A DNA stretch of 64,000 nt, from assembly GCA_946636615.1 (NCBI GenBank), contig CAMPBE010000004.1, positions 1 to 64,000 on the forward strand, given 5' to 3'. A model generated the notes under the pieces. That model did no database searches. It worked only from the letters and a program-made list of their open reading frames with translations, and was not told the DNA's origin. The translations under genes were made by a program, and so were the position numbers. This DNA comes from an uncultured bacterium (GTDB taxonomy: Bacteria; Cyanobacteriota; Vampirovibrionia; Gastranaerophilales; Gastranaerophilaceae). This document shows, piece after piece, positions 1-64,000 of this stretch (the first letter of the stretch is position 1; the number at the start of each line of letters is the position of its first letter).

Positions 1-103
1 ATGGTATTGTCATAGCTGATACAACACCAATAATACCTAAAGTAACCAATACTTCAGCCAAAGTAAACGCAAATCTACGTTTATTTTCATAATTGAAATT
101 CAT
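1..103 (-). CDS. Type IV prepilin/pseudopilin-like protein, N-terminal part only (runs off window start)
   Basis: Reverse-strand translation MNFNYENKRRFAFTLAEVLVTLGIIGVVSAMTIP has the prepilin pattern (FTLAEVLVTLGIIGVV). Confidence 0.8.
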   Translation of the reverse strand, partial: MNFNYENKRRFAFTLAEVLVTLGIIGVVSAMTIP

Positions 104-176
104 AAATTAACCTCATTTCTTTTTAATTGCATTCAAATTGTATCACATTCTATAAATATTTTTCAATAAGCTACAT

Positions 177-332
177 CTAATCTTTAAGATTTTTTATATT
201 TTCAGGGTGAGCAGAATTTGAAAGTATTATTTCATAATATTCATTTTTATCAATATTCACACCCATTGTCTTTGGATCCGCAAACACTTTTTTCTTTTTC
301 TTATTCAATAATTTTTTGTAATCACCTGCCAT
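177..332 (-). CDS. Hypothetical 51-aa protein (below ORF-track cutoff)
   Basis: Reverse translation MAGDYKKLLNKKKKKVFADPKTMGVNIDKNEYYEIILSNSAHPENIKNLKD*; intact start and stop between annotated genes. Confidence 0.5.
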   Translation of the reverse strand: MAGDYKKLLNKKKKKVFADPKTMGVNIDKNEYYEIILSNSAHPENIKNLKD

Positions 333-480
333 ATTCTAATTATATTACAAAATCTTAAAAACTGCTTGAAATTTAAATACATTTGTTTTACCATAACTAT
401 GCGTGCGTCGGTTTATTGTGGAAAATCGATTTAAGGAATTTAAAAAAGTACGAAATATAAAGATATAAAGGAATTTTAAA

Positions 481-834
481 ATGAACCCTATTATTGATGA
501 ATTGGAAAAAAATTATTTAAGAGACAATCTTCCTGAAGCTAATCCTGGCGATACTGTTAAAGTTTTCGTTAGAATTGTTGAAGGTAACAAAGAAAGAATT
601 CAGGCTTTTGAAGGAACTGTTATTAAGAAACACGGTTCAGGCGTTAATAAAACTATCACTGTTAGAAAAGTTTTCCAAGGTGTTGGTGTTGAACGTGTAT
701 TCTTACTAAATTCTCCAAGAATTGACAAAATCACAGTTCTTAGAAAAGGTGACGTTAGACGTTCTAAATTGTATTACTTGAGAGAACGTTCAGGTAAAGC
801 AACTCGTATCAAGGAAAAAATTGAAAAAAGATAA
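481..834 (+). CDS. rplS: 50S ribosomal protein L19
   Basis: Characteristic L19 sequence ([27 protein letters not shown]...[14 protein letters not shown]). Confidence 0.97.
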
Positions 835-1666
835 ACTTCATATACACTGGTATCCCGGTCATATTGCAAAAGCTGAAAAAAAGCTTAAGGAGCAATTATC
901 GTTGGTGGATGCGGTAATCGAAGTTATTGATGCGAGACTGCCTTTATCAAGCAGTTATGACAATATTACGAGGCTTTTAGGTGAAAAGCCTCGTCTTATT
1001 TTGCTTAATAAATCCGATTTGACAGACACAAATGAACTCAAAAAATTTATATCAATTATTGAAAAAAAAACAGGTTTTCCTGTACTAAAATCTGATGCCA
1101 AAAATTCAAAAGATCTTAATTTAATAGTAAAAAAGGCCGTAGAGCTATCTGAGCCAAGAATTCAAGCTATAATGAAAAAAGGGTTGCTGCGCAGACCAGC
1201 TCGTGTTATGGTTGTCGGAATGCCAAATGTAGGCAAATCAAGCATAATAAACAAACTTACAAAATCATCAAAGACAAAAATCGGTGCAAAAGCGGGAGTG
1301 ACAAGACAGCAGCAATGGGTTAGAATTAATCCTCAATTAGATTTACTTGATACACCAGGGATTATTCCAATGAAACAGGAAGATCAACTGCGAGCAAAAA
1401 AACTTGCGTTCGTTAATGCAGTTTCAGAAAACGCTTATTCTAACGAAGTAGTTGCAAAAGAGCTTTTACAACTACTTGATGAAAAATATTCGCAAACTGT
1501 AAAAGATTTTTATAAGGCAGAAAATTTAACGTTAGAAGATATTGCAAAATCAAGAAATTGGATAGTTTCAGGAGGAGAACCTGATATTGAAAGAACCTCT
1601 GTTTACATTTTAAGAGATTTTAGAGAAGGCAAAATCGGAAAATTTATTCTTGATGAGGTAGAATAA
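821..1666 (+). CDS. rbgA: Ribosome biogenesis GTPase YlqF/RbgA
   Basis: [14 protein letters not shown], circularly permuted GTPase motifs ([19 protein letters not shown]); follows rplS. Confidence 0.93.
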
Positions 1667-2319
1667 TGATTTCTCACATTGAATCACTAATTGATTTTGA
1701 TAATAAATTTGACAGCATAATAATTGGGACAGATGAGGCAGGTAGAGGGTCGGGAATAGGTGCTGTATTTGCCGCAGCTGTCTGTTTTACAAATAAAAGT
1801 GAAAAACTTTTAGAAAAACTATCCATATTAAACGATAGCAAACAACTATCGAAAAAGCACAGAGAAGAACTTTATAAAATTATAAAACAAGAAACTACAA
1901 ACTGTGTTACTCCAATATCAGCTGAAGAAATCGAAAAGATTAACATATTAAATGCATCATTAAAAGCTATGCGTTTATCAGTAGAAAATATTGCTAATAA
2001 AATTGATTCAAATAAAATTTTAGTATTGGTTGATGGTAATAAATTAATACCAAATTTAAATTTAAAACAAAAATATATAATAAAAGGTGATGCAATATCA
2101 GCATCAATTGCTGCTGCAAGCATTCTTGCAAAAGTTGAACGTGACAGATATGTTATTGAATTATCAAAAGAATATCCTCAATACGGCTGGGACAAAAATA
2201 TGGGATATTTGACAAAAGAACATCTGGAAGCTATTGATAAATTTGGCACAACACCGTACCACAGAATGTCTTACTTAAAAAAACATTTTGCAAAAAAGGA
2301 ACAATTAAGTTTATTTTAA
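1666..2319 (+). CDS. rnhB: Ribonuclease HII
   Basis: GTDEAGRGSGIG, NDSKQLSKKHREEL, GYLTKEHLEAIDKFGTTPYHRMSY; operon with rplS-rbgA. Confidence 0.93.
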   Translation: MISHIESLIDFDNKFDSIIIGTDEAGRGSGIGAVFAAAVCFTNKSEKLLEKLSILNDSKQLSKKHREELYKIIKQETTNCVTPISAEEIEKINILNASLKAMRLSVENIANKIDSNKILVLVDGNKLIPNLNLKQKYIIKGDAISASIAAASILAKVERDRYVIELSKEYPQYGWDKNMGYLTKEHLEAIDKFGTTPYHRMSYLKKHFAKKEQLSLF

Positions 2320-2367
2320 TAACAAAAAAATTTTTGTTTAATTTTTGAATCTATCAAGGAGATAAAA

Positions 2368-2859
2368 ATGCAAATTCATTCAATTAATTCAAACAGACAA
2401 GAATCCTTTACCGGAGGTATTCACCATAGAATATTCGACAAAGCTATAAAAGACGGCGGGAATTATGATGTTCTTATGAATAAAGCCAATGAAATCAATG
2501 GAATAAATAATCCAAATTACACAATAACACATGTCATTTATAACGCAAAAGAAAAGTATGCAGAATTTTTATTATCAGTAAGAGATATAATGAAATTTGT
2601 TCCAGGAATGGAAACAATAAAACCTCAACCTATAATTTCTAAGGGTGAAAATGTTGCAGAAGCTCTTTTGAATATAGATAAAAAACAATTATTGGAAGCA
2701 AATGAAGCTCTTGAAAATTCGTACACCAAACAATTCAATGAAACTGAAAAATACAGAAAAAAGGTTTTAGCAGAACACCAACAAAGACTTGTAGATTTAC
2801 AAAACAAATATAATGAATTTAGAAGTTTTTGGTCTGATTTTTATAAACGAAACAAGTAA
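2368..2859 (+). CDS. Hypothetical protein with N-terminal 'SFTGG' motif
   Basis: Ribosome-binding-site-like AAGGAG before ATG; 163 aa; no family recognised. Confidence 0.75.
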   Translation: MQIHSINSNRQESFTGGIHHRIFDKAIKDGGNYDVLMNKANEINGINNPNYTITHVIYNAKEKYAEFLLSVRDIMKFVPGMETIKPQPIISKGENVAEALLNIDKKQLLEANEALENSYTKQFNETEKYRKKVLAEHQQRLVDLQNKYNEFRSFWSDFYKRNK

Positions 2860-2860
2860 T

Positions 2861-2894
2861 AAAAAAGACGGGATAAAACCCGCCTTTTTTATTT
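2861..2894 (+). terminator. Rho-independent terminator (possibly bidirectional)
   Basis: aaaaaagacgggataaaacccgccttttttattt hairpin with T-run. Confidence 0.8.
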
Positions 2895-2904
2895 AATTTT
2901 GCTG

Positions 2905-3570
2905 TTAAACCAACGATAATTGTTTTTCTCCGGCAAAAATATTGTCTGAAGAAATATCAATTGAATCATGATTTACATCATAAAGAACCTCATTTTTAAT
3001 ATTTCTCAAATCTTCTTGCATCAATCTTCTTGGAGAACCTTCTTCCATAGAATGGTTTCTTAATAAATATGATGGATGGAAAATTGTTATTGCTCTGTAT
3101 TCTTTTCCGTCAACAGAAACATTCATCCATTGACCTCTTACTTTTGAAATTGTTTGTTTTTTATCTAACTCTACAAATGATTTTAGAGCAGTCGCACCAC
3201 AAAGAACGATTGCTCTTGGATTAATAATATCAATTTGTGCTTCTAAAAATTTTCTGCAAGCTGATTTTTCATCATCTGTCGGGACTCTGTTTTCAGGAGG
3301 TCTGCATTTTACTGTATTTATAATATAAACATCTTCTTGTCTGGAGATGCCTGCTTCTGCCAAAAATTCTGTTAAAAGTTTTCCTGCCCTGCCAACAAAC
3401 GGAGTTCCTGTCATATCTTCAGTTTCCCCGGGAGCTTCGCCTATCAATACAATTTTTGCAGTTGAAGGGTTACCGTCAGAAAAAACTATATTATTTCTTG
3501 TGCTTCCCAATGCGCAAGCATGACATTTTTCACATTTACCTCTAACTATCTCCAAACAATCTTTTTTCAT
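2905..3570 (-). CDS. Type-4-like (Fe-S) uracil-DNA glycosylase, copy 1
   Basis: CEKCHAC cluster motif, GEAPGETEDMTGTPFVGRAGKLL, NTVKCRPPENR, IFHPSYLLR. Confidence 0.9.
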   Translation of the reverse strand: MKKDCLEIVRGKCEKCHACALGSTRNNIVFSDGNPSTAKIVLIGEAPGETEDMTGTPFVGRAGKLLTEFLAEAGISRQEDVYIINTVKCRPPENRVPTDDEKSACRKFLEAQIDIINPRAIVLCGATALKSFVELDKKQTISKVRGQWMNVSVDGKEYRAITIFHPSYLLRNHSMEEGSPRRLMQEDLRNIKNEVLYDVNHDSIDISSDNIFAGEKQLSLV

Positions 3571-5033
3571 ATTTTCTCCTCTTTAAATAATCCTACGTTG
3601 TATTTTTTACAATAACGTCTCAATTCTTTCATTATCACATCTGATAACATAAATACTGCTATTAAGTTTGGCACAGCCAAGAATAAAGTAAATGCATCAG
3701 ATAGATTAATTATACTTTTAAAATTCATGGCAGAACCAATAATAATGAATATACAATATATAACCTGAAAAGTCCTTGTTGTCAATTTTGTATCACCAAA
3801 TAAATAATTCCACGCCTTAATTCCGTAATAAGAACCGCAAAGCATTGTCGATAGCACAAAGCAACTTGCCATAAATGTTAATAATATTGGGAAAAATGGA
3901 CACACACTACCAAATGCTTTTGATGTTAATTCAATCCCAGCAATACCTGTCGTATTAAGATATTCACCAGAAACTACAATTACAAAGGCTGTTGCAGAGC
4001 CAACTATCACTGTATCAACAAAAGGTTGAAGCATCGCAATAAAGGCTTGAGCAACAGGTTTTGATGTTTTTACTGCAGAAAAAGCAATCGGTGCAGTGCC
4101 GAGCCCTGCCTCATTTGCAAACATTGCTCGTCTAAATCCCCATAGCATACAAGCAAAAACCCCGCCTGTTAATGCTCGAGGTTCAAATGCCTCTTTTAAA
4201 ATCATATGAACTGTATGCGGAACATGCCCGATGTGATATAAACAAATTGCAAACGCAGTTAATACATACAGAGTACACATCACAGGCGTGACTTTTGAGG
4301 TAAATTTTCCTATAGCTTTTATACCACCTATAATAGTTACATATGTGATAACAGCAACTATCAAACCCAACAACCAACTTTGATTTGCAAAGAAACTATG
4401 TTCTCCTCCTGTAACCTCAGTTATTTGCGTTGTCATTGCATTTATTTGAAACAAGTTCCAACCACCAATCATTGCGAATATACAACAAATTGCATAAATC
4501 TTTGAAAGATGTGGGGCAAACTTTCCTATATATTTATTGTTTTTTAATGCACCTTCAATATAATACATAGGGCCGCCAGCAATAGTTCCGTCAGAATTAA
4601 TTTTTCTAAATTTTATACCCAATAAGACTTCTGCAAATTTTAGCGCCATCGAGAAAAATCCTGCGCAAATCATCCAAAAAATTACTCCCGGTCCTCCAAT
4701 TGAAACTGCAGCGGCAGAGCCTGCAACATTACCAATACCTGCCGAAGCTGATATAGTTGCAGTAAGCGCTTGAAAAGATGACACCTCGCCACGTTTCTTC
4801 TTTTTTATTATATCTTTATGTTCATAATTCTTTGTTATAAGTTTTAAAGCATGCTTAAATCCCCAAATTCCGATAAAGCGTGTTCTAAATGTAAAATAAA
4901 AAGCAGCAGACATTAAGAGGGCTACCAAAAATTCAATCCTCACACCTTGAATTGTAACTGAACTGAATATTATCCCTGAAATTTTATCGGCTATTGGAGA
5001 TAAAAGGGTATCTATTGCTGCATCTAAATTCAT
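3567..5033 (-). CDS. Alanine/glycine:cation symporter (AGCS) family protein
   Basis: Multi-pass; ATISASAGIGNVAGSAAAVSIGGPG and FANEAGLGTAPIAFSA are typical AGCS motifs. Confidence 0.92.
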   Translation of the reverse strand: MNLDAAIDTLLSPIADKISGIIFSSVTIQGVRIEFLVALLMSAAFYFTFRTRFIGIWGFKHALKLITKNYEHKDIIKKKKRGEVSSFQALTATISASAGIGNVAGSAAAVSIGGPGVIFWMICAGFFSMALKFAEVLLGIKFRKINSDGTIAGGPMYYIEGALKNNKYIGKFAPHLSKIYAICCIFAMIGGWNLFQINAMTTQITEVTGGEHSFFANQSWLLGLIVAVITYVTIIGGIKAIGKFTSKVTPVMCTLYVLTAFAICLYHIGHVPHTVHMILKEAFEPRALTGGVFACMLWGFRRAMFANEAGLGTAPIAFSAVKTSKPVAQAFIAMLQPFVDTVIVGSATAFVIVVSGEYLNTTGIAGIELTSKAFGSVCPFFPILLTFMASCFVLSTMLCGSYYGIKAWNYLFGDTKLTTRTFQVIYCIFIIIGSAMNFKSIINLSDAFTLFLAVPNLIAVFMLSDVIMKELRRYCKKYNVGLFKEEKI

Positions 5034-5120
5034 TACTTGTATATTTTAACATAAACATATTGCAAAATTACACATTATAAAAAGTTTGCGATATAATATA
5101 ATAAAATAAGGAGCAAAATT

Positions 5121-6167
5121 ATGTGCGATGTAGTAACAATTGGAAGTGCCACAATGGATGTTTTTGTAGAATGTGAAGACGCAAATATAGTATCTGTTTC
5201 TACAAAAAATAAAAAATCAGAATTTATGAGCTACCCATACGGTTCAAAGGTAGAGATATCTGATTTTTCATCACAAGTCGGCGGAGGTGGAGTTAACACC
5301 GCCTGCAACTTTTCAAATCTTGGATATAAAGCATGCGCAATGTTTAAAGTAGGAGATGATATTTATTCTGAAGGCATATTATCCTTTTTAAAAGATAAAA
5401 ACATAGATATGAATTGCATCGTACAAGATCCGAAAATGAGCACCGGTTTTTCGATAATTCTTGTAAGTTTTCAAGGGGACAGAACCGTTCTGGCACACAG
5501 AGGTGCAAACGGAAAAATAAAAAAATCAGATATTAACTTTGAAGCAATAAAGAAAGCAAAACTTGTATATATAGCACCTTTAAATGGGGATAGTACAAAA
5601 GTTCTTGATGATATAGTTAATTTTGCAAAAGAAAATGATGTTATAGTTTGCTTTAACGCAGGAACATCAAGCATTAAAAAAGGCTTTAACTATATGAGAA
5701 AGATATTGGAAAATGCTCACATAGTTGTTATGAATAAAGAAGAAGCATCAATGGCAACAGGAATTCAAGTAAGACCTGACACAAGCAAAGATAAATTTTC
5801 AGAACAACTTGTTCACCCTGATATCAAAGAAATGTTCCAAAAGTTAAAAGTAAGAGATTATCAGGTAATTGTAATCACAGACGGCGGTCGTGGCGCATAT
5901 GCCTATGCAGGCGACAAATACTTCTTCTGTCCTGTATTTGACGGTCCTGTTGTATCAACACTTGGCGCAGGTGATGCTTTTGCATCAACTTTCTGTGCAG
6001 CGTTGGCAAAGAGCGAGCTTGATATAGGAAAGTCTCTAATGTATGCTTCTGTTAATTCATCAGGTGTTGTTTCACAATTTGGTGCAACTCAAGGCCTTAT
6101 GACTTTTGATGAGATTGAAACTAAACTCTTGGAACACCCTGAATATACATACCAGACTGCAGATTAG
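5121..6167 (+). CDS. PfkB-family carbohydrate kinase
   Basis: GGGGVNTACNFSNLGYKA and VSTLGAGDAFASTF signatures. Confidence 0.9.
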   Translation: MCDVVTIGSATMDVFVECEDANIVSVSTKNKKSEFMSYPYGSKVEISDFSSQVGGGGVNTACNFSNLGYKACAMFKVGDDIYSEGILSFLKDKNIDMNCIVQDPKMSTGFSIILVSFQGDRTVLAHRGANGKIKKSDINFEAIKKAKLVYIAPLNGDSTKVLDDIVNFAKENDVIVCFNAGTSSIKKGFNYMRKILENAHIVVMNKEEASMATGIQVRPDTSKDKFSEQLVHPDIKEMFQKLKVRDYQVIVITDGGRGAYAYAGDKYFFCPVFDGPVVSTLGAGDAFASTFCAALAKSELDIGKSLMYASVNSSGVVSQFGATQGLMTFDEIETKLLEHPEYTYQTAD

Positions 6168-6913
6168 TCTGCATCTTTTTCATAAGTTTTAATCAACTCG
6201 TAATCCCAAACAAGAGTCGAAATAGTTAAAAGATATATCAACAGAATTCCTGTTAAGAAATTAGATAATTTGGTAATTGTAAATTGCATAGAAGATAACA
6301 TAATTCCAACACTCTCAATATTACCTCTGTGCACTATCGCCAAGAATGTTCCGAACATAAAGAAAATTATAAACACAACAAAAGTTACTAATATATACGC
6401 AAATATAAATACCCATAATCTCTTAAAAAACAAAGATATATAATGTTTTAGCGATGGGTTTTCAAATAATTTATAAGCTTCATTACTATTATAATTATAT
6501 GAAAAACCTGATTGAATCATTGTAAGTGGGATTGCAAGCAGCATTTCTGTAGCAAAGGCAACTCTTAAATAATCAGGAAAAATTTTTGCAAATGTCATCG
6601 GGACAACAAAAAACAAAAAGAAAATCAACGGTTTTTGAAAAAACAATTGAAACGGTCTAAAATCAATATCAGGCAACTCTCTTTCATGCAAAAATATAAC
6701 TTCATATCCTATTATAAACACAGAAAAAATAAACCAAGCCAAAATATACAAACTTTTTGCTAAGATGCCTAATGATTCAACACCATCAACCGTAACACAA
6801 ACATCAATAAGTCCCAATATTCCACACAAAGAAAATAAAGCTATATGCCTGGAAAAAGATTCCTTTCCACTATATATCCTTTTTATCCCCTCTAACATTT
6901 TCATAAATTTCAA
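6164..6913 (-). CDS. Hypothetical multi-pass membrane protein
   Basis: Several hydrophobic segments; convergent 4-nt overlap with the PfkB gene. Confidence 0.7.
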   Translation of the reverse strand: MKFMKMLEGIKRIYSGKESFSRHIALFSLCGILGLIDVCVTVDGVESLGILAKSLYILAWFIFSVFIIGYEVIFLHERELPDIDFRPFQLFFQKPLIFFLFFVVPMTFAKIFPDYLRVAFATEMLLAIPLTMIQSGFSYNYNSNEAYKLFENPSLKHYISLFFKRLWVFIFAYILVTFVVFIIFFMFGTFLAIVHRGNIESVGIMLSSMQFTITKLSNFLTGILLIYLLTISTLVWDYELIKTYEKDAD

Positions 6914-6982
6914 TCTCCTAGAAAAATTATATCAATTTACATCTTAATTGCAAGAAGATATTTTTTTAGATAAAATTTAGTC

Positions 6983-8059
6983 ATGGAGACTGAAATTAAA
7001 CAACAATTTACTTTGTTACAAGAACGTTTTAATAAAATAAATACATTTGATTTAAGTTCATTAAAAAAAGAAGTTGAAGAATTAGAAACGCAGCTTCAAT
7101 CCCCAGAAATTTGGGCTGACCAAAAAAGAGCTTCCGAATTGGGCTCAAAAATTAGGGATATTAAAGATATTGTTGAATTTATTAACAAATGGCAAGCCGT
7201 TCTTGACGATACCGAAACAGCGTTAGAAATTGGCGATGAAGATTTAATCAAAGAATGCTCAATATCACTGCAAGAAATGGAAAAAGCATTGGACAAATTT
7301 GAAATCAAACAAATGCTAAATGGAGAATATGATGAAGCCGATGCAATTCTGACAATAAACGCAGGAGCTGGCGGCACTGATGCACAAGATTGGGCGAGTT
7401 TGTTACTTAGAATGTATATGAGATGGGCTGAAAACAAGAATTGGAAAGTTGAATTATTAGACAAACTTGACGGCGATGAAGCGGGTATAAAATCTGCTAC
7501 AATCAAAATTACAGGCAAATATGCATACGGTTATTCCAAAGCAGAAAAAGGGGTTCACAGATTAGTCAGAATCTCTCCGTTCAACGCAAACGGCAAACGT
7601 CAAACCAGCTTTGCTTCAGTTGAAGTTTCACCTATAATAGAAGATTTTGAAAAAACAATAACAATTCCGCCTGAAGAACTTGAAATAGATACAATGCGCT
7701 CAGGTGGTGCAGGCGGACAAAATGTAAATAAAGTAGAAACAGCCGTTAGAATTTTACACAAACCTACAGGAATAGTCGTAAAATGTCAGCAAGAACGTTC
7801 ACAGTTACAAAATAAAGAAAATGCAATGCAAATTTTGGCTTCAAAACTTCTTGCAATTCGTCAGGCTGAGCATGAGAAAAAGCTTGCTGAATTAAAGGGA
7901 GAAAATGTTGATATCAATTTTGGTTCCCAAATTCGCTCTTACGTATTCCATCCATACAAAATGGTAAAAGATCATAGAACAAACTATGAAGTCAGCAACG
8001 TAGATGCTGTTATGGACGGTGATTTAGACGGATTTATTGAGGCTTATTTAAAAAGCTAA
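6983..8059 (+). CDS. prfB: Peptide chain release factor 2 (uninterrupted ORF)
   Basis: Contains the GGQ motif ([21 protein letters not shown]) and RF2-type domain order. Confidence 0.95.
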
Positions 8060-8268
8060 TCAAAACAAATTTTCTTTAATTCAAATTCAATATCATCAAC
8101 TTTTTCTAACTTTTCACTCAAGAGATTTGTTAGAATATATAAATGATTAGCACAATCTGTTGTAAAATCCGATTCACAGATTTTGTTCAAAAAATACGCA
8201 ATATCGTATATGCTGTCTAAAATCTCGTCCATTTTTTCTAAATGTGATTTAATTATTTCTTTGTTCAT
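8056..8268 (-). CDS. Hypothetical 70-aa protein
   Basis: Complete ORF convergent with prfB, stop codons overlapping. Confidence 0.55.
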
Positions 8269-8439
8269 TTCATTGTCACTTTCTTTTTACAAAAATTATA
8301 TAACTAATTAAAGTAATAAACCACACGCAATAATATGAAAAATTCATATTATTACATAATTTTTGTCATTATTGTACAAGTCAAGTAATAATTTACATAA
8401 TTACAATAATGCAATACGGTATAAAATAATTAAGCATAA

Positions 8440-8690
8440 ACTTTCCGGACCTTTGACGGAGTGAACAATCAATGTTTGTGAGGAAATAACAAAGGCTCGT
8501 ACTGTCTGAACGGTAATTTTTTAGATTCTGAATCAAGTTCAGAATGACAGTTAAAAAAGTGAGTTTACGAGCCTTTTACCGAACAATTACATTGATGTGA
8601 ACGAAGGAACAGGTCCAAGTTTCTTTGGTGTCTTTCTTTTCGACAAAAGAAAGACACTGCAGGGGTGCAGGGGCAGCATAAGCCCCGCAT
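8440..8690. repeat. Composite intergenic inverted-repeat element
   Basis: Nested complementary arms: ggacct/aggtcc, catcaatgt-like arms, aggctcgta/tacgagcct, ttctgaa/ttcagaa; then gtgtctttctttt-cgac-aaaagaaagacac and ggggc/gcccc hairpins. Confidence 0.7.
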
Positions 8691-8828
8691 ATAGATATAG
8701 TTGTTGTATTTATTATCAGATAAAGAAATTATCAATTTAATAATCCTGCTAAAAAATACTGCTTATGTGTTGTATATTACATAATATAATGCGTTGTTTA
8801 TAGCAACAAAATATCTTATTATTAACCT

Positions 8829-9047
8829 ATGGATGAAAAACTGATAAAATTAGGAAATTGTATAAGATTTCAAAGATTACAACAAAAACTTTCACAAGAA
8901 CAATTAGTAGAAAAATCAAACTCAATAACAGCACAACACCTAAGCAAGATTGAAAAAGGTCAAGTTGATATGAGAGTATCTACGTTGTTTGCAATCCTGA
9001 AAGCTCTAAATTGCAAACTTGAAGATTTAATTGATTTATCTGAATAG
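8829..9047 (+). CDS. XRE-family helix-turn-helix transcriptional regulator
   Basis: IRFQRLQQKLSQEQLVEKSNSITAQHLSKIEKGQVDMRVSTLFAILKAL. Confidence 0.85.
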   Translation: MDEKLIKLGNCIRFQRLQQKLSQEQLVEKSNSITAQHLSKIEKGQVDMRVSTLFAILKALNCKLEDLIDLSE

Positions 9048-9057
9048 AAAGATTTGG

Positions 9058-9172
9058 CTACCCCTCACATTATGGGAGGGGAGTGATGGGTGGGTATTAT
9101 TTCCGTTGTTGCTGATAGAAAATGAAATTACAATTTATTTGTGGGCACATTTCATTTTGCCCACACTACATG
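9058..9172. repeat. Intergenic palindromic repeats
   Basis: cccctcacattatgggagggg and gtgggcacatttcattttgcccacac are near-perfect palindromes. Confidence 0.5.
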
Positions 9173-9805
9173 CTAAATTAAATTTTCTCCATGCAAATCA
9201 GTTCCGCCGGTTTTTATCAGATTATATTTATCTGCAACTTTTTCAACAGATTCAGCCTTATGAAATTTTATTATTCCTCTATGTCTTTTGTATGGATAAT
9301 AAACTTCAATGCCGTCAAGTCCAAATGAAATAAGTTTTTTTACAAACCTGTCAAGACTAAAACACCAACAGCAAGCAGGATGTGCCAATACTGCGATACC
9401 ACCGGCATTGTGTATTGCATTCATTAGTTTTTTTAGATTTCTTGTTGAAAAAATTCTTACTATATCAGCTTCTGTTTCTTTTTTATTCTTTGCCATAAAT
9501 TTCAAAAGTTCAGCATTTTCAACATTTATTCCATAAGCTAGCAAATGCAAAAATACATATCCGCACCACACGTCAAATTCAACAGCAGGGAGCAAAATGT
9601 CATCTTTAATTAATTTATGAGCGTCAACTGTATTATGGTCACAAATTGCTATTTTTTTGTATCCTTTGGTTTTTGCTTGTCTGACTATATCTTCTGCATC
9701 AGCCTTTCCGTCTGAAAATGTTGTATGAATATGCAAATTTACACTATTACTTTCAAAATCTTCACGACTAAAAGACTTCATTTCTTCCAGAAAAGAACTT
9801 TTCAC
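9173..9805 (-). CDS. PHP-domain metal-dependent phosphoesterase
   Basis: NLHIHTTFSDGKADAEDIV, ICDHNTVDA, LAHPACCW, GTDLHG motifs. Confidence 0.88.
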   Translation of the reverse strand: MKSSFLEEMKSFSREDFESNSVNLHIHTTFSDGKADAEDIVRQAKTKGYKKIAICDHNTVDAHKLIKDDILLPAVEFDVWCGYVFLHLLAYGINVENAELLKFMAKNKKETEADIVRIFSTRNLKKLMNAIHNAGGIAVLAHPACCWCFSLDRFVKKLISFGLDGIEVYYPYKRHRGIIKFHKAESVEKVADKYNLIKTGGTDLHGENLI

Positions 9806-9866
9806 ATTTTACCTTTCACTTTTAAATTCTTTGTACTACAATAATTTTACAACAAAAGGGTTTTAT

Positions 9867-10868
9867 ATGGCAAAAAAAGAAAAACGAGTTTTAAGCATTT
9901 TTTTTGAAGGGTTAAAAATATATTGTCTGAATATTCATAAATTTCTTTTATACATGCTATTTCCTGTATTAGGTCAGCTATTAGGTATTTGGCTTGTTTT
10001 TGGAATAACTTATTGGTACACATCAAATATTCAGGATTTATCAACAAAATTTCCAGCATTAAACGAACCAACTTCAATGATATTCTGCGTTTTACTAGCT
10101 ATAATTCCGGGATTAATTATTTTCATGCGAGCATTCTGGGATTATCTTGTTGCATATGGCGCGTTGAACTCTATGACTGAAGGTTATCTGAACACAGGCA
10201 GAGTTTATGATTTTAAATCCCATAATGAAGTTGTATTAAACAAGACATTTTCATTTATTGCACTATGGTTTTTATTTGGTTTGTTTACATTGCTTGCAAC
10301 AATTCCTATTTTTTGGATTTTAGGCTTTATATTTTTCGTATATTTTATATTAATTTTTCAAGTATTTACATTTGAAAACGGACTTTCACCAATCGGATAT
10401 TTCAGAAGAAGCCTAGTAATCATAAAAGGTAACTTTGCAAGAACATTTCTTTTGATGACAATTCTTGTTATTTTAACTTACTATCTTTTAACATCAGGAC
10501 TTACTGTTGTTTTTGATTATCTAAATTGGACTCATTCTTTATCAAAAGGCCTTGAAAATTGGGTTTTAACATTACCAATAGAACCACTTGAACCTCTTGG
10601 AATTACTCCTTCAAAAATATCAATAATGATTATTCAAAACATAATTATGTTTGTCGCAGTCGGTTTTACACTACCGTTAAGAAGTATTTGTTGGACTCTT
10701 TGGTATAATAACTTGAATGATGTTGTTCCAGAAGAAATTAGCAAACCTCTAAAGAAAAAATCAACAAAAAAAACATCTAAAAAATTACCGAAAAATTTCA
10801 AGATAGAAAAAAGAGAAATTGATCCTGAAATAATAAGACGTGCTAGACTTGAGGATGACGAATACTAA
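9867..10868 (+). CDS. Hypothetical multi-pass membrane protein
   Basis: ORF 9831..10868; MAKKEKR... at 9867 is the more likely start; Lys-rich C-terminus. Confidence 0.7.
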   Translation: MAKKEKRVLSIFFEGLKIYCLNIHKFLLYMLFPVLGQLLGIWLVFGITYWYTSNIQDLSTKFPALNEPTSMIFCVLLAIIPGLIIFMRAFWDYLVAYGALNSMTEGYLNTGRVYDFKSHNEVVLNKTFSFIALWFLFGLFTLLATIPIFWILGFIFFVYFILIFQVFTFENGLSPIGYFRRSLVIIKGNFARTFLLMTILVILTYYLLTSGLTVVFDYLNWTHSLSKGLENWVLTLPIEPLEPLGITPSKISIMIIQNIIMFVAVGFTLPLRSICWTLWYNNLNDVVPEEISKPLKKKSTKKTSKKLPKNFKIEKREIDPEIIRRARLEDDEY

Positions 10869-11092
10869 TGTTTATTTGCAAAAATTGTAAATCCATTGAT
10901 AAATTTGAACTTATGTTTTCTCCCAACTATCAAGGAGAAAAGAGTTTTTTTCAAGAATATAACAAAAATGGTGACATTGAAATAACAGTAGACGGATACA
11001 AATTTATACCCGACTTACAATTTATGAATGAACACGCAGTATGTAAATATTGCGGACAGATATATATGTGGGACTACGAAGGTAAACTTTAG
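10868..11092 (+). CDS. Small zinc-ribbon-like protein
   Basis: CKNC...CKYC paired Cys motifs; TAATG overlap with the upstream ORF. Confidence 0.65.
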   Translation: MFICKNCKSIDKFELMFSPNYQGEKSFFQEYNKNGDIEITVDGYKFIPDLQFMNEHAVCKYCGQIYMWDYEGKL

Positions 11093-11101
11093 GAGAATAA
11101 T

Positions 11102-11797
11102 ATGAAAAGAGAAGGCAGAAAAAATGATGAGATGCGTAATATTAAATTTACAAAAGATTTCACAAAACATGCACTAGGTTCGGTACTTGTTGAATTTGGT
11201 GACACAAGAGTAATCACAACAGCATCAGTAGAAGAAGGTAAACCCAAATGGATGGACAAAGAAGATACAAGAGGTTGGGTGACTGCAGAATATTCTTTAT
11301 TACCATCAGCCCCAAATACAAGATGTCAGCGAGAAAGAACAAAAATTTCAGGAAGAACTCAAGAAATTCAAAGATTAATTGGAAGAAGCTTGAGAGCATG
11401 TGTTGATTTAGAAAAAATGCCTGATTTGACAATAACAATAGATGCTGATGTAATTCAAGCAGATGGCGGCACAAGAACAGCAAGCATTTGCGGAGGATTT
11501 TTAGCTTTAAAAATTGCTGTAGAAAAATTGCTTGCAAGCGGAACGTTAAAAGAAAATCCTATTATTGAGCCAATTGGTGCAATTTCTGCAGGCATAGTAG
11601 ACGGGGAAGTAAGATTAGATTTGGAATATATCGAAGATTCTATTGCTCAGGTTGATAGCAATATTGTTTTAACAAAAAGCGGGAAAATTATTGAATTTCA
11701 AACTACAGCAGAGGGTGCCCCTTATGAACAATCTGAAATGTTAAAAATCTTTAATGTTGCACAAGAAGGTATTAAAAAAATTATTGAAATGTATTAA
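11102..11797 (+). CDS. rph: Ribonuclease PH
   Basis: EFGDTRVITTASVEEGKPKW, GRTQEIQRLIGRSLRACVDL, DADVIQADGGTRTASI. Confidence 0.95.
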   Translation: MKREGRKNDEMRNIKFTKDFTKHALGSVLVEFGDTRVITTASVEEGKPKWMDKEDTRGWVTAEYSLLPSAPNTRCQRERTKISGRTQEIQRLIGRSLRACVDLEKMPDLTITIDADVIQADGGTRTASICGGFLALKIAVEKLLASGTLKENPIIEPIGAISAGIVDGEVRLDLEYIEDSIAQVDSNIVLTKSGKIIEFQTTAEGAPYEQSEMLKIFNVAQEGIKKIIEMY

Positions 11798-11909
11798 TTA
11801 GTCGAAAAATCGAACAATTGAATAGTTGGAGCTTTCAAATTTTATAAATAAAAAATTTGCAAAATTTCAACTGTTTAAGTATAATATTTTTGTAAAAGGA
11901 GAGAAAATT

Positions 11910-12209
11910 ATGAAAAAAACATTAGTAGCTTTAATGGCAGTAGTTATGTTATCAACAACAGCAGTTTATGCAGCTAACCCTGTATCTAATTGGTTAAACA
12001 AAACTGCAGATTCAATCGAATCAACAAATAAATCAGTAAAAGCTGAAGAACAATCTTGGATTTCTCAATGGAAAGCAAAAAGAGCTGAAGCTAAAGCAAA
12101 AAGAGATGCACAAGAAGCTCAGGCAAAAGCAAAACAAGCAGCTTTTAACAAAGAAGTAAAAGAGACAAAAAATGCATTCAAAAGATTGTTTACTTGGGAT
12201 TGGAACTAA
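11910..12209 (+). CDS. Small secreted Ala/Lys/Glu-rich protein
   Basis: Signal peptide MKKTLVALMAVVMLSTTAVYA; start refined from ORF 11826..12209 with GGAGAG upstream. Confidence 0.7.
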   Translation: MKKTLVALMAVVMLSTTAVYAANPVSNWLNKTADSIESTNKSVKAEEQSWISQWKAKRAEAKAKRDAQEAQAKAKQAAFNKEVKETKNAFKRLFTWDWN

Positions 12210-12231
12210 TAATTAAATAGTTACAATTATT

Positions 12232-12265
12232 AAAAAAGACATCTCTTTTAGAGGTGTCTTTTTTG
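12232..12265 (+). terminator. Rho-independent terminator
   Basis: aaaaaagacatctcttttagaggtgtcttttttgc. Confidence 0.85.
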
Positions 12266-12296
12266 CATTAAAAAATTGTTGTGCTACAATCATCGT

Positions 12297-13883
12297 ATGC
12301 AAACTTTAATTAAAACACTGACCGGAGCACAATTAATTATACAGACCCTGAAAGAATTAGGTGTAGATAGTATATTTGGCTATCCGGGAAGTGTCATTCT
12401 AAATTTATATAATGAATTATCAAAACAAAGCGACATAAAGCACATTCTTACTCGTCACGAGCAGGCTGCTTGTCACGCAGCAGACGGTTATGCCAGAGCT
12501 TCTGGTAAATGTGGTGTTGTGCTTGTTACAGCGGGACCTGGAGCAACAAATATTGTTACAGGACTTGCAAATGCTTATCTTGATTGTTCTCCTATAATTG
12601 CAATTACCGGTCAGGTCGCTTCTCAAAAATTAAACAAAGAAGCTTTTCAAAAAGTCAACATTACTGATATTACCAAAACCTGCACAAAAAAGAACTTTCA
12701 AGTTTCAAATATAAATGAATTACAAAAAACTATAATTGAGGCATATAATGTTGCGATGTCAGGAAGAAAAGGGCCTGTTCTTATCGACATTACAAAAGAT
12801 GTACTTTCTTCTACCATTACAAGTACAACAGAAAATACTATATTAAATTCTGAACAATTATATTCTGTTAATATTCAAGGAGCAGTCGATTTATTAAATA
12901 AATCAACAAAACCTGTAATAATTTCCGGCGGAGGCGCTCCAACAAAAGCTGTTAAAGCGATTTCGGAAAAATTAAATATTCCAATTGTCAGAACAATGAT
13001 GGGATATGTTGATTCCAAAAATTATATTGGAATGATAGGCATATATGGAGATAAAAAAGCAAATAAAATTGTCCGAGAAAGCGATTTAATTTTTGCAATA
13101 GGAACAAGATTAAACGACAGGGTAACAAGTTGTTTTAAAGCTGAAGATTTTTGCAACAAACTTCTATACCTTGATATAAAACCATCAATTATAGATGCAA
13201 AAATAAAACTTGTCGGAGATGCTGAAATTTTATTAGACCAAATAAGAGAACAAGTTCAGCAATCAGAGAACAAAATCTGGCTTGATTATGCAAAAAGCAT
13301 GAAAACTGTTGAAAATGTCAGACGTTCGAATCTTTTGCATTCATTTGATGTGATAAATGAAATACAAAAATACAAACAGGATTTGACAGTCACTACTGAA
13401 GTCGGTCAACATCAAATCCTCGCAGCAAAAACACTTAGATTTAATTCAAAAAATAAATTTATCACCTCCGGCGGTTTGGGCACAATGGGCTTTGGTTTTC
13501 CTGCAGCAATAGGCGCTAGCGTTGCACAAAACAAGTCAAAAGTTATCTGTATAGCAGGTGACGGTTCTTTTCAAATGAACATGCAAGAACTTGCAACTTG
13601 TATTCAGTACAAGCTGCCAATTAAGATATTTATTCTGAACAACGGTTATTTAGGTATGGTAAGGCAAATACAGGAAAATAATTTTGATGAAAATTATTTT
13701 GCAACAAAGCTCACAAATCCTGATTTTGTAAAACTTGCTCAAAGTTATGGCGCAATGGGCATAAGAGTAGAAAAAATGGCAGATTTAAAACCGGCAATAG
13801 AAAAAGCTTTATCGTCAGAATTACCTGCAATTATTGATTGTATTGTTGAACCAATGGAACTTATTGATTATCAGTCCATTTGA
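12297..13883 (+). CDS. ilvB: Acetolactate synthase large subunit-like ThDP enzyme
   Basis: GYPGSVILNLYNEL, RHEQAACHAADGYARASGKCGV, VTAGPGATNIVTGLANAYLDCSP, GDGSFQMNMQELAT; start refined to MQTLIKT. Confidence 0.88.
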   Translation: MQTLIKTLTGAQLIIQTLKELGVDSIFGYPGSVILNLYNELSKQSDIKHILTRHEQAACHAADGYARASGKCGVVLVTAGPGATNIVTGLANAYLDCSPIIAITGQVASQKLNKEAFQKVNITDITKTCTKKNFQVSNINELQKTIIEAYNVAMSGRKGPVLIDITKDVLSSTITSTTENTILNSEQLYSVNIQGAVDLLNKSTKPVIISGGGAPTKAVKAISEKLNIPIVRTMMGYVDSKNYIGMIGIYGDKKANKIVRESDLIFAIGTRLNDRVTSCFKAEDFCNKLLYLDIKPSIIDAKIKLVGDAEILLDQIREQVQQSENKIWLDYAKSMKTVENVRRSNLLHSFDVINEIQKYKQDLTVTTEVGQHQILAAKTLRFNSKNKFITSGGLGTMGFGFPAAIGASVAQNKSKVICIAGDGSFQMNMQELATCIQYKLPIKIFILNNGYLGMVRQIQENNFDENYFATKLTNPDFVKLAQSYGAMGIRVEKMADLKPAIEKALSSELPAIIDCIVEPMELIDYQSI

Positions 13884-14470
13884 TTATAAACTTTTCTGAT
13901 TTCCTGAATATCTTGCCACATAAGCCACTTTGGAGAGCCCTTTTCTCTGGAATCATTTCGCAACAGATATGACGGATGAAATATTGGCATCATTTTTGAA
14001 TTGTTAGGACCTGCAAACCATTTCCCTCTGATTTTTGTGATACCTAATTTTGTATCCAAAAAAGATTGAACGGCAACTCGACCACATAAAAGTATAATTC
14101 TCGGTTTTAAAATCTCTACTTGAGCATCGAGATATTCACGACAAGCCGCTTTTTCGTCAGGCAGCGGATCTCTGTTTTCAGGTGGCCTGCATTTTAAAGT
14201 GTTGCAAATATAAACATCTTTTTGTCTTGAAAACCCGACAGATTCCAAAATTTTGTCAAGTAATTGCCCTGCTTTTCCAACAAAAGGTTCTCCTTTTTGG
14301 TCTTCATAATATCCAGGAGCTTCACCTATAAGCATAAGCTTATGATTCGGTACGCCCGCCGAAAAAACTGTTTTTGTCTTTGTTTTGCACAATGAACATT
14401 TTTGACAGTTTCGGCATTTAACGAAAACTTCATTTAACTTATCTTTTTCTTCTTGAGTCGCTTCATACAT
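13871..14470 (-). CDS. Type-4-like (Fe-S) uracil-DNA glycosylase, copy 2
   Basis: CRNCQKCSLC, GEAPGYYEDQKGEPFVGKAGQLLD, NTLKCRPPENRDP; paralogue of 2905..3570. Confidence 0.9.
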   Translation of the reverse strand: MYEATQEEKDKLNEVFVKCRNCQKCSLCKTKTKTVFSAGVPNHKLMLIGEAPGYYEDQKGEPFVGKAGQLLDKILESVGFSRQKDVYICNTLKCRPPENRDPLPDEKAACREYLDAQVEILKPRIILLCGRVAVQSFLDTKLGITKIRGKWFAGPNNSKMMPIFHPSYLLRNDSREKGSPKWLMWQDIQEIRKVYNQMD

Positions 14471-14475
14471 AATTA

Positions 14476-15804
14476 CTATTCTTCCGGAGTGAGAATTGAA
14501 ATTACAGCGTTATTTAAACTTAGATATTTTTTAATAGTATTTTCCAAATCTTCAATAGTTATAGAATCCAAATCACTCAAATAATCTTCAACGAGTTTTA
14601 AATCTTCGCAAACAGTCATATAGTAACCTATTGTTTCACCAATTTCAGAAACAGTTTCCGCTGCATAAGCAAATCTTGATTTAATTTTCTTTTTAGCTTT
14701 TTCAAGTTCTTCTGTTGTAATTTTATTGGAGACAAGTTTCTCAACTTCATTTTTTACAAGTTGAATAGCTTCATCTTTTTTTTCAGGTTTAAAATTAGCC
14801 TGCACAAAGAAATTGTTACCATCTTTAAATTGATAATGTTCACAATTTGCCATGTTAAATATTTGTTCCGGCAATTTTTCAATCAAGTTTTGGTACATCC
14901 TTGAGCTTGTGCTGTCGCCAAGAATAATGCTTATTATATCGAGTTCAATATTTTCTTTTAATTGAGCTGCTTTTGGCCCAAGCCATCCCATCATCATATA
15001 TGAGGTATTAACTTTTCCTGTATTTTCAATATAAACAGTTTTATCGCAAGGCTTGTCGATTTCAAATTCTTTTTTAGGAGCATTTGCTCTACCCTTGAAA
15101 TCAAATTCTTTTTCAACTTTCTTTAATATTTCTTCTTTATTAAAATCACCAACTATAATTGTTGTCATATTTTCAGGTGAATAAAAAGTCTTGTAATAAT
15201 TCATTATTTCTTCTTGTGTTACTTGAGAAATTATTTCCGGAGTACCTATTACATCTCTTTTATATGGATGTTTTTTGTACATATTGTAATTGCAAGCATT
15301 ATAGACCTTGGTCCAATTTTGATCTTTTCTCATTCTTATTTCTTCAATAACAACGTGACGTTCTCTCTTGTCAGTCACTTTCGGATTGTTTAAATCAAAA
15401 GGAGCACCTATTTCTTCTTCAGGGAAAACAGGATCAAGCATCATATCCGCATGAAGTTCAATTGCCAAATTCAAATCTTTGCAATTTTCACCTTTAGGTA
15501 AAGTAACATAATAAAAAGTATAATCTTTCCAAGTTGCAGCGTTTACTATTGCCCCTTTAGCTTCCAAAGTTTTGTCAAAATATCCGGCTTTATGTTTATG
15601 AGTTCCTTTAAACATCAGATGCTCTACAAAATGAGAAATTCCGTTAATTTTATCGTCTTCGTTAATTGAACCTGTTTTTACCCAAGTACTAACATTGACC
15701 AATTCACCTTCTTTATGAGCAAGTACTATTTTATGCCCATTTTCTCTTTCATAAATTTCTACATCTTCTGTTAAATATGGATATTTGACTATTGATTTTT
15801 TCAT
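14476..15804 (-). CDS. M16-family zinc peptidase
   Basis: HFVEHLMFKGT (HxxEH motif) and a downstream conserved Glu region; M16 fold pattern. Confidence 0.92.
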   Translation of the reverse strand: MKKSIVKYPYLTEDVEIYERENGHKIVLAHKEGELVNVSTWVKTGSINEDDKINGISHFVEHLMFKGTHKHKAGYFDKTLEAKGAIVNAATWKDYTFYYVTLPKGENCKDLNLAIELHADMMLDPVFPEEEIGAPFDLNNPKVTDKRERHVVIEEIRMRKDQNWTKVYNACNYNMYKKHPYKRDVIGTPEIISQVTQEEIMNYYKTFYSPENMTTIIVGDFNKEEILKKVEKEFDFKGRANAPKKEFEIDKPCDKTVYIENTGKVNTSYMMMGWLGPKAAQLKENIELDIISIILGDSTSSRMYQNLIEKLPEQIFNMANCEHYQFKDGNNFFVQANFKPEKKDEAIQLVKNEVEKLVSNKITTEELEKAKKKIKSRFAYAAETVSEIGETIGYYMTVCEDLKLVEDYLSDLDSITIEDLENTIKKYLSLNNAVISILTPEE

Positions 15805-15944
15805 ATTTTTTCCTCTACGTATAAACTATACAATAAAAACTCTTTTCTGTCATGAATAAAAATAATATTTATTATGTAAAATAATATGATTGATAAATTG
15901 GATTTTTGTCAAAATTTTTGTTCGTGATAAAATTATCTTGTAAT

Positions 15945-16949
15945 ATGTTTATAAATAAGGAACAATTAAAATCATATATAAATAAATTAAGCGAACCAAA
16001 AGTATTGGTAGTTGGAGATCTAGCCATAGATGAAATGATATATGGTGATGCTGAAAGAATTTCCAGAGAAGCTCCTGTGTTGATTTTACGTCATTCTGCG
16101 ACAAAACTTATTCTTGGTGCAGCTTCCAATGCTGCGCATAATGTTTCAACATTAAATAGTGGAAAAGTTAGTGTTATTGGAGTTTGTGGAGATGATTTTC
16201 AGGCAACGCAATTGAGAGAAACTTTTGAGAAAGCAAACGTAAATTGTGGAAGACTTGTTGTAGACCCTACGAGAAAAACGACGACAAAAACCAGAATCTC
16301 CGGTTCTATAACTACTTCAATTACTCAGCAAATTGTTAGAATCGACAGACAAACAAACGGATTTTTAAGCCCTGAAATTGAAGAAGAATTATTGAAACAG
16401 ATTGAAAGAGCCATCCCTGAACATGATGCAATAATTCTTTCAAACTATCATATAGGTACATTAACACCTAAAATTATTAGAGAAACAATAAGGTTAGCGA
16501 ATGAATTTAATAAAATAATTGTTGTAGATGCTCAAAAAGATTTATTTGAATATAAAAATATAACTTCTATGACTCCGAATTTACCTGATACCGAAAAATC
16601 TGTTGGTTTTAGTATAGAGTCTGAAGAAGATTTGCAAAAAGCCGGTGATAAATTATTAAAAGAAACAAATTCTAAATCAATACTTATTACCTGTGGTGCT
16701 GATGGCATGTTCGTTGCACGTGCACACGATAATTACACAAAGATACCTGTGTTTAATAAGTCTGAGGTATTTGATGTAACAGGTGCCGGCGACACTGTTA
16801 CGGCTGTTTATACATTGGCTTTGGCTACGGGTGCTGATCCTGCTTATGCTGCTATAATCGGTAATATTGCGGCAAGTATTGTCGTTAGACAATTTGGCTG
16901 TGCAACTACTACTATAGAAGAAATTCTTAATGCTGTAGAAAATTTATAG
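15945..16949 (+). CDS. rfaE1: ADP-heptose pathway kinase (RfaE/HldE domain I-like, PfkB family)
   Basis: VVGDLAIDEMIYGDAERISREAPVLILR, GAASNAAHNVSTL, DVTGAGDTVTAVYTLALATGA. Confidence 0.85.
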   Translation: MFINKEQLKSYINKLSEPKVLVVGDLAIDEMIYGDAERISREAPVLILRHSATKLILGAASNAAHNVSTLNSGKVSVIGVCGDDFQATQLRETFEKANVNCGRLVVDPTRKTTTKTRISGSITTSITQQIVRIDRQTNGFLSPEIEEELLKQIERAIPEHDAIILSNYHIGTLTPKIIRETIRLANEFNKIIVVDAQKDLFEYKNITSMTPNLPDTEKSVGFSIESEEDLQKAGDKLLKETNSKSILITCGADGMFVARAHDNYTKIPVFNKSEVFDVTGAGDTVTAVYTLALATGADPAYAAIIGNIAASIVVRQFGCATTTIEEILNAVENL

Positions 16950-16961
16950 GAGAGAATTTTT

Positions 16962-17528
16962 ATGGAAAAATTTATTGAAATAATTAAGAAATTTAGACCT
17001 GTAGATTCTATTATTATAATTGGAGTTATTTTGGCGCTTATTGTCGGATTTTTTACTTATAAAAATTTTCGACAAACTGCAGATAAACAAATTGAAGCAA
17101 CTTCAAAAATATCGTTTCAGGTATTTATTAGAGGGGTTACATTAACCGGATCTGAAATTCCTTTGAGTGCAAACGAAAAAACATTTATTAGTATAAGAAA
17201 TGTGCCGTATTCTGATTTAGATATTTTAAATGTAAAAGCTGAAAGAAAAAAGGTGGTATTGCCGACTGTAAGTAATAAAAAATATTTGATTGTAGAAGAT
17301 GTATCTCAGGCAAATATGTACGATATTACGGTTACATTGACAGATACTGCCAAAATCACAAAAGATGGGGCTGTTGTTGGCGGTAACAAGATAAAAATGG
17401 GATTGCCGATTACTTTAGAGGGAAAAGATTACAAATTTAACGGAACTGTTTCAGATTTAAAAGTAATGCCGGATACAAATAATCAACAACTTCAAAATAC
17501 GATTAGCACTAACGATGATGTTCAATAA
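16962..17528 (+). CDS. DUF4330-like membrane-anchored protein
   Basis: Single N-terminal transmembrane segment; overall pattern resembles cyanobacterial DUF4330 proteins. Confidence 0.6.
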   Translation: MEKFIEIIKKFRPVDSIIIIGVILALIVGFFTYKNFRQTADKQIEATSKISFQVFIRGVTLTGSEIPLSANEKTFISIRNVPYSDLDILNVKAERKKVVLPTVSNKKYLIVEDVSQANMYDITVTLTDTAKITKDGAVVGGNKIKMGLPITLEGKDYKFNGTVSDLKVMPDTNNQQLQNTISTNDDVQ

Positions 17529-18984
17529 TATATTAAGATTTACTCAGGAAAAAACAAAGATGATGTATGAAAACAGCTTATTTTTACAAAATATAGATAA
17601 GCTGATTTTCATATCAATATTACTCGTGTTTTTTGCATCTACGGTTATGTCTTCTGATGTAATCGGTTTTATTGCGTTAATAACTGTTTTTTTATCGTTT
17701 GTAAAAATATTTACAAAACCGGATGAAAAATTGGAGTGCAAAACCTTTGAACTTTGGCTTTTGGCATATTTTATGATTGTGATAATAAGCCTTGCGGGTT
17801 CGACTTTGTTTTATTTAAGCCTGAAAGGATTTTTCAAAACTTTCACATACTTGGCGTTTTATGTATCTGTCGCACAATATTTAAAAAATAACAAGTCGAA
17901 AATCCCATATATTTTGGGTGCAATCGGGGCATGTGTGAGTTTTGAAGCAGTAATCGGACTTATGCAGAATTTTTCGCAAGTTTCGGAAATCTCGACATGG
18001 CAAGATGTTTCTAATCTTAATCCTGAGGAGGTCATGACAAGAGTTTACGGGACTTTAAAACCGCTTAATCCAAATTTGTTAGGCGGATATTTTGTTGCAG
18101 GAATACCGGCTTTGTTCGGTTTATCGGCATATTTATTTGTAGATAAGCAAGAAGCGTCATTGCGAGGAGATGATATTAGGACTTTATCCCCTCTAAAATT
18201 ATTATTAAACAATTGTTATGAGATTCTTCGGCAGTCTGTCATTCTGAGCGCAGCGAAGAATCTCATAACTTATCTGCCTCAGAATGACCGAAATGATAGA
18301 GAAACAAAACCTCTTTTAGGAGAGGGGCTAATCGTTCTCTTATTTGCAATTCTTTCTACAATAGTCTTGTTTTTGACAGGTTGCAGGGGCTCATATATAG
18401 GTATGTTTGTTATAATTTGTGGAATTTTTGCTGTGTCTGCAAAATTTTTATGGAAAAATTATAAAAACGTATTTTTGCCAATTATAGGTGCGGTTGTTGC
18501 TTTATTTACAAGTGCAATACTTTTTGTATCTTCATTGAGAGCAAGAGTTTTTTCAATATTTGCAATGCGTCAGGATTCTTCAAATTCTTTCAGGTTCAAC
18601 GTGTATCATTCTTCCTTAGATATGTTTAAAGACAATTGGCTTTTGGGTATTGGGATTGGAAATCAAAATTTCAGAGAGATATACGGACTTTATATGAAAA
18701 CAGGCTTTGATGCTTTGAGTGCGTATAATATATTTTTGGAAATTGCTGTAGAAAGCGGTATTTTTGCTTTGATTGCATTTGTTGGCTTTTTGATTGTTTT
18801 AATAAAAGACGGAATAACATATATTTTAAAATCAACGGATACCAAATCTGTTGTAATACTTTCTTGTGCACTAATATCAATATTTGCAGTATGTGTTCAC
18901 GGACTTGTCGATACTGTATTTTTCCGCCCGCAAATTCAGTTTGTTTTTTGGACTATGGTTGCAATTATAAGAGCACTTGTCTAA
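17515..18984 (+). CDS. O-antigen ligase/Wzy/IctB-like membrane protein
   Basis: Multi-pass; FLTGCRGSYIGMFVIICGI and GIGIGNQNFREIYGLYM typical of Wzy_C family; contains repeat-derived in-frame segment. Confidence 0.8.
   Translation: MMFNNILRFTQEKTKMMYENSLFLQNIDKLIFISILLVFFASTVMSSDVIGFIALITVFLSFVKIFTKPDEKLECKTFELWLLAYFMIVIISLAGSTLFYLSLKGFFKTFTYLAFYVSVAQYLKNNKSKIPYILGAIGACVSFEAVIGLMQNFSQVSEISTWQDVSNLNPEEVMTRVYGTLKPLNPNLLGGYFVAGIPALFGLSAYLFVDKQEASLRGDDIRTLSPLKLLLNNCYEILRQSVILSAAKNLITYLPQNDRNDRETKPLLGEGLIVLLFAILSTIVLFLTGCRGSYIGMFVIICGIFAVSAKFLWKNYKNVFLPIIGAVVALFTSAILFVSSLRARVFSIFAMRQDSSNSFRFNVYHSSLDMFKDNWLLGIGIGNQNFREIYGLYMKTGFDALSAYNIFLEIAVESGIFALIAFVGFLIVLIKDGITYILKSTDTKSVVILSCALISIFAVCVHGLVDTVFFRPQIQFVFWTMVAIIRALV
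18150..18328. repeat. Palindromic-repeat mosaic inside the Wzy-like CDS
   Basis: gcgtcattgcgaggag; gagattcttcgg..tcattctgagcgcagcgaagaatctc..cctcagaatgac; cctcttttaggagagggg. Shares boxes with other repeats in this window. Confidence 0.75.
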
Positions 18985-19059
18985 TATTAAACTTATATAA
19001 AGGCATGGAAAACCTGTGATACACTATAATCATAGAGGTAAAATTAGAAGGAGATTAAT

Positions 19060-20184
19060 ATGATACCTATTTTGGATTCTAAACGTCAGTACGCAACTAT
19101 TGGTGCGGAAGTTGAAAAGGCTGTTTGCGAAGTTTTGCGTTCAGGTTCTTATATTTTAGGACCTAACACAAAGGCTTTTGAGCAAGAAATGGCAGATTTT
19201 TATGGATGTAAATATACAGTTGGCTTAAACTCAGGTACAGATGCATTGCATATTGCATTAAGAGCATTGGATATCGGAAAAGGGGATGAAGTTATTACTG
19301 TTGCATTTACATTCGTTGCAACAACAGAAGCTATCGGAATCGTTGGTGCAAAACCTGTTTTTGTTGATATTGATGAAAATACATTTAATATGGATGCTTC
19401 TAAATTGGAAGCAGCAATTACCCCAAGAACAAAGGCTATCATTCCTGTTCATTTGTACGGTCAACCTTGTGATATGGACACTATTATGTCTGTTGCTAAA
19501 AAGCATAACTTACACGTTATTGAAGACTGCTGTCAGGCAGTAGGTGCTTTATACAAAGGTAAAATGGTTGGTACATTTGGTGACTTTGGCTGCTTGAGCT
19601 TCTACCCGACTAAAAATTTAGGCGGTATGGGCGATGGCGGTTTATTGATGACAAATAGCGAGTCATTAAGAAATAGAGCCGTTGCTTTGAGAAACCACGG
19701 CGGTGCTGTTCGTTATCACCATGACGAAATCGGTGTTAACAGTCGTCTTGATGAAATTCAATCTGCTATTTTGAGAGTAAAACTTCCTCACATAAAAGAT
19801 TGGAATGAAGCAAGAAGAGCTCATGCATATTACTATAATGAATTGTTCAAAGATTGTGCTGATGTTCAAACTCCAAAAGAATTGGACGGAACATATTGTG
19901 TTTACCACCAATATACAGTTAAAATTCCTAACCGTGATGAAGTTCATAAAATGCTTCAGGAACGTGGAATTGGTGCGATGCTTTATTATCCAATTCCTTT
20001 GCATTTGCAAAAAGTTCATGAATACTTGGGCGTAGGAAAAGGCTCATTACCTGTATCTGAAAAGAATACAGAAATGGTAATTTCACTGCCTATGTTCCCT
20101 GAATTGACAGAAGAAGAACAAAGAACAGTTGCTTCAACTTTGATTGATTGTATTGAAAAATCAAAATCAAAAGTTGGTGTGTAG
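19060..20184 (+). CDS. DegT/DnrJ/EryC1/StrS-family aminotransferase
   Basis: NSGTDALHIALRALDIGKGDEVIT, EDCCQAVGALYKGKMVGTFGDFGCLSFYPTKNLGGMGDGG. Confidence 0.93.
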   Translation: MIPILDSKRQYATIGAEVEKAVCEVLRSGSYILGPNTKAFEQEMADFYGCKYTVGLNSGTDALHIALRALDIGKGDEVITVAFTFVATTEAIGIVGAKPVFVDIDENTFNMDASKLEAAITPRTKAIIPVHLYGQPCDMDTIMSVAKKHNLHVIEDCCQAVGALYKGKMVGTFGDFGCLSFYPTKNLGGMGDGGLLMTNSESLRNRAVALRNHGGAVRYHHDEIGVNSRLDEIQSAILRVKLPHIKDWNEARRAHAYYYNELFKDCADVQTPKELDGTYCVYHQYTVKIPNRDEVHKMLQERGIGAMLYYPIPLHLQKVHEYLGVGKGSLPVSEKNTEMVISLPMFPELTEEEQRTVASTLIDCIEKSKSKVGV

Positions 20185-20190
20185 TAATAT

Positions 20191-20268
20191 GTTATTCTGA
20201 GGGTTTTAACCCGAAGTATCTCATAAAATTAAGCTTTAAGAGATTCTTCGCTTCGCTCGGAATGACAA
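20191..20268. repeat. REP-like palindromic repeat
   Basis: ttattctgagg...gagattcttcgcttcgctcggaatgac. Confidence 0.65.
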
Positions 20269-20280
20269 TGTTAATAACTA

Positions 20281-20315
20281 AAACGGCGATATCAAATATA
20301 GATGTCGCCGTTTTT
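20281..20315. terminator. Rho-independent terminator
   Basis: aaacggcgatatcaaatatagatgtcgccgttttt. Confidence 0.8.
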
Positions 20316-20667
20316 ATGCTAATTTAAAAAATATGGTTCCCATGCCTTTTTCCTGGTACATTTGTTTAGTTTTTTCTTCACCTGCAATACCGTTGGTTCC
20401 TGAGGTGTTTATAAACAGATAGTTTCTTGCAACTTCGAATGCATATTCATTGTTGCCATATGCGTCAGATTGGCTCCACCCGGCGACATTTCCCGCATAT
20501 TTTGCGCTTTCATCAGGTTTTGTAATATAAGGTGCTGTTTCTGGGTCTACAGGTGCATATGGTTTTTTGGTATCAAAAGTATCTACACCGTCAACAGTAC
20601 CGTTTGAAGGTTTGTTGTCAGCTGTAGTTGCTATTCCTGTTATTGCTATTTGATCCTGATATCCCAT
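20314..20667 (-). CDS. Hypothetical protein
   Basis: Complete 117-aa ORF, same strand and 9 nt from the next ORF. Confidence 0.65.
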   Translation of the reverse strand: MGYQDQIAITGIATTADNKPSNGTVDGVDTFDTKKPYAPVDPETAPYITKPDESAKYAGNVAGWSQSDAYGNNEYAFEVARNYLFINTSGTNGIAGEEKTKQMYQEKGMGTIFFKLA

Positions 20668-20676
20668 TCTATCCTC

Positions 20677-20994
20677 TTATGCCATAAACATTGCAGTGCG
20701 TGTTGGAGGAACTAGTTCTCCATCCTCATTCATCTGATATCTACAATGTGAGTTTAAAGCTCCGTTTCCTTTATCTAAACAGTTTAAACCAGCGGTAAAT
20801 AAGTTATATCCGTCACCAATTCCGGGTTCAATATAGCTGAAACCTTCAAGAGTTGATCTTTCTGCTGTTATTAAACCAAATCTTGCGTATGCGCTTTCTG
20901 CTGCACCTGTTGTGATACTTGCTAATGAAAGTGTTACCGGGTTTACCCTTGTTGTTGTAGGTCCTTGTACTGCACCTATTGCTTGTTCGCCCAT
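20677..20994 (-). CDS. Hypothetical protein
   Basis: Complete 105-aa ORF upstream of 20314..20667; likely co-transcribed. Confidence 0.65.
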   Translation of the reverse strand: MGEQAIGAVQGPTTTRVNPVTLSLASITTGAAESAYARFGLITAERSTLEGFSYIEPGIGDGYNLFTAGLNCLDKGNGALNSHCRYQMNEDGELVPPTRTAMFMA

Positions 20995-21180
20995 GATTAT
21001 TTCCTATTTTATACTCTTGTCTTGATATATATATAAAGTATATACTTTTTAAATAATTGCCTTTTTATAATATTTTTTGTAAACAATTGTTAACATAATA
21101 AATCTCTGTTAAATTTGAATATTTATTATGTTTCAAATACAATGAAATAGAATATAGTAACAAATTTAAGGAGAGAGAAA

Positions 21181-22506
21181 ATGGAACATTTACACTCACT
21201 TGTGCAAGCAAATGCAGTTGGGGTATCTGCCGCAATTCTTTTGATTGCATATGTTTTCATAGCTTTGGAAAAAATTCCAAAGGTTACCATTGCACTTATA
21301 GGTGCAGGTTTAACAATTTTATTGGGATTGGTAAGTCAGACAAAACTTGTTGAAGGAGGAATTAACCCTCATTATTTTATCAATTTTGTCGATTTTAATG
21401 TAATATTTTTACTTGTATCAATGATGATAATTGTGAGTATCGCAACAAGAAGCGGCATGTTTAATTGGGTTGCGAATGAACTTTTAAGATTAACTAAGGG
21501 ACATCCAAAACTCGTTTTGTTCACTTTGGGTATTTTTACGGCAGTTGCGTCTGCGTTTTTGGATAACGTTACTACAGTAATTCTTATCATGCCTGTAACA
21601 TTCTTTGTTGCAAAGCATTTGGATATAAACCCCCTACCGTTTTTGATTACGGAAATATTTGCATCAAATATCGGCGGAACGGCAACTTTAATCGGTGACC
21701 CTCCTAATATCATCATAGGAAGTGCTGCAGGGCTTTCATTTATGGACTTTTTAAATGAATTAACAGGCGTTGTTCTTGTAATACTATTTGTAATAGTTGG
21801 AATTATGACATTTATTTTCAGAAAACAACTCAAAGCAACTCCCGAAAAAATGGAAGCAGTAGCCAATCTTGATAATTCAAAGACAATCACGGATTATCCT
21901 TTGATGATTAGAAGTGCAATTGTTTTGGGATTGGTAATTTTAGGATTTATTTTGCATGATGTTACGCATATTGAAACTTGCGTAACTGCAATGCTTGGTG
22001 CAAGTATATTGTTGTTGTTTGAAAAACCAAAAGATATTTTGGTTGACGTTGAATGGAACACAATATTTTTCTTTATCGGATTGTTTATTATAATCGGCGG
22101 TGTTGAAGCATCGGGCGGTATTGCTCTTATGGCAAAATGGATCTTGGATGTAACAAACGGTTCACAAGAAGCTACTGCTATGATAATTCTTTGGGCATCA
22201 GGATTTGTTTCTGGAATTATTGATAATATTCCTTACACTGCAACAATGACACCTATGTTATTGGAAATTCAAAAAACAATGGGTGGAGATTATACATTCC
22301 CATTATGGTGGTGTTTGTCATTAGGTGCCTGCTTAGGTGGGAATATGACAATCATCGGTGCCGCTGCAAACGTTATTGTTTCTGAAACTTCAGCACACGA
22401 AGGACATCCGATAGCGTTTATGAAATTCTTAAAATACGGTATCATGACAATGTTTATTTCATTGGCAATAAGTTCTGTGTATGTATATATAAGATTTCTT
22501 CATTAA
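21181..22506 (+). CDS. ArsB/NhaD (ion transporter superfamily) permease
   Basis: AFLDNVTTVILIMPVTF, NIGGTATLIGDPPNIIIGSAAGLSF; multi-pass; AGGAGAG ribosome-binding site. Confidence 0.9.
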   Translation: MEHLHSLVQANAVGVSAAILLIAYVFIALEKIPKVTIALIGAGLTILLGLVSQTKLVEGGINPHYFINFVDFNVIFLLVSMMIIVSIATRSGMFNWVANELLRLTKGHPKLVLFTLGIFTAVASAFLDNVTTVILIMPVTFFVAKHLDINPLPFLITEIFASNIGGTATLIGDPPNIIIGSAAGLSFMDFLNELTGVVLVILFVIVGIMTFIFRKQLKATPEKMEAVANLDNSKTITDYPLMIRSAIVLGLVILGFILHDVTHIETCVTAMLGASILLLFEKPKDILVDVEWNTIFFFIGLFIIIGGVEASGGIALMAKWILDVTNGSQEATAMIILWASGFVSGIIDNIPYTATMTPMLLEIQKTMGGDYTFPLWWCLSLGACLGGNMTIIGAAANVIVSETSAHEGHPIAFMKFLKYGIMTMFISLAISSVYVYIRFLH

Positions 22507-22531
22507 TGAAGTTTAAATATTAATTTATTAT

Positions 22532-22566
22532 AAAAGGGCAATATTTTAAAATATTGTCCTTTTGTT
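22532..22566 (+). terminator. Rho-independent terminator
   Basis: aaaagggcaatattttaaaatattgtccttttg hairpin. Confidence 0.75.
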
Positions 22567-22603
22567 TAATTAAATTTTTTTTTAATAGAGTTTTAATTTT
22601 TGT

Positions 22604-23161
22604 ATGAAGAAATTTATTTTAACATTATTTGCTATTATATTTTCGCAAGTTAACTCTTATTCTGAAGAAATTCATTTTGATAATGAAATTTATAAATTAA
22701 AATTCAGTGCACTTGCTCCGCAAACTCAAGGTTACGGAAATGAATATTATAAAGATTCGGAAAATGTATCAAATTGGACTAAAATGATAGGGATATATTA
22801 CTATCCGCTGGAGGATAATCCGCTTAGTTATACTCGAAATTTTAGTGAAATTGTTGAAAATACAGATAATAGTATTTTGTTGAAAGTAGTTGAAAACAAA
22901 AAAACGAACAAAGCTGTTATAAGTTTTTTAGTGAATAGTGAAGAAAATTCTCAAAAATTTTTTGAATATGATGCATATAAATTTGAAAAGCATCCGACAA
23001 AAGGGATTGTAGTTTCAAAATATGCTGTAAGATATAAGTTTAAAAATGATGATGAGATAAATAAAATTGCAAATTTTGTAAAAGAAAGCAATGACAAATA
23101 TTTAGAGCTTCTTATAATTTCCAATACGCCATCTTTGATCGAAAAAGATATAAGTATTTAG
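22604..23161 (+). CDS. Hypothetical secreted protein
   Basis: N-terminal signal peptide MKKFILTLFAIIFSQVNSYSEE. Confidence 0.7.
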   Translation: MKKFILTLFAIIFSQVNSYSEEIHFDNEIYKLKFSALAPQTQGYGNEYYKDSENVSNWTKMIGIYYYPLEDNPLSYTRNFSEIVENTDNSILLKVVENKKTNKAVISFLVNSEENSQKFFEYDAYKFEKHPTKGIVVSKYAVRYKFKNDDEINKIANFVKESNDKYLELLIISNTPSLIEKDISI

Positions 23162-24045
23162 TCAGCCATTTTGCGTTTCAAATTGTCTTTTATTATACTC
23201 AACGGACCGTTATTTGGTGTTCTTACATAATAATAATATTTTTTTGCATACGTAAACGGATATTTAGGAAGCCATGCAAAACGCATAAATATTGAAACAG
23301 TGTCAGCACCTTGTGAAAACATTAATTCATCAATAGTTTCTTCATGAGCCGGAGAAATTGATGCAAACAATTTTAAAATATAATCAGTAAATGTGACTGC
23401 AGAATAACCAGAAGCGGCAACCGGCGAATTAATAAAAGAAGAAACTCTAAAATCACTATTATTTTCAATGTTTTGGACATCTTCCGGAATAGTAAATGTC
23501 CCCCCTGCAACCTGTTCTATTTCGTACCATGTACCGTTGTATTTGAGACGCATAATATTTGGCTTTGGCATATAAATATCATCAAATTTATTCTCAAGCA
23601 GAATTTTACCTCTCATATCAGTGACACCATATTTATAGTTTTTACATGTCAAAAACATTCCGCCAAAAAGCAAATTTATTGAAGAATATTCAGGAGCAAG
23701 TATTGCATCCCCCTTTTCGTCATAAATGCCAAAATTAATGTCATTGCCAAATTTTACATATTTTGTGAGGATCCTGTCAACGTGTCTGTATCGTGGTTCT
23801 ATAAGAACATTCCCATCACTGTCTATAAGGCCGTACTTGTTTCGCTTTTGAACTATCCAAGATGATTTACCAAGACGTATAATTTTTTTATACTCAGGCT
23901 CAACTGTAATACAGCCTTGAGAATTTTTAAGACCAAATAAATTGTTGTCATCACTGATAACTGTCATTCCTAAATTTGAAAGTTCAGCAAAAGATGATGA
24001 TGCTGTGAAAAAAATTAAACTAATAACCAATAATAACTTTTTCAT
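23158..24045 (-). CDS. WG-repeat-containing secreted protein
   Basis: Repeated 'YGLIDSDGNVLIEPRY / FGIYDEKGDAILAPEY / YGVTDMRGKILLENKF'; signal peptide from MKKLLLVISLIFFTASSSFA. Confidence 0.8.
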   Translation of the reverse strand: MKKLLLVISLIFFTASSSFAELSNLGMTVISDDNNLFGLKNSQGCITVEPEYKKIIRLGKSSWIVQKRNKYGLIDSDGNVLIEPRYRHVDRILTKYVKFGNDINFGIYDEKGDAILAPEYSSINLLFGGMFLTCKNYKYGVTDMRGKILLENKFDDIYMPKPNIMRLKYNGTWYEIEQVAGGTFTIPEDVQNIENNSDFRVSSFINSPVAASGYSAVTFTDYILKLFASISPAHEETIDELMFSQGADTVSIFMRFAWLPKYPFTYAKKYYYYVRTPNNGPLSIIKDNLKRKMAD

Positions 24046-24089
24046 AATTTTATGATAACATAAAATAAGAAGATAAATAGGGGATTTTT

Positions 24090-26870
24090 GTGAAATTATC
24101 AAATTGTATAAAACTTGGAATATTTGGTGCTGTATTCATAATGTTTATTTCTGTTATGTATTTGGTTGTTTTGCCTGAGATAGTTTCTAGTCAAAAATTT
24201 ATAGATTACACTCAAACGCTATTAGAAAAACAACTTGGAGTCAAATCAATAATTAAAAATCCTCAACTAAAGACAAAATTAACACCTACGATTGAATTTA
24301 AAATAGATAAGTTGGATATTACGGGTCGTAATGGTAAAATCATTTCTGTTGATAATTTTGATATAGTTTTATCTTTCAAAAAAATTTTTAATAAAACTAT
24401 TATACTGAAGCAGCTGGGTGCTGATGATATTTTCGTTGATACCAATAAAATATCTGAATTATCAATAAAAAAAGACCAAAAAGAGAAAAAGAAAAATAAT
24501 TTTAATATCGATATTTTTAACTCAATTCTGTATGTCAAAAAATCTCTTATTTTATACAAAGTTGAACCTAATACTTACGTAAAATTGAATGCTGATAACA
24601 TAAGAATTGACAACACACAAAAATTACAAAGATTTATACATTTTAATTTGGCTGCAGGTATTAAAAACAAAGGCAAAGAAGTTGTATTCAATATTAAAGA
24701 CAACAATTCAGTATATTTTAAAGATAATCATTTTTGGGTTAAAAATTGCAGTTTGTCAATGAATAAATCAAATATATTCTTCAATGCTATTGCAGACAGA
24801 AAGAAAAATTATGAAGTAGAGATTTATTCAGACAAAATAGATATTTCAGATATTTTGCTATTGCTAAATTCACAAATAATTGAAAATAATTTGCAAGAAA
24901 CGCTTTCATATTTTGATGGATTAAATGGAAATTTCAAATTTAAAATAAAACTTACAAATAATAGCATAAGTGGTAATTTTGATATAAATAAAATCTTTTG
25001 TAAAATAAATCCTGTTAATAAAATTCCGGTAATATTGGAAAAAGGAAGCATCAATTTAACTAAAGATAGAGTGACTTTAAAAAATATAGAGGGATTTTAT
25101 GCCAATAGAAAAAGTAATAAGCTTACAATGGAAGGGACTGTTGATGATTATTTAAAAACTATTGACACAAAACTTACTGCAAGAGCTGTAGTAAGTAATG
25201 ATTTTTTAAAAAATTATCTTACTCCAATGATAAAGACACCTATTGAATTAACCGGTGGTAATACTAAAACAAAAATAGAATTAAATGCAAAAAATAACAA
25301 AATTGATATAAAATGGCTTTTTGGTATAAAGAAAGGACAAGATATTCTTGTAGCCGGTTCTTCGTTTAGTCCTGTGGATTATGCAAGAGGAGTTAAAGGG
25401 GATTTGTATTTTGCAGATAATCTCTTTACAATACGCTCTTTAGATTACTATATTATTCCTGAAAAATATTTAAATAAAAATGATATTGGTAAGATAAAAC
25501 CAATATTAAAATTTAGTGGGAATATTGATTTAGCAAGCAATTCAAGGGTAAATGACTTTGGTTTTGAATTTACCCATCCTATTCCGAGTGAATTTTTAAA
25601 TATTTTTGTAGGGGAAGAAATGTTTAAAAAAGGAACAATTGAGGGCAATATGACCTACATAGATAATGGTGATTATCCGATTCTTAATGGTTCTGTAAAA
25701 ATGAATAAGGTATTCATTCCATCTCAAAGGGTGTATTTGAAGCATGGTGAATTAAATGCAAATAAAGGAATAATCAAAATAATAGCTCATGGCGGTTATA
25801 GAAGATCGAAATTTAATCTGAATGGTGATTTTATTAATGAAATAAAATTCCCGATTATTGCTAAGGATATTAAATTGGATATTGATAACATTGATGTTGA
25901 AAAATTCTTAGCATCATCAAATAATCAGAAAAAAGAGGCTATAAAATCTGAAAAGTTTGATTTAAAACCTTCTGGAACAGCAAAAGATGAAGATGATAAT
26001 AATCCAACATTTGATATTGGTAATTTTATAGTAGAAAAATGTAAATTAAAAGTTGCTAATGGCAAATACAAGGATCTTACATTTGGTAATGTTGAAGCCA
26101 ATATGACTTTAGATAAAAACAGCTTATTAAATATAAAATCAAACAGATTTAATATTGCAAACGGTCATTCTTCAGCAAAGATAGATTGTAATTTAAAACA
26201 GCATAAATATCATATGTTGCTGGGTATAAAAGATGTTGATATGGATATTATTGCATCGAACCTCTTGCAATTGCCGAAAGAAATATCAGGTAAAGCAAAA
26301 GGGTTTATAGATTTTAATACAGATGATTCCCTAAAAATTAACGGGTCAATGAAATTTGATATAGAAGACGGTACAATTCAAAAAGTTGGAATGGTTGAAT
26401 ATATTCTGAAATTTGCAGCTTTATTCAGAAATCCTTTGACCATGATTAGTCCTTCAATTTTTTCTGATTTAGTAAATGTTCCTGATGGAAAATTTGATAA
26501 TATTAACGGCAAATTAGAACTAAAAGATAATGTAATTGAACGAATGATGGTAAAATCAACAGCATCACAACTTAGCTCTTTTATTGTCGGCAGATATGAT
26601 TTGGAAACAAGCGATGCGTCTTTGAGGATTTATACTAAATTTAGTAATAAAAATAAAGGTTTGTTTGGGGTTTTGAGGAATATTTCATTGAACAGTTTAG
26701 CTAATAGGATTCCGCTTGGAATGTCAAATTATGATAATTATTATTCTGCAGAATTAGATATGATTCCGCCTATTGATGCAGATGAAAAAGATTGTCAAGT
26801 ATTTTTAACTAAAGTTGATGGTGATATAGAGCATAATAACTTTATTTCATCCCTAAAGAAAATAAAATAA
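24090..26870 (+). CDS. AsmA/TamB-like large envelope protein (GTG start)
   Basis: N-terminal transmembrane segment then a long beta-rich repetitive region; AsmA_2-like C-terminus (SGKAKGFIDFNTDDSLKINGSMKFDIEDG). Confidence 0.75.
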   Translation: MKLSNCIKLGIFGAVFIMFISVMYLVVLPEIVSSQKFIDYTQTLLEKQLGVKSIIKNPQLKTKLTPTIEFKIDKLDITGRNGKIISVDNFDIVLSFKKIFNKTIILKQLGADDIFVDTNKISELSIKKDQKEKKKNNFNIDIFNSILYVKKSLILYKVEPNTYVKLNADNIRIDNTQKLQRFIHFNLAAGIKNKGKEVVFNIKDNNSVYFKDNHFWVKNCSLSMNKSNIFFNAIADRKKNYEVEIYSDKIDISDILLLLNSQIIENNLQETLSYFDGLNGNFKFKIKLTNNSISGNFDINKIFCKINPVNKIPVILEKGSINLTKDRVTLKNIEGFYANRKSNKLTMEGTVDDYLKTIDTKLTARAVVSNDFLKNYLTPMIKTPIELTGGNTKTKIELNAKNNKIDIKWLFGIKKGQDILVAGSSFSPVDYARGVKGDLYFADNLFTIRSLDYYIIPEKYLNKNDIGKIKPILKFSGNIDLASNSRVNDFGFEFTHPIPSEFLNIFVGEEMFKKGTIEGNMTYIDNGDYPILNGSVKMNKVFIPSQRVYLKHGELNANKGIIKIIAHGGYRRSKFNLNGDFINEIKFPIIAKDIKLDIDNIDVEKFLASSNNQKKEAIKSEKFDLKPSGTAKDEDDNNPTFDIGNFIVEKCKLKVANGKYKDLTFGNVEANMTLDKNSLLNIKSNRFNIANGHSSAKIDCNLKQHKYHMLLGIKDVDMDIIASNLLQLPKEISGKAKGFIDFNTDDSLKINGSMKFDIEDGTIQKVGMVEYILKFAALFRNPLTMISPSIFSDLVNVPDGKFDNINGKLELKDNVIERMMVKSTASQLSSFIVGRYDLETSDASLRIYTKFSNKNKGLFGVLRNISLNSLANRIPLGMSNYDNYYSAELDMIPPIDADEKDCQVFLTKVDGDIEHNNFISSLKKIK

Positions 26871-26874
26871 CTTA

Positions 26875-27933
26875 TTATTTTATTAGCATACAATCACCAT
26901 ATGAAAAGAACCTGTAATTGCTCTTAATTGCCTGTCTATAAGCTTCAAAAATAAAATCTTTTCCGGCCAAAGCGCTAACTAACATTAATAGTGTTGATTT
27001 TGGTAAATGAAAATTTGTTAAAAGGTAATCAATTACCCTGAATTCATATGGAGGATAAATAAATAATTCAGAAGTATCATGACAAGCCTTAATACAACCG
27101 TATTTTTGGAAAGCAGTTTCAAGTGTTCTTACTGTAGTTGTGCCGACAGCAAGAATTTTTTTACCTTGTTGCTTTGCTCTGTTTATTTGTTCTGCAGCTG
27201 TTTCAGAAATTTCAAAACTTTCTGAATGCATTTTATGTTCCAATATATTTTCACATTGAACAGGTCTAAAAGTCCCTAAACCTACGTTTAGTGTTACATA
27301 ACAAAGTTCTACACCTTTGTCTTCAAGCTTTTTAAGAATTTCTTTTGTAAAATGCAATCCTGCTGTAGGTGCTGCAACAGACCCTTCATCTTTAGCATAA
27401 ACTGTTTGATATCGTTCAGAATCAAGCTTTTTTAAGTCCTCATTTTGCAATTTTCTTTCTATGTATGGGGGAAGTGGAATATTACCGTTTTTGTGCAAAA
27501 TATCCATAATATTTGCAGATTCATCAAATAGTAATTCTACTTGCCATTCTCCGTTTTCCTCTAATCTTTTAATTGCCTTTACTGAAAGTTCATCACTTAT
27601 TTTTATTACTGTATCAGGTTTTATTCTTTTAGAAGGTTTTATTAAAACATCCCAAGTGTTAGAATTTTTTTCACCAAGCGGCTTAAGTAAGAAAACTTCT
27701 ATTTTTGCACCTGTATCCTTATTGCCTAAAAGGCGAGCCGGAATTACTTTTGTGTTATTCATAACCAATAGAGTGTTTTTGTCGATATAATCTATTATGT
27801 TGTAAAAATGCCTGTGCTCAATTGATTGGTTTTTTATGTTTAAAACCATCATTTTCGAGTTTTCCCGTTTGTCAGCAGGCATTTGAGCTATTAAACTCTC
27901 AGGTAGTTCATAATCGTATTCGGAAAGTAACAT
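26875..27933 (-). CDS. queA: S-adenosylmethionine:tRNA ribosyltransferase-isomerase
   Basis: YDYELPESLIAQMPADKRENSKMMVL, VAAPTAGLHFTKEIL, NFHLPKSTLLMLVSALAG. Confidence 0.96.
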   Translation of the reverse strand: MLLSEYDYELPESLIAQMPADKRENSKMMVLNIKNQSIEHRHFYNIIDYIDKNTLLVMNNTKVIPARLLGNKDTGAKIEVFLLKPLGEKNSNTWDVLIKPSKRIKPDTVIKISDELSVKAIKRLEENGEWQVELLFDESANIMDILHKNGNIPLPPYIERKLQNEDLKKLDSERYQTVYAKDEGSVAAPTAGLHFTKEILKKLEDKGVELCYVTLNVGLGTFRPVQCENILEHKMHSESFEISETAAEQINRAKQQGKKILAVGTTTVRTLETAFQKYGCIKACHDTSELFIYPPYEFRVIDYLLTNFHLPKSTLLMLVSALAGKDFIFEAYRQAIKSNYRFFSYGDCMLIK

Positions 27934-27940
27934 AAAATCG

Positions 27941-28014
27941 CCTTGAGATTCTTCTGCTAACTCGTCATTCTGAGTGCAGCGAAGAATCTCTTGGAATTCC
28001 GCCTCAGAATAACA
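27941..28014. repeat. REP-like palindromic repeat
   Basis: gagattcttc..tcattctgagtgcagcgaagaatctc..cctcagaataac. Confidence 0.7.
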
Positions 28015-29103
28015 TTATTCTTTAGGTTCAATTTTCTTTGCATTTGCTATATCTGAATCTGTAACTACATTACCGGTATGTGCCTGTTCCATATCTATTT
28101 GCTTATTAACAATAACAGTTTGAACGATTTGTATAACATTGCTTGTTACAAGATAAAGCAATACACCGGCAGGAATTGGGATAATAACAAATGTACCGAT
28201 AATCATAATTGGCATAAACGTTCCCATTGACTTTTGTATAGCTTCTTGTGTCGGGTCAACAGATCCGTTTTTAGGTTTGTTTGTTGCCATCATTACTTTT
28301 TGAGATGCAAACATAGTTATTGCAAATAAGGCTATAAGTAAAAACACATCCCAATGGAAAGCTCTTTCTGTTTTAACAGTTGGTACTGATGCGGCAAGAA
28401 TGTTTCCTTGTTTTGAGAAAGTTACATTTTCAATTTCTTTGTTTGCCATATCTGTAATTTGAACTTCAACTTTTTCAATTTGAGCAAGTTGTTCAAATTT
28501 TAGATTTAAGTAATCTAAAGACATTTTTAAATCAACATTTTCACCGGCTTTGAAATCGCCTTGTATTTCAACGGCTTTAGATGGATTTTTTATTTTAACA
28601 TTATCTATAACTTCATTAGGCAAATATACTTTTGCAACTTTCCCAGCCATAAAAGTATCACCTTGAGAAACACCAAATTGTCCGTCATAAGAACGACCAG
28701 CAGTCGCTCTTAGTGTTGTATCCAATCTGCCTAAAAAACCAAATGATGTATCACCGGCAATTTGAATAAATTGAGGACTCATTAGAGCCGAATATAACAA
28801 TATAAATATTGGCAATTGAATTAATAAAGGTAGGCATCCGCCCATTGGGTTAAACTTATGTTCTTTATAAAATTCCATAAGTTTTTGTTGCATCATTTGC
28901 GGATTACTCTTGTATCTGTCTTGAATAGCTTTAATTTTTGGTTGTAATGCTTGCATCATTTTCATTGAACGTTGTTGTGAAACATTTAACGGCCACATTG
29001 CTAATCTTACAATGACAGTAAGAACAATTATTGCGAAACCGTAATTACCAACAAAATGAGCAAGCAGTTGTAAAAATTTTATGGTTAAAGTTGTAAAATC
29101 CAA
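28015..29103 (-). CDS. yidC: Membrane protein insertase YidC/Oxa1
   Basis: YGFAIIVLTVIVRLAMWPLNVSQQRSMKMMQALQPKIKAIQDRYKSNPQ...NPMGGCLPLLIQLPIF. Confidence 0.95.
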   Translation of the reverse strand: MDFTTLTIKFLQLLAHFVGNYGFAIIVLTVIVRLAMWPLNVSQQRSMKMMQALQPKIKAIQDRYKSNPQMMQQKLMEFYKEHKFNPMGGCLPLLIQLPIFILLYSALMSPQFIQIAGDTSFGFLGRLDTTLRATAGRSYDGQFGVSQGDTFMAGKVAKVYLPNEVIDNVKIKNPSKAVEIQGDFKAGENVDLKMSLDYLNLKFEQLAQIEKVEVQITDMANKEIENVTFSKQGNILAASVPTVKTERAFHWDVFLLIALFAITMFASQKVMMATNKPKNGSVDPTQEAIQKSMGTFMPIMIIGTFVIIPIPAGVLLYLVTSNVIQIVQTVIVNKQIDMEQAHTGNVVTDSDIANAKKIEPKE

Positions 29104-29124
29104 TTTCCCTAATCCTCTAATATT

Positions 29125-29198
29125 TAGATTCTTCGGCTAGTTATCATCCTGAGTTTTAAAAGACGAAGAATCATTGATAACATTCCCAGAATGACAAT
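29125..29198. repeat. REP-like palindromic repeat (diverged)
   Basis: agattcttcgg..catcctgag..gacgaagaatc..cagaatgac. Confidence 0.6.
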
Positions 29199-29254
29199 TC
29201 TCTTCCTATAGCAGTTTATTATAAAAGAACAGTCAAGTCAACTTTAAGCACTTA

Positions 29255-29619
29255 TAAAAAAAGATCAACTCTCGTTAGCCTTTTAAATGGTCGGGATGAT
29301 AGGCTGTCCGTCGGCGAACGAATGTGAGCCTTACGGAAGCGAATGCAAAATTTAGCAAGTTCTTGAGCTTCAGCGAAAAAGAACTGCAAATTTTGTCACG
29401 ATGTAATCGTGTCATAAAAAAAGACTAACTTTCGTTAGCCTTTTAAATGGTCGGGATGATAGGCTGTCCGTCGGCGAACGAATGTGAGCCTTACGGAAGC
29501 GAATGCAAAATTTAGCAAGTTCTTGAGCTTCAGCGAAAAAGAACTGCAAATTTTGTCACGATGTAATCGTGTCATAAAAAAAGACTAACTTTCGTTAGCC
29601 TTTTAAATGGTCGGGATGA
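29255..29619. repeat. 160-bp tandem repeat: tRNA-Pro 3' end + terminator + structured spacer
   Basis: 'ttcgttagccttttaaatggtcgggatga' occurs ending near 29299, 29459 and 29619, 160 bp apart; spacers between copies are identical by eye. Confidence 0.9.
29575..29605 (-). terminator. Terminator of tRNA-Pro
   Basis: Minus strand AAAAGGCTAACGAAAGTTAGTCTTTTTTT. Confidence 0.8.
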
Positions 29620-29684
29620 CACGATTTGAACGTGCGACCCCTTCGTCCCAAGCGAAGTGCGCTACCAAGCTGCGCCACATCCCG
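29608..29684 (-). tRNA. tRNA-Pro (anticodon UGG), CCA encoded
   Basis: Minus strand CGGGATGTGGCGCAGCTTGGTAGCGCACTTCGCTTGGGACGAAGGGGTCGCACGTTCAAATCGTGTCATCCCGACCA folds as a cloverleaf; loop CTTGGGA. Confidence 0.95.
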
Positions 29685-29772
29685 ACAATATGGGGTACTT
29701 TATAATAGTAAAATAAACATTTTTTATAGTCAAGAGGATTATAATTTAAATTTATGCTATAATAATTACATT

Positions 29773-30198
29773 ATGAAACATATATTTGAAACAAAGGTTT
29801 ATTTTTCCGATACAGACAACTATGGCGTTGTCTGGCATGGAACTTATTTGAGATGGATGGAAATGGGACGTGTCGAATTTTGCAAGGATATGACAGGTCT
29901 TACGTTAAAGGATCTTGAAGCAAAAGATATACTTTTGCCTGTATCTAACATAAATATAAAATATAAATCTTCTGCAAAACTTGAAGATATTGTTGTTGTT
30001 GAAACGGAAGTTTCTGATTATACGGGTCTTACTGCAACTTTTAAACAAACTATAAAATCAAAGGAAACAGGTAAGGTTTATACTGTTGCTAGCGTGGTTA
30101 TTGTTGCGGTTCATGCTGATGCAAAATTGTACAGGCAAATGCCGGAGCCTTTAGCTTCAACGTTTGAAAAGGAAGTAAAATGTCAGATATCCGTTTAA
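29773..30198 (+). CDS. Acyl-CoA thioesterase (YbgC/4HBT hotdog family)
   Basis: VYFSDTDNYGVVWHGTYLRWMEMGRVEF; start refined to ATG 29773, since the longer ORF runs antisense through tRNA-Pro. Confidence 0.88.
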   Translation: MKHIFETKVYFSDTDNYGVVWHGTYLRWMEMGRVEFCKDMTGLTLKDLEAKDILLPVSNINIKYKSSAKLEDIVVVETEVSDYTGLTATFKQTIKSKETGKVYTVASVVIVAVHADAKLYRQMPEPLASTFEKEVKCQISV

Positions 30199-30908
30199 AT
30201 AAGTATATTGCATCTTCAGGGTTGTGCTCTCGCAGAAAAGCTGATGAATTGATTGAAAACGGTCAAGTAATGGTAAATGGCAAAATTGTTACTGAGCTCG
30301 GTTTTTTGGTGAAAGATCAGGATAAAGTTTTTGTTGATAAAAAGCTTGTAAGGCCGTCAAAGCACGAATATTATAAATTTTATAAACCTGCAGGCTATAT
30401 TACAACTTGTGATGATGAAAAAGGAAGAAAAACTATATACGATTTGCTTCCTGATAACTTGGCAGGACTAAAACCTGTCGGAAGATTGGATAAAGATTCA
30501 ACGGGGCTTTTAATTCTGACCAATGATGGTGATTTGATAAATGCTCTGACACACCCGTCTGTTAAAGTTCCGAAAGTTTATATGGTTACTGTTAATGCGC
30601 AAGTTAAAAAATCAGAATTAGAACAGATGGCAAACGGTATAGAAATTGAACCAGATAAGGTTGCTTATGCGGACATTCAGGTTTTGGAAATTGACAATAA
30701 ACATACTGAAATGCAAATAACTTTGTATCAAGGAATGAACAGACAGATAAGAAAAATGTTTGAACACTTTGGGTATGAAGTTAAAGTATTAAAAAGAATT
30801 CAGCATGCTACAATCAACCTTGACGGATTAAAACGCGGAGAATTTAAACCAATCAAACCTGCGCAGATCAGAGATTTAAGAAACTTTTTAAACAGGATTA
30901 GTCAATAA
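30180..30908 (+). CDS. RsuA/RluB-family pseudouridine synthase
   Basis: S4 domain (RLNKYIASSGLCSRRKADELIENGQVMVNG), GRLDKDSTGLLILTNDGDL, YQGMNRQIRKMFEHFGYEV. Confidence 0.93.
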   Translation: MSDIRLNKYIASSGLCSRRKADELIENGQVMVNGKIVTELGFLVKDQDKVFVDKKLVRPSKHEYYKFYKPAGYITTCDDEKGRKTIYDLLPDNLAGLKPVGRLDKDSTGLLILTNDGDLINALTHPSVKVPKVYMVTVNAQVKKSELEQMANGIEIEPDKVAYADIQVLEIDNKHTEMQITLYQGMNRQIRKMFEHFGYEVKVLKRIQHATINLDGLKRGEFKPIKPAQIRDLRNFLNRISQ

Positions 30909-31489
30909 TGAAAAAGATTGCAATTTGTGGGAATATCGCATCTGGTAAATCTACCGTCCAAAAAATGGTAGAAGAAAAAGGGTATAAAGTTTTGGATACA
31001 GATGAAGTTTCTCATGAGCTTTTAACAGTTTCAAATATTGAGTTGTATAATGCTTTTAAAAATTATGATGTTTTTAAAGATGGTGAATTTTCAAGGTATA
31101 AGGTAGGACAGCTTATATTTTCGGATGAAAATGCCAGATTAAAAATAGCATCAATTATGCACCCTCAAATTTCTCAGGAAATTGAAAAGTTTTATATCAA
31201 GTATGCTTCTGAAAAATTTTTGTTTGTCGGTATTCCGTTGCTATTTGAATCAAAGATGCAAAATTTATTCGATAAAATAATTTTTGTATATACAAATGAT
31301 GATATAAGGCTCGAAAGACTTTTAAAGCGAAATAATTATACACTTGAACATGCAAAAGCAAGAATAAATTGCCAAATGCCTCAAGATGAAAAAGTTGCTC
31401 TTTCGGATTATGTAATATACAACAATGACACAGTCGAAAATCTAAAAAAGCAAGTTGATAACGTTCTAAGCAGTATAGCTTTTGCTTGA
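30908..31489 (+). CDS. coaE: Dephospho-CoA kinase
   Basis: CGNIASGKSTVQKMVEEKGYKVLDTDEVSHELL, VGIPLLFESKMQNLFDKIIFVY. Confidence 0.92.
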   Translation: MKKIAICGNIASGKSTVQKMVEEKGYKVLDTDEVSHELLTVSNIELYNAFKNYDVFKDGEFSRYKVGQLIFSDENARLKIASIMHPQISQEIEKFYIKYASEKFLFVGIPLLFESKMQNLFDKIIFVYTNDDIRLERLLKRNNYTLEHAKARINCQMPQDEKVALSDYVIYNNDTVENLKKQVDNVLSSIAFA

Positions 31490-32272
31490 TTTTGAGACAG
31501 GAGCATATGCTATATAGCCAGGTCTTATGTTGCGAGTTTTTCCGTCAGAGTATGCGCATCCGTCGCCACCTGTGATTTCTATATGTCCGTACTTTTTGTT
31601 ATATCCGGAAACTCCGGCTTTATAAACAAGAACAATACCCGGCGTCTTTTTCAAATCAGAAAGACTGATATCAACCCTTTTAAAATTTGGATTTCTGTCA
31701 AGTATTCTGTCACAATCTTTTGCATGGCCATATTCATATTTGCCTAATCCTGCTTTTTGAATATCTGATTTTGATGCTTTTGCACAGTAACCCTTAAATC
31801 CCGTTGCATTTTTCTTTGCGATATTTGCAAGCTTCTGTCCTTTTATCAGATCATAACCGGCACCTATTAATGACATATTTATTTTCTGTCTTGAAGAATC
31901 AAAGTCTGTTGTTTTTTGATTATCTTGATTGGATTTATTATAATCTAATAAATTACTATTTAAGTTAAACGGATTTGTTTGAAAATTATTTCGTTGAGAT
32001 AAGTTGAAGTTCATTGGCTGAATATTAAACATAGGTATGTTATCCCAGCCTGAGTACATGTTTGAAGTGTACAAAATATCATTCAACATTTGTTGATACA
32101 TTATTTGTTCTTCTAATAATTTTTCATTAGCTACTCCAAATGATACAGGTAATATGTTTAATTCAGTTGGTTGCATGGATGGATTACCGACAGAATCAGG
32201 AGGCAATGGATTTTGATTGCCTAAAAGTGGTGCTATAGCCGTTACCGGTATTGTTGGAACAGTATTAAACAT
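31466..32272 (-). CDS. Putative CHAP/NlpC-like cysteine peptidase with Asn/Gln-rich N-terminus
   Basis: GYCAKASKSDIQKAGLGKYEYGHA ... YGHIEITGGDG: Cys-then-His spacing typical of the papain-like amidase superfamily. Confidence 0.5.
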   Translation of the reverse strand: MFNTVPTIPVTAIAPLLGNQNPLPPDSVGNPSMQPTELNILPVSFGVANEKLLEEQIMYQQMLNDILYTSNMYSGWDNIPMFNIQPMNFNLSQRNNFQTNPFNLNSNLLDYNKSNQDNQKTTDFDSSRQKINMSLIGAGYDLIKGQKLANIAKKNATGFKGYCAKASKSDIQKAGLGKYEYGHAKDCDRILDRNPNFKRVDISLSDLKKTPGIVLVYKAGVSGYNKKYGHIEITGGDGCAYSDGKTRNIRPGYIAYAPVSKSSKSYTA

Positions 32273-32346
32273 AATTATCCCTTATATCCCCCGTTATATA
32301 TATAAAGGAATATTGTCTTTTAAAATTTACTTATTATTAATTAATG

Positions 32347-32946
32347 TTAAGCAAGCAGGAACGTATGAGCGTTATCAGATGGAATTATAAAGTCTTCAAA
32401 CCTATCACTTACAGCATATTCTCCTTTACCTTTAACAATAACGTGTCCATCTTCTCCGACATTATACACTTGTCCGTCTTCGCCTACTGCGGAATCAAAT
32501 GCATCATACGTGATTACTGTACCTTCGGGTAAATTTTTTAAATCTTTTCCTTCAACTGCAACTTCTACAAAATTAGGATTTTTTCTTAGCATATATTTGG
32601 TTTGTTCGCCGTTTCCAAGCTCATATATACCGAGTCCGCTTTTTACTATAGCGTTTTTTACGTATCTTGCGCATAGGGGTGGATCGGGATTTACTGCAGG
32701 TATTCCTGCTAATGCATTTTGATAAAGGACTTTCCCTTTAAATTCTCTCTGTTGTCTGTTATCAAAAATGGATGTATTATTTGCAAAAGGATTTTGCATC
32801 CGGTTATTCGGATTTGAAAATATAGAAAAAGGAGTAAAAAACGGCTGGTAATATCCACTATATGCAACTTGTTGCACAGGTATAAAATTGCGCAAAAACG
32901 GCAATGCCATAAATTGACCTATATAATTGTTACAAAAATTACACAA
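32347..32946 (-). CDS. Putative CHAP/NlpC-like cysteine peptidase, paralogue
   Basis: PLCARYVKNAIVKSGLGIYELGNGEQTKYMLRKNPNFVEV ... DGHVIVKGKGEYAVSDRF; aligns by eye with the 31466..32272 product. Confidence 0.5.
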   Translation of the reverse strand: MCNFCNNYIGQFMALPFLRNFIPVQQVAYSGYYQPFFTPFSIFSNPNNRMQNPFANNTSIFDNRQQREFKGKVLYQNALAGIPAVNPDPPLCARYVKNAIVKSGLGIYELGNGEQTKYMLRKNPNFVEVAVEGKDLKNLPEGTVITYDAFDSAVGEDGQVYNVGEDGHVIVKGKGEYAVSDRFEDFIIPSDNAHTFLLA

Positions 32947-33052
32947 AATAATTAACCCTATAAACTAACCTTATTTATATAAAAAATTTTTATATAAAAT
33001 AATTGCTCTTTTGTAACAAAATTTAATTATTTTTGTGAATGTTTCTTATAAA

Positions 33053-33982
33053 TTACTTATTTACAAGCTGTTTTTCAAGATATTTTACAGCATAAACTGC
33101 TCCGACAGCTCCATCAGATGCTGCTGTTATTACTTGTCTTAATGGGGTTTTTCTGACATCACCAACGGCAAAAACTCCCTCAACAGAAGTCTGCATTGTT
33201 TCGTCAGTTATAATAAATCCGTAAGCATCTTGTTGGAGTTGCCCTGTTAATTGTTCTACATTAGGAGTCATTCCAATATACGGAAATATTCCGTTCACAT
33301 TCAGATTTGAAATTTTGCCTGTTTTAACGTTTTCTAATACAACATTATTAACAAGATTTTCACCCTGAATTTCTATAACAATACTATCCCAAATAAATTC
33401 AAGTTTTTTATTTTTGAAAGCCCTTTCTTGAACAATTTTATCAGCTCTTAATTCATCTCTACGGTGAATTAAATAGACTTTTTTTGCAAATTTAGTTAGG
33501 TACATTGCTTCTTCTACGGCAGCATTTCCACCACCTACAACTGCTACAACTTTGTCTTTGTAAAAAGCTCCGTCGCAAACTGCACAATAACTAACTCCTC
33601 TGCTGAGAAATTCATTTTCACCCTTAACTCCTAATTTTGTGGGTTTAGCTCCTGTTGCTATAATAATAGTTTTTGCAGAAAATTCATATTCTTTTGTTTT
33701 TATTGTTTTATTTTTCAAGTCAATTGATTCGATTTCCTGCATTGGAAATTTATTAACCCCAAACATATCGGTATGTTCTTCAAATTTTTCCATCAGGTCA
33801 TAACCTCCGATAAGTTTCGCTCCCGGATAATTTTCCAATTCAAGATAGTTTGACGGTTGACCGCCAAACATATTAACATCAACTATTGCAGTTGAAGCTG
33901 CACCTCTGCTGGAATAAATTGCAGCAGAAAGCCCTGCAGGTCCGCCACCTAAAATAACTGTATCAAAATTTAATTTTTCCAT
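33053..33982 (-). CDS. trxB: Thioredoxin reductase
   Basis: GGGPAGLSAAIYSSRG, YCAVCDGAFYKDKVVAVVGGGNAAVEEA, GVFAVGDVRKTPLRQV. Confidence 0.95.
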   Translation of the reverse strand: MEKLNFDTVILGGGPAGLSAAIYSSRGAASTAIVDVNMFGGQPSNYLELENYPGAKLIGGYDLMEKFEEHTDMFGVNKFPMQEIESIDLKNKTIKTKEYEFSAKTIIIATGAKPTKLGVKGENEFLSRGVSYCAVCDGAFYKDKVVAVVGGGNAAVEEAMYLTKFAKKVYLIHRRDELRADKIVQERAFKNKKLEFIWDSIVIEIQGENLVNNVVLENVKTGKISNLNVNGIFPYIGMTPNVEQLTGQLQQDAYGFIITDETMQTSVEGVFAVGDVRKTPLRQVITAASDGAVGAVYAVKYLEKQLVNK

Positions 33983-33988
33983 TTATCC

Positions 33989-34483
33989 TCAATTCCCTGT
34001 AATGCTTTGTCCTGATATCTTTTCACCCTTTAGAATATATATTGCAGAATCTTTTTTTATTAGTGAGTTATCAAAATTTGAATATGTTTCCAAAGTAAGT
34101 GTATTAATCCCTGTAAAGGTGTCTCCTTGTAGCTTTAGATCTACTGTATCCGTAAGTTTTTTATTTCCATCATAATTACCTGCTTTTGTAAATCTAATAA
34201 GATTCCCCTCTACGTAGTCCACATTAACAGAAGCACTTGCTCCTGTAAATGGGTTTGTAAGATTTATGACGTTACCTTGCCTTGATAAGTTCCAAAAATC
34301 TATTGCGATAGGTTTAAAATATGTTTCTCCTTTTTGTTTGTCAATTTTGGCGACAACTCTCCAACTGCCATAGAATGTGTTAGGGACAGAGTCTATAGAA
34401 ACCCCTGCCTTTAAAGGCTCTGCCGATGCGGAAAGCCCGATAAATATACATAATAGAAAAAATATAACTTTTAAATATCTCAT
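33989..34483 (-). CDS. Hypothetical secreted protein
   Basis: Signal peptide MRYLKVIFFLLCIFIGLSASAEP. Confidence 0.7.
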   Translation of the reverse strand: MRYLKVIFFLLCIFIGLSASAEPLKAGVSIDSVPNTFYGSWRVVAKIDKQKGETYFKPIAIDFWNLSRQGNVINLTNPFTGASASVNVDYVEGNLIRFTKAGNYDGNKKLTDTVDLKLQGDTFTGINTLTLETYSNFDNSLIKKDSAIYILKGEKISGQSITGN

Positions 34484-34556
34484 AATTTATAATTAATTAT
34501 TATAAATTATTTTTCAATATTTTAAATAGTCTGTTTGTTTTAGAAAATAAATTAAT

Positions 34557-34712
34557 TTATACTTCGTATGAAACATTAATACAAATTTCATCAGAAATAT
34601 CTACAATTGACCATCTTATAACTGATTTATATAATTTTTGCAGTTCTTGTTCTATGTATTCATTATCAAAATTTTTTATATATTTTAATTTTAAATTTTC
34701 CGATTTAATCAT
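34557..34712 (-). CDS. Hypothetical 51-aa protein (below ORF-track cutoff)
   Basis: Reverse translation MIKSENLKLKYIKNFDNEYIEQELQKLYKSVIRWSIVDISDEICINVSYEV*. Confidence 0.45.
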   Translation of the reverse strand: MIKSENLKLKYIKNFDNEYIEQELQKLYKSVIRWSIVDISDEICINVSYEV

Positions 34713-34722
34713 TGGTAAAAAC

Positions 34723-35034
34723 TTATTTTATCATTTTTCTCAGCATGCTAGGTTTTATGTAGTTTTTTAGTTTACAACCGATAGCGAATCCTATGAGTTG
34801 TGCTCCTGCAACCGGAACAAAGAAAAACGGTACAGAAAAAGCTGCAGGAAACAAATTATTGCTCGATTTAAGGTTTCTGTATGTTGAAATTAAGCCTAAT
34901 TTATATCCTGTATAAGTCGGTAAATCATTCTTTTTTGACAATTTTCTCCCGGCTTTCATTCCTAAACTTACATCTGCAATTGCTCTGCATGAGCTTTGTA
35001 CTACAGAACTATTTTTAAAATTTACAACTTTCAT
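34723..35034 (-). CDS. Hypothetical small membrane-associated protein
   Basis: ORF 34723..35091; MKVVNFKNSS at 35034 is a likely start clear of the glmS stop; one hydrophobic segment. Confidence 0.55.
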   Translation of the reverse strand: MKVVNFKNSSVVQSSCRAIADVSLGMKAGRKLSKKNDLPTYTGYKLGLISTYRNLKSSNNLFPAAFSVPFFFVPVAGAQLIGFAIGCKLKNYIKPSMLRKMIK

Positions 35035-35044
35035 ATTTTTATTA

Positions 35045-36889
35045 TTACTCAACAGTAACTGATTTTGCAAGGTTTCTTGGTTGATCAACATCTTTTCCTA
35101 AAAATTCAGCAATATAGTATGCAATCAACTGTAGTGGAATCATTGCAATAATTGGGGAAAATATTTCCGGTACGTCAGGAACTCTTATAATATGCTCAAA
35201 AAGATGAGATAATTTTTCATCTTTAGAGTTTGTAAGAGCAATCATTCTGGCATTTCTTGCTTTTGCTTCTTCACTGTTAGAAAGCAACTTTTCATAAACA
35301 GATCCATTCATCAAAATAGACAAAACGGGCATTGTATCATCTAACATAGCTATAGGACCATGTTTTAATTCTCCTGCGGGATAACCTGTTGCGTTTATGT
35401 AACTAATTTCCTTTAATTTTAATGCACCTTCTAAAGCTGTCGGATAATTTATTCCTCTAGCAATATATATGAAATCTTTTGTATTTGCGTATACTCTGGC
35501 AACATTTTGAATATCTTCTTTATGTGCCAAAATTTGTTCAATTTTTTGCGGAAGAATCATTAATTCTGCTTTTAATGACGTCAAATCAGTTTTAGCCATA
35601 CTCTCTTTTACTTCAGACATATACAATGCCAATAGATAAAATGCCATAAGTTGTGCAATATATGATTTTGTAGCTGCAACAGAAACCTCAATACCTGCAT
35701 TTACAGGAATTAAACTATCCGCTTCCCGAGCCATAGCACTGTCAGGTCTGTTTGTTATTATTAGTATATGTGAACCTCTGGCTTTTGATTGTTTGATTGC
35801 AGTTAAAGTATCTGCAGTTTCACCTGATTGAGAAACTCCAATTACCAATGTATGTTCATCTGTAACGGTTTTTCTGTATATATATTCGCTTGAAGCTTCA
35901 ACGTCTACTGCAATTCCACAAAAACCTTCAATCAAATATTTTCCAATCATTGCGGCGTGTAATGATGTTCCGCAAGCAATAATCTGGATTCTGTTAAGGT
36001 TTTTAAGTGTTTCTTTTGTTAGTTTCACTTCGTCCAAAACGATATTTTCATCAGGGGCATGAAGCTTTCCGACTAAAATATTTCGGATAACATCAGGTTG
36101 TTCATGAATTTCTTTAAGCATAAAATGTTTATATCCCATTTTGCTTAGAGCTACAGGTTCCCAAGGTAATATTTCTGCCTTTGGCTCAATTTTATTTCCG
36201 TCAGCGTCAATTAATTCCATTTTTTCAGGAGTTAATGTTGCGATTTGATTATCATTTAAATAGACAGCTTTGTTAGTATGCTTAATAATTGCAGGAACGT
36301 CGGATGCTGCATAAAATTCATTAATTCCGACTCCAACAACTAACGGAGCATTACGCTTTGTTATCACTAGTTTTTGTTTGCAGTCTTTATGCATAACACA
36401 TAATGCATAAGCACCTTCAATTTCTTTTGACGCAAGCCTTACAGCTTCTGTTAAATTTTTACATTTGTCATATTTTTTTGCTACTAAATGTGCAACAACT
36501 TCTGTATCCGTTTCTGAACGGAAGATACAACCTGTTTTTATTAATTCTTCTTTAAGTTCTTTATAATTTTCAATAATTCCGTTATGAACTATTACCAATC
36601 CTCCGCAATTACAAGTGTGCGGATGCGCATTCAAAACTGTCGGAGCGCCGTGTGTTGCCCATCTGATATGACCTATACCCATTGTTGAAGAATTAAATTC
36701 ATTTTCATGTCCTTTTAATTCTTCTCTTAAATTTTGGAGTTTGCCAACAGCTTTGTATACACGAATTTCTTTTTCACACATAACTGCAATCCCAGAAGAA
36801 TCGTATCCTCTGTATTCAAGTTGTTCCAAACCATCCATTAATATATCTGTAACGGGTTTATAACCCACATATCCAACAATTCCGCACAT
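35045..36889 (-). CDS. glmS: Glutamine--fructose-6-phosphate aminotransferase
   Basis: MCGIVGYVGYKPVTDILMDGLEQLEYRGYDSSGIAV; two SIS domains; C-terminal DQPRNLAKSVTVE. Confidence 0.97.
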   Translation of the reverse strand: MCGIVGYVGYKPVTDILMDGLEQLEYRGYDSSGIAVMCEKEIRVYKAVGKLQNLREELKGHENEFNSSTMGIGHIRWATHGAPTVLNAHPHTCNCGGLVIVHNGIIENYKELKEELIKTGCIFRSETDTEVVAHLVAKKYDKCKNLTEAVRLASKEIEGAYALCVMHKDCKQKLVITKRNAPLVVGVGINEFYAASDVPAIIKHTNKAVYLNDNQIATLTPEKMELIDADGNKIEPKAEILPWEPVALSKMGYKHFMLKEIHEQPDVIRNILVGKLHAPDENIVLDEVKLTKETLKNLNRIQIIACGTSLHAAMIGKYLIEGFCGIAVDVEASSEYIYRKTVTDEHTLVIGVSQSGETADTLTAIKQSKARGSHILIITNRPDSAMAREADSLIPVNAGIEVSVAATKSYIAQLMAFYLLALYMSEVKESMAKTDLTSLKAELMILPQKIEQILAHKEDIQNVARVYANTKDFIYIARGINYPTALEGALKLKEISYINATGYPAGELKHGPIAMLDDTMPVLSILMNGSVYEKLLSNSEEAKARNARMIALTNSKDEKLSHLFEHIIRVPDVPEIFSPIIAMIPLQLIAYYIAEFLGKDVDQPRNLAKSVTVE

Positions 36890-37023
36890 AAATTTCCTCT
36901 CTTATTATAAGAATATTATATCATAAAATTTTTATCCTTATATAATTTTAATCTCTTTACATTTAGTATAAATTAGGCAATTTCGCTTAAGATAAAAACT
37001 ATGTATAAGGTTAGGTAGTAATA

Positions 37024-37805
37024 ATGTATCATACTGTCTATTTTCAGGGAATCAAACGACGTCCTGTAAACCAACAACAAAATAACGGTTATGCCGAAAA
37101 TCCGTTTAAGCGAACGGATTACAAGCAAATTAACGAAATTTCGCCCACAGTAAATGCGGCATTATACTCATATGCCACACCAATTATGAGAAAGCCGTAT
37201 AAAAAAATGTCGTTAAACAACAATATTCTAAGGTTTAAAAAGGAAGGTAAAATAGAGGGTAAAGAAATAATATTAATTATTAAATAAAATATAGTGATAG
37301 TAACAGATTAGAGATAATTGAATTTAAAGATAACAGCAATAAACAAGCTTCGACAGAATGGTTAAACACCTGTGAAGGACTTTTATGTCATAATCAAAAG
37401 CAATATAATGATGATGAAGAAGAAGTTAAATTAATTGAATTTAATAAATTTAATACAATAATTACAACATACTTAGAAAAAAGTAAAATGAAATTTATCC
37501 AAAAAGATGCATTAAATCAAGAAAACTTTACAAAAGAGCATGTCACTGCATACACAAAGCCTGATGAATATATTGAGTATTTAGAGCAAAATGCAATTAA
37601 TTACAAAATAGATAATATAGATTGCAATGAAACTCAAAGAATAAACATAACTGAGTATGATAAATATGATAGAAAATCTCAATCAACCTGTTTTCAAAAG
37701 AATGGCGAACCTAGTGTTTTGCGTGAAATATATGAGTTGAACGGAATCCGTAAAAGATACGAATTTCAACCGGAAGGAACTTACGTAACATCATTTAGAT
37801 ATTAG
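37024..37805 (+). pseudogene. Hypothetical 'YFQG' protein gene split by an apparent -1 frameshift (ORFs 37024..37287 and 37488..37805)
   Basis: The downstream frame is open from 37284; one added A near 37282-37284 would fuse both into a continuous frame ...ILIIKIKYSDSNRLEIIEFKDN... Confidence 0.55.
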
Positions 37806-37835
37806 AAGAACTTACTTATTAGGTAAGTTCTTTTT
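37805..37835 (+). terminator. Rho-independent terminator
   Basis: agaagaacttacttattaggtaagttcttttt. Confidence 0.8.
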
Positions 37836-37966
37836 CATTATTTTCTAAATGCTACTCATAATTGCTACATTGACAAGTTTTTTGTAACAAATAATTTACA
37901 CATTAACAAAAAAAATTTTTATAAGTTTTAATTCTTCTAAACTAAAACAAAAAGGAGAAAATATAT

Positions 37967-38551
37967 ATGTTAACAATTAATCCCATGAACAACAATTCAC
38001 AATCTTTCGGGATGGCTTATGATCCAATGAAAGGCGTTGATAGGAAGATTGTTTCACGCAAAATAGCCGAAGAAATACATGCATCAAATGCACCTGGAAT
38101 TATTAAAGAAGAATTAAAGCAAACAATAGAGGCTATCAAGGCTCTAAAAACACAAGTATTAACAGATGGTGATAAAGTAATAGTTCAACATCCGGTTACA
38201 AGTAAAGAATATGAAGTTTTAAATTATTCACCTTGGCATAATGATAAAGAATCAAAAAAAGTTATAAATTATTGTGTAAAAGAAATAAAAAAAGGCTTTA
38301 ATTTTGAAAATCCTGATAATAATGCCACAAATATTACTATTCGTTATGCGAAAGAAGCTACAGGCATAGGTTCTCCAGCTTGGGATGCTGCTTACGCCGG
38401 TTCTCCAATATTGCGTAAACATATTATAGCTAAAGAAATAGCAACGGATTTTGATAAACAGTTAGCCCAAAAAGTTGAAAAAGAAGCTGAATATGTAGCT
38501 AAAGAAAATGCTATTGATAAAACAGCAAATGAATTTGAAGCAATTATTTAA
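37967..38551 (+). CDS. Hypothetical protein with N-terminal 'SFGM' motif
   Basis: Strong AAAGGAG ribosome-binding site; MLTINPMNNNSQSFGMAYDPMKG... Confidence 0.75.
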   Translation: MLTINPMNNNSQSFGMAYDPMKGVDRKIVSRKIAEEIHASNAPGIIKEELKQTIEAIKALKTQVLTDGDKVIVQHPVTSKEYEVLNYSPWHNDKESKKVINYCVKEIKKGFNFENPDNNATNITIRYAKEATGIGSPAWDAAYAGSPILRKHIIAKEIATDFDKQLAQKVEKEAEYVAKENAIDKTANEFEAII

Positions 38552-38573
38552 AATTTTAAATACCAATAATTAC

Positions 38574-38612
38574 AAACGAAGTCCTAAATTTTAGGACTTC
38601 GTTTTGTTTTAT
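38574..38612. terminator. Bidirectional terminator between convergent genes
   Basis: aaacgaagtcctaaattttaggacttcgttttgtttt. Confidence 0.85.
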
Positions 38613-41206
38613 TTTCTAAATACTATTTCATCATTTTCAACATCGATTTTTACTTTATCACCCCGTAAGAATTTCTGTGCCAAAATTTCTTTTGAAAGAG
38701 GATTTTCAATCATCTGACGAATTACTCTTTTTAACGGTCTTGCACCATAAACAGGATTAAATCCTCTTGTTGCAAGAAATTCCTTCGCATCATCCGTTAT
38801 CTCAAAATCAATTTCTTGATCTTTCAAAAGATTTCTCAAATAATCCATCTGGATATCTACAATATGTGTCAAATCTTGCATATTCAGCGCTTTAAAGAAT
38901 ATCGTTTCATCAATTCTGTTCAAAAATTCAGGTTTGAATTTTGTTCTCAAAACTTCCAACACCTTATCTTTTGTTTCTTCAAAATTGGACTGAGAAACCA
39001 TGGCATTCAAAGTGTTTTCAAGGATTATATCGCTTCCTATGTTTGATGTCATAATTATAAGTGTATTTTTGAAGTCAATAGTTCTTCCTTTCGAATCAGT
39101 TAATCTGCCGTCATCAAAGATTTGAAGCATAATGTTGAATACATCAGGGTGAGCTTTTTCTATTTCGTCAAAAAGTACAACCGAATATGGCTTACGTCTG
39201 ACAGCCTCTGTTAATTGACCGCCCTCATCATAGCCAACATACCCCGGAGGCGCACCAACCAAACGTGAAACATTGTGTTTTTCCATATATTCAGACATAT
39301 CGATACGAATCAATGCATCTTCATCGTTGAACATGAATTCTGCTAAAGATTTTGCAAGTTCAGTTTTTCCAACTCCCGTAGGTCCTAAGAATAAGAATGT
39401 TCCGATTGGTCTTTTAGGATCTTTTAAACCGGAGCGCGCACGACGAATCGCATCAGAAACGGTATTGACAGCTTCATCCTGCCCGATAAGTCGTTTGTGT
39501 AAAATTTCTTCCATATTAAGAAGTTTTTGTTTTTCGCTCTCTACAAGTTTTGTAACAGGAATTCCTGTCCATTTGCTGACAACATTTGCAATATCTTCAT
39601 CATCTATTTCTTCTTTTAATAGCTTATTCTCTGTTTTTTCTTTATTTTGAGCGGCTTTTAATTGTTTTTCAAGTTCAAGAAGTTTTCCGTATTTAAGTTC
39701 TGCTGCAGTTTGAAGGTCAGTGTTTCTTTCCGCTTCTTCAATTTTGTTACGAACCTTTTCAATTTCTTCTTTTATGCCTGCTTCACCTGTGATTGAGGCT
39801 TTTTCTTGTTCCCATTGAGCTTTTAGTTTGTCAATTTTTTCTTCTAGTTCATTTATTTGTTTTGTTAAATCTTCAACTTTTGCTCTTGCGTCAGAATCAT
39901 CTTCTTTTTTCAGTGCTTCTCTTTCAATTTCAAGCTGAATTTTTTGTCTAAACATTTTATCAATTTCTTCAGGCATAGAGTCAATTTCTATACGTAAAGA
40001 TGAAGCTGCTTCATCAATCAAGTCAATAGCTTTATCCGGTAAAAACCTGTCCGTAATATACCTGTCAGAGAGTTTTGCGGCTGCAATAAGTGCACTATCT
40101 AAAATACGAATTCCATGATGAACTTCATATTTTTCTTTCAAACCTCTCAAAATTGATATTGTATCTTCAACGGAAGGCTCTCCAACCAAAACAGGTTGAA
40201 AACGTCTTTCTAGTGCCGGATCTTTTTCTATGTATTTTCTGTATTCATTTACTGTTGTTGCTCCGATTGTTCTTAGAACCCCTCTGGCAAGCATTGGCTT
40301 CAATAGATTACCTGCATCCATAGAACCCTCTGTTGCACCTGCACCGACAACTGTATGCAATTCATCAATAAACATAACTATTTCACCGTTGGAATCTTCA
40401 ACTTCTTTCAAAACAGCTTTAAGACGTTCTTCAAATTCACCTCTAAATTTTGCACCCGCAACAAGCGCACCCATATCAAGAGATACAAGTTTTACGTTTT
40501 TAAGACTTTCCGGAACATCTCCTCTTACTATTCTTTGTGCTAAGCCTTCAACGATAGCAGTTTTACCGACTCCGGGCTCTCCTATAAGAACGGGATTGTT
40601 TTTTGTACGTCTGTTTAAGACTTGTATAATTCTGCGAACTTCTTCATCTCGCCCGATAACGGGATCAAGCTTTCCTTTTCTTGCTCTTTCTGTTAAATCA
40701 GTTGAAAATTTTTCAAGAGCTTTCATGTTTTCTTCAGCATTTTTATTATCCACTTTTTTATTACCTCTTATGTTTTTCATAGCCTTTAATACTGCATTTG
40801 AATCAACTCTGTTTTCTTTGAGTATTTTTTGAATATTACTGTTCTCTAATTTTGTCATTGCAAGAAGAATTGATTCGATTCCTATATATTCGTCTTTTAA
40901 TTCTTCAGCTTGTTTTTCCGCTAAATCAAGCAAACAGTATGTGTTATTTGAAAAGAATATCTGTCCATTTGGCGGAGATGAAATTGTCGGGAGTGATTTT
41001 ATAACACTCGCTATTTGTTTTACAAAATTTTCGTTAATGAGTTTAAGTTCGTTGAGATAATCCCTTATTATTCCGTTATCTTTAATCATGGCAAGCATTA
41101 TATGCTCAGGTTCAAGCTGAGAATTTTTGTGTTCGTTCATACATGCACCTGCTGAACTTAAAATTTCCTGAGAATAATTTGTAAATTTGTCAAAATCCAT
41201 ATACAT
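38609..41206 (-). CDS. clpB: ATP-dependent chaperone ClpB
   Basis: Two AAA+ modules ([34 protein letters not shown]), middle coiled-coil, Clp_N domain. Confidence 0.96.
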
Positions 41207-41338
41207 AACTCCTTATGTATTTATAATAACTCTATTTTTCAATAAATCATGAAAATTAATGAATAATTAATTATTTAAATAAAACAAAACTGTTGACATT
41301 GATTTTTGTTTATCATAGAATTGAACTTGTCGAAATAA

Positions 41339-41414
41339 GCCCCCATCGTCTAGAGGCCTAGGACAACACCCTTTCACGGTGTAGACAGCGATTCGAATTC
41401 GCTTGGGGGTACCA
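41339..41414 (+). tRNA. tRNA-Glu (anticodon UUC), CCA encoded
   Basis: GCCCCCATCGTCTAGAGGCCTAGGACAACACCCTTTCACGGTGTAGACAGCGATTCGAATTCGCTTGGGGGTACCA; cyanobacterial-like sequence. Confidence 0.96.
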
Positions 41415-41425
41415 TATAAATAACA

Positions 41426-41448
41426 AGAGGGTTCTAGCCCTCTTTTTT
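41426..41448 (+). terminator. Terminator of tRNA-Glu
   Basis: agagggttctagccctctttttt. Confidence 0.85.
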
Positions 41449-41752
41449 AATGCAAAATATTGATATATAAGGGTTTGAGGAGTGTTGCATTAAAAGTATT
41501 GTAAATAAAGGGTTTTGCCTATATAGAATTTACGTTTTTGTTCATTTTTTGCTAAATTTACCCCTTGCAGTCACGCTTGCAGTCACAAAAATTTTTCTCC
41601 AGAAAATTAAAGGGTTGAAATTCAATAAAATCAACTATTTCCTATTTTGATAGCCCAAATAGGGACTTTAATAGGTGTTATTGGTTTGGTATATTTAATA
41701 ATCTTGCCACTATAACAATACTTCATGATAATATTAAAACGGAGCTATAATC

Positions 41753-42637
41753 ATGAAAACATTTACCACAAAAGGTTATATCAACGCTATTCTTGCGGCA
41801 GTAAGCTACGGAACAAATCCGCTCTTTGCCCTGCCAATGTATTCTCAAGGATTTGGGGTTAATTCTGTGCTTTTTTACAGGTATTTGTTTGCAGTTTTGA
41901 TATATGGATTATGGCTTAAATTATTTAAACACACATCTTTTAAAATATCTTTAAAAGAATTATTTATATTGTTTATATTTGGGATAATATTTTCTCTTTC
42001 ATCCGTATTTTTATTCGGAGCTTTTACATATATACCATCGGGTTTAGCGTGTACAATTTTGTTTGCGTATCCGCTGATCGTAGCATTAATTTCAAAAATA
42101 TTTTTTAATGAGCATTTACCAAAAATCATTTGGCTTGCTCTTTGCTTTGTAATATTGGGAATAATGTTGTTATATGATGGCGGAACAAATAATTTAAATA
42201 TAAAAGGTGTTGTTTTAGTACTTTTATCAGCATTTGCTTACGCTGTTTATATGGTAGGAGTAAAACAAGTAAAGACAATCAGACATATAAAGCCTGATAA
42301 ATTAACTTTTTATGTTATGTTGTTCGGTTTGAGTGTTTATATATGGAATTTAAAATTTTGTACGGAACTGCAACCTCTTAACAGTTTATTCACTTTGCTG
42401 TGTGCATTTGGGCTTGCAATATTCCCAACTATAATTTCTCTTGAAACAATTACATTTGGAATAAAATTTATCGGAGCGACAAAAACAGCCATAATAGGTG
42501 CGTTAGAACCATTAACAGCATTATTTTTCGGAGTTCTGCTTTTTGGAGAAACTCTTACTTTTAAAATATTTTGCGGAATAGGATTAATTTTATCAGGTGT
42601 AATTTTGGTTATTTTACATAAAAATAAAAACTCGTAA
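41753..42637 (+). CDS. EamA/DMT-family transporter
   Basis: Two EamA-type repeats; LEPLTALFFGVLLFGETLTFKIFCGIGLILSGVIL. Confidence 0.88.
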   Translation: MKTFTTKGYINAILAAVSYGTNPLFALPMYSQGFGVNSVLFYRYLFAVLIYGLWLKLFKHTSFKISLKELFILFIFGIIFSLSSVFLFGAFTYIPSGLACTILFAYPLIVALISKIFFNEHLPKIIWLALCFVILGIMLLYDGGTNNLNIKGVVLVLLSAFAYAVYMVGVKQVKTIRHIKPDKLTFYVMLFGLSVYIWNLKFCTELQPLNSLFTLLCAFGLAIFPTIISLETITFGIKFIGATKTAIIGALEPLTALFFGVLLFGETLTFKIFCGIGLILSGVILVILHKNKNS

Positions 42638-42704
42638 TTTCTTACTTTTAAATAGCGATTCCATACACTTAGAAAACTTAAGGTTTCTGTTCATTAGCCA
42701 TTTT

Positions 42705-43510
42705 TTATTGTTTGATTTTATATTTCATGCCTAATTTTATTATTCTGTTCAATATTGAAATTGGTAAATATGAAAATATTTCTGCAAATTTTGCATCTAT
42801 TCCAACCGTATAAGAAGGTTTTGGATTTGTCATAGCATCTATCTTTACAATTTTTTTAACTACCTTATTGACAGACAATCCATTTTGCCCATTTCGTTTT
42901 GCATTAGCAACCATAAAGCGCATTTCTTTTTCATAATTTTTTGCAGATTTAATTGAATCCTGATTAAGTTCTATTGATTTTTCCCAAAGTGGAGTTGCTA
43001 TAACTCCGGGCTTCACTGAAACTATTTTTACATTTGATTCAAGACTCATAGCGTTAAACAATATATCTAAAGCTCTTTTTGATGCGCAATAAGGAGAGAT
43101 AAAAGGGAATATACCAAAACTTGCCATAGAGCTAATGTTAATTATCTTACCTTTTTTTAAAATTGGTAATAACTTTTGAGTAAAGTCAAGGTGCGAAAAT
43201 GTATTTATATCAAACTGTTTTTTATATCTTTAACAGGCAACATTTCTATTGCTCCTGCAACCACGCAACCTGCAACATTTATTAACGTATCAACTTTATT
43301 AGTTTGCGACATAATAAAACCTGCAGCATCGGCAATTGAATTTTCATTTTCCATATCAATATAAAACGGAATTGCACCAATTTCTTTTAATTCATTTTCA
43401 TACTTTCTATTTCTAAAGCCTGCAAAAACCTTATTATCTTTAGAAAAATATTTAACAAGTGCCTTCCCTATACCGGAAGTAGCTCCGGTTATAACATATA
43501 TCTTTTCCAT
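42705..43510 (-). pseudogene. Short-chain dehydrogenase/reductase split by a frameshift (ORFs 43205..43510 and 42705..43127)
   Basis: TGATSGIGKALVKYF in the first ORF; ISSMASF...PYCASKRALDILF in the second; one extra A in the A6 run at 43218-43223 restores VKDIKKQFDINTFSHLDFTQKLLP. Confidence 0.85.
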
Positions 43511-43523
43511 AAAATTCCTATTT

Positions 43524-44744
43524 TTATTCTGACATGTATGATTGGAACAAAGGTAAATATAGCGCTAAAGCAAGAGTTAATACGATACTACCAATAACAA
43601 TAAGCATTATTGGCTCAATCATCTTCGTCATAGTATCAATAATACCATCAAGTTTTTTATCAATATACGCAGTTGCCTGCATTAGCATATCACCCAAACG
43701 TCCTGATTGTTCACCAGTTGCAATCATAAACAAAATCATCTTAGGCATTACACGAGTAGTTCTCAATGATACAGAAAGATGTTGACCTTGTTGAACCTTT
43801 TCAGTAGCTGTCTCAATTTTTTGCTTTAAAGTATAATTCGTAAGAGTCATATTTGCAAGATATAGACATTCTATAATCGGAACACCGGCATCATATGCAA
43901 CTTGCATTACAGCTACAAAGTTTGCAAAATTTGAAAACTGTATCAAATCAGTTAAAACCGGTATTTTCAATACCCACTCATCAATTTTTCTTTTAGATGG
44001 CTGCCACCTGAACAAAAACGTAATCGCACCAACAATAGAACCAATAATAATAGGTACCAAAAACCAATATGACTTTAGAAATATTCCGGCACTCATTAAT
44101 GTCGCTGTAATCCAAGGTAACTCTTTACCCATATTTTCAAACATATCTTTAAATACAGGGAATACAAACATTAACATGACAAGTACAATCAATACAGCCA
44201 AAACAATAACGAACATCGGATACATCAATGTACCTATAACTTTACTTCTAATATTAGACTCTTTTGTTTGCAACTCTAATAAACGTTCTAATGTTTTTTC
44301 CAATTCACCTGAATCTTCACCGGCTTTTACAAGACCAATGTATATTTGTCCAAATTGTTCAGGATATTTAGCAATAGTATCTGCAAAAGTAGCACCTTGC
44401 ATAATTTGTCTTCGAAGTTCTCTGGCAACTAATCTTACTTTTAATTTTGCAGCATCATTTTCAATAAACATTAAAGATTCAATGATAGGAATACCCGACT
44501 GCGCAAGAATTTGAAGTGTTGATGTAAAATCAATTCTATCCTGCAATCCTAGCCTTTTAATTTGTCCTTTTTGCTGATTAGGATCTTTCTTTTCATCTTT
44601 TTGAGATTTTTCTTCATACACCTTTGTTGGAAGAAATCCTAATTTACGGATATTTTCCCTTGCTTCTCTCAAATCATTTGCATCGACTTTACCTTTTACA
44701 ATATCCCTATTATTTTTTAACGCTATATAATTATATATTGTCAT
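43524..44744 (-). CDS. pilC/gspF: Type IV pilus/type II secretion inner-membrane platform protein
   Basis: DFTSTLQILAQSGIPIIESLMFIE, GEDSGELEKTLERLLELQTKE, ATGEQSGRLGDMLMQATAYIDKKLD. Confidence 0.93.
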   Translation of the reverse strand: MTIYNYIALKNNRDIVKGKVDANDLREARENIRKLGFLPTKVYEEKSQKDEKKDPNQQKGQIKRLGLQDRIDFTSTLQILAQSGIPIIESLMFIENDAAKLKVRLVARELRRQIMQGATFADTIAKYPEQFGQIYIGLVKAGEDSGELEKTLERLLELQTKESNIRSKVIGTLMYPMFVIVLAVLIVLVMLMFVFPVFKDMFENMGKELPWITATLMSAGIFLKSYWFLVPIIIGSIVGAITFLFRWQPSKRKIDEWVLKIPVLTDLIQFSNFANFVAVMQVAYDAGVPIIECLYLANMTLTNYTLKQKIETATEKVQQGQHLSVSLRTTRVMPKMILFMIATGEQSGRLGDMLMQATAYIDKKLDGIIDTMTKMIEPIMLIVIGSIVLTLALALYLPLFQSYMSE

Positions 44745-44752
44745 AACAACTC

Positions 44753-46762
44753 CTACTCATTAACAATACCAAGAACCCTAACAAATTCGTCAATTGTCGT
44801 CATTCCTTTAAGAATGTGATTCAAACAGGATTGATTCAATGTTTTCATACCATTTCTAATTGCTGCTTCTTCAATTTCCAAATCATGAGCGCCTAATGCT
44901 ATCAATTTTTTAATTTCTTTATTAATTGTCATTATTTCATAAACACCCAATCGACCCTTATAGCCTGAAAATCCACATTTACTGCAACCTTTTGCTCTAT
45001 ATATAGGTGTCTTCATTAACTGTTCAATATCTTCTTCATTTGCCAAAATTTGACTTGCTTCTTCTCTTGTTGGGAAATATTCCTCTTTGCAATCATCACA
45101 TAAACGCCTTACTAGACGTTGTGCAATTACACCTGACAATGTTGAAGAAACCAAATAATCTTTTGCACCCATTTCTATCATACGTGTAACCGTCGCAGCC
45201 GCTGAATTTGTGTGAACCGTACTTAATACAAGGTGACCTGTCAATGCTGCCGAAATCGCTATTTCCAATGTTTCATAGTCACGAATTTCACCAACAAGAA
45301 TAATATCAGGGTCCTGTCTTAAAATTGCACGCATACATGATGCAAAAGTAATACCCGCTTTTGCATTTATTTGTGACTGATTAATACCCTCCAACTTAAT
45401 TTCTATCGGGTCTTCAATTGTTGTTATGTTTACATCTTCATCATTCAAACTTTTCAATACAGAATAAAGTGTAGTAGTTTTACCGGAACCGGTAGGACCT
45501 GAAGTAAGTATTATACCATTTGGACAACTTACCATATTTTTAATTTTTGCAACATCTTCATCAGTTCCACCAACAAGATTGATATTCTTATCTGCAGCAT
45601 TCAAACTAACAGCAGGAGCTAATACACGAATACAAACCTTTTCTTTTCCTGATACAGGAAGCGTATTAATACGGAAATCGTAAGAGCAATTTTTGTACTT
45701 GATAGAAAATGTACCATCCTGAGGACGTCTGTGCTCCGCAATGTTCATTCTTGAAAGAACTTTAAAACGAGCAATAATTGATGTTTCTACTTTTGGCGGA
45801 ATATCCAATGCTTTAAACAGCATGCCATCTTTTCTGTATCTTACTATATATCCTGCCAAACGTGGTTCAATATGAATATCTGAAACCTTGTTATCTATCG
45901 CATTTGTAACAATTTGATTAACGAGTTTCGCAACAGAGCCTGTAGATTCGCTCAATTGTTCTTCTACCATGTCGGCAAGTGATTCTTCTATCGCAATCCC
46001 TACAACATCTTGCTCTGCTTCTTGCATAACTTGCTCTGTTTGCTTTTTTTGTTCATTAAAAAAAGTATTAAAAGAACTTTCAAACTCAAAATGTGTAATA
46101 AGAAGCTGCTTAGGATTTTGTCCCGTCATATATATGATATCTTTTAAGATATCAGGTTTAACAGGATGAACAACACCCAAAACTAATGTTTTTCCGTCTG
46201 ATGATATAGGAATAATTTTATTTGCTTTAATAAAATCTTCCGGCAGCAACTTTATATACTGCTCTTGATTTGCTAGTTGTTCTGGAGTTACCAGATCAAA
46301 CCCTGTTTGCAAATGTAAAACATCTCGCAATACATCAAGAGTAATAAAACCTAATTTAAATAAGGTAGAACCAATAGGTGTTTTTTGTCTCTTACTCTCT
46401 GCAAGCGCCTGAAGCAACTGTACATCTGTTATATATCCTTTCTGTACAAGCAATTCACCTAATTTAACTTGTTTTGCAGAGTCGCCATTCACAGTCCCTT
46501 TATTCATTTCTTCTTTCAAATTATTTATCAATTCAAATAAGTCAGGATCCGGAACTTGAATAAATTTGACCTGCTGAGGAAAAAACTCTTTCAGTTTTGT
46601 ATTTATTGTTTCTTTATTAGATTTTGAATTAATCACTACGAACAGATAATTATCCTTAACACTAACTGGAACAAATTTTAATTGTTCCATTAGTGTAGTA
46701 TCAATTTTATTAAGTATTTGTAGATTAACACTATTTTTTAATCTGTTTAGTAATTCATTCAT
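44753..46762 (-). CDS. pilB/gspE: Type IV pilus/type II secretion assembly ATPase
   Basis: MshEN-like N-terminus, GPTGSGKTTTLYSVL, IEDPIEIKLEGINQSQINAKAGITFASCMRAILRQDPDIILVGEIRD. Confidence 0.94.
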   Translation of the reverse strand: MNELLNRLKNSVNLQILNKIDTTLMEQLKFVPVSVKDNYLFVVINSKSNKETINTKLKEFFPQQVKFIQVPDPDLFELINNLKEEMNKGTVNGDSAKQVKLGELLVQKGYITDVQLLQALAESKRQKTPIGSTLFKLGFITLDVLRDVLHLQTGFDLVTPEQLANQEQYIKLLPEDFIKANKIIPISSDGKTLVLGVVHPVKPDILKDIIYMTGQNPKQLLITHFEFESSFNTFFNEQKKQTEQVMQEAEQDVVGIAIEESLADMVEEQLSESTGSVAKLVNQIVTNAIDNKVSDIHIEPRLAGYIVRYRKDGMLFKALDIPPKVETSIIARFKVLSRMNIAEHRRPQDGTFSIKYKNCSYDFRINTLPVSGKEKVCIRVLAPAVSLNAADKNINLVGGTDEDVAKIKNMVSCPNGIILTSGPTGSGKTTTLYSVLKSLNDEDVNITTIEDPIEIKLEGINQSQINAKAGITFASCMRAILRQDPDIILVGEIRDYETLEIAISAALTGHLVLSTVHTNSAAATVTRMIEMGAKDYLVSSTLSGVIAQRLVRRLCDDCKEEYFPTREEASQILANEEDIEQLMKTPIYRAKGCSKCGFSGYKGRLGVYEIMTINKEIKKLIALGAHDLEIEEAAIRNGMKTLNQSCLNHILKGMTTIDEFVRVLGIVNE

Positions 46763-46791
46763 TTTATATGATTTCTATATTAATAATTTAA

Positions 46792-48702
46792 TTATAATGT
46801 ATCTGTATTACTTACAGCATCTTCAGAATCTGTGATAATTTTCGGAGTAATCATAAGAACCATTTCATTTTTAGTTTTCTCAGTACTTGAAGATCTGAAT
46901 ATACCGCCAATACCCGGCAAATCACCCAATACAGGAATCTTTCCTACATTTTTAGTTTCTCGTTCATTAATTAAACCTGCAATAACAAGAGTTTCGCCAT
47001 CTTTTATTCTTACATTTTTCAAATCAACATTTCTTCTTGACAGCAATGTAGCAGCGATATATGTACCATAAGCATCACGGCCTTCCGGTTGTGAAGCAAT
47101 CGTTGCATATTCAGGTTTAATGTTCATAGTAACATAGCCATCATGACTGATAAAAGGTGTAATTGAGATTTTTATACCATCATCACTTGCAATATTATAT
47201 GTTCTTGAAATTACAGTACCACCAGAGTATACGCTTTGATCAGATTCTGTTGATTCTATATAATCATTTGTTATTGCAATTGTTGAAGTTTCACCGTTTG
47301 TAATCAATACTCTCGGATTTGCAATTACACGGCCCTTATTATTTTTTATCAAGTAGCTAATTGCTAAAGATATATTTACAGGACCACTAAAGTGTGACAA
47401 GTCTGAAATCTTTTTGGGTGTCTCACCACTATAATCCCACAATTCATATCCGTTACCTTTAAAGAATATTGGGTGAGTAGGATCTGTTCTTGTTGTTTCA
47501 CCATCAAATGTAGCTGAGAATGAATGAGATAAGAAAGTCCAATTATTTTGTAAAGACTTACTTCCTGATTCATTCAATTCAATAACAGAAACCTCCAAAT
47601 ACGCCTGAGGCTGCTTTTTATCAACATGACTAATAAAGTCTTTTATCATTTCTAACTGATTTTCAGAACCGCCAACAACACTGACTGTACCTAATTGTGT
47701 ATAATATGCCACAGACAAATTTTGTAGCCCAAAAGAACCATTCATTTGACCACTCATTGTACAAGCAACAGAGCCAGCATTAAGAGCCAAAGCCCCACCG
47801 CCACCACCGGAAGAAGCGCCACCGATATCACCACCAATATCACCACCGCCTTCGCCCGCAGCAGCACCCGTCATTACACCTGCAGCACCACCTGTAGCTT
47901 TTCCGCCAAAATCATCTCCCGAAGAAGGTGAGTAAGAACCACCACTGCTCATACCTCCGCCACCGTTTGAATCAGAACCGGTTGCAGGCAATAACATATC
48001 ACAAATCATTGTTGCCATCTCTGCAGGAGTTGTATAATTTACTTTAAAAGTAGTCGTTGTTGGTTTTTTATCAAATTTTTCTACAATCTTCTTAGCTATT
48101 GCAACATCATTTTGAGATCCAAAAACAATCAATTCATTTGTTGCCGGATTTGTCGTTACAACATCGGAACTTGAGAGCCCGGGCTTATTCATTTTAAATA
48201 TATTTTCATTCAAAAAATTAGCAAGAGCAGATGCGTTTACATATTTTACAGGGATCAATGTCATATCTTGTTTTGCCATATTAAAACCTGTTGCGCCAGC
48301 TTTTGCTACGACTATTGTATTATTTTCAACAACATAACTTAAGTTGTTAATGTCCATAATCATATCAAACGCATCATTTATAGGTACATTAACAAGATCT
48401 AATGTTACTTGACCTGTTACAGAATCATGAAAGATTATGTTCATGCCAGCTTTATCAGCAAACATTCTCAAAACTTGCTTAACATCAGAATCTCTAAGGC
48501 TTATACTTACCGGAGTCTTTGACTTAATAAGATTGCTCTCACCTTTTAACTTCATTGAGAAATTAGCGCCGTCACGTAAAACCGGTTTACTATACTGACT
48601 AACTGCTGCATTTTCCATTGCCGAAACCGTCAACAAACTATTTGTGAATACAAATGCTGTTAACATTAACGATGCAATAATTTTTTTTGAAATATCCTTC
48701 AT
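46792..48702 (-). CDS. pilQ/gspD: Secretin (type IV pilus/type II secretion)
   Basis: STN-type N-terminus, secretin domain (NPRVLITNGETSTIAI; VRIKDGETLVIAGLINERETKNVGKIPVLGDLPGIGGIFRSSSTEKTKNEMVLMITPKII). Confidence 0.93.
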   Translation of the reverse strand: MKDISKKIIASLMLTAFVFTNSLLTVSAMENAAVSQYSKPVLRDGANFSMKLKGESNLIKSKTPVSISLRDSDVKQVLRMFADKAGMNIIFHDSVTGQVTLDLVNVPINDAFDMIMDINNLSYVVENNTIVVAKAGATGFNMAKQDMTLIPVKYVNASALANFLNENIFKMNKPGLSSSDVVTTNPATNELIVFGSQNDVAIAKKIVEKFDKKPTTTTFKVNYTTPAEMATMICDMLLPATGSDSNGGGGMSSGGSYSPSSGDDFGGKATGGAAGVMTGAAAGEGGGDIGGDIGGASSGGGGGALALNAGSVACTMSGQMNGSFGLQNLSVAYYTQLGTVSVVGGSENQLEMIKDFISHVDKKQPQAYLEVSVIELNESGSKSLQNNWTFLSHSFSATFDGETTRTDPTHPIFFKGNGYELWDYSGETPKKISDLSHFSGPVNISLAISYLIKNNKGRVIANPRVLITNGETSTIAITNDYIESTESDQSVYSGGTVISRTYNIASDDGIKISITPFISHDGYVTMNIKPEYATIASQPEGRDAYGTYIAATLLSRRNVDLKNVRIKDGETLVIAGLINERETKNVGKIPVLGDLPGIGGIFRSSSTEKTKNEMVLMITPKIITDSEDAVSNTDTL

Positions 48703-48737
48703 ATCTGCTCCTGCTTGCTTATTTTTCCTAATTTATA

Positions 48738-49430
48738 TCATTTCTTCTTATTACCACCAAATTTATTTTCCAAATTAGAGACGGTATTATAATTTATGCT
48801 GTTTTTAGAGAAAATTTCTCCGACACCTGCTTTATAAATATTGACACCTTTTTGTACAGTTACATAATCTTTAGCAATTGCCAAAACTTTATAACCATTC
48901 ATACTATCACCGGATCTTACCAAATAATCCGAACCGTCAATATTAATAATAGCTGACGGATTATCCCTATCATACATAATACCCGACACCTTTGTGCTAA
49001 TAGCCTCTTGCGCCGAAGTATCAACTATAATTGTTTCAGGAGGCGGCATCAAATCGTAATTGAATTTGGGTTTAGCCTTTACAACAACCTTTTCATTATA
49101 AGGCAAAAACGGGTCATTTCTGCCGGTATCTTCAACCGATAGTGTAACCATAGATGAATTCATATCATTGTTTTCGATATTGGCATCTTCATTTTGTCCT
49201 TTCGAATTCGACACAATTGCCACATCATCGTCGGGAGCCATAGCTGCATTCACGCCGTCATTACCAACTTTTACATTTTCCTTTGATAATTCTTGGTTGT
49301 TATTTACATCAAAAGAATTGTCGCTCAAATTGTTCTGAGTGCAACCGGTATTAATCAGCATAACTGCAACCAATACGGCAACAGCAAAAGCTCCAAGCTT
49401 TTTGTTAAAAGTCCAAAATCCAACTTGCAT
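48738..49430 (-). CDS. PilP-like lipoprotein
   Basis: Signal MQVGFWTFNKKLGAFAVAVLVAVMLINTGC; C-terminal SGIMYDRDNPSAIINIDGSDYLVRSGDSMNGYKVLAIAKDYVTVQKG; adjacent to the secretin gene. Confidence 0.65.
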   Translation of the reverse strand: MQVGFWTFNKKLGAFAVAVLVAVMLINTGCTQNNLSDNSFDVNNNQELSKENVKVGNDGVNAAMAPDDDVAIVSNSKGQNEDANIENNDMNSSMVTLSVEDTGRNDPFLPYNEKVVVKAKPKFNYDLMPPPETIIVDTSAQEAISTKVSGIMYDRDNPSAIINIDGSDYLVRSGDSMNGYKVLAIAKDYVTVQKGVNIYKAGVGEIFSKNSINYNTVSNLENKFGGNKKK

Positions 49431-49607
49431 ATTGCCTTCTCTTTTAAATCTTTCCGTAAAATTTGTATTCACATGCCACCTATTTTAATTTCTCCACCAT
49501 ATTATAATAGTAAATTTTTAATATGATATCAATTATTTAGTGTATTTATATAATTATACACTTATATCATAGCATATGTTTACAAATAAGGCAAAAATTT
49601 TTATAAA

Positions 49608-50465
49608 TTAAATAAAATTATTAGTAATCGCATTTAAATATTCAAGTATAGTACTAAAATAATTCAAATCTGAATTTCCGTCTAAAACAAAATCAGCACA
49701 TTTTTTATTTGGAATAACGTATTTTTCGCCTGCAGATACAATATATTCCCATTGTTTAAGAGCATTTTCTTCAGATTGATTTCTTTCTGCAACAGCTCTC
49801 TTTATAAATCTTTCTTGTCTTATATCATTTTCGGTTTCGATATAAATCTTAACATCAAATATATCCCTAACTTCTTCATACATTGTTGCGATACCTTCAA
49901 CAACAATTATTTTGTCAGAGACAACTTCTTGAGCATAAGGAATAGAAACACCTGTACCGTTTGGAATATATTTTGGAGCCATAATATTTTTTCCAAGTGC
50001 TAAATCCTCCAAATCAGATGCCAAAAGACTCAACTGAAAACTTTCCGGCGCATCGATATCATATCCGTTATCTCTAAGATTATCAAAACTACCATATTTT
50101 TTTATTAATTCTGATATGTCGTTAAAATAATTATCCGTACTGAGTATAGAAACAGGCATAGAAAATTGTTCAATAGTTTGTTTAATTTGTCTACATATAG
50201 TAGATTTCCCTGACGCAGATTCCCCGTTAATACCGATCAACAAGCGTCTTGTAGGATTGTTTATAAGTCTTTTTGTAAACCTTGAAATAAAATTAGGATT
50301 AACTTCTTTAAATATTGGGGTTGGACATTTTTTATCATATGCAAGAATTTGTTTAAACTTTGCTTGCAGATAAAATGCCAGAAGTTCCCTACCTGTTTTT
50401 GAGTTAAAATCCGGTTTTAGAATTTTGTCATCAGAATTTAATTCTTTTTCTATTAATAATTGCAT
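49608..50465 (-). CDS. Uridine kinase/PRK-like P-loop kinase, copy 1
   Basis: GINGESASGKSTICRQI, LSTDNYFND, VVEGIATMYEEVRDIFDVKIYIETENDIRQERFIKRAV. Confidence 0.8.
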   Translation of the reverse strand: MQLLIEKELNSDDKILKPDFNSKTGRELLAFYLQAKFKQILAYDKKCPTPIFKEVNPNFISRFTKRLINNPTRRLLIGINGESASGKSTICRQIKQTIEQFSMPVSILSTDNYFNDISELIKKYGSFDNLRDNGYDIDAPESFQLSLLASDLEDLALGKNIMAPKYIPNGTGVSIPYAQEVVSDKIIVVEGIATMYEEVRDIFDVKIYIETENDIRQERFIKRAVAERNQSEENALKQWEYIVSAGEKYVIPNKKCADFVLDGNSDLNYFSTILEYLNAITNNFI

Positions 50466-50737
50466 TATTTTTTCCAGCTTTATCTGTATGATAGATATAA
50501 TACATGAGAAAAAATTTTTTTGCTAGTAATATACAAAAAAATTCAACCATACAACTATCCTCATACAAAACTTTGTTATGAAAAATATTTATATACCTAC
50601 AATACAGTTTTTTAGCTTTGTAACAATATTTTAATATATTACTTTATATAAACACTCCCGACAAATATATCCATACCATATATGTATTAGTTTTTATGAA
50701 AAACATATTGAATATGTTATATTTTAAATTATAATTT

Positions 50738-50770
50738 TCTTTTTAAAAGACATATTTTTTCGGTCTTTTT
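50738..50770 (-). terminator. Rho-independent terminator
   Basis: aaaagacatattttttcggtcttttttg just downstream of the 50773..50958 stop. Confidence 0.6.
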
Positions 50771-50772
50771 TG

Positions 50773-50958
50773 TTAATACTCTTCACGAATTACTTTTTGA
50801 GTTTCTTCTTTGTTTTGCCTATCTGCATCAAAGAACTTTTTCATTGTTTTTTCTTTCATGATAGTATTTGTTGCATCCGTTTTAAATTGATTTAAATCAA
50901 CATTCATATAAGCCCAAACCACAGCAGCAACTATAGCAATAAAAATAAAAAATTTCAT
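50773..50958 (-). CDS. Small single-pass membrane protein
   Basis: MKFFIFIAIVAAVVWAYMNVDLNQ... Confidence 0.55.
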   Translation of the reverse strand: MKFFIFIAIVAAVVWAYMNVDLNQFKTDATNTIMKEKTMKKFFDADRQNKEETQKVIREEY

Positions 50959-51022
50959 ACATTTACCTCTAAATATCTGTAACCAAAAGCATTATATTAC
51001 CATATTAAACAAATAAAATCAT

Positions 51023-52012
51023 CTAATATATCGAAATTTCGTATGAACCGTTATTTATTTTAAAATTCATCTGAATGGTTTCGCCATTATAGCCTGACGG
51101 AGGAGGCGAAAACTTAGGAACACTCATCATCATATAATATACAGCATCGTTTAAACTTTTATTATCAGATTGTTTTACAAAGCTTCTGTTTATTAATTTT
51201 CCCGTAGAATCTACAGAAAACTTTACAGAGCAGCTACCTGAACCTTGAATACTTCCTACAGCAAATTTTGAAAACATTGCAGCTCTCAAATTACCTTTGT
51301 ATCGAAGCATCTCTGGACTATTTGGGTTATATGCAGGTTTTTGAGGTTCAATTTTCGCTTCTTGACGGGTTGTTTTTGGAGTAACAGGCTCATATAATTT
51401 TGGGGATGGCGCACTCATCTGTTTTTGAGTAACTGATTTTTGTTCATTATTTAACTGAGTTTTTTGCACAAGTTGAGCGCTTTGTTTTTGCTTTGTAGTT
51501 CTTTGAGAACTTGATTGATTTTTTGGTGCAGTTGATTTAACTTGTTTTTGCTCAATTTTTGGTTTTTGTTGCTGTACAACCCTCTTTTGTTCAACAGGTT
51601 TTGGCTTGGCATAATCAGGAACATCCGTAAGAGAAATTGGTGTTTTATCTATCAAAACAGATTCCGGTTCTTCTAATCTTTTTTCAACATAAACAGGTGT
51701 ATTATCCCAAAACTTGTCTATGGGAGGAATATCTTTTGTATTCTGAATTTGAACTTCTGTTGTTTCTTGTTTTACATTATCAACTTTTACAGGAATAAGC
51801 CAAATAATTATTGATAAAATAATACAAAATACCAAAAACAAGCGGGATAAAATTTCACTTTTTTGTTCTATAGTGAGCGGTTGTTTTTGATGTTTTACCA
51901 TTTTTTTGGGGGAAATCGGTTTATCTTCTATATAATCAAAAGTATTATTTCCACAATCACAATATTCTACTTTTTGGGCAAATTTTGCACCACACTCTTT
52001 ACATATATACAT
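51023..52012 (-). CDS. Zinc-ribbon + transmembrane + TonB C-terminal-like protein
   Basis: CKECGAKFAQKVEYCDCG N-terminus, one transmembrane segment, long Lys/Gln/Pro linker, TonB-like C-terminal domain (GSCSVKFSVDSTGKLINRSFVKQSDNKSLNDAVYYMM). Confidence 0.75.
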   Translation of the reverse strand: MYICKECGAKFAQKVEYCDCGNNTFDYIEDKPISPKKMVKHQKQPLTIEQKSEILSRLFLVFCIILSIIIWLIPVKVDNVKQETTEVQIQNTKDIPPIDKFWDNTPVYVEKRLEEPESVLIDKTPISLTDVPDYAKPKPVEQKRVVQQQKPKIEQKQVKSTAPKNQSSSQRTTKQKQSAQLVQKTQLNNEQKSVTQKQMSAPSPKLYEPVTPKTTRQEAKIEPQKPAYNPNSPEMLRYKGNLRAAMFSKFAVGSIQGSGSCSVKFSVDSTGKLINRSFVKQSDNKSLNDAVYYMMMSVPKFSPPPSGYNGETIQMNFKINNGSYEISIY

Positions 52013-52019
52013 AACAAAA

Positions 52020-52199
52020 CTATTTTATCATTAAAATTAATTTATACAAACCATAAATAACAAGCGCATTTAAAAACATAAGAATCAAAATAGCCATTTG
52101 TCTTGTTATATCATAAGCCTGCTTAGCTTTTAAAAATTTTAAAAAGAAAGGAAGCTCAACAATTATAATAACTACAAAAAACACAATAGTACTTAACAT
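52020..52199 (-). CDS. 59-aa hydrophobic small protein (below ORF-track cutoff)
   Basis: MLSTIVFFVVIIIVELPFFLKFLKAKQAYDITRQMAILILMFLNALVIYGLYKLILMIK*; tightly packed between cluster genes. Confidence 0.65.
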   Translation of the reverse strand: MLSTIVFFVVIIIVELPFFLKFLKAKQAYDITRQMAILILMFLNALVIYGLYKLILMIK

Positions 52200-52202
52200 A
52201 TT

Positions 52203-52343
52203 TTATTTAGCCTTTTTGTAAATTATTTGTTCAAGCATAAATGATTTATGCATTTGAGGTTTTAGCTGAGCTATTACAACTGTTGCAATAGCTAATAATA
52301 CAAGAAAAATTATTGATATTGTAACTATTTTTTTTATATCCAT
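52203..52343 (-). CDS. 46-aa single-pass small protein (below ORF-track cutoff)
   Basis: MDIKKIVTISIIFLVLLAIATVVIAQLKPQMHKSFMLEQIIYKKAK*; AGGAT-like ribosome-binding site. Confidence 0.65.
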   Translation of the reverse strand: MDIKKIVTISIIFLVLLAIATVVIAQLKPQMHKSFMLEQIIYKKAK

Positions 52344-52355
52344 AAAAATCCTTTC

Positions 52356-53291
52356 CTAACGAACAACTCTTTCATAATCAGAATAATTATCAGGTGTAGA
52401 ATACCTAGTTTGAGTACCAATCAAAAACATACCGGTTACAACGGTCGAAGTTCTTTTTGTTCCTCTCGGAAAATTCAAAATAGGTTTCTTTTGAAGATTT
52501 GAAATTGCCGGTTTAACGTTATTTCTTGCAACATCCATAAAACTTGGATGAGAACACTCTACTTTTATGTTTGATACATTTCCAAACTTATCCACAATAA
52601 ATGTGAATGTAAACACTGTTCCATACGGCGCAAAATCAATATTCGAATCTTTCATAATTTGATTTTGAATATTACTTCTCCAAACATTCCAAGCAATAAT
52701 TTCTTCTTCTTCAGTCATATAAGGATTTGAAGAACTTTTTGGTTGAGATGGAGTTGTTTTAACCGTTTTTGTTTGATTATTTGTTGGAGTTTTAGGCGTT
52801 TCAACAACTTTTGTTTGCTTTGTTGATTTTGGAGTTTCAGTATTTATATATTTTGTAGTTTTTGTTTCTTCAGGCTGTTTTACAACTACAGAATTTTCAG
52901 TATTTTTCATAACCCTTTGCAGCAGTTCCATCTGACTTGTCCTGTCTGAATTTGGATTTTGAGCAACCTTCACTTCTTTTTTTGCTGGTTTTATATCATT
53001 TGTTTGAACATATTTTACGACAGGCTGCTCCTGCTGTCTGTTATAAATTTCGATTGCTTTTTTGGCAGATTCTTTCTGTTCGGGAACTGAAATCTCTATA
53101 TTTTTTTTATTTTCAATATTAGAAACATTTGCAACAGGAATATTATCAGTTGTTATATTGTCACTAATTCTTGTCAACACAAAATCGGCATCTTCCAACA
53201 ACATCGGTTGATGCATCTCAGGGTGAATTTGTATTGTTAATATAGTTAACACTACAAATGCAATTATTACAGCTATTTTTAGAAAATCCAT
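52356..53291 (-). CDS. TonB-like C-terminal protein with N-terminal anchor
   Basis: MDFLKIAVIIAFVVLTILTIQ anchor, Thr/Lys/Pro-rich linker, TonB-C-like FTFTFIVDKFGNVSNIKVECSHPSFMDVARNNV; start refined from ORF 52356..53306. Confidence 0.72.
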   Translation of the reverse strand: MDFLKIAVIIAFVVLTILTIQIHPEMHQPMLLEDADFVLTRISDNITTDNIPVANVSNIENKKNIEISVPEQKESAKKAIEIYNRQQEQPVVKYVQTNDIKPAKKEVKVAQNPNSDRTSQMELLQRVMKNTENSVVVKQPEETKTTKYINTETPKSTKQTKVVETPKTPTNNQTKTVKTTPSQPKSSSNPYMTEEEEIIAWNVWRSNIQNQIMKDSNIDFAPYGTVFTFTFIVDKFGNVSNIKVECSHPSFMDVARNNVKPAISNLQKKPILNFPRGTKRTSTVVTGMFLIGTQTRYSTPDNYSDYERVVR

Positions 53292-53328
53292 GTTACACTT
53301 CCGCAATAAAGTTTTAGAATATTTAAAC

Positions 53329-54936
53329 TTAATCTTTATCTACTTTAGACAACAATTCATCACAAGCATAAATTTCAAATTTTGTTTGACTTAATATCAG
53401 AGTTTCCGCAATTAATAATGCAGTAGGAACCAGAGCTGCTACAAAACTTAAAAACAGTCCTTGCATATCACCGCCAATTTCTGTCATAAAGAAAGAAACA
53501 TTCATTGCAAATTCAATAAATATAATAGCACATCCAATTGCAAGAGCTCTGCGTCTGTCAGACTCTAATCTTCTGACGCCTTCCAAACCGTAAATAGTAA
53601 CACCATGATGTTGATAGTCACTAAAACCGTCTTGCTTAATTACCTGTGAACCTTCTATTTTCTTAGTACAAGTAAATGCACCAACAAAAGAAAAGAACGC
53701 AAATATTATCAAACAAGTTGCAAGTATCAAAAATACAGGACTAATTCTCAAACCTGAAATTCTAACCCATCCAGCAGCTTCAGGGAAACAATTTGCTAAA
53801 GTGTTTGAAACACCATAAGCCAAGAAAGGTGCTGTTAGAATACCTACGACAGTTTCGCCCCAAGATTTTAATTGCAAATTAAACATTTTATCTTTTATAT
53901 ACTGAATTTTTGAATTACTCAAACTGTTGATATATCTTTCAATCCACTGTCTGTATGATTTTATAACGCTTTCAAAGTCTTCTCTGTATTCATACTTATC
54001 AAGTGTCAATGCCCATTCTGTACCATTACATTTAAAGTATCCGCAACTTATAGCCAAAACAGCCATTATACCTGAGAAAAAGAATGAAATAAATATTGCA
54101 AATGTCATAAAATCATTCAAATTCATATAATAAACCAGATTTACAACATAAATTCCAAGGACAAATATTAATGAAAATATCAACATAAAACTCTGTCCTA
54201 ATTTCGAAGATTTTGACAAATCTTTTTGAACATTGCTCTGTAAATACAAGTAAATTCCCTGTTTTAGCAACAAGCAAATACCATAAATCATTATTGTATA
54301 AATAACCCAGACTTTTATATTTGTAGGCAAATGCAAGAAACTTGCCGACTCTTTAATATTTAATCCCATCAAATAGTTTGACACACCAAATGCACAAATC
54401 ATTGCACTGAAAAACATTGCAATATGTAAAAACAAACTTGTTTTTGAATTTGCAGAAAGTTTATTTTTCAAATCATTAATATGAAATGCAACTTGCTTTG
54501 TTATCGCAACTCTGGCGCTTTCTAAATCTTCTTTTTGTTTTTCAAGTTTTACTTTTGTAACAGCATTCACGTCTTTTCCATACAAACCTTTTATATCTTC
54601 TTCAGTCAAATCTTCTTTTCCGATAGATGTAACTGTTTTTACTGCAGGTTCAGCATTTTCAGCAATAAGCTTTACAGCAACAAATTCATCAGAATCAGCA
54701 AACATCAACTTACAAACATTTGAAACTTCAACTCTTTTTATCGGCTGACCTTTAAAAAGAACTTTTTCACTCTGAAAATTATTTGTTATTGTACATTTTC
54801 CGTTAACCAATTGCAAAGTCAAAAGAATGTCATAATTTAAATTCAAAACGACATCACAATTAGGATTAGTTCCTATATTAACTACATCTTTACTAAATAC
54901 TTTTTCACCGTTTTTTGATGCTATTATTATTGCCAT
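53329..54936 (-). CDS. Multi-pass membrane protein with FHA-like N-terminal domain
   Basis: N-terminal VNIGTNPNCDVVLNL... resembles an FHA beta-sandwich start; about 8 hydrophobic segments follow. Confidence 0.55.
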   Translation of the reverse strand: MAIIIASKNGEKVFSKDVVNIGTNPNCDVVLNLNYDILLTLQLVNGKCTITNNFQSEKVLFKGQPIKRVEVSNVCKLMFADSDEFVAVKLIAENAEPAVKTVTSIGKEDLTEEDIKGLYGKDVNAVTKVKLEKQKEDLESARVAITKQVAFHINDLKNKLSANSKTSLFLHIAMFFSAMICAFGVSNYLMGLNIKESASFLHLPTNIKVWVIYTIMIYGICLLLKQGIYLYLQSNVQKDLSKSSKLGQSFMLIFSLIFVLGIYVVNLVYYMNLNDFMTFAIFISFFFSGIMAVLAISCGYFKCNGTEWALTLDKYEYREDFESVIKSYRQWIERYINSLSNSKIQYIKDKMFNLQLKSWGETVVGILTAPFLAYGVSNTLANCFPEAAGWVRISGLRISPVFLILATCLIIFAFFSFVGAFTCTKKIEGSQVIKQDGFSDYQHHGVTIYGLEGVRRLESDRRRALAIGCAIIFIEFAMNVSFFMTEIGGDMQGLFLSFVAALVPTALLIAETLILSQTKFEIYACDELLSKVDKD

Positions 54937-54948
54937 TCAAATACCTCA

Positions 54949-55653
54949 TTATCTTCCAAGTGCATTTAAAAATTTTCTAATTTGCTTATCCACGTTTTGT
55001 TCAGGAGCAATTATCAATTTCTGTTCTCCTAAAACAGGTCCTAGTTTTTCCTTTACCAAATCCAATTTTGACGGATGAGCATACAAAAACATCATAGAAA
55101 TTTCAGGTGCATATTTTTGAACTTCTGCAACATTCTTTGGTAATGTATCCCAATTAACCTGTTTTTCTGCAGCACCTTCATTTTCTAAATCTCCAATTAC
55201 AACAATCGAAGGTACATATCCGTCTTTTTTCATAGTTAACGCATGGGTAAAAGCTTTTTTTATACCTTCACCATATGCCGTACCATAATCTTTTTCATCA
55301 TATTTCGTATATGTATCAAGAGATTTTTGAATTGCGCTTCCATTCATAGGCGACCCCTCATAAATCAGATACGCATCTTGAGAAACTCTCAAAATTTTAA
55401 CTTGATCTTCAGGATCCAACAAATTACAAACTTGTTTCAATGTCTTTTTCTGCATAGTCAAAGCATTTTGATTTGAAGCAGAAGAATCAATTAAAAATAT
55501 TACTGCTGCGGGATGAAAATCATCAACCTTTATTTTACTTAATCCTGTCCAAATAAATTTTAAAGCTACAGACAAAACAAGTAAAATTAATCCGACAGTT
55601 ATTAACCTTCTATTCAATTTCATTTTTACCACCTTACTATTAAAATATAGCAT
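54949..55653 (-). CDS. VWA-domain single-pass membrane protein
   Basis: VIFLIDSSASNQNAL (MIDAS DxSxS), GTAYGEGIKKAFTHAL, IVVIGDLENEG; start may be 55623 (MKLNRR). Confidence 0.8.
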   Translation of the reverse strand: MLYFNSKVVKMKLNRRLITVGLILLVLSVALKFIWTGLSKIKVDDFHPAAVIFLIDSSASNQNALTMQKKTLKQVCNLLDPEDQVKILRVSQDAYLIYEGSPMNGSAIQKSLDTYTKYDEKDYGTAYGEGIKKAFTHALTMKKDGYVPSIVVIGDLENEGAAEKQVNWDTLPKNVAEVQKYAPEISMMFLYAHPSKLDLVKEKLGPVLGEQKLIIAPEQNVDKQIRKFLNALGR

Positions 55654-55700
55654 AAGAGCTGCATATCTGCAAATTTTAAAATCAAATTTTTACAAATTTA

Positions 55701-56627
55701 TTATTGCATATAATATGGGGAAGCATTAACAGGTTCAACAAGAGTAACTGTAATTGTCGTTCCATCAGGAATTGTAATTTCATCACCTCTTTGCATAGCG
55801 CCATGAACACCACCGCCTAAAGCGCCAATACCTCCATAAATAAGCATATTTCTGCCCCAATCATTACCACCGCCCATTGCAGTAAAAGCAGCTCCTAAAA
55901 GCATACTGCCTAAAGCTCCTAAAACAACATCCCTTGTCATTTTAGCAGCTCTTTTGCTATCTGCTTGCATAACTATTTTTTTAGTTGAAATAGGTAGTAT
56001 ATTTCCATCCGGCATTAATATTTCGTTAAAATTCAGTTCAATACTTCCACTTCCGTATGCATATCCGGCATTTTTTGCTTCAGTTGCAGTCCCATAAACA
56101 AGACTGCCTGCAGGTGCTACAAGTTGACCATTATATCTCAGATCTTCAGTCAACCTGACAGTTAATCTGTCATTCTTTTCCATACTGCCTGAGCTTACAC
56201 CGGAATCAAAAGTTACATCAAATTTTGTACCGGCAGGGACTTTAACAACAGAGCCATATAATTTTTGCTGCTGAGGCTGAGGATTAATAATCTGTTGCTC
56301 CTGTCGATTTATTTGCTGCAATAAATCATCTTGAATTGGATAAAATTGCTGCGTTTGCTGCGGCTGTGTATCAATTAACAAACCATCAGATGGAGGAGCC
56401 GGAGAAGGTTCATAATGAATTCTTTCCTCGACTTCAATCTTCTTATTCCTGTTTTTAGATTTATTAATTTCCGTCTTATTTTTTGATTTAGAAAAATCAT
56501 ACCCCTGCATATTAATTTGCTGCTGCCTGTCAAATTCTTCCTGAGCGGCATCACTAAAATCATAATCAGCAAAAACAGGTGCACTAAAAAATTGTATACA
56601 TAATAAGATAGATACTATTCTTTTCAT
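55701..56627 (-). CDS. Exported protein with VirB10/TrbI-like C-terminal pattern
   Basis: Signal MKRIVSILLCIQFFSAPVFA; VPAGTKFDVTFDSGVSSGSMEKNDRLTVRLTEDLRYNGQLVAPAGSLVYGTATEAKNAGYAYGSGSIELNFNEILMPDGNILPI. Confidence 0.6.
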   Translation of the reverse strand: MKRIVSILLCIQFFSAPVFADYDFSDAAQEEFDRQQQINMQGYDFSKSKNKTEINKSKNRNKKIEVEERIHYEPSPAPPSDGLLIDTQPQQTQQFYPIQDDLLQQINRQEQQIINPQPQQQKLYGSVVKVPAGTKFDVTFDSGVSSGSMEKNDRLTVRLTEDLRYNGQLVAPAGSLVYGTATEAKNAGYAYGSGSIELNFNEILMPDGNILPISTKKIVMQADSKRAAKMTRDVVLGALGSMLLGAAFTAMGGGNDWGRNMLIYGGIGALGGGVHGAMQRGDEITIPDGTTITVTLVEPVNASPYYMQ

Positions 56628-56714
56628 TCTAAAAATATTATATAATATGATTGAATTATTACAACATCCTTGCTATAATTGTTTAGAACTTTTAAATTTA
56701 CTTGAGGAGAAAGT

Positions 56715-57320
56715 ATGGAAAAAATTTTTGAGATATTTGCAGTTGTAATTAGCGCATATATAATTGGATCAATTCCAACGGGATATATAATAGTAAAATC
56801 ATTCACCGGTCAAGATATCAGAACTATCGGCTCAGGTTCCACAGGTGCTACAAATGTAAAAAGAGTAATGGGTAAAAAATGGTTTTTTATAACATTACTT
56901 TTAGATGCATTTAAAGGTGCTTTGCCTGTTGTTTTAGCTGCATGTTTTGCTAAAACATTTACAGGTATCGGTTTATTGCCTGTATTAGCTGCTGTTGCAG
57001 TTATTTTAGGGCATAGCAAATCTATATTTTTAAAGTTTACCGGAGGGAAATCCGTTGCATCTGGAGTCGGAACAATTCTGGCACTAAATTGGCAGGTTGG
57101 ATTAATTATAGCTGCAATATGGGCAGTGATAACATTTTTTACAAGATACGTATCTGTCGGTTCTATAATTGCACTTGCTATTTCTCCTATACTAATGTGG
57201 GCATTTAAAGCTCCTTTAGCATACATTGCATACTGCGCATTAGGTGCTATTTATATTATTTGGCTGCATAGAACCAATATACAAAGACTTATTAAAGGAG
57301 AAGAAAATAAAGTAAGATAA
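56715..57320 (+). CDS. plsY: Glycerol-3-phosphate acyltransferase PlsY
   Basis: YIIGSIPTGYIIVK, GSGSTGATNVKRVMGKKWF, LGHSKSIFLKFTGGKSVASGVGTIL. Confidence 0.95.
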   Translation: MEKIFEIFAVVISAYIIGSIPTGYIIVKSFTGQDIRTIGSGSTGATNVKRVMGKKWFFITLLLDAFKGALPVVLAACFAKTFTGIGLLPVLAAVAVILGHSKSIFLKFTGGKSVASGVGTILALNWQVGLIIAAIWAVITFFTRYVSVGSIIALAISPILMWAFKAPLAYIAYCALGAIYIIWLHRTNIQRLIKGEENKVR

Positions 57321-57340
57321 TTTTGTGCTAATATTTTTGT

Positions 57341-58063
57341 ATGCCTAATCAATTTTCAAGGACAGAATTATTATTCGGAAAAGAGGCTATGAAAAAGCTT
57401 CAAAACTCTCGTGTTGCAATATTTGGAATAGGCGGAGTCGGAGGCTATACAGCAGAAGCTCTTGCAAGAAGCGGTATCGGAGCAATCGACTTAATAGATA
57501 ACGATACTGTTTGCTTGACGAATCTGAATAGGCAAATAATTGCGACGCATTCTTCAATAGGGAAATTAAAAGTAGATGTTGCGGAAGCCAGACTTCTTGA
57601 TATTAATCCTGATATAAAAATAAAAAAATATAATATATTTTACACTCCTGAAACAAAATCCGACTTTGATTTCACTCAATACGATTATGTTGTCGATGCA
57701 ATAGATACTGTAGTTGGCAAACTTTCAATAATCGAAGAATCTAAAAAAGCAAATATCCCTGTTATCTCATCTATGGGTGCAGGCAATAAACTTGACCCGA
57801 CAAAATTTGAAGTTGCTGATATTTCAAAGACATCAGTATGCCCACTTGCAAGAGTAATCAGACAAGAATTAAAGAAAAGAAATATCTCAAAAGTAAAAGT
57901 TGTCTACTCTAAAGAACCCTCAATAAAACCGATAACTACAGAAGACAACAAAGAAGAATTGAGCATAAAAAAGCACCAAATCCCTGGCAGTACAGCATTT
58001 GTTCCGTCAGTTGCCGGACTGATAATTGCAGGAGAAGTTATTAAGGACTTAATCCGCATTTAA
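57341..58063 (+). CDS. tcdA: ThiF/HesA-family protein, probable tRNA t6A dehydratase TcdA
   Basis: RTELLFGKEAMKKLQNSRVAIFGIGGVGGYTAEALARSGIGAIDLIDNDTVCLTNLNRQI. Confidence 0.88.
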   Translation: MPNQFSRTELLFGKEAMKKLQNSRVAIFGIGGVGGYTAEALARSGIGAIDLIDNDTVCLTNLNRQIIATHSSIGKLKVDVAEARLLDINPDIKIKKYNIFYTPETKSDFDFTQYDYVVDAIDTVVGKLSIIEESKKANIPVISSMGAGNKLDPTKFEVADISKTSVCPLARVIRQELKKRNISKVKVVYSKEPSIKPITTEDNKEELSIKKHQIPGSTAFVPSVAGLIIAGEVIKDLIRI

Positions 58064-58783
58064 GCTAAAACCATTCTTAACAAGATTACCAAAACATCCT
58101 CTGTAAGACCCTTGCTTACATTTTTGTTCATATAATTGTGTAATAAGTTCTTGTTTTTCATTATTTGCTTGAGCCGCTGTTTTATGAAAATCAGGAGCCA
58201 CATGGGCTTCATCAATAGAACCATCATTATATATATTCATAGCCCACAGGTCATAACCGGCCCTATTAGGATTTTTCATACCGTTTGTATCTACGAATAT
58301 TTCAATCGGTCCTTCTGGAGTAAACCCTATTCTCATAACGCTTCCATCATTTAGCATATAATCTGTCTTTGAATCAGATTTTGTATCAATTGTAAAATCA
58401 GGATTCATTGGCTGGCCATCAAAAGTTCTATAAGATGCAGCAAAACAATTATTTTTAGAAGGTTCACATACTTCAGCTACATGAAAATATTTCATAACAA
58501 AATCATTTATTGATTCCTTAGAGTCATCATCCGATATATCTGAATGACTAGTACCATATAAATTAGTAGCTTTCAAATCGGTAACAGTACCATGAGCCAT
58601 ATATAAGGTTACAGCTTGTCTTACTGCGGCATAAAAATTTTTTATGGAAGATTCATATGCTTTAAATTTGTATCCCTTTATTAATCCTGGCACAGTTAAA
58701 CTCGCTATCACTCCAACAATAGCAACCCCTAAAAGTAATTCTGTTATAGTAATTCCGAGTCTTTTCTTTTTACATAGACACAT
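58049..58783 (-). CDS. Type IV prepilin-like protein
   Basis: KKKRLGITITELLLGVAIVGVIASLTVPGLI prepilin signal; start refined to MCLCKKK (ORF opens at 58834). Confidence 0.85.
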   Translation of the reverse strand: MCLCKKKRLGITITELLLGVAIVGVIASLTVPGLIKGYKFKAYESSIKNFYAAVRQAVTLYMAHGTVTDLKATNLYGTSHSDISDDDSKESINDFVMKYFHVAEVCEPSKNNCFAASYRTFDGQPMNPDFTIDTKSDSKTDYMLNDGSVMRIGFTPEGPIEIFVDTNGMKNPNRAGYDLWAMNIYNDGSIDEAHVAPDFHKTAAQANNEKQELITQLYEQKCKQGSYRGCFGNLVKNGFSLNAD

Positions 58784-58820
58784 ATGAGCACCAACTATAT
58801 TTGTAATTATACTCGATTTT

Positions 58821-59996
58821 TTAATTTTTGTCACTATTTTCTATATTTTTATTACAATTCCAATTTATTATAGAACCCAAAATTTTATTATTTTCAGGTA
58901 ATTCAAAAATAAAACTTGTATATTCACCTTTTGAATCCAGGTATATTTTCCCGTTGTGTGCTTCTACAACCTTTTTAGAAAAATATAAGCCGAGCCCTAT
59001 GCCTGATAAATTATCACCTGTATAATATTTTTCAAAAATTTTATTTTTCTTTTCCTCTGAAATTGGATTACCCCTATTTGTAAATTTGAAAATAAAATTT
59101 TTATTTTTATATGATAACTCAACAGTAATATCAGAATTTTTAAAAGAATAATTTAATGCATTATTAACTATGTTCCCAATTACTCGCCTCAATTGTTTTG
59201 AATCTGCATATAATTTTTTGTCTTTTATAAAAGACTTAAAAATAAAATTAATATTTTTATCTTTCGCAGACATCTTAACTTCATTTATACAATTTTTTAC
59301 CAAAATGTTCGGATCAATATATTCTTTTTCCAAAAATATTATGCCGTTATCAAACTTGTACGTTTTTAAAATTGAATATAACATATTTTGCATATATTCA
59401 GAAGATTCCAATAATATATCAAGTAGTTCCTTTTGCTCATTTGATAGAACTCCAAAATTTCCATTTCGCAGCATCTTAAGACTCATAAGTTGAGCCTGAA
59501 CGGGATTTTTTAAATCATGAGTAAGCGTTGTCATAAACAATTCTTTTTGAGCTTCCAACTGTTTTTTATGCTCAATAAGAGAATTTAAATCACATATTTT
59601 ATCTACAAGTTTTAATTTCAAACTTTCTTCTTTTGTAATATTTCTTGCAACAGAAAGTATCGCTGTTATTTCACCATCCTCAACAATAGGAGTCGATAAT
59701 TGACTTAAAACCTGCACTTTTGAATCACAAATAACATTAAACGTATAAACTCTCGGTTCACGTGTTTCCAAAACCTCTTTAATATTCTCCTCAATAGTTT
59801 CATACGTTTCAGGCAGCAAAATTTCTTTTATGCTTTTTCCAACAACATTAGTTTCATGCGAAAAGTTCAAAAGTTTTAAAAAAGCCCTATTACAAATAAG
59901 ATATTTTAAATTTAAATCTTTTACAGTAATAATATCCTGACAATTCTCCATTATGGAATCTAACAGGATATTTCTTTTTTCTTTTATTAACAACAT
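58821..59996 (-). CDS. PAS-domain sensor histidine kinase
   Basis: PAS region DIITVKDLNLKYLICNRAFLKL; H-box LTHDLKNPVQAQ; G-box GIGLGLYFSKKVVEAHNGKIYLDS. Confidence 0.92.
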   Translation of the reverse strand: MLLIKEKRNILLDSIMENCQDIITVKDLNLKYLICNRAFLKLLNFSHETNVVGKSIKEILLPETYETIEENIKEVLETREPRVYTFNVICDSKVQVLSQLSTPIVEDGEITAILSVARNITKEESLKLKLVDKICDLNSLIEHKKQLEAQKELFMTTLTHDLKNPVQAQLMSLKMLRNGNFGVLSNEQKELLDILLESSEYMQNMLYSILKTYKFDNGIIFLEKEYIDPNILVKNCINEVKMSAKDKNINFIFKSFIKDKKLYADSKQLRRVIGNIVNNALNYSFKNSDITVELSYKNKNFIFKFTNRGNPISEEKKNKIFEKYYTGDNLSGIGLGLYFSKKVVEAHNGKIYLDSKGEYTSFIFELPENNKILGSIINWNCNKNIENSDKN

Positions 59997-60178
59997 ACAA
60001 AATTTATTTTAAATTCTTAAAATTATGAATACAATACTTTTGAATAAAATATAGACTGTTGGGTAATATTTACATTTATACACACTTTATTTTTTTTTAA
60101 AATTTTTGATATAACATGGGAAGAAATATAGCAAATAATTTTTTGTTTGTTTTTTAATATCAAAAAAGGAACACAAAA

Positions 60179-61039
60179 TTGCAAAATACTATAGACAACA
60201 AATCTCTCAAAACCAAAACTCAAACCAAAACACCCATGTCTATCATAAATAACTTTTTATATATTGAGAAAAAGCTTGAAAAAATTTTTATGGATGAGAT
60301 GGAAAGTGATAATTCAATTTTTATAAAAGTAGAACAAAATACAATACACAAGATGGCTTTGTTTTTATCCAAAAAAATTGACAGATCATGCTCTATAGGT
60401 ATTGCAGGAGAAACAGCAAGCGGAAAATCAACAATTGCATATGACATTATCAGCACAATTGAATCTTTTGCCGAAGATTATGACATAAATAATGCAATAA
60501 CAAGAATTAACACTGATGATTATTATTATGACAGATCCGAAATGGTAAAACAGGCAGGCAGTTTTTCTGAATTTGCAAAACATTACGACTTAGATGTTCC
60601 AGAAGCTCTTGAACTTGAATTAATGAAAAAACATATAAAATCATTATTAAATGGCAACTCTGTCTTATTACCGGAATACGACATGTCCGGAACTGCAATA
60701 AGGCATGACAATGTAAAACTTGCAGAACCTGCAAATATAATAATTTCAGAAGGTTTATTTACATTAACCCCGAAAATTGTTGATGCATTCGATTTTAAAA
60801 TTTACGTTGATGTCTCTCATAATGTACAGAAAGACCGATTTTACAAACGTGCCGAAGAACGTGGTCTAGGTGATTCTGCTCACGAAGTATATAAAAATGC
60901 ATCCTCAAAGGCAAGAACATACATTCATCCCACTGTTGCAAACGCAGACATCATACTGTCCGGCGAAGCAGACAGAGAAGCATATAGAGCATTTATTAAT
61001 AAAGTACTCGACCTTGTAAGAGAAATTGTTTTCTACTAG
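60179..61039 (+). CDS. Uridine kinase/PRK-like P-loop kinase, copy 2
   Basis: GIAGETASGKSTIAYDI, INTDDYYYDRSEM, ISEGLFTLTPKIVDAFDFKIYVDVSHNVQKDRFYKR; TTG 60179 with AAGGA upstream, or ATG 60236. Confidence 0.8.
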   Translation: MQNTIDNKSLKTKTQTKTPMSIINNFLYIEKKLEKIFMDEMESDNSIFIKVEQNTIHKMALFLSKKIDRSCSIGIAGETASGKSTIAYDIISTIESFAEDYDINNAITRINTDDYYYDRSEMVKQAGSFSEFAKHYDLDVPEALELELMKKHIKSLLNGNSVLLPEYDMSGTAIRHDNVKLAEPANIIISEGLFTLTPKIVDAFDFKIYVDVSHNVQKDRFYKRAEERGLGDSAHEVYKNASSKARTYIHPTVANADIILSGEADREAYRAFINKVLDLVREIVFY

Positions 61040-61479
61040 ATAGGTATTTTTACAACAACTTTTTTAACCAGCCCTTTACTTATTTTTATCTGTGGTTTAT
61101 GAGCTTCATGCGGGAAAATATAGACAAACTTATAAGGTGTTAAATGAACTTTATCAACTGCTATTTTGGGAGAACCTAAAAACATAACGTCTTTTGCATC
61201 ATCATATTCTTCAATAATTTCTATGCCACCTGCCGGAGTATATTCCAAATCTTCTTCCCCTGACAAAAGCATCTGAATGTCAATATATTTTTTATGAGCT
61301 TCAAATTTACAATTTTCATAAGGTTTTGGTGGATAAATGTCTATATTTGCATATATACCATCTTTAATTTTATTATGACCTGTATCAGCTTCTGGCGCCA
61401 AATGTTTTAAAAATTCGATTACACTTTCAGGAATAATTGAACTATATTTTGATATATTTTCTAGTTTATCAATAATCAT
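61036..61479 (-). CDS. YhcH/YjgK/YiaL-family protein
   Basis: KKYIDIQMLLSGEEDLEYTPAGG...VHLTPYKFVYIFPHEAHKPQI metal-binding cupin-like motif. Confidence 0.87.
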   Translation of the reverse strand: MIIDKLENISKYSSIIPESVIEFLKHLAPEADTGHNKIKDGIYANIDIYPPKPYENCKFEAHKKYIDIQMLLSGEEDLEYTPAGGIEIIEEYDDAKDVMFLGSPKIAVDKVHLTPYKFVYIFPHEAHKPQIKISKGLVKKVVVKIPI

Positions 61480-62300
61480 GCAAGCTCCTCCATAGCCTTT
61501 TCAAATTCTTCTTTCTTAGGAGCCTTACCATGCCAACCGGCATTATTTTCCATGAAAGAAACACCTTTACCTTTTATAGTATCAGCGATAATTGCAATAG
61601 GTTTATTTGCTGATTTTGCTCTTTCAATTGCATCATATATAGCTTGAATATCATGCCCGTCTATTTCTATAACGTCCCAATTAAATGCTCTTATCTTTTC
61701 AGACAAATTATCCAAAGATTTTACATTCTCAGTATTACCATCGATTTGTAATCTGTTTCTATCAATAATCGCAATCAAGTTGTCAAGTTTTTCGTGTGCA
61801 CAATGCATAAATGCTTCCCAAACGCTGCCTTCCTGCAACTCTCCATCACCCATTAAGCAATAAACCTTAGCTGGATTTTTATCAAGTCTCAAACCCAATG
61901 CCATACCGCAAGCTATAGAAAGTCCCTGTCCTAAAGAACCGGTTGCAGCGTCAACACCTGCACAAAAAGGAACAGGATGCCCTTGAAGTTTTGAACCAAA
62001 TTTTCTAAATGTCATCAATTCCTCTTTAGGAAAATAACCCAACTGAGCAAGTACAGAATATAATATTGAAGATGCATGCCCTTTTGAAAGTACAAATCTG
62101 TCTCTTTTTTCAAAATCTTTATCCCTCGCCCATTTAGGACAAGTATTCATACACTTGTGAAACAACACTGTCATCAACTCTGTTGCGGATAATGCTCCGC
62201 CAATGTGGCCTGATTGAGCATTATAAACCATCTTTAAAATGTTTTGTCTGCTTTCTTTGCATAAATCTTGAATTTCTTTTATTTCATTTTCGCTTAACAT
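61476..62300 (-). CDS. Transketolase, N-terminal (ThDP-binding) subunit
   Basis: GHIGGALSATELMTVLFHKCM, SKGHASSILYSVLAQLGY, GDGELQEGSVWEAFMHCAHEKLDNLIAIIDRN; ends after the ThDP domain. Confidence 0.93.
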   Translation of the reverse strand: MLSENEIKEIQDLCKESRQNILKMVYNAQSGHIGGALSATELMTVLFHKCMNTCPKWARDKDFEKRDRFVLSKGHASSILYSVLAQLGYFPKEELMTFRKFGSKLQGHPVPFCAGVDAATGSLGQGLSIACGMALGLRLDKNPAKVYCLMGDGELQEGSVWEAFMHCAHEKLDNLIAIIDRNRLQIDGNTENVKSLDNLSEKIRAFNWDVIEIDGHDIQAIYDAIERAKSANKPIAIIADTIKGKGVSFMENNAGWHGKAPKKEEFEKAMEELA

Positions 62301-63008
62301 TTAAACTCCTTTTGGTATAAATTTTTCTTTTAAAACTCTTAATACAAATAATGGCAATGTCGGAAATATTCTCCTAAATCTTTTGGGCTCTTTTATAGTT
62401 CTATATAGCCACTCCAAACCGCATTTTTGCCATATTTCAGGGGCTCTTTCTACAGTACCTGCCCACACATCAAAACTTCCGCCAACACCTATAAATAAGC
62501 TATTTGTCATTATTTCTTTTGCTTTTTTAATAAAAAATTCTTGTTTTGGAGAACCCAAAGCGCATAAAATAAGTCTGGGGTTTCTACTTTTAAGTTCAGA
62601 TATTATTTCATCATCATCCTCAAAATAACCGTCTTGAAGATAAACTATATTCAAATTTTCAATTTCTGAATTCAAATTTTGAGCAGCCTTTTCGATAACT
62701 TCAGGTTTTGCACCCACCAAAGCAACAGGCTGATTGTTTTTTGCACATTCTTGAAGCATTCTATATGCAAACTGTATCCCCGGAATTCTTTTTACATCTT
62801 TACCTATCAATTTCAAACCAATCTGAACACCAACCCCATCCGGAATAACAAGTTCCGCAGAATTTACAATATCCTGCAAATCAGGATTAGATAACATTTC
62901 AGGATTAATTGTAATAACTTGTCCCGAAATATTTTCTGCATAATTTACTGCTTCATCAAAGCTGAAAGTATCTATACTATAACCTAATAAGCTGGCTCTG
63001 TTTCTCAT
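62301..63008 (-). CDS. WecB/TagA/CpsF-family glycosyltransferase
   Basis: INPEMLSNPDLQDIVNSAELVIPDGVGVQIGLKLIG, PVALVGAKPEV, LICALGSPKQEFFI, GVGGSFDVWAGTVERAPEIWQKCGLEWLYR. Confidence 0.94.
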   Translation of the reverse strand: MRNRASLLGYSIDTFSFDEAVNYAENISGQVITINPEMLSNPDLQDIVNSAELVIPDGVGVQIGLKLIGKDVKRIPGIQFAYRMLQECAKNNQPVALVGAKPEVIEKAAQNLNSEIENLNIVYLQDGYFEDDDEIISELKSRNPRLILCALGSPKQEFFIKKAKEIMTNSLFIGVGGSFDVWAGTVERAPEIWQKCGLEWLYRTIKEPKRFRRIFPTLPLFVLRVLKEKFIPKGV

Positions 63009-63023
63009 AAATTAATTATAATT

Positions 63024-64000
63024 TTAATCTATTATTTTTGCAAGTTTGAATAAATAATCTTCATTTGCACCATTTTGTATACCTTTTGGAATAAAGTTTT
63101 CCTGATATCTTTCAACCGCATATCTATCAGTCATTCCTGAAATATAATCAGTTACAACTCTTTCTATTTTTGATTCCTCGCATACGGGTTTTAACATCTC
63201 GGAATAAAGGTAAAACAGTTCTTTTATAACATTTCTGGCCTTTTTTTCTTCCAACTTTGCAGGAGAATCTATATAAACATTTTTAAACATCCATTCCCTA
63301 AGTTTTGTCGTATAATGCCAGCCTTCTTCACTCATAGATACAATAGGCTTGCCAACAGAATTATTTATAATTTCATTAATCATTTTATCAAGTCGCTTGC
63401 TTTGTATTGAAGAAAAATATTTAATACAATCTTTTGGCAAATCACTCTCTGCAATAATCCCTGCCCTTATAGAATCTTCAATATCGTGATTTATATACGC
63501 AATTTTATCAGCAAGCTGAACAACTTGAGCTTCCGGAGTTTTTGGCTTATACCCCCATGTGTGAGTTAATATTCCGTCAATAGTTTCCCGACAAAGATTT
63601 AAATCCTCTAATACCTCTACAACACGCACACTTTGAATATTATGGTGAAAACCTCCCTTTACAAGTTCATTCAAGACACCTTCGCCACAATGTCCAAATG
63701 GAGTATGCCCCAAATCATGTCCCAAAGAAATTGCTTCAACCAAATCTTCATTCAAATCCAAAGCTCTTGCAATACTTCTGCCGATTTGAGAAACTTCAAG
63801 AGTATGTGTTAAACGAGTTCTAAAATGGTCATCAAACGGAGACAAAAACACCTGAGTCTTGTGTTTTAATCTTCTAAAAGCCTTAGAATGTAATATTCTA
63901 TCTCTGTCCCTTTGAAATTCCGTACGCATATCGCAAGGTTCTACAGGTTTTTTACGTCCTTTAGTATATCTGCTTTTTGTCGCAAATTCAGATAAATTAT
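63024..64000 (-). CDS. dgt: Deoxyguanosinetriphosphate triphosphohydrolase-like HD protein (5' end outside window)
   Basis: RTEFQRDRDRILHSKAFRRLKHKTQVFLSPFDDHFRTRLTHTLEVSQIGRSIAR; frame stays open upstream (..SEFATKSRYTKGRKKPVEPCDMRTEF) to the window end. Confidence 0.92.
   Translation of the reverse strand, partial: NLSEFATKSRYTKGRKKPVEPCDMRTEFQRDRDRILHSKAFRRLKHKTQVFLSPFDDHFRTRLTHTLEVSQIGRSIARALDLNEDLVEAISLGHDLGHTPFGHCGEGVLNELVKGGFHHNIQSVRVVEVLEDLNLCRETIDGILTHTWGYKPKTPEAQVVQLADKIAYINHDIEDSIRAGIIAESDLPKDCIKYFSSIQSKRLDKMINEIINNSVGKPIVSMSEEGWHYTTKLREWMFKNVYIDSPAKLEEKKARNVIKELFYLYSEMLKPVCEESKIERVVTDYISGMTDRYAVERYQENFIPKGIQNGANEDYLFKLAKIID

Follow-up and report, generated by a model that had tools for sequence, protein, structure and literature searches.

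A lineage-specific gene cluster encoding a candidate TonB/TolA-class trans-envelope complex that may act on VWA proteins

TonB/TolA-type transducers are known together with ExbB/TolQ-type motors. Their single transmembrane (TM) segment, long Pro/Lys linker and TonB-type C-terminal domain recur in two proteins of the gene cluster described here, which, unlike the ExbBD-TonB and TolQR-TolA systems, holds neither ExbB/ExbD nor a TonB-dependent receptor, has a different anchor motif and appears to be organised around a novel hub protein of about eight TM segments. In the Agl-Glt gliding machinery of Myxococcus xanthus, with its CglB protein, FHA and TonB regions are joined in one bitopic protein, GltG (PMC3169522, PMC12288465, PMC13104615). 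The TM-tethered vWA force transducers lie beside TolQ-like motors and have a conserved His/Asp in the TM segment (PMC12204202). We found no description of a cluster like the present one in the open-access literature, and its domains do not resolve to an already named system, a point that an earlier note on this DNA had left to be checked.

The window (the whole stretch of DNA analysed, 64,000 nucleotides long) carries between 51023 and 56627 a compact run of minus-strand genes, which the earlier note had taken to encode one uncharacterised envelope-spanning complex. All seven of the open reading frames (ORFs) named there were confirmed; likely ATG starts shorten two of them, for the VWA protein and TonB-like a, in the list that follows.

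55701..56627, minus strand: VirB10/TrbI-like exported protein, 308 aa
54949..55623, minus strand: anchored periplasmic VWA protein, 224 aa (longer ORF start at 55653)
53329..54936, minus strand: FHM, the core multi-pass membrane protein, 535 aa
52356..53291, minus strand: TonB-like a, 311 aa (ORF from a TTG at 53306, 316 aa)
52203..52343, minus strand: single-TM peptide with a KPxMHK box, 46 aa
52020..52199, minus strand: two-TM peptide, 59 aa
51023..52012, minus strand: TonB-like b, 329 aa
50773..50958, minus strand: single-TM ORF, 61 aa, a possible accessory or unrelated gene

From the VirB10-like gene to TonB-like b the intergenic gaps are 47 (VirB10-like gene to VWA ORF), 12, 22, 12, 3 and 7 nt. 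The 61-aa ORF lies 64 nt downstream of TonB-like b and has no relatives in the loci, phmmer returning only the query itself. A promoter/terminator scan was not informative, giving 43 promoter-like sites where 35 are expected.

The gene order, a second point that the earlier note had left to be checked, is conserved far above chance across divergent relatives, with FHM identity falling to about 40%. The VWA gene lies directly upstream of the FHM gene in 51 of 58 FHM loci (median gap 13 nt) and a TonB-like gene directly downstream in 57 (median gap 2 nt), the three genes overlapping or being separated by a few nucleotides. All 73 genomes with an anchored VWA protein also carry full-length FHM, and the anchored VWA is absent where FHM is reduced to its N-terminal domain. 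Comparative evidence of this kind gives good support to the view that the cluster genes act as one system. The order, spacing, VWA/FHM co-occurrence and domain composition all favour the single complex of the earlier note, although not in its full membership: the VirB10-like gene (30/58 loci) and the zinc-ribbon TonB gene, TonB-like b (44/58), are optional. As sampled, conservation extends through one bacterial family and not the wider class or phylum; FHM is present in 68 of 98 genomes and 29 of 41 genera of that family, three of the 68 genomes keeping the N-terminal domain only, and has no match outside it.

Our preferred reading, to which we assign a probability of roughly 40%, is a trans-envelope complex of the TonB/TolA class, specific to this lineage, in which FHM forms the hub in the inner membrane and which acts on VWA proteins. 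The membrane anchors of TonB-like a (and b) would dock on FHM, and their C-terminal domains would cross the periplasm to a partner on the outer-membrane side, probably the VirB10-like protein where it is encoded, transmitting force or energy. The anchored VWA protein would serve in the periplasm as a ligand-binding or client-handling subunit. The conserved intramembrane charges of FHM speak for such a complex; the cluster's lack of an ExbB/ExbD-type motor, together with the lack of any detectable relationship of FHM to ExbB/MotA, speaks against it.

FHM consists of an N-terminal FHA-like beta domain (about residues 1-95), a coiled region and some eight TM segments, with the N-terminus inside by the positive-inside rule, and is thus the multi-pass protein that had been proposed. 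Mean column identity is 48% over 33 aligned sequences and the C-terminal half is highly conserved; in or at TM segments K225, E361, E475 and N479 are invariant and E511 nearly so. No family in Pfam, NCBIfam or the PDB matches it. The FHA-like call for its N-terminus is weakly supported: profiles give E=0.099 for Yop-YscD_cpl and an in-register hhalign match to a genuine FHA domain (E=0.012), but Pfam FHA (PF00498) is not matched, GR is replaced by GT, the S-R-x-H stretch is missing and the phosphopeptide-binding Arg/Ser/His residues are not found. This degenerate cytoplasmic domain bears a weak likeness to the inner-membrane domains of the YscD/PrgH type, from which FHM differs in being multi-pass and in lacking ring-building periplasmic domains. 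An internal repeat (TM1-4 against TM5-8) reached an hhalign probability of 28% and is not claimed.

That both TonB-like proteins have TonB-like C-termini, as first read from the sequence, was borne out by Pfam for b and by fold for a. TonB-like b has a cytoplasmic N-terminal zinc ribbon (C4, C7, C18 and C20 invariant in the alignment), a TM segment, a Gln/Lys/Pro linker and a TonB C-terminal domain that matches Pfam TonB_2 at 29.5 bits (cut-off 22), as do 22 of 28 relatives; the domain aligns with the canonical TonB domain of these genomes (hhalign E 1e-13, probability 98%) and with TonB in the PDB (E 7e-4). TonB-like a, with one TM segment, a PxMH box, a Lys/Thr/Pro linker and a C-terminal domain at 190-311, has no convincing Pfam match in either its 316- or its 311-aa form. 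In the alignment of this domain W201, W204 and N210 are invariant and a DY.D.ER tail is conserved. The single-sequence AlphaFold model of the C-terminus (pLDDT 74; helix-strand-strand-helix-strand) retrieved TonB, TolA and HasB C-terminal domains from the PDB at Foldseek ranks 1-6, the best at probability 0.99 and E 0.016, and on this modelled fold a TonB/TolA-type domain is supported. The two cluster domains on their own align by hhalign at E 3e-4 and a probability of 41%; because of the linkers, the full-length comparison is weak (13%).

Neither TonB-like alignment contains an SHLS-type anchor motif, and TonB-like a has instead a PxMHK box after the TM segment. The same box marks the 46-aa peptide: P-x-[ML]-H occurs in all 19 members of its family in the loci, and the family profile picks up the N-termini of TonB-like a. 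The 46-aa peptide is, by sequence, a stand-alone paralogue of the TonB-like a anchor (TM segment plus PxMHK box); it is the real membrane peptide that had been predicted, and not an unrelated micro-protein. The 59-aa peptide, with a Glu close to the end of TM1, has six members, at the same gene-order position in the closest loci, so that both micro-membrane genes hold up as real genes in syntenic surroundings. The 46-aa peptide may be a decoy or spacer at the FHM site of the TonB-like a anchor, and as an anchor mimic it would offer a compact test of how the arms dock. Since the single-sequence AlphaFold model of FHM reached a pLDDT of only 42, docking on FHM has no structural support. In the sole clade to have lost TonB-like a, a single evolutionary event, the TM1-TM2 region of FHM has also diverged.

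The anchored VWA protein was recognised correctly, matching Pfam VWA_2 at 31.2 bits (cut-off 27) and VWA above its cut-off, with MIDAS residues D46, S48, S50, T115 and D145 conserved in 28-30 of 30 relatives. It shares with the TM-tethered vWA force transducers an inner-membrane-anchored periplasmic VWA domain and a force-transducer-like context (PMC12204202). It differs from them in that it has no SHLS motif, its TM segment (LITVGLILLVLSVALKFIW) holds neither His nor Asp, and no tolQ-like gene was found beside its gene. At 16 sister loci the cluster is flanked by genes for secreted VWA proteins, 21 in all, which either converge with TonB-like b or lie upstream of the VirB10-like gene; of the seven loci where no anchored VWA is adjacent, six have such a flanking gene. 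High-scoring secreted VWA proteins occur in 29/65 FHM-bearing against 1/33 other genomes (raw counts, uncorrected for phylogeny). Those of the sister clusters have four invariant Cys and a common Y-[EK]-[FY]-[IV] tail following a disordered linker. None adjoins the window's own cluster, whose genome has only the general paralogue elsewhere. Since these proteins are the likely clients in sister clusters, presenting, moving or tensioning VWA proteins at the cell surface is the most plausible task of the machine.

The resemblance to the Glt-CglB gliding apparatus is a loose analogy, drawn from domain types. In both, FHA or FHA-like and other cytosolic domains sit on inner-membrane parts with TonB-type periplasmic ends, an extracytoplasmic VWA protein is present (here in sister clusters), and the genome's separate set of ExbB and two ExbD is comparable to AglRQS. 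In contrast to GltG, the FHA-like (FHM) and TonB regions (TonB-like a and b) are in separate proteins, and the cluster has no TPR proteins or adjacent AglRQS.

The VirB10-like protein has, as had been read, an exported architecture: a signal peptide recognised by inspection (MKRIVSILLCIQFFSAPVFADY), a Pro/Gln linker and, with no further TM segment before it, a TrbI-type beta domain (Pfam TrbI 24.7 bits, E 2.4e-5, below the cut-off of 35) whose glycine-rich hydrophobic insert lies near the C-terminus ahead of the last strand, like an 'antenna'. VirB10 has its outer-membrane antenna at the matching position. Beta domain and insert are shared with VirB10/TrbI of type IV secretion systems; the signal peptide in place of an N-terminal TM segment, and the absence of any further VirB gene and of a type IV secretion ATPase, set the cluster apart. 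In the window's own genome a second VirB10-like gene (TrbI 37.6, above cut-off; BLASTP 3e-24 and 32% against the cluster protein) precedes TonB-ExbB-ExbD, and in the other genomes checked VirB10-like, TonB and ExbB matches are mutually adjacent, so the VirB10-like partner seems to be used twice.

These features could instead belong to a secretion or assembly device, in which a VirB10-like conduit through the outer membrane, opened or supported by FHM and the TonB-like arms, delivers or inserts the secreted VWA. The antenna position of the insert, the resemblance of the VWA tail to a sorting tag and up to four tandem cargo-like copies beside one locus (L088) agree with it. We consider it doubtful: the VirB10-like gene is missing in 28/58 loci, neither an ATPase nor a secretin belongs to the cluster, and signal peptides of the Sec type are present on the secreted VWA proteins, for which a related paralogue is found in nearly all genomes, even those without FHM.

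A static or sensory tether would connect the wall with both membranes and, without transducing energy, signal the state of the envelope to the cytoplasm by way of the FHA-like domain and the zinc ribbon. In keeping with this, the membrane components carry two different sensor-like domains on the cytoplasmic side, the cluster lacks a motor and many TonB_2-domain proteins of these genomes are encoded outside ExbB operons. Against it, invariant intramembrane charges such as those of FHM, and C-terminal domains of the TonB/TolA type, typify energised systems, and the linkage to secreted VWA is left unexplained; we judge a tether unlikely.

For the preferred trans-envelope complex, the candidate energy sources are a separate ExbB/ExbD operon or FHM itself. 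Neighbourhoods of as much as 18 kb, at 60 loci, contain no ExbB/ExbD relatives, confirming their reported absence from the cluster; every genome checked has ExbB at another place, and the operons that were complete when read include two ExbD genes. The TonB-like proteins might be extra transducers of this ordinary motor, an accessory Tol/Ton branch with FHM a mere scaffold, and on contig G000:C72 a TonB-like b gene does lie 66 nt upstream of an ExbB/ExbD operon on the same strand. This is improbable, however, as TonB-like a lacks an SHLS-type anchor and has its PxMHK box in common with a peptide seen beside FHM, and ExbB/ExbD are unchanged in FHM-lacking genomes. FHM as an ExbB/MotA relative was rejected (hhalign probability <1%, against 87% for an ExbB-MotA control). 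That FHM is a new PMF-coupled inner-membrane engine, unrelated to ExbB/TolQ/MotA, driving TonB-type arms on VWA surface proteins and gated by anchor-mimicking micro-peptides, must be rated a long shot.

The TonB-dependent receptor plug domain is absent from 14/15 genomes, the window's own among them. In this lineage, which has ExbB/ExbD but almost no such receptors, a core membrane protein that matches no known family is linked with two TonB-type proteins. An energised complex would mean a new branch served by a known motor, or else a new motor; in a complex that is not energised, the role of the TonB domains would be purely structural. This pairing of ExbB/ExbD with near-absence of receptors is new here, as are the 46-aa anchor copy and the secreted VWA flanking sister clusters.

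That the cluster belongs to the type IV pilus encoded nearby, or to a type IV secretion system, can be dismissed as highly improbable, despite the VirB10-like domain and the window's genes of the T2SSF, T2SSE-type ATPase and secretin kinds between 43.5 and 48.7 kb. The seven genes include no ATPase or coupling protein (VirB4/VirB11/VirD4-type), a signal peptide stands in the VirB10-like protein where VirB10 has its membrane anchor, and pilus-type genes were found near at most two other loci (relatives of the T2SSF-type gene, 43524, near two; of the T2SSE-type ATPase, 44753, near one); the closeness to pilus genes remarked on earlier is incidental. A defence system was likewise rejected, the cluster having no PADLOC match. 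Mutual exclusion with flagella was considered and not used: higher-scoring FlhA occurs in 19/65 FHM-bearing against 21/33 other genomes (p=0.002, uncorrected for phylogeny), and the two are not exclusive.

The cluster is a conserved gene set that combines VWA, FHM, TonB-like and VirB10-like domains. All seven ORFs described in the earlier note were recovered at exactly the same coordinates:

55701-56627 (minus), VirB10-like protein P0001, 308 aa
54949-55623 (minus), anchored VWA protein, 224 aa; preferred start, the ATG at 55623
53329-54936 (minus), FHM, the core multi-pass membrane protein, 535 aa
52356-53291 (minus), TonB-like a, 311 aa; preferred start, the ATG at 53291
52203-52343 (minus), 46-aa peptide
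52020-52199 (minus), 59-aa two-TM peptide
51023-52012 (minus), TonB-like b (zinc-ribbon TonB gene), 329 aa
50773-50958, an extra 61-aa ORF after the seven; relatives were sought in the examined loci and none was found

Relatives of the cluster were located with FHM as the query. It was found in 68/98 genomes and 29/41 genera of the window's own family; beyond that family, samples of the class (194 genomes) and of the phylum (294 genomes) gave no match. In three of the 68 (G039, G069 and G097) FHM is reduced to its N-terminal domain of roughly 100 aa; two such ORFs, about 100 aa each, lie at L077 and L078 (G039, G097). Genus g39 mostly has no more of FHM than this FHA-like domain, encoded as a small ORF, and lacks the VWA gene. 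Sixty neighbourhoods were taken, genes called and families assigned by iterative HMM; the loci were ascertained through FHM, and the order counts cover the 58 with full-length FHM. Gene order is kept in these relatives: the VWA gene lies directly 5′ of FHM in 51/58 (median gap 13 nt) and a TonB-like gene directly 3′ in 57/58 (median 2 nt, with frequent overlap), followed by the zinc-ribbon TonB gene in 44/58, whilst a VirB10-like gene stands ahead of the core in 30/58. In a class-wide sample, every one of the 73 genomes that encode the VWA protein also encodes full FHM, and the VWA protein is missing from genomes with the N-terminal domain alone. The cluster is present two or three times in several genomes.

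The evidence best fits a trans-envelope complex of the TonB/TolA class in which FHM would be the hub in the inner membrane and VWA proteins the parts acted upon; we infer that the products would form a complex, exert force and have clients. FHM matched nothing when compared with Pfam, NCBIfam and PDB sequences. Its multi-pass nature was borne out, with ~8 TM segments and, by the positive-inside rule, the N-terminus inside; K225, E361, E475 and N479, in or at TM segments, are invariant and E511 nearly so. The N-terminus proposed to be FHA-like is so no more than in outline: it is a beta domain with a weak match to Yop-YscD_cpl and an in-register hhalign alignment to genuine FHA (E 0.012), and the phosphopeptide-binding residues are missing. 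A relationship of FHM to ExbB or MotA was rejected, none being detectable.

The anchored VWA protein scores over the Pfam cut-off, and MIDAS residues D46, S48, S50, T115 and D145 are kept in 28-30 of 30 relatives. TonB-like b runs from an N-terminus with four invariant Cys through a TM segment and a linker to its C-terminal domain, which exceeds the Pfam cut-off for TonB_2, aligns with the canonical TonB domain of the same genomes (hhalign, 98%) and also matches solved TonB domains. TonB-like a has no convincing Pfam match and weak profile similarity to b (hhalign, 41%); its C-terminal domain is predicted to fold as helix-strand-strand-helix-strand (pLDDT 74), and the best six PDB matches to that model are TonB, TolA and HasB C-terminal domains. 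P0001 shares 32% identity (3e-24) with an own-genome protein over the TrbI cut-off, encoded elsewhere, directly ahead of TonB-ExbB-ExbD-ExbD. VirB10/TrbI-like proteins are expanded in 15 family genomes: each has about 6 to 12 matches, spread over several distinct sites.

A secreted VWA protein adjoins 16 loci of sister clusters, in up to four copies, either converging on TonB-like b or located ahead of the VirB10-like gene; none is adjacent to the window's own cluster. These proteins have four invariant Cys, a signal peptide and, in most of them, DxSGSM and a C-terminal Y-[EK]-[FY]-[IV]. High-scoring members occur in 29/65 FHM-bearing genomes vs 1/33 others (raw counts, kinship ignored), and a more distant paralogue in nearly all genomes. 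Where no anchored VWA gene is adjacent, a secreted one lies alongside in 6/7 loci. As a working analogy, the Myxococcus Agl-Glt apparatus comes nearest; there, FHA and TonB regions are joined in GltG (PMC3169522) and the complex engages CglB, a surface VWA adhesin (PMC12288465, PMC13104615). A second parallel is a recent proposal, the TM-tethered vWA force transducers (PMC12204202). We claim membership in neither, as defining features of both were looked for and not found.

TonB-dependent receptors are absent from 14/15 genomes, and the TonB-like arms are therefore not for ordinary TonB-dependent import. The earlier note had recognised no ExbB/ExbD alongside; this stands for the cluster and the neighbourhoods examined, although ExbB is encoded elsewhere in every genome checked. 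The complete ExbB operons read have two ExbD genes each. Two loci in the window's own genome concern such operons:

L131 (G000:C30) 3307-7777, TrbI-like (about 200 aa)-VirB10-like-TonB-ExbB-ExbD-ExbD; see also L132 and L136
L132 (G000:C72) 49-1002, zinc-ribbon TonB-like b gene, with a second TrbI/VirB10-TonB-ExbB-ExbD-ExbD operon 66 nt downstream on the same strand; the 5.3-kb contig may be foreign or duplicate in the assembly

Neighbouring matches likewise place a VirB10-like partner beside the TonB/ExbB operon in the other genomes checked. TonB_2 domains number 2 to 7 matches per genome (15 family genomes) despite the near-absence of receptors, and include one ~1000-aa protein in many of them. 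Seven close relatives (L031-L035, L042, L045) carry a separate TonB_2-type protein beside TonB-like b, convergent on the opposite strand, of about 240-290 aa with a signal-peptide-like start.

In the 46-aa family a TM segment is followed by P-x-[ML]-H in 19/19 members, and the matching box stands right behind the TM segment in 40/52 TonB-like a proteins. The peptide is therefore a free-standing duplicate of the TonB-like a anchor. Both may bind one common site, most simply on FHM, and the peptide could act as a decoy. One clade has lost TonB-like a, and there the FHM TM1-TM2 region has diverged, a single event that fits a shared FHM site. Sister clusters have a homologue of the peptide, a little longer, ahead of the VirB10-like gene.

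Elsewhere in the genome, a FliE-FliF-(unassigned 348 aa)-FliH-FlhA cluster lies at L133 (G000:C19:5000-23000), 7963-13959. The lower-scoring FHIPEP class represented here (about 730 bits) occurs in almost every one of the 98 family genomes, among them genomes that lack the higher-scoring FlhA or, within the subset examined, MotA; its cluster is possibly a non-flagellar export apparatus.
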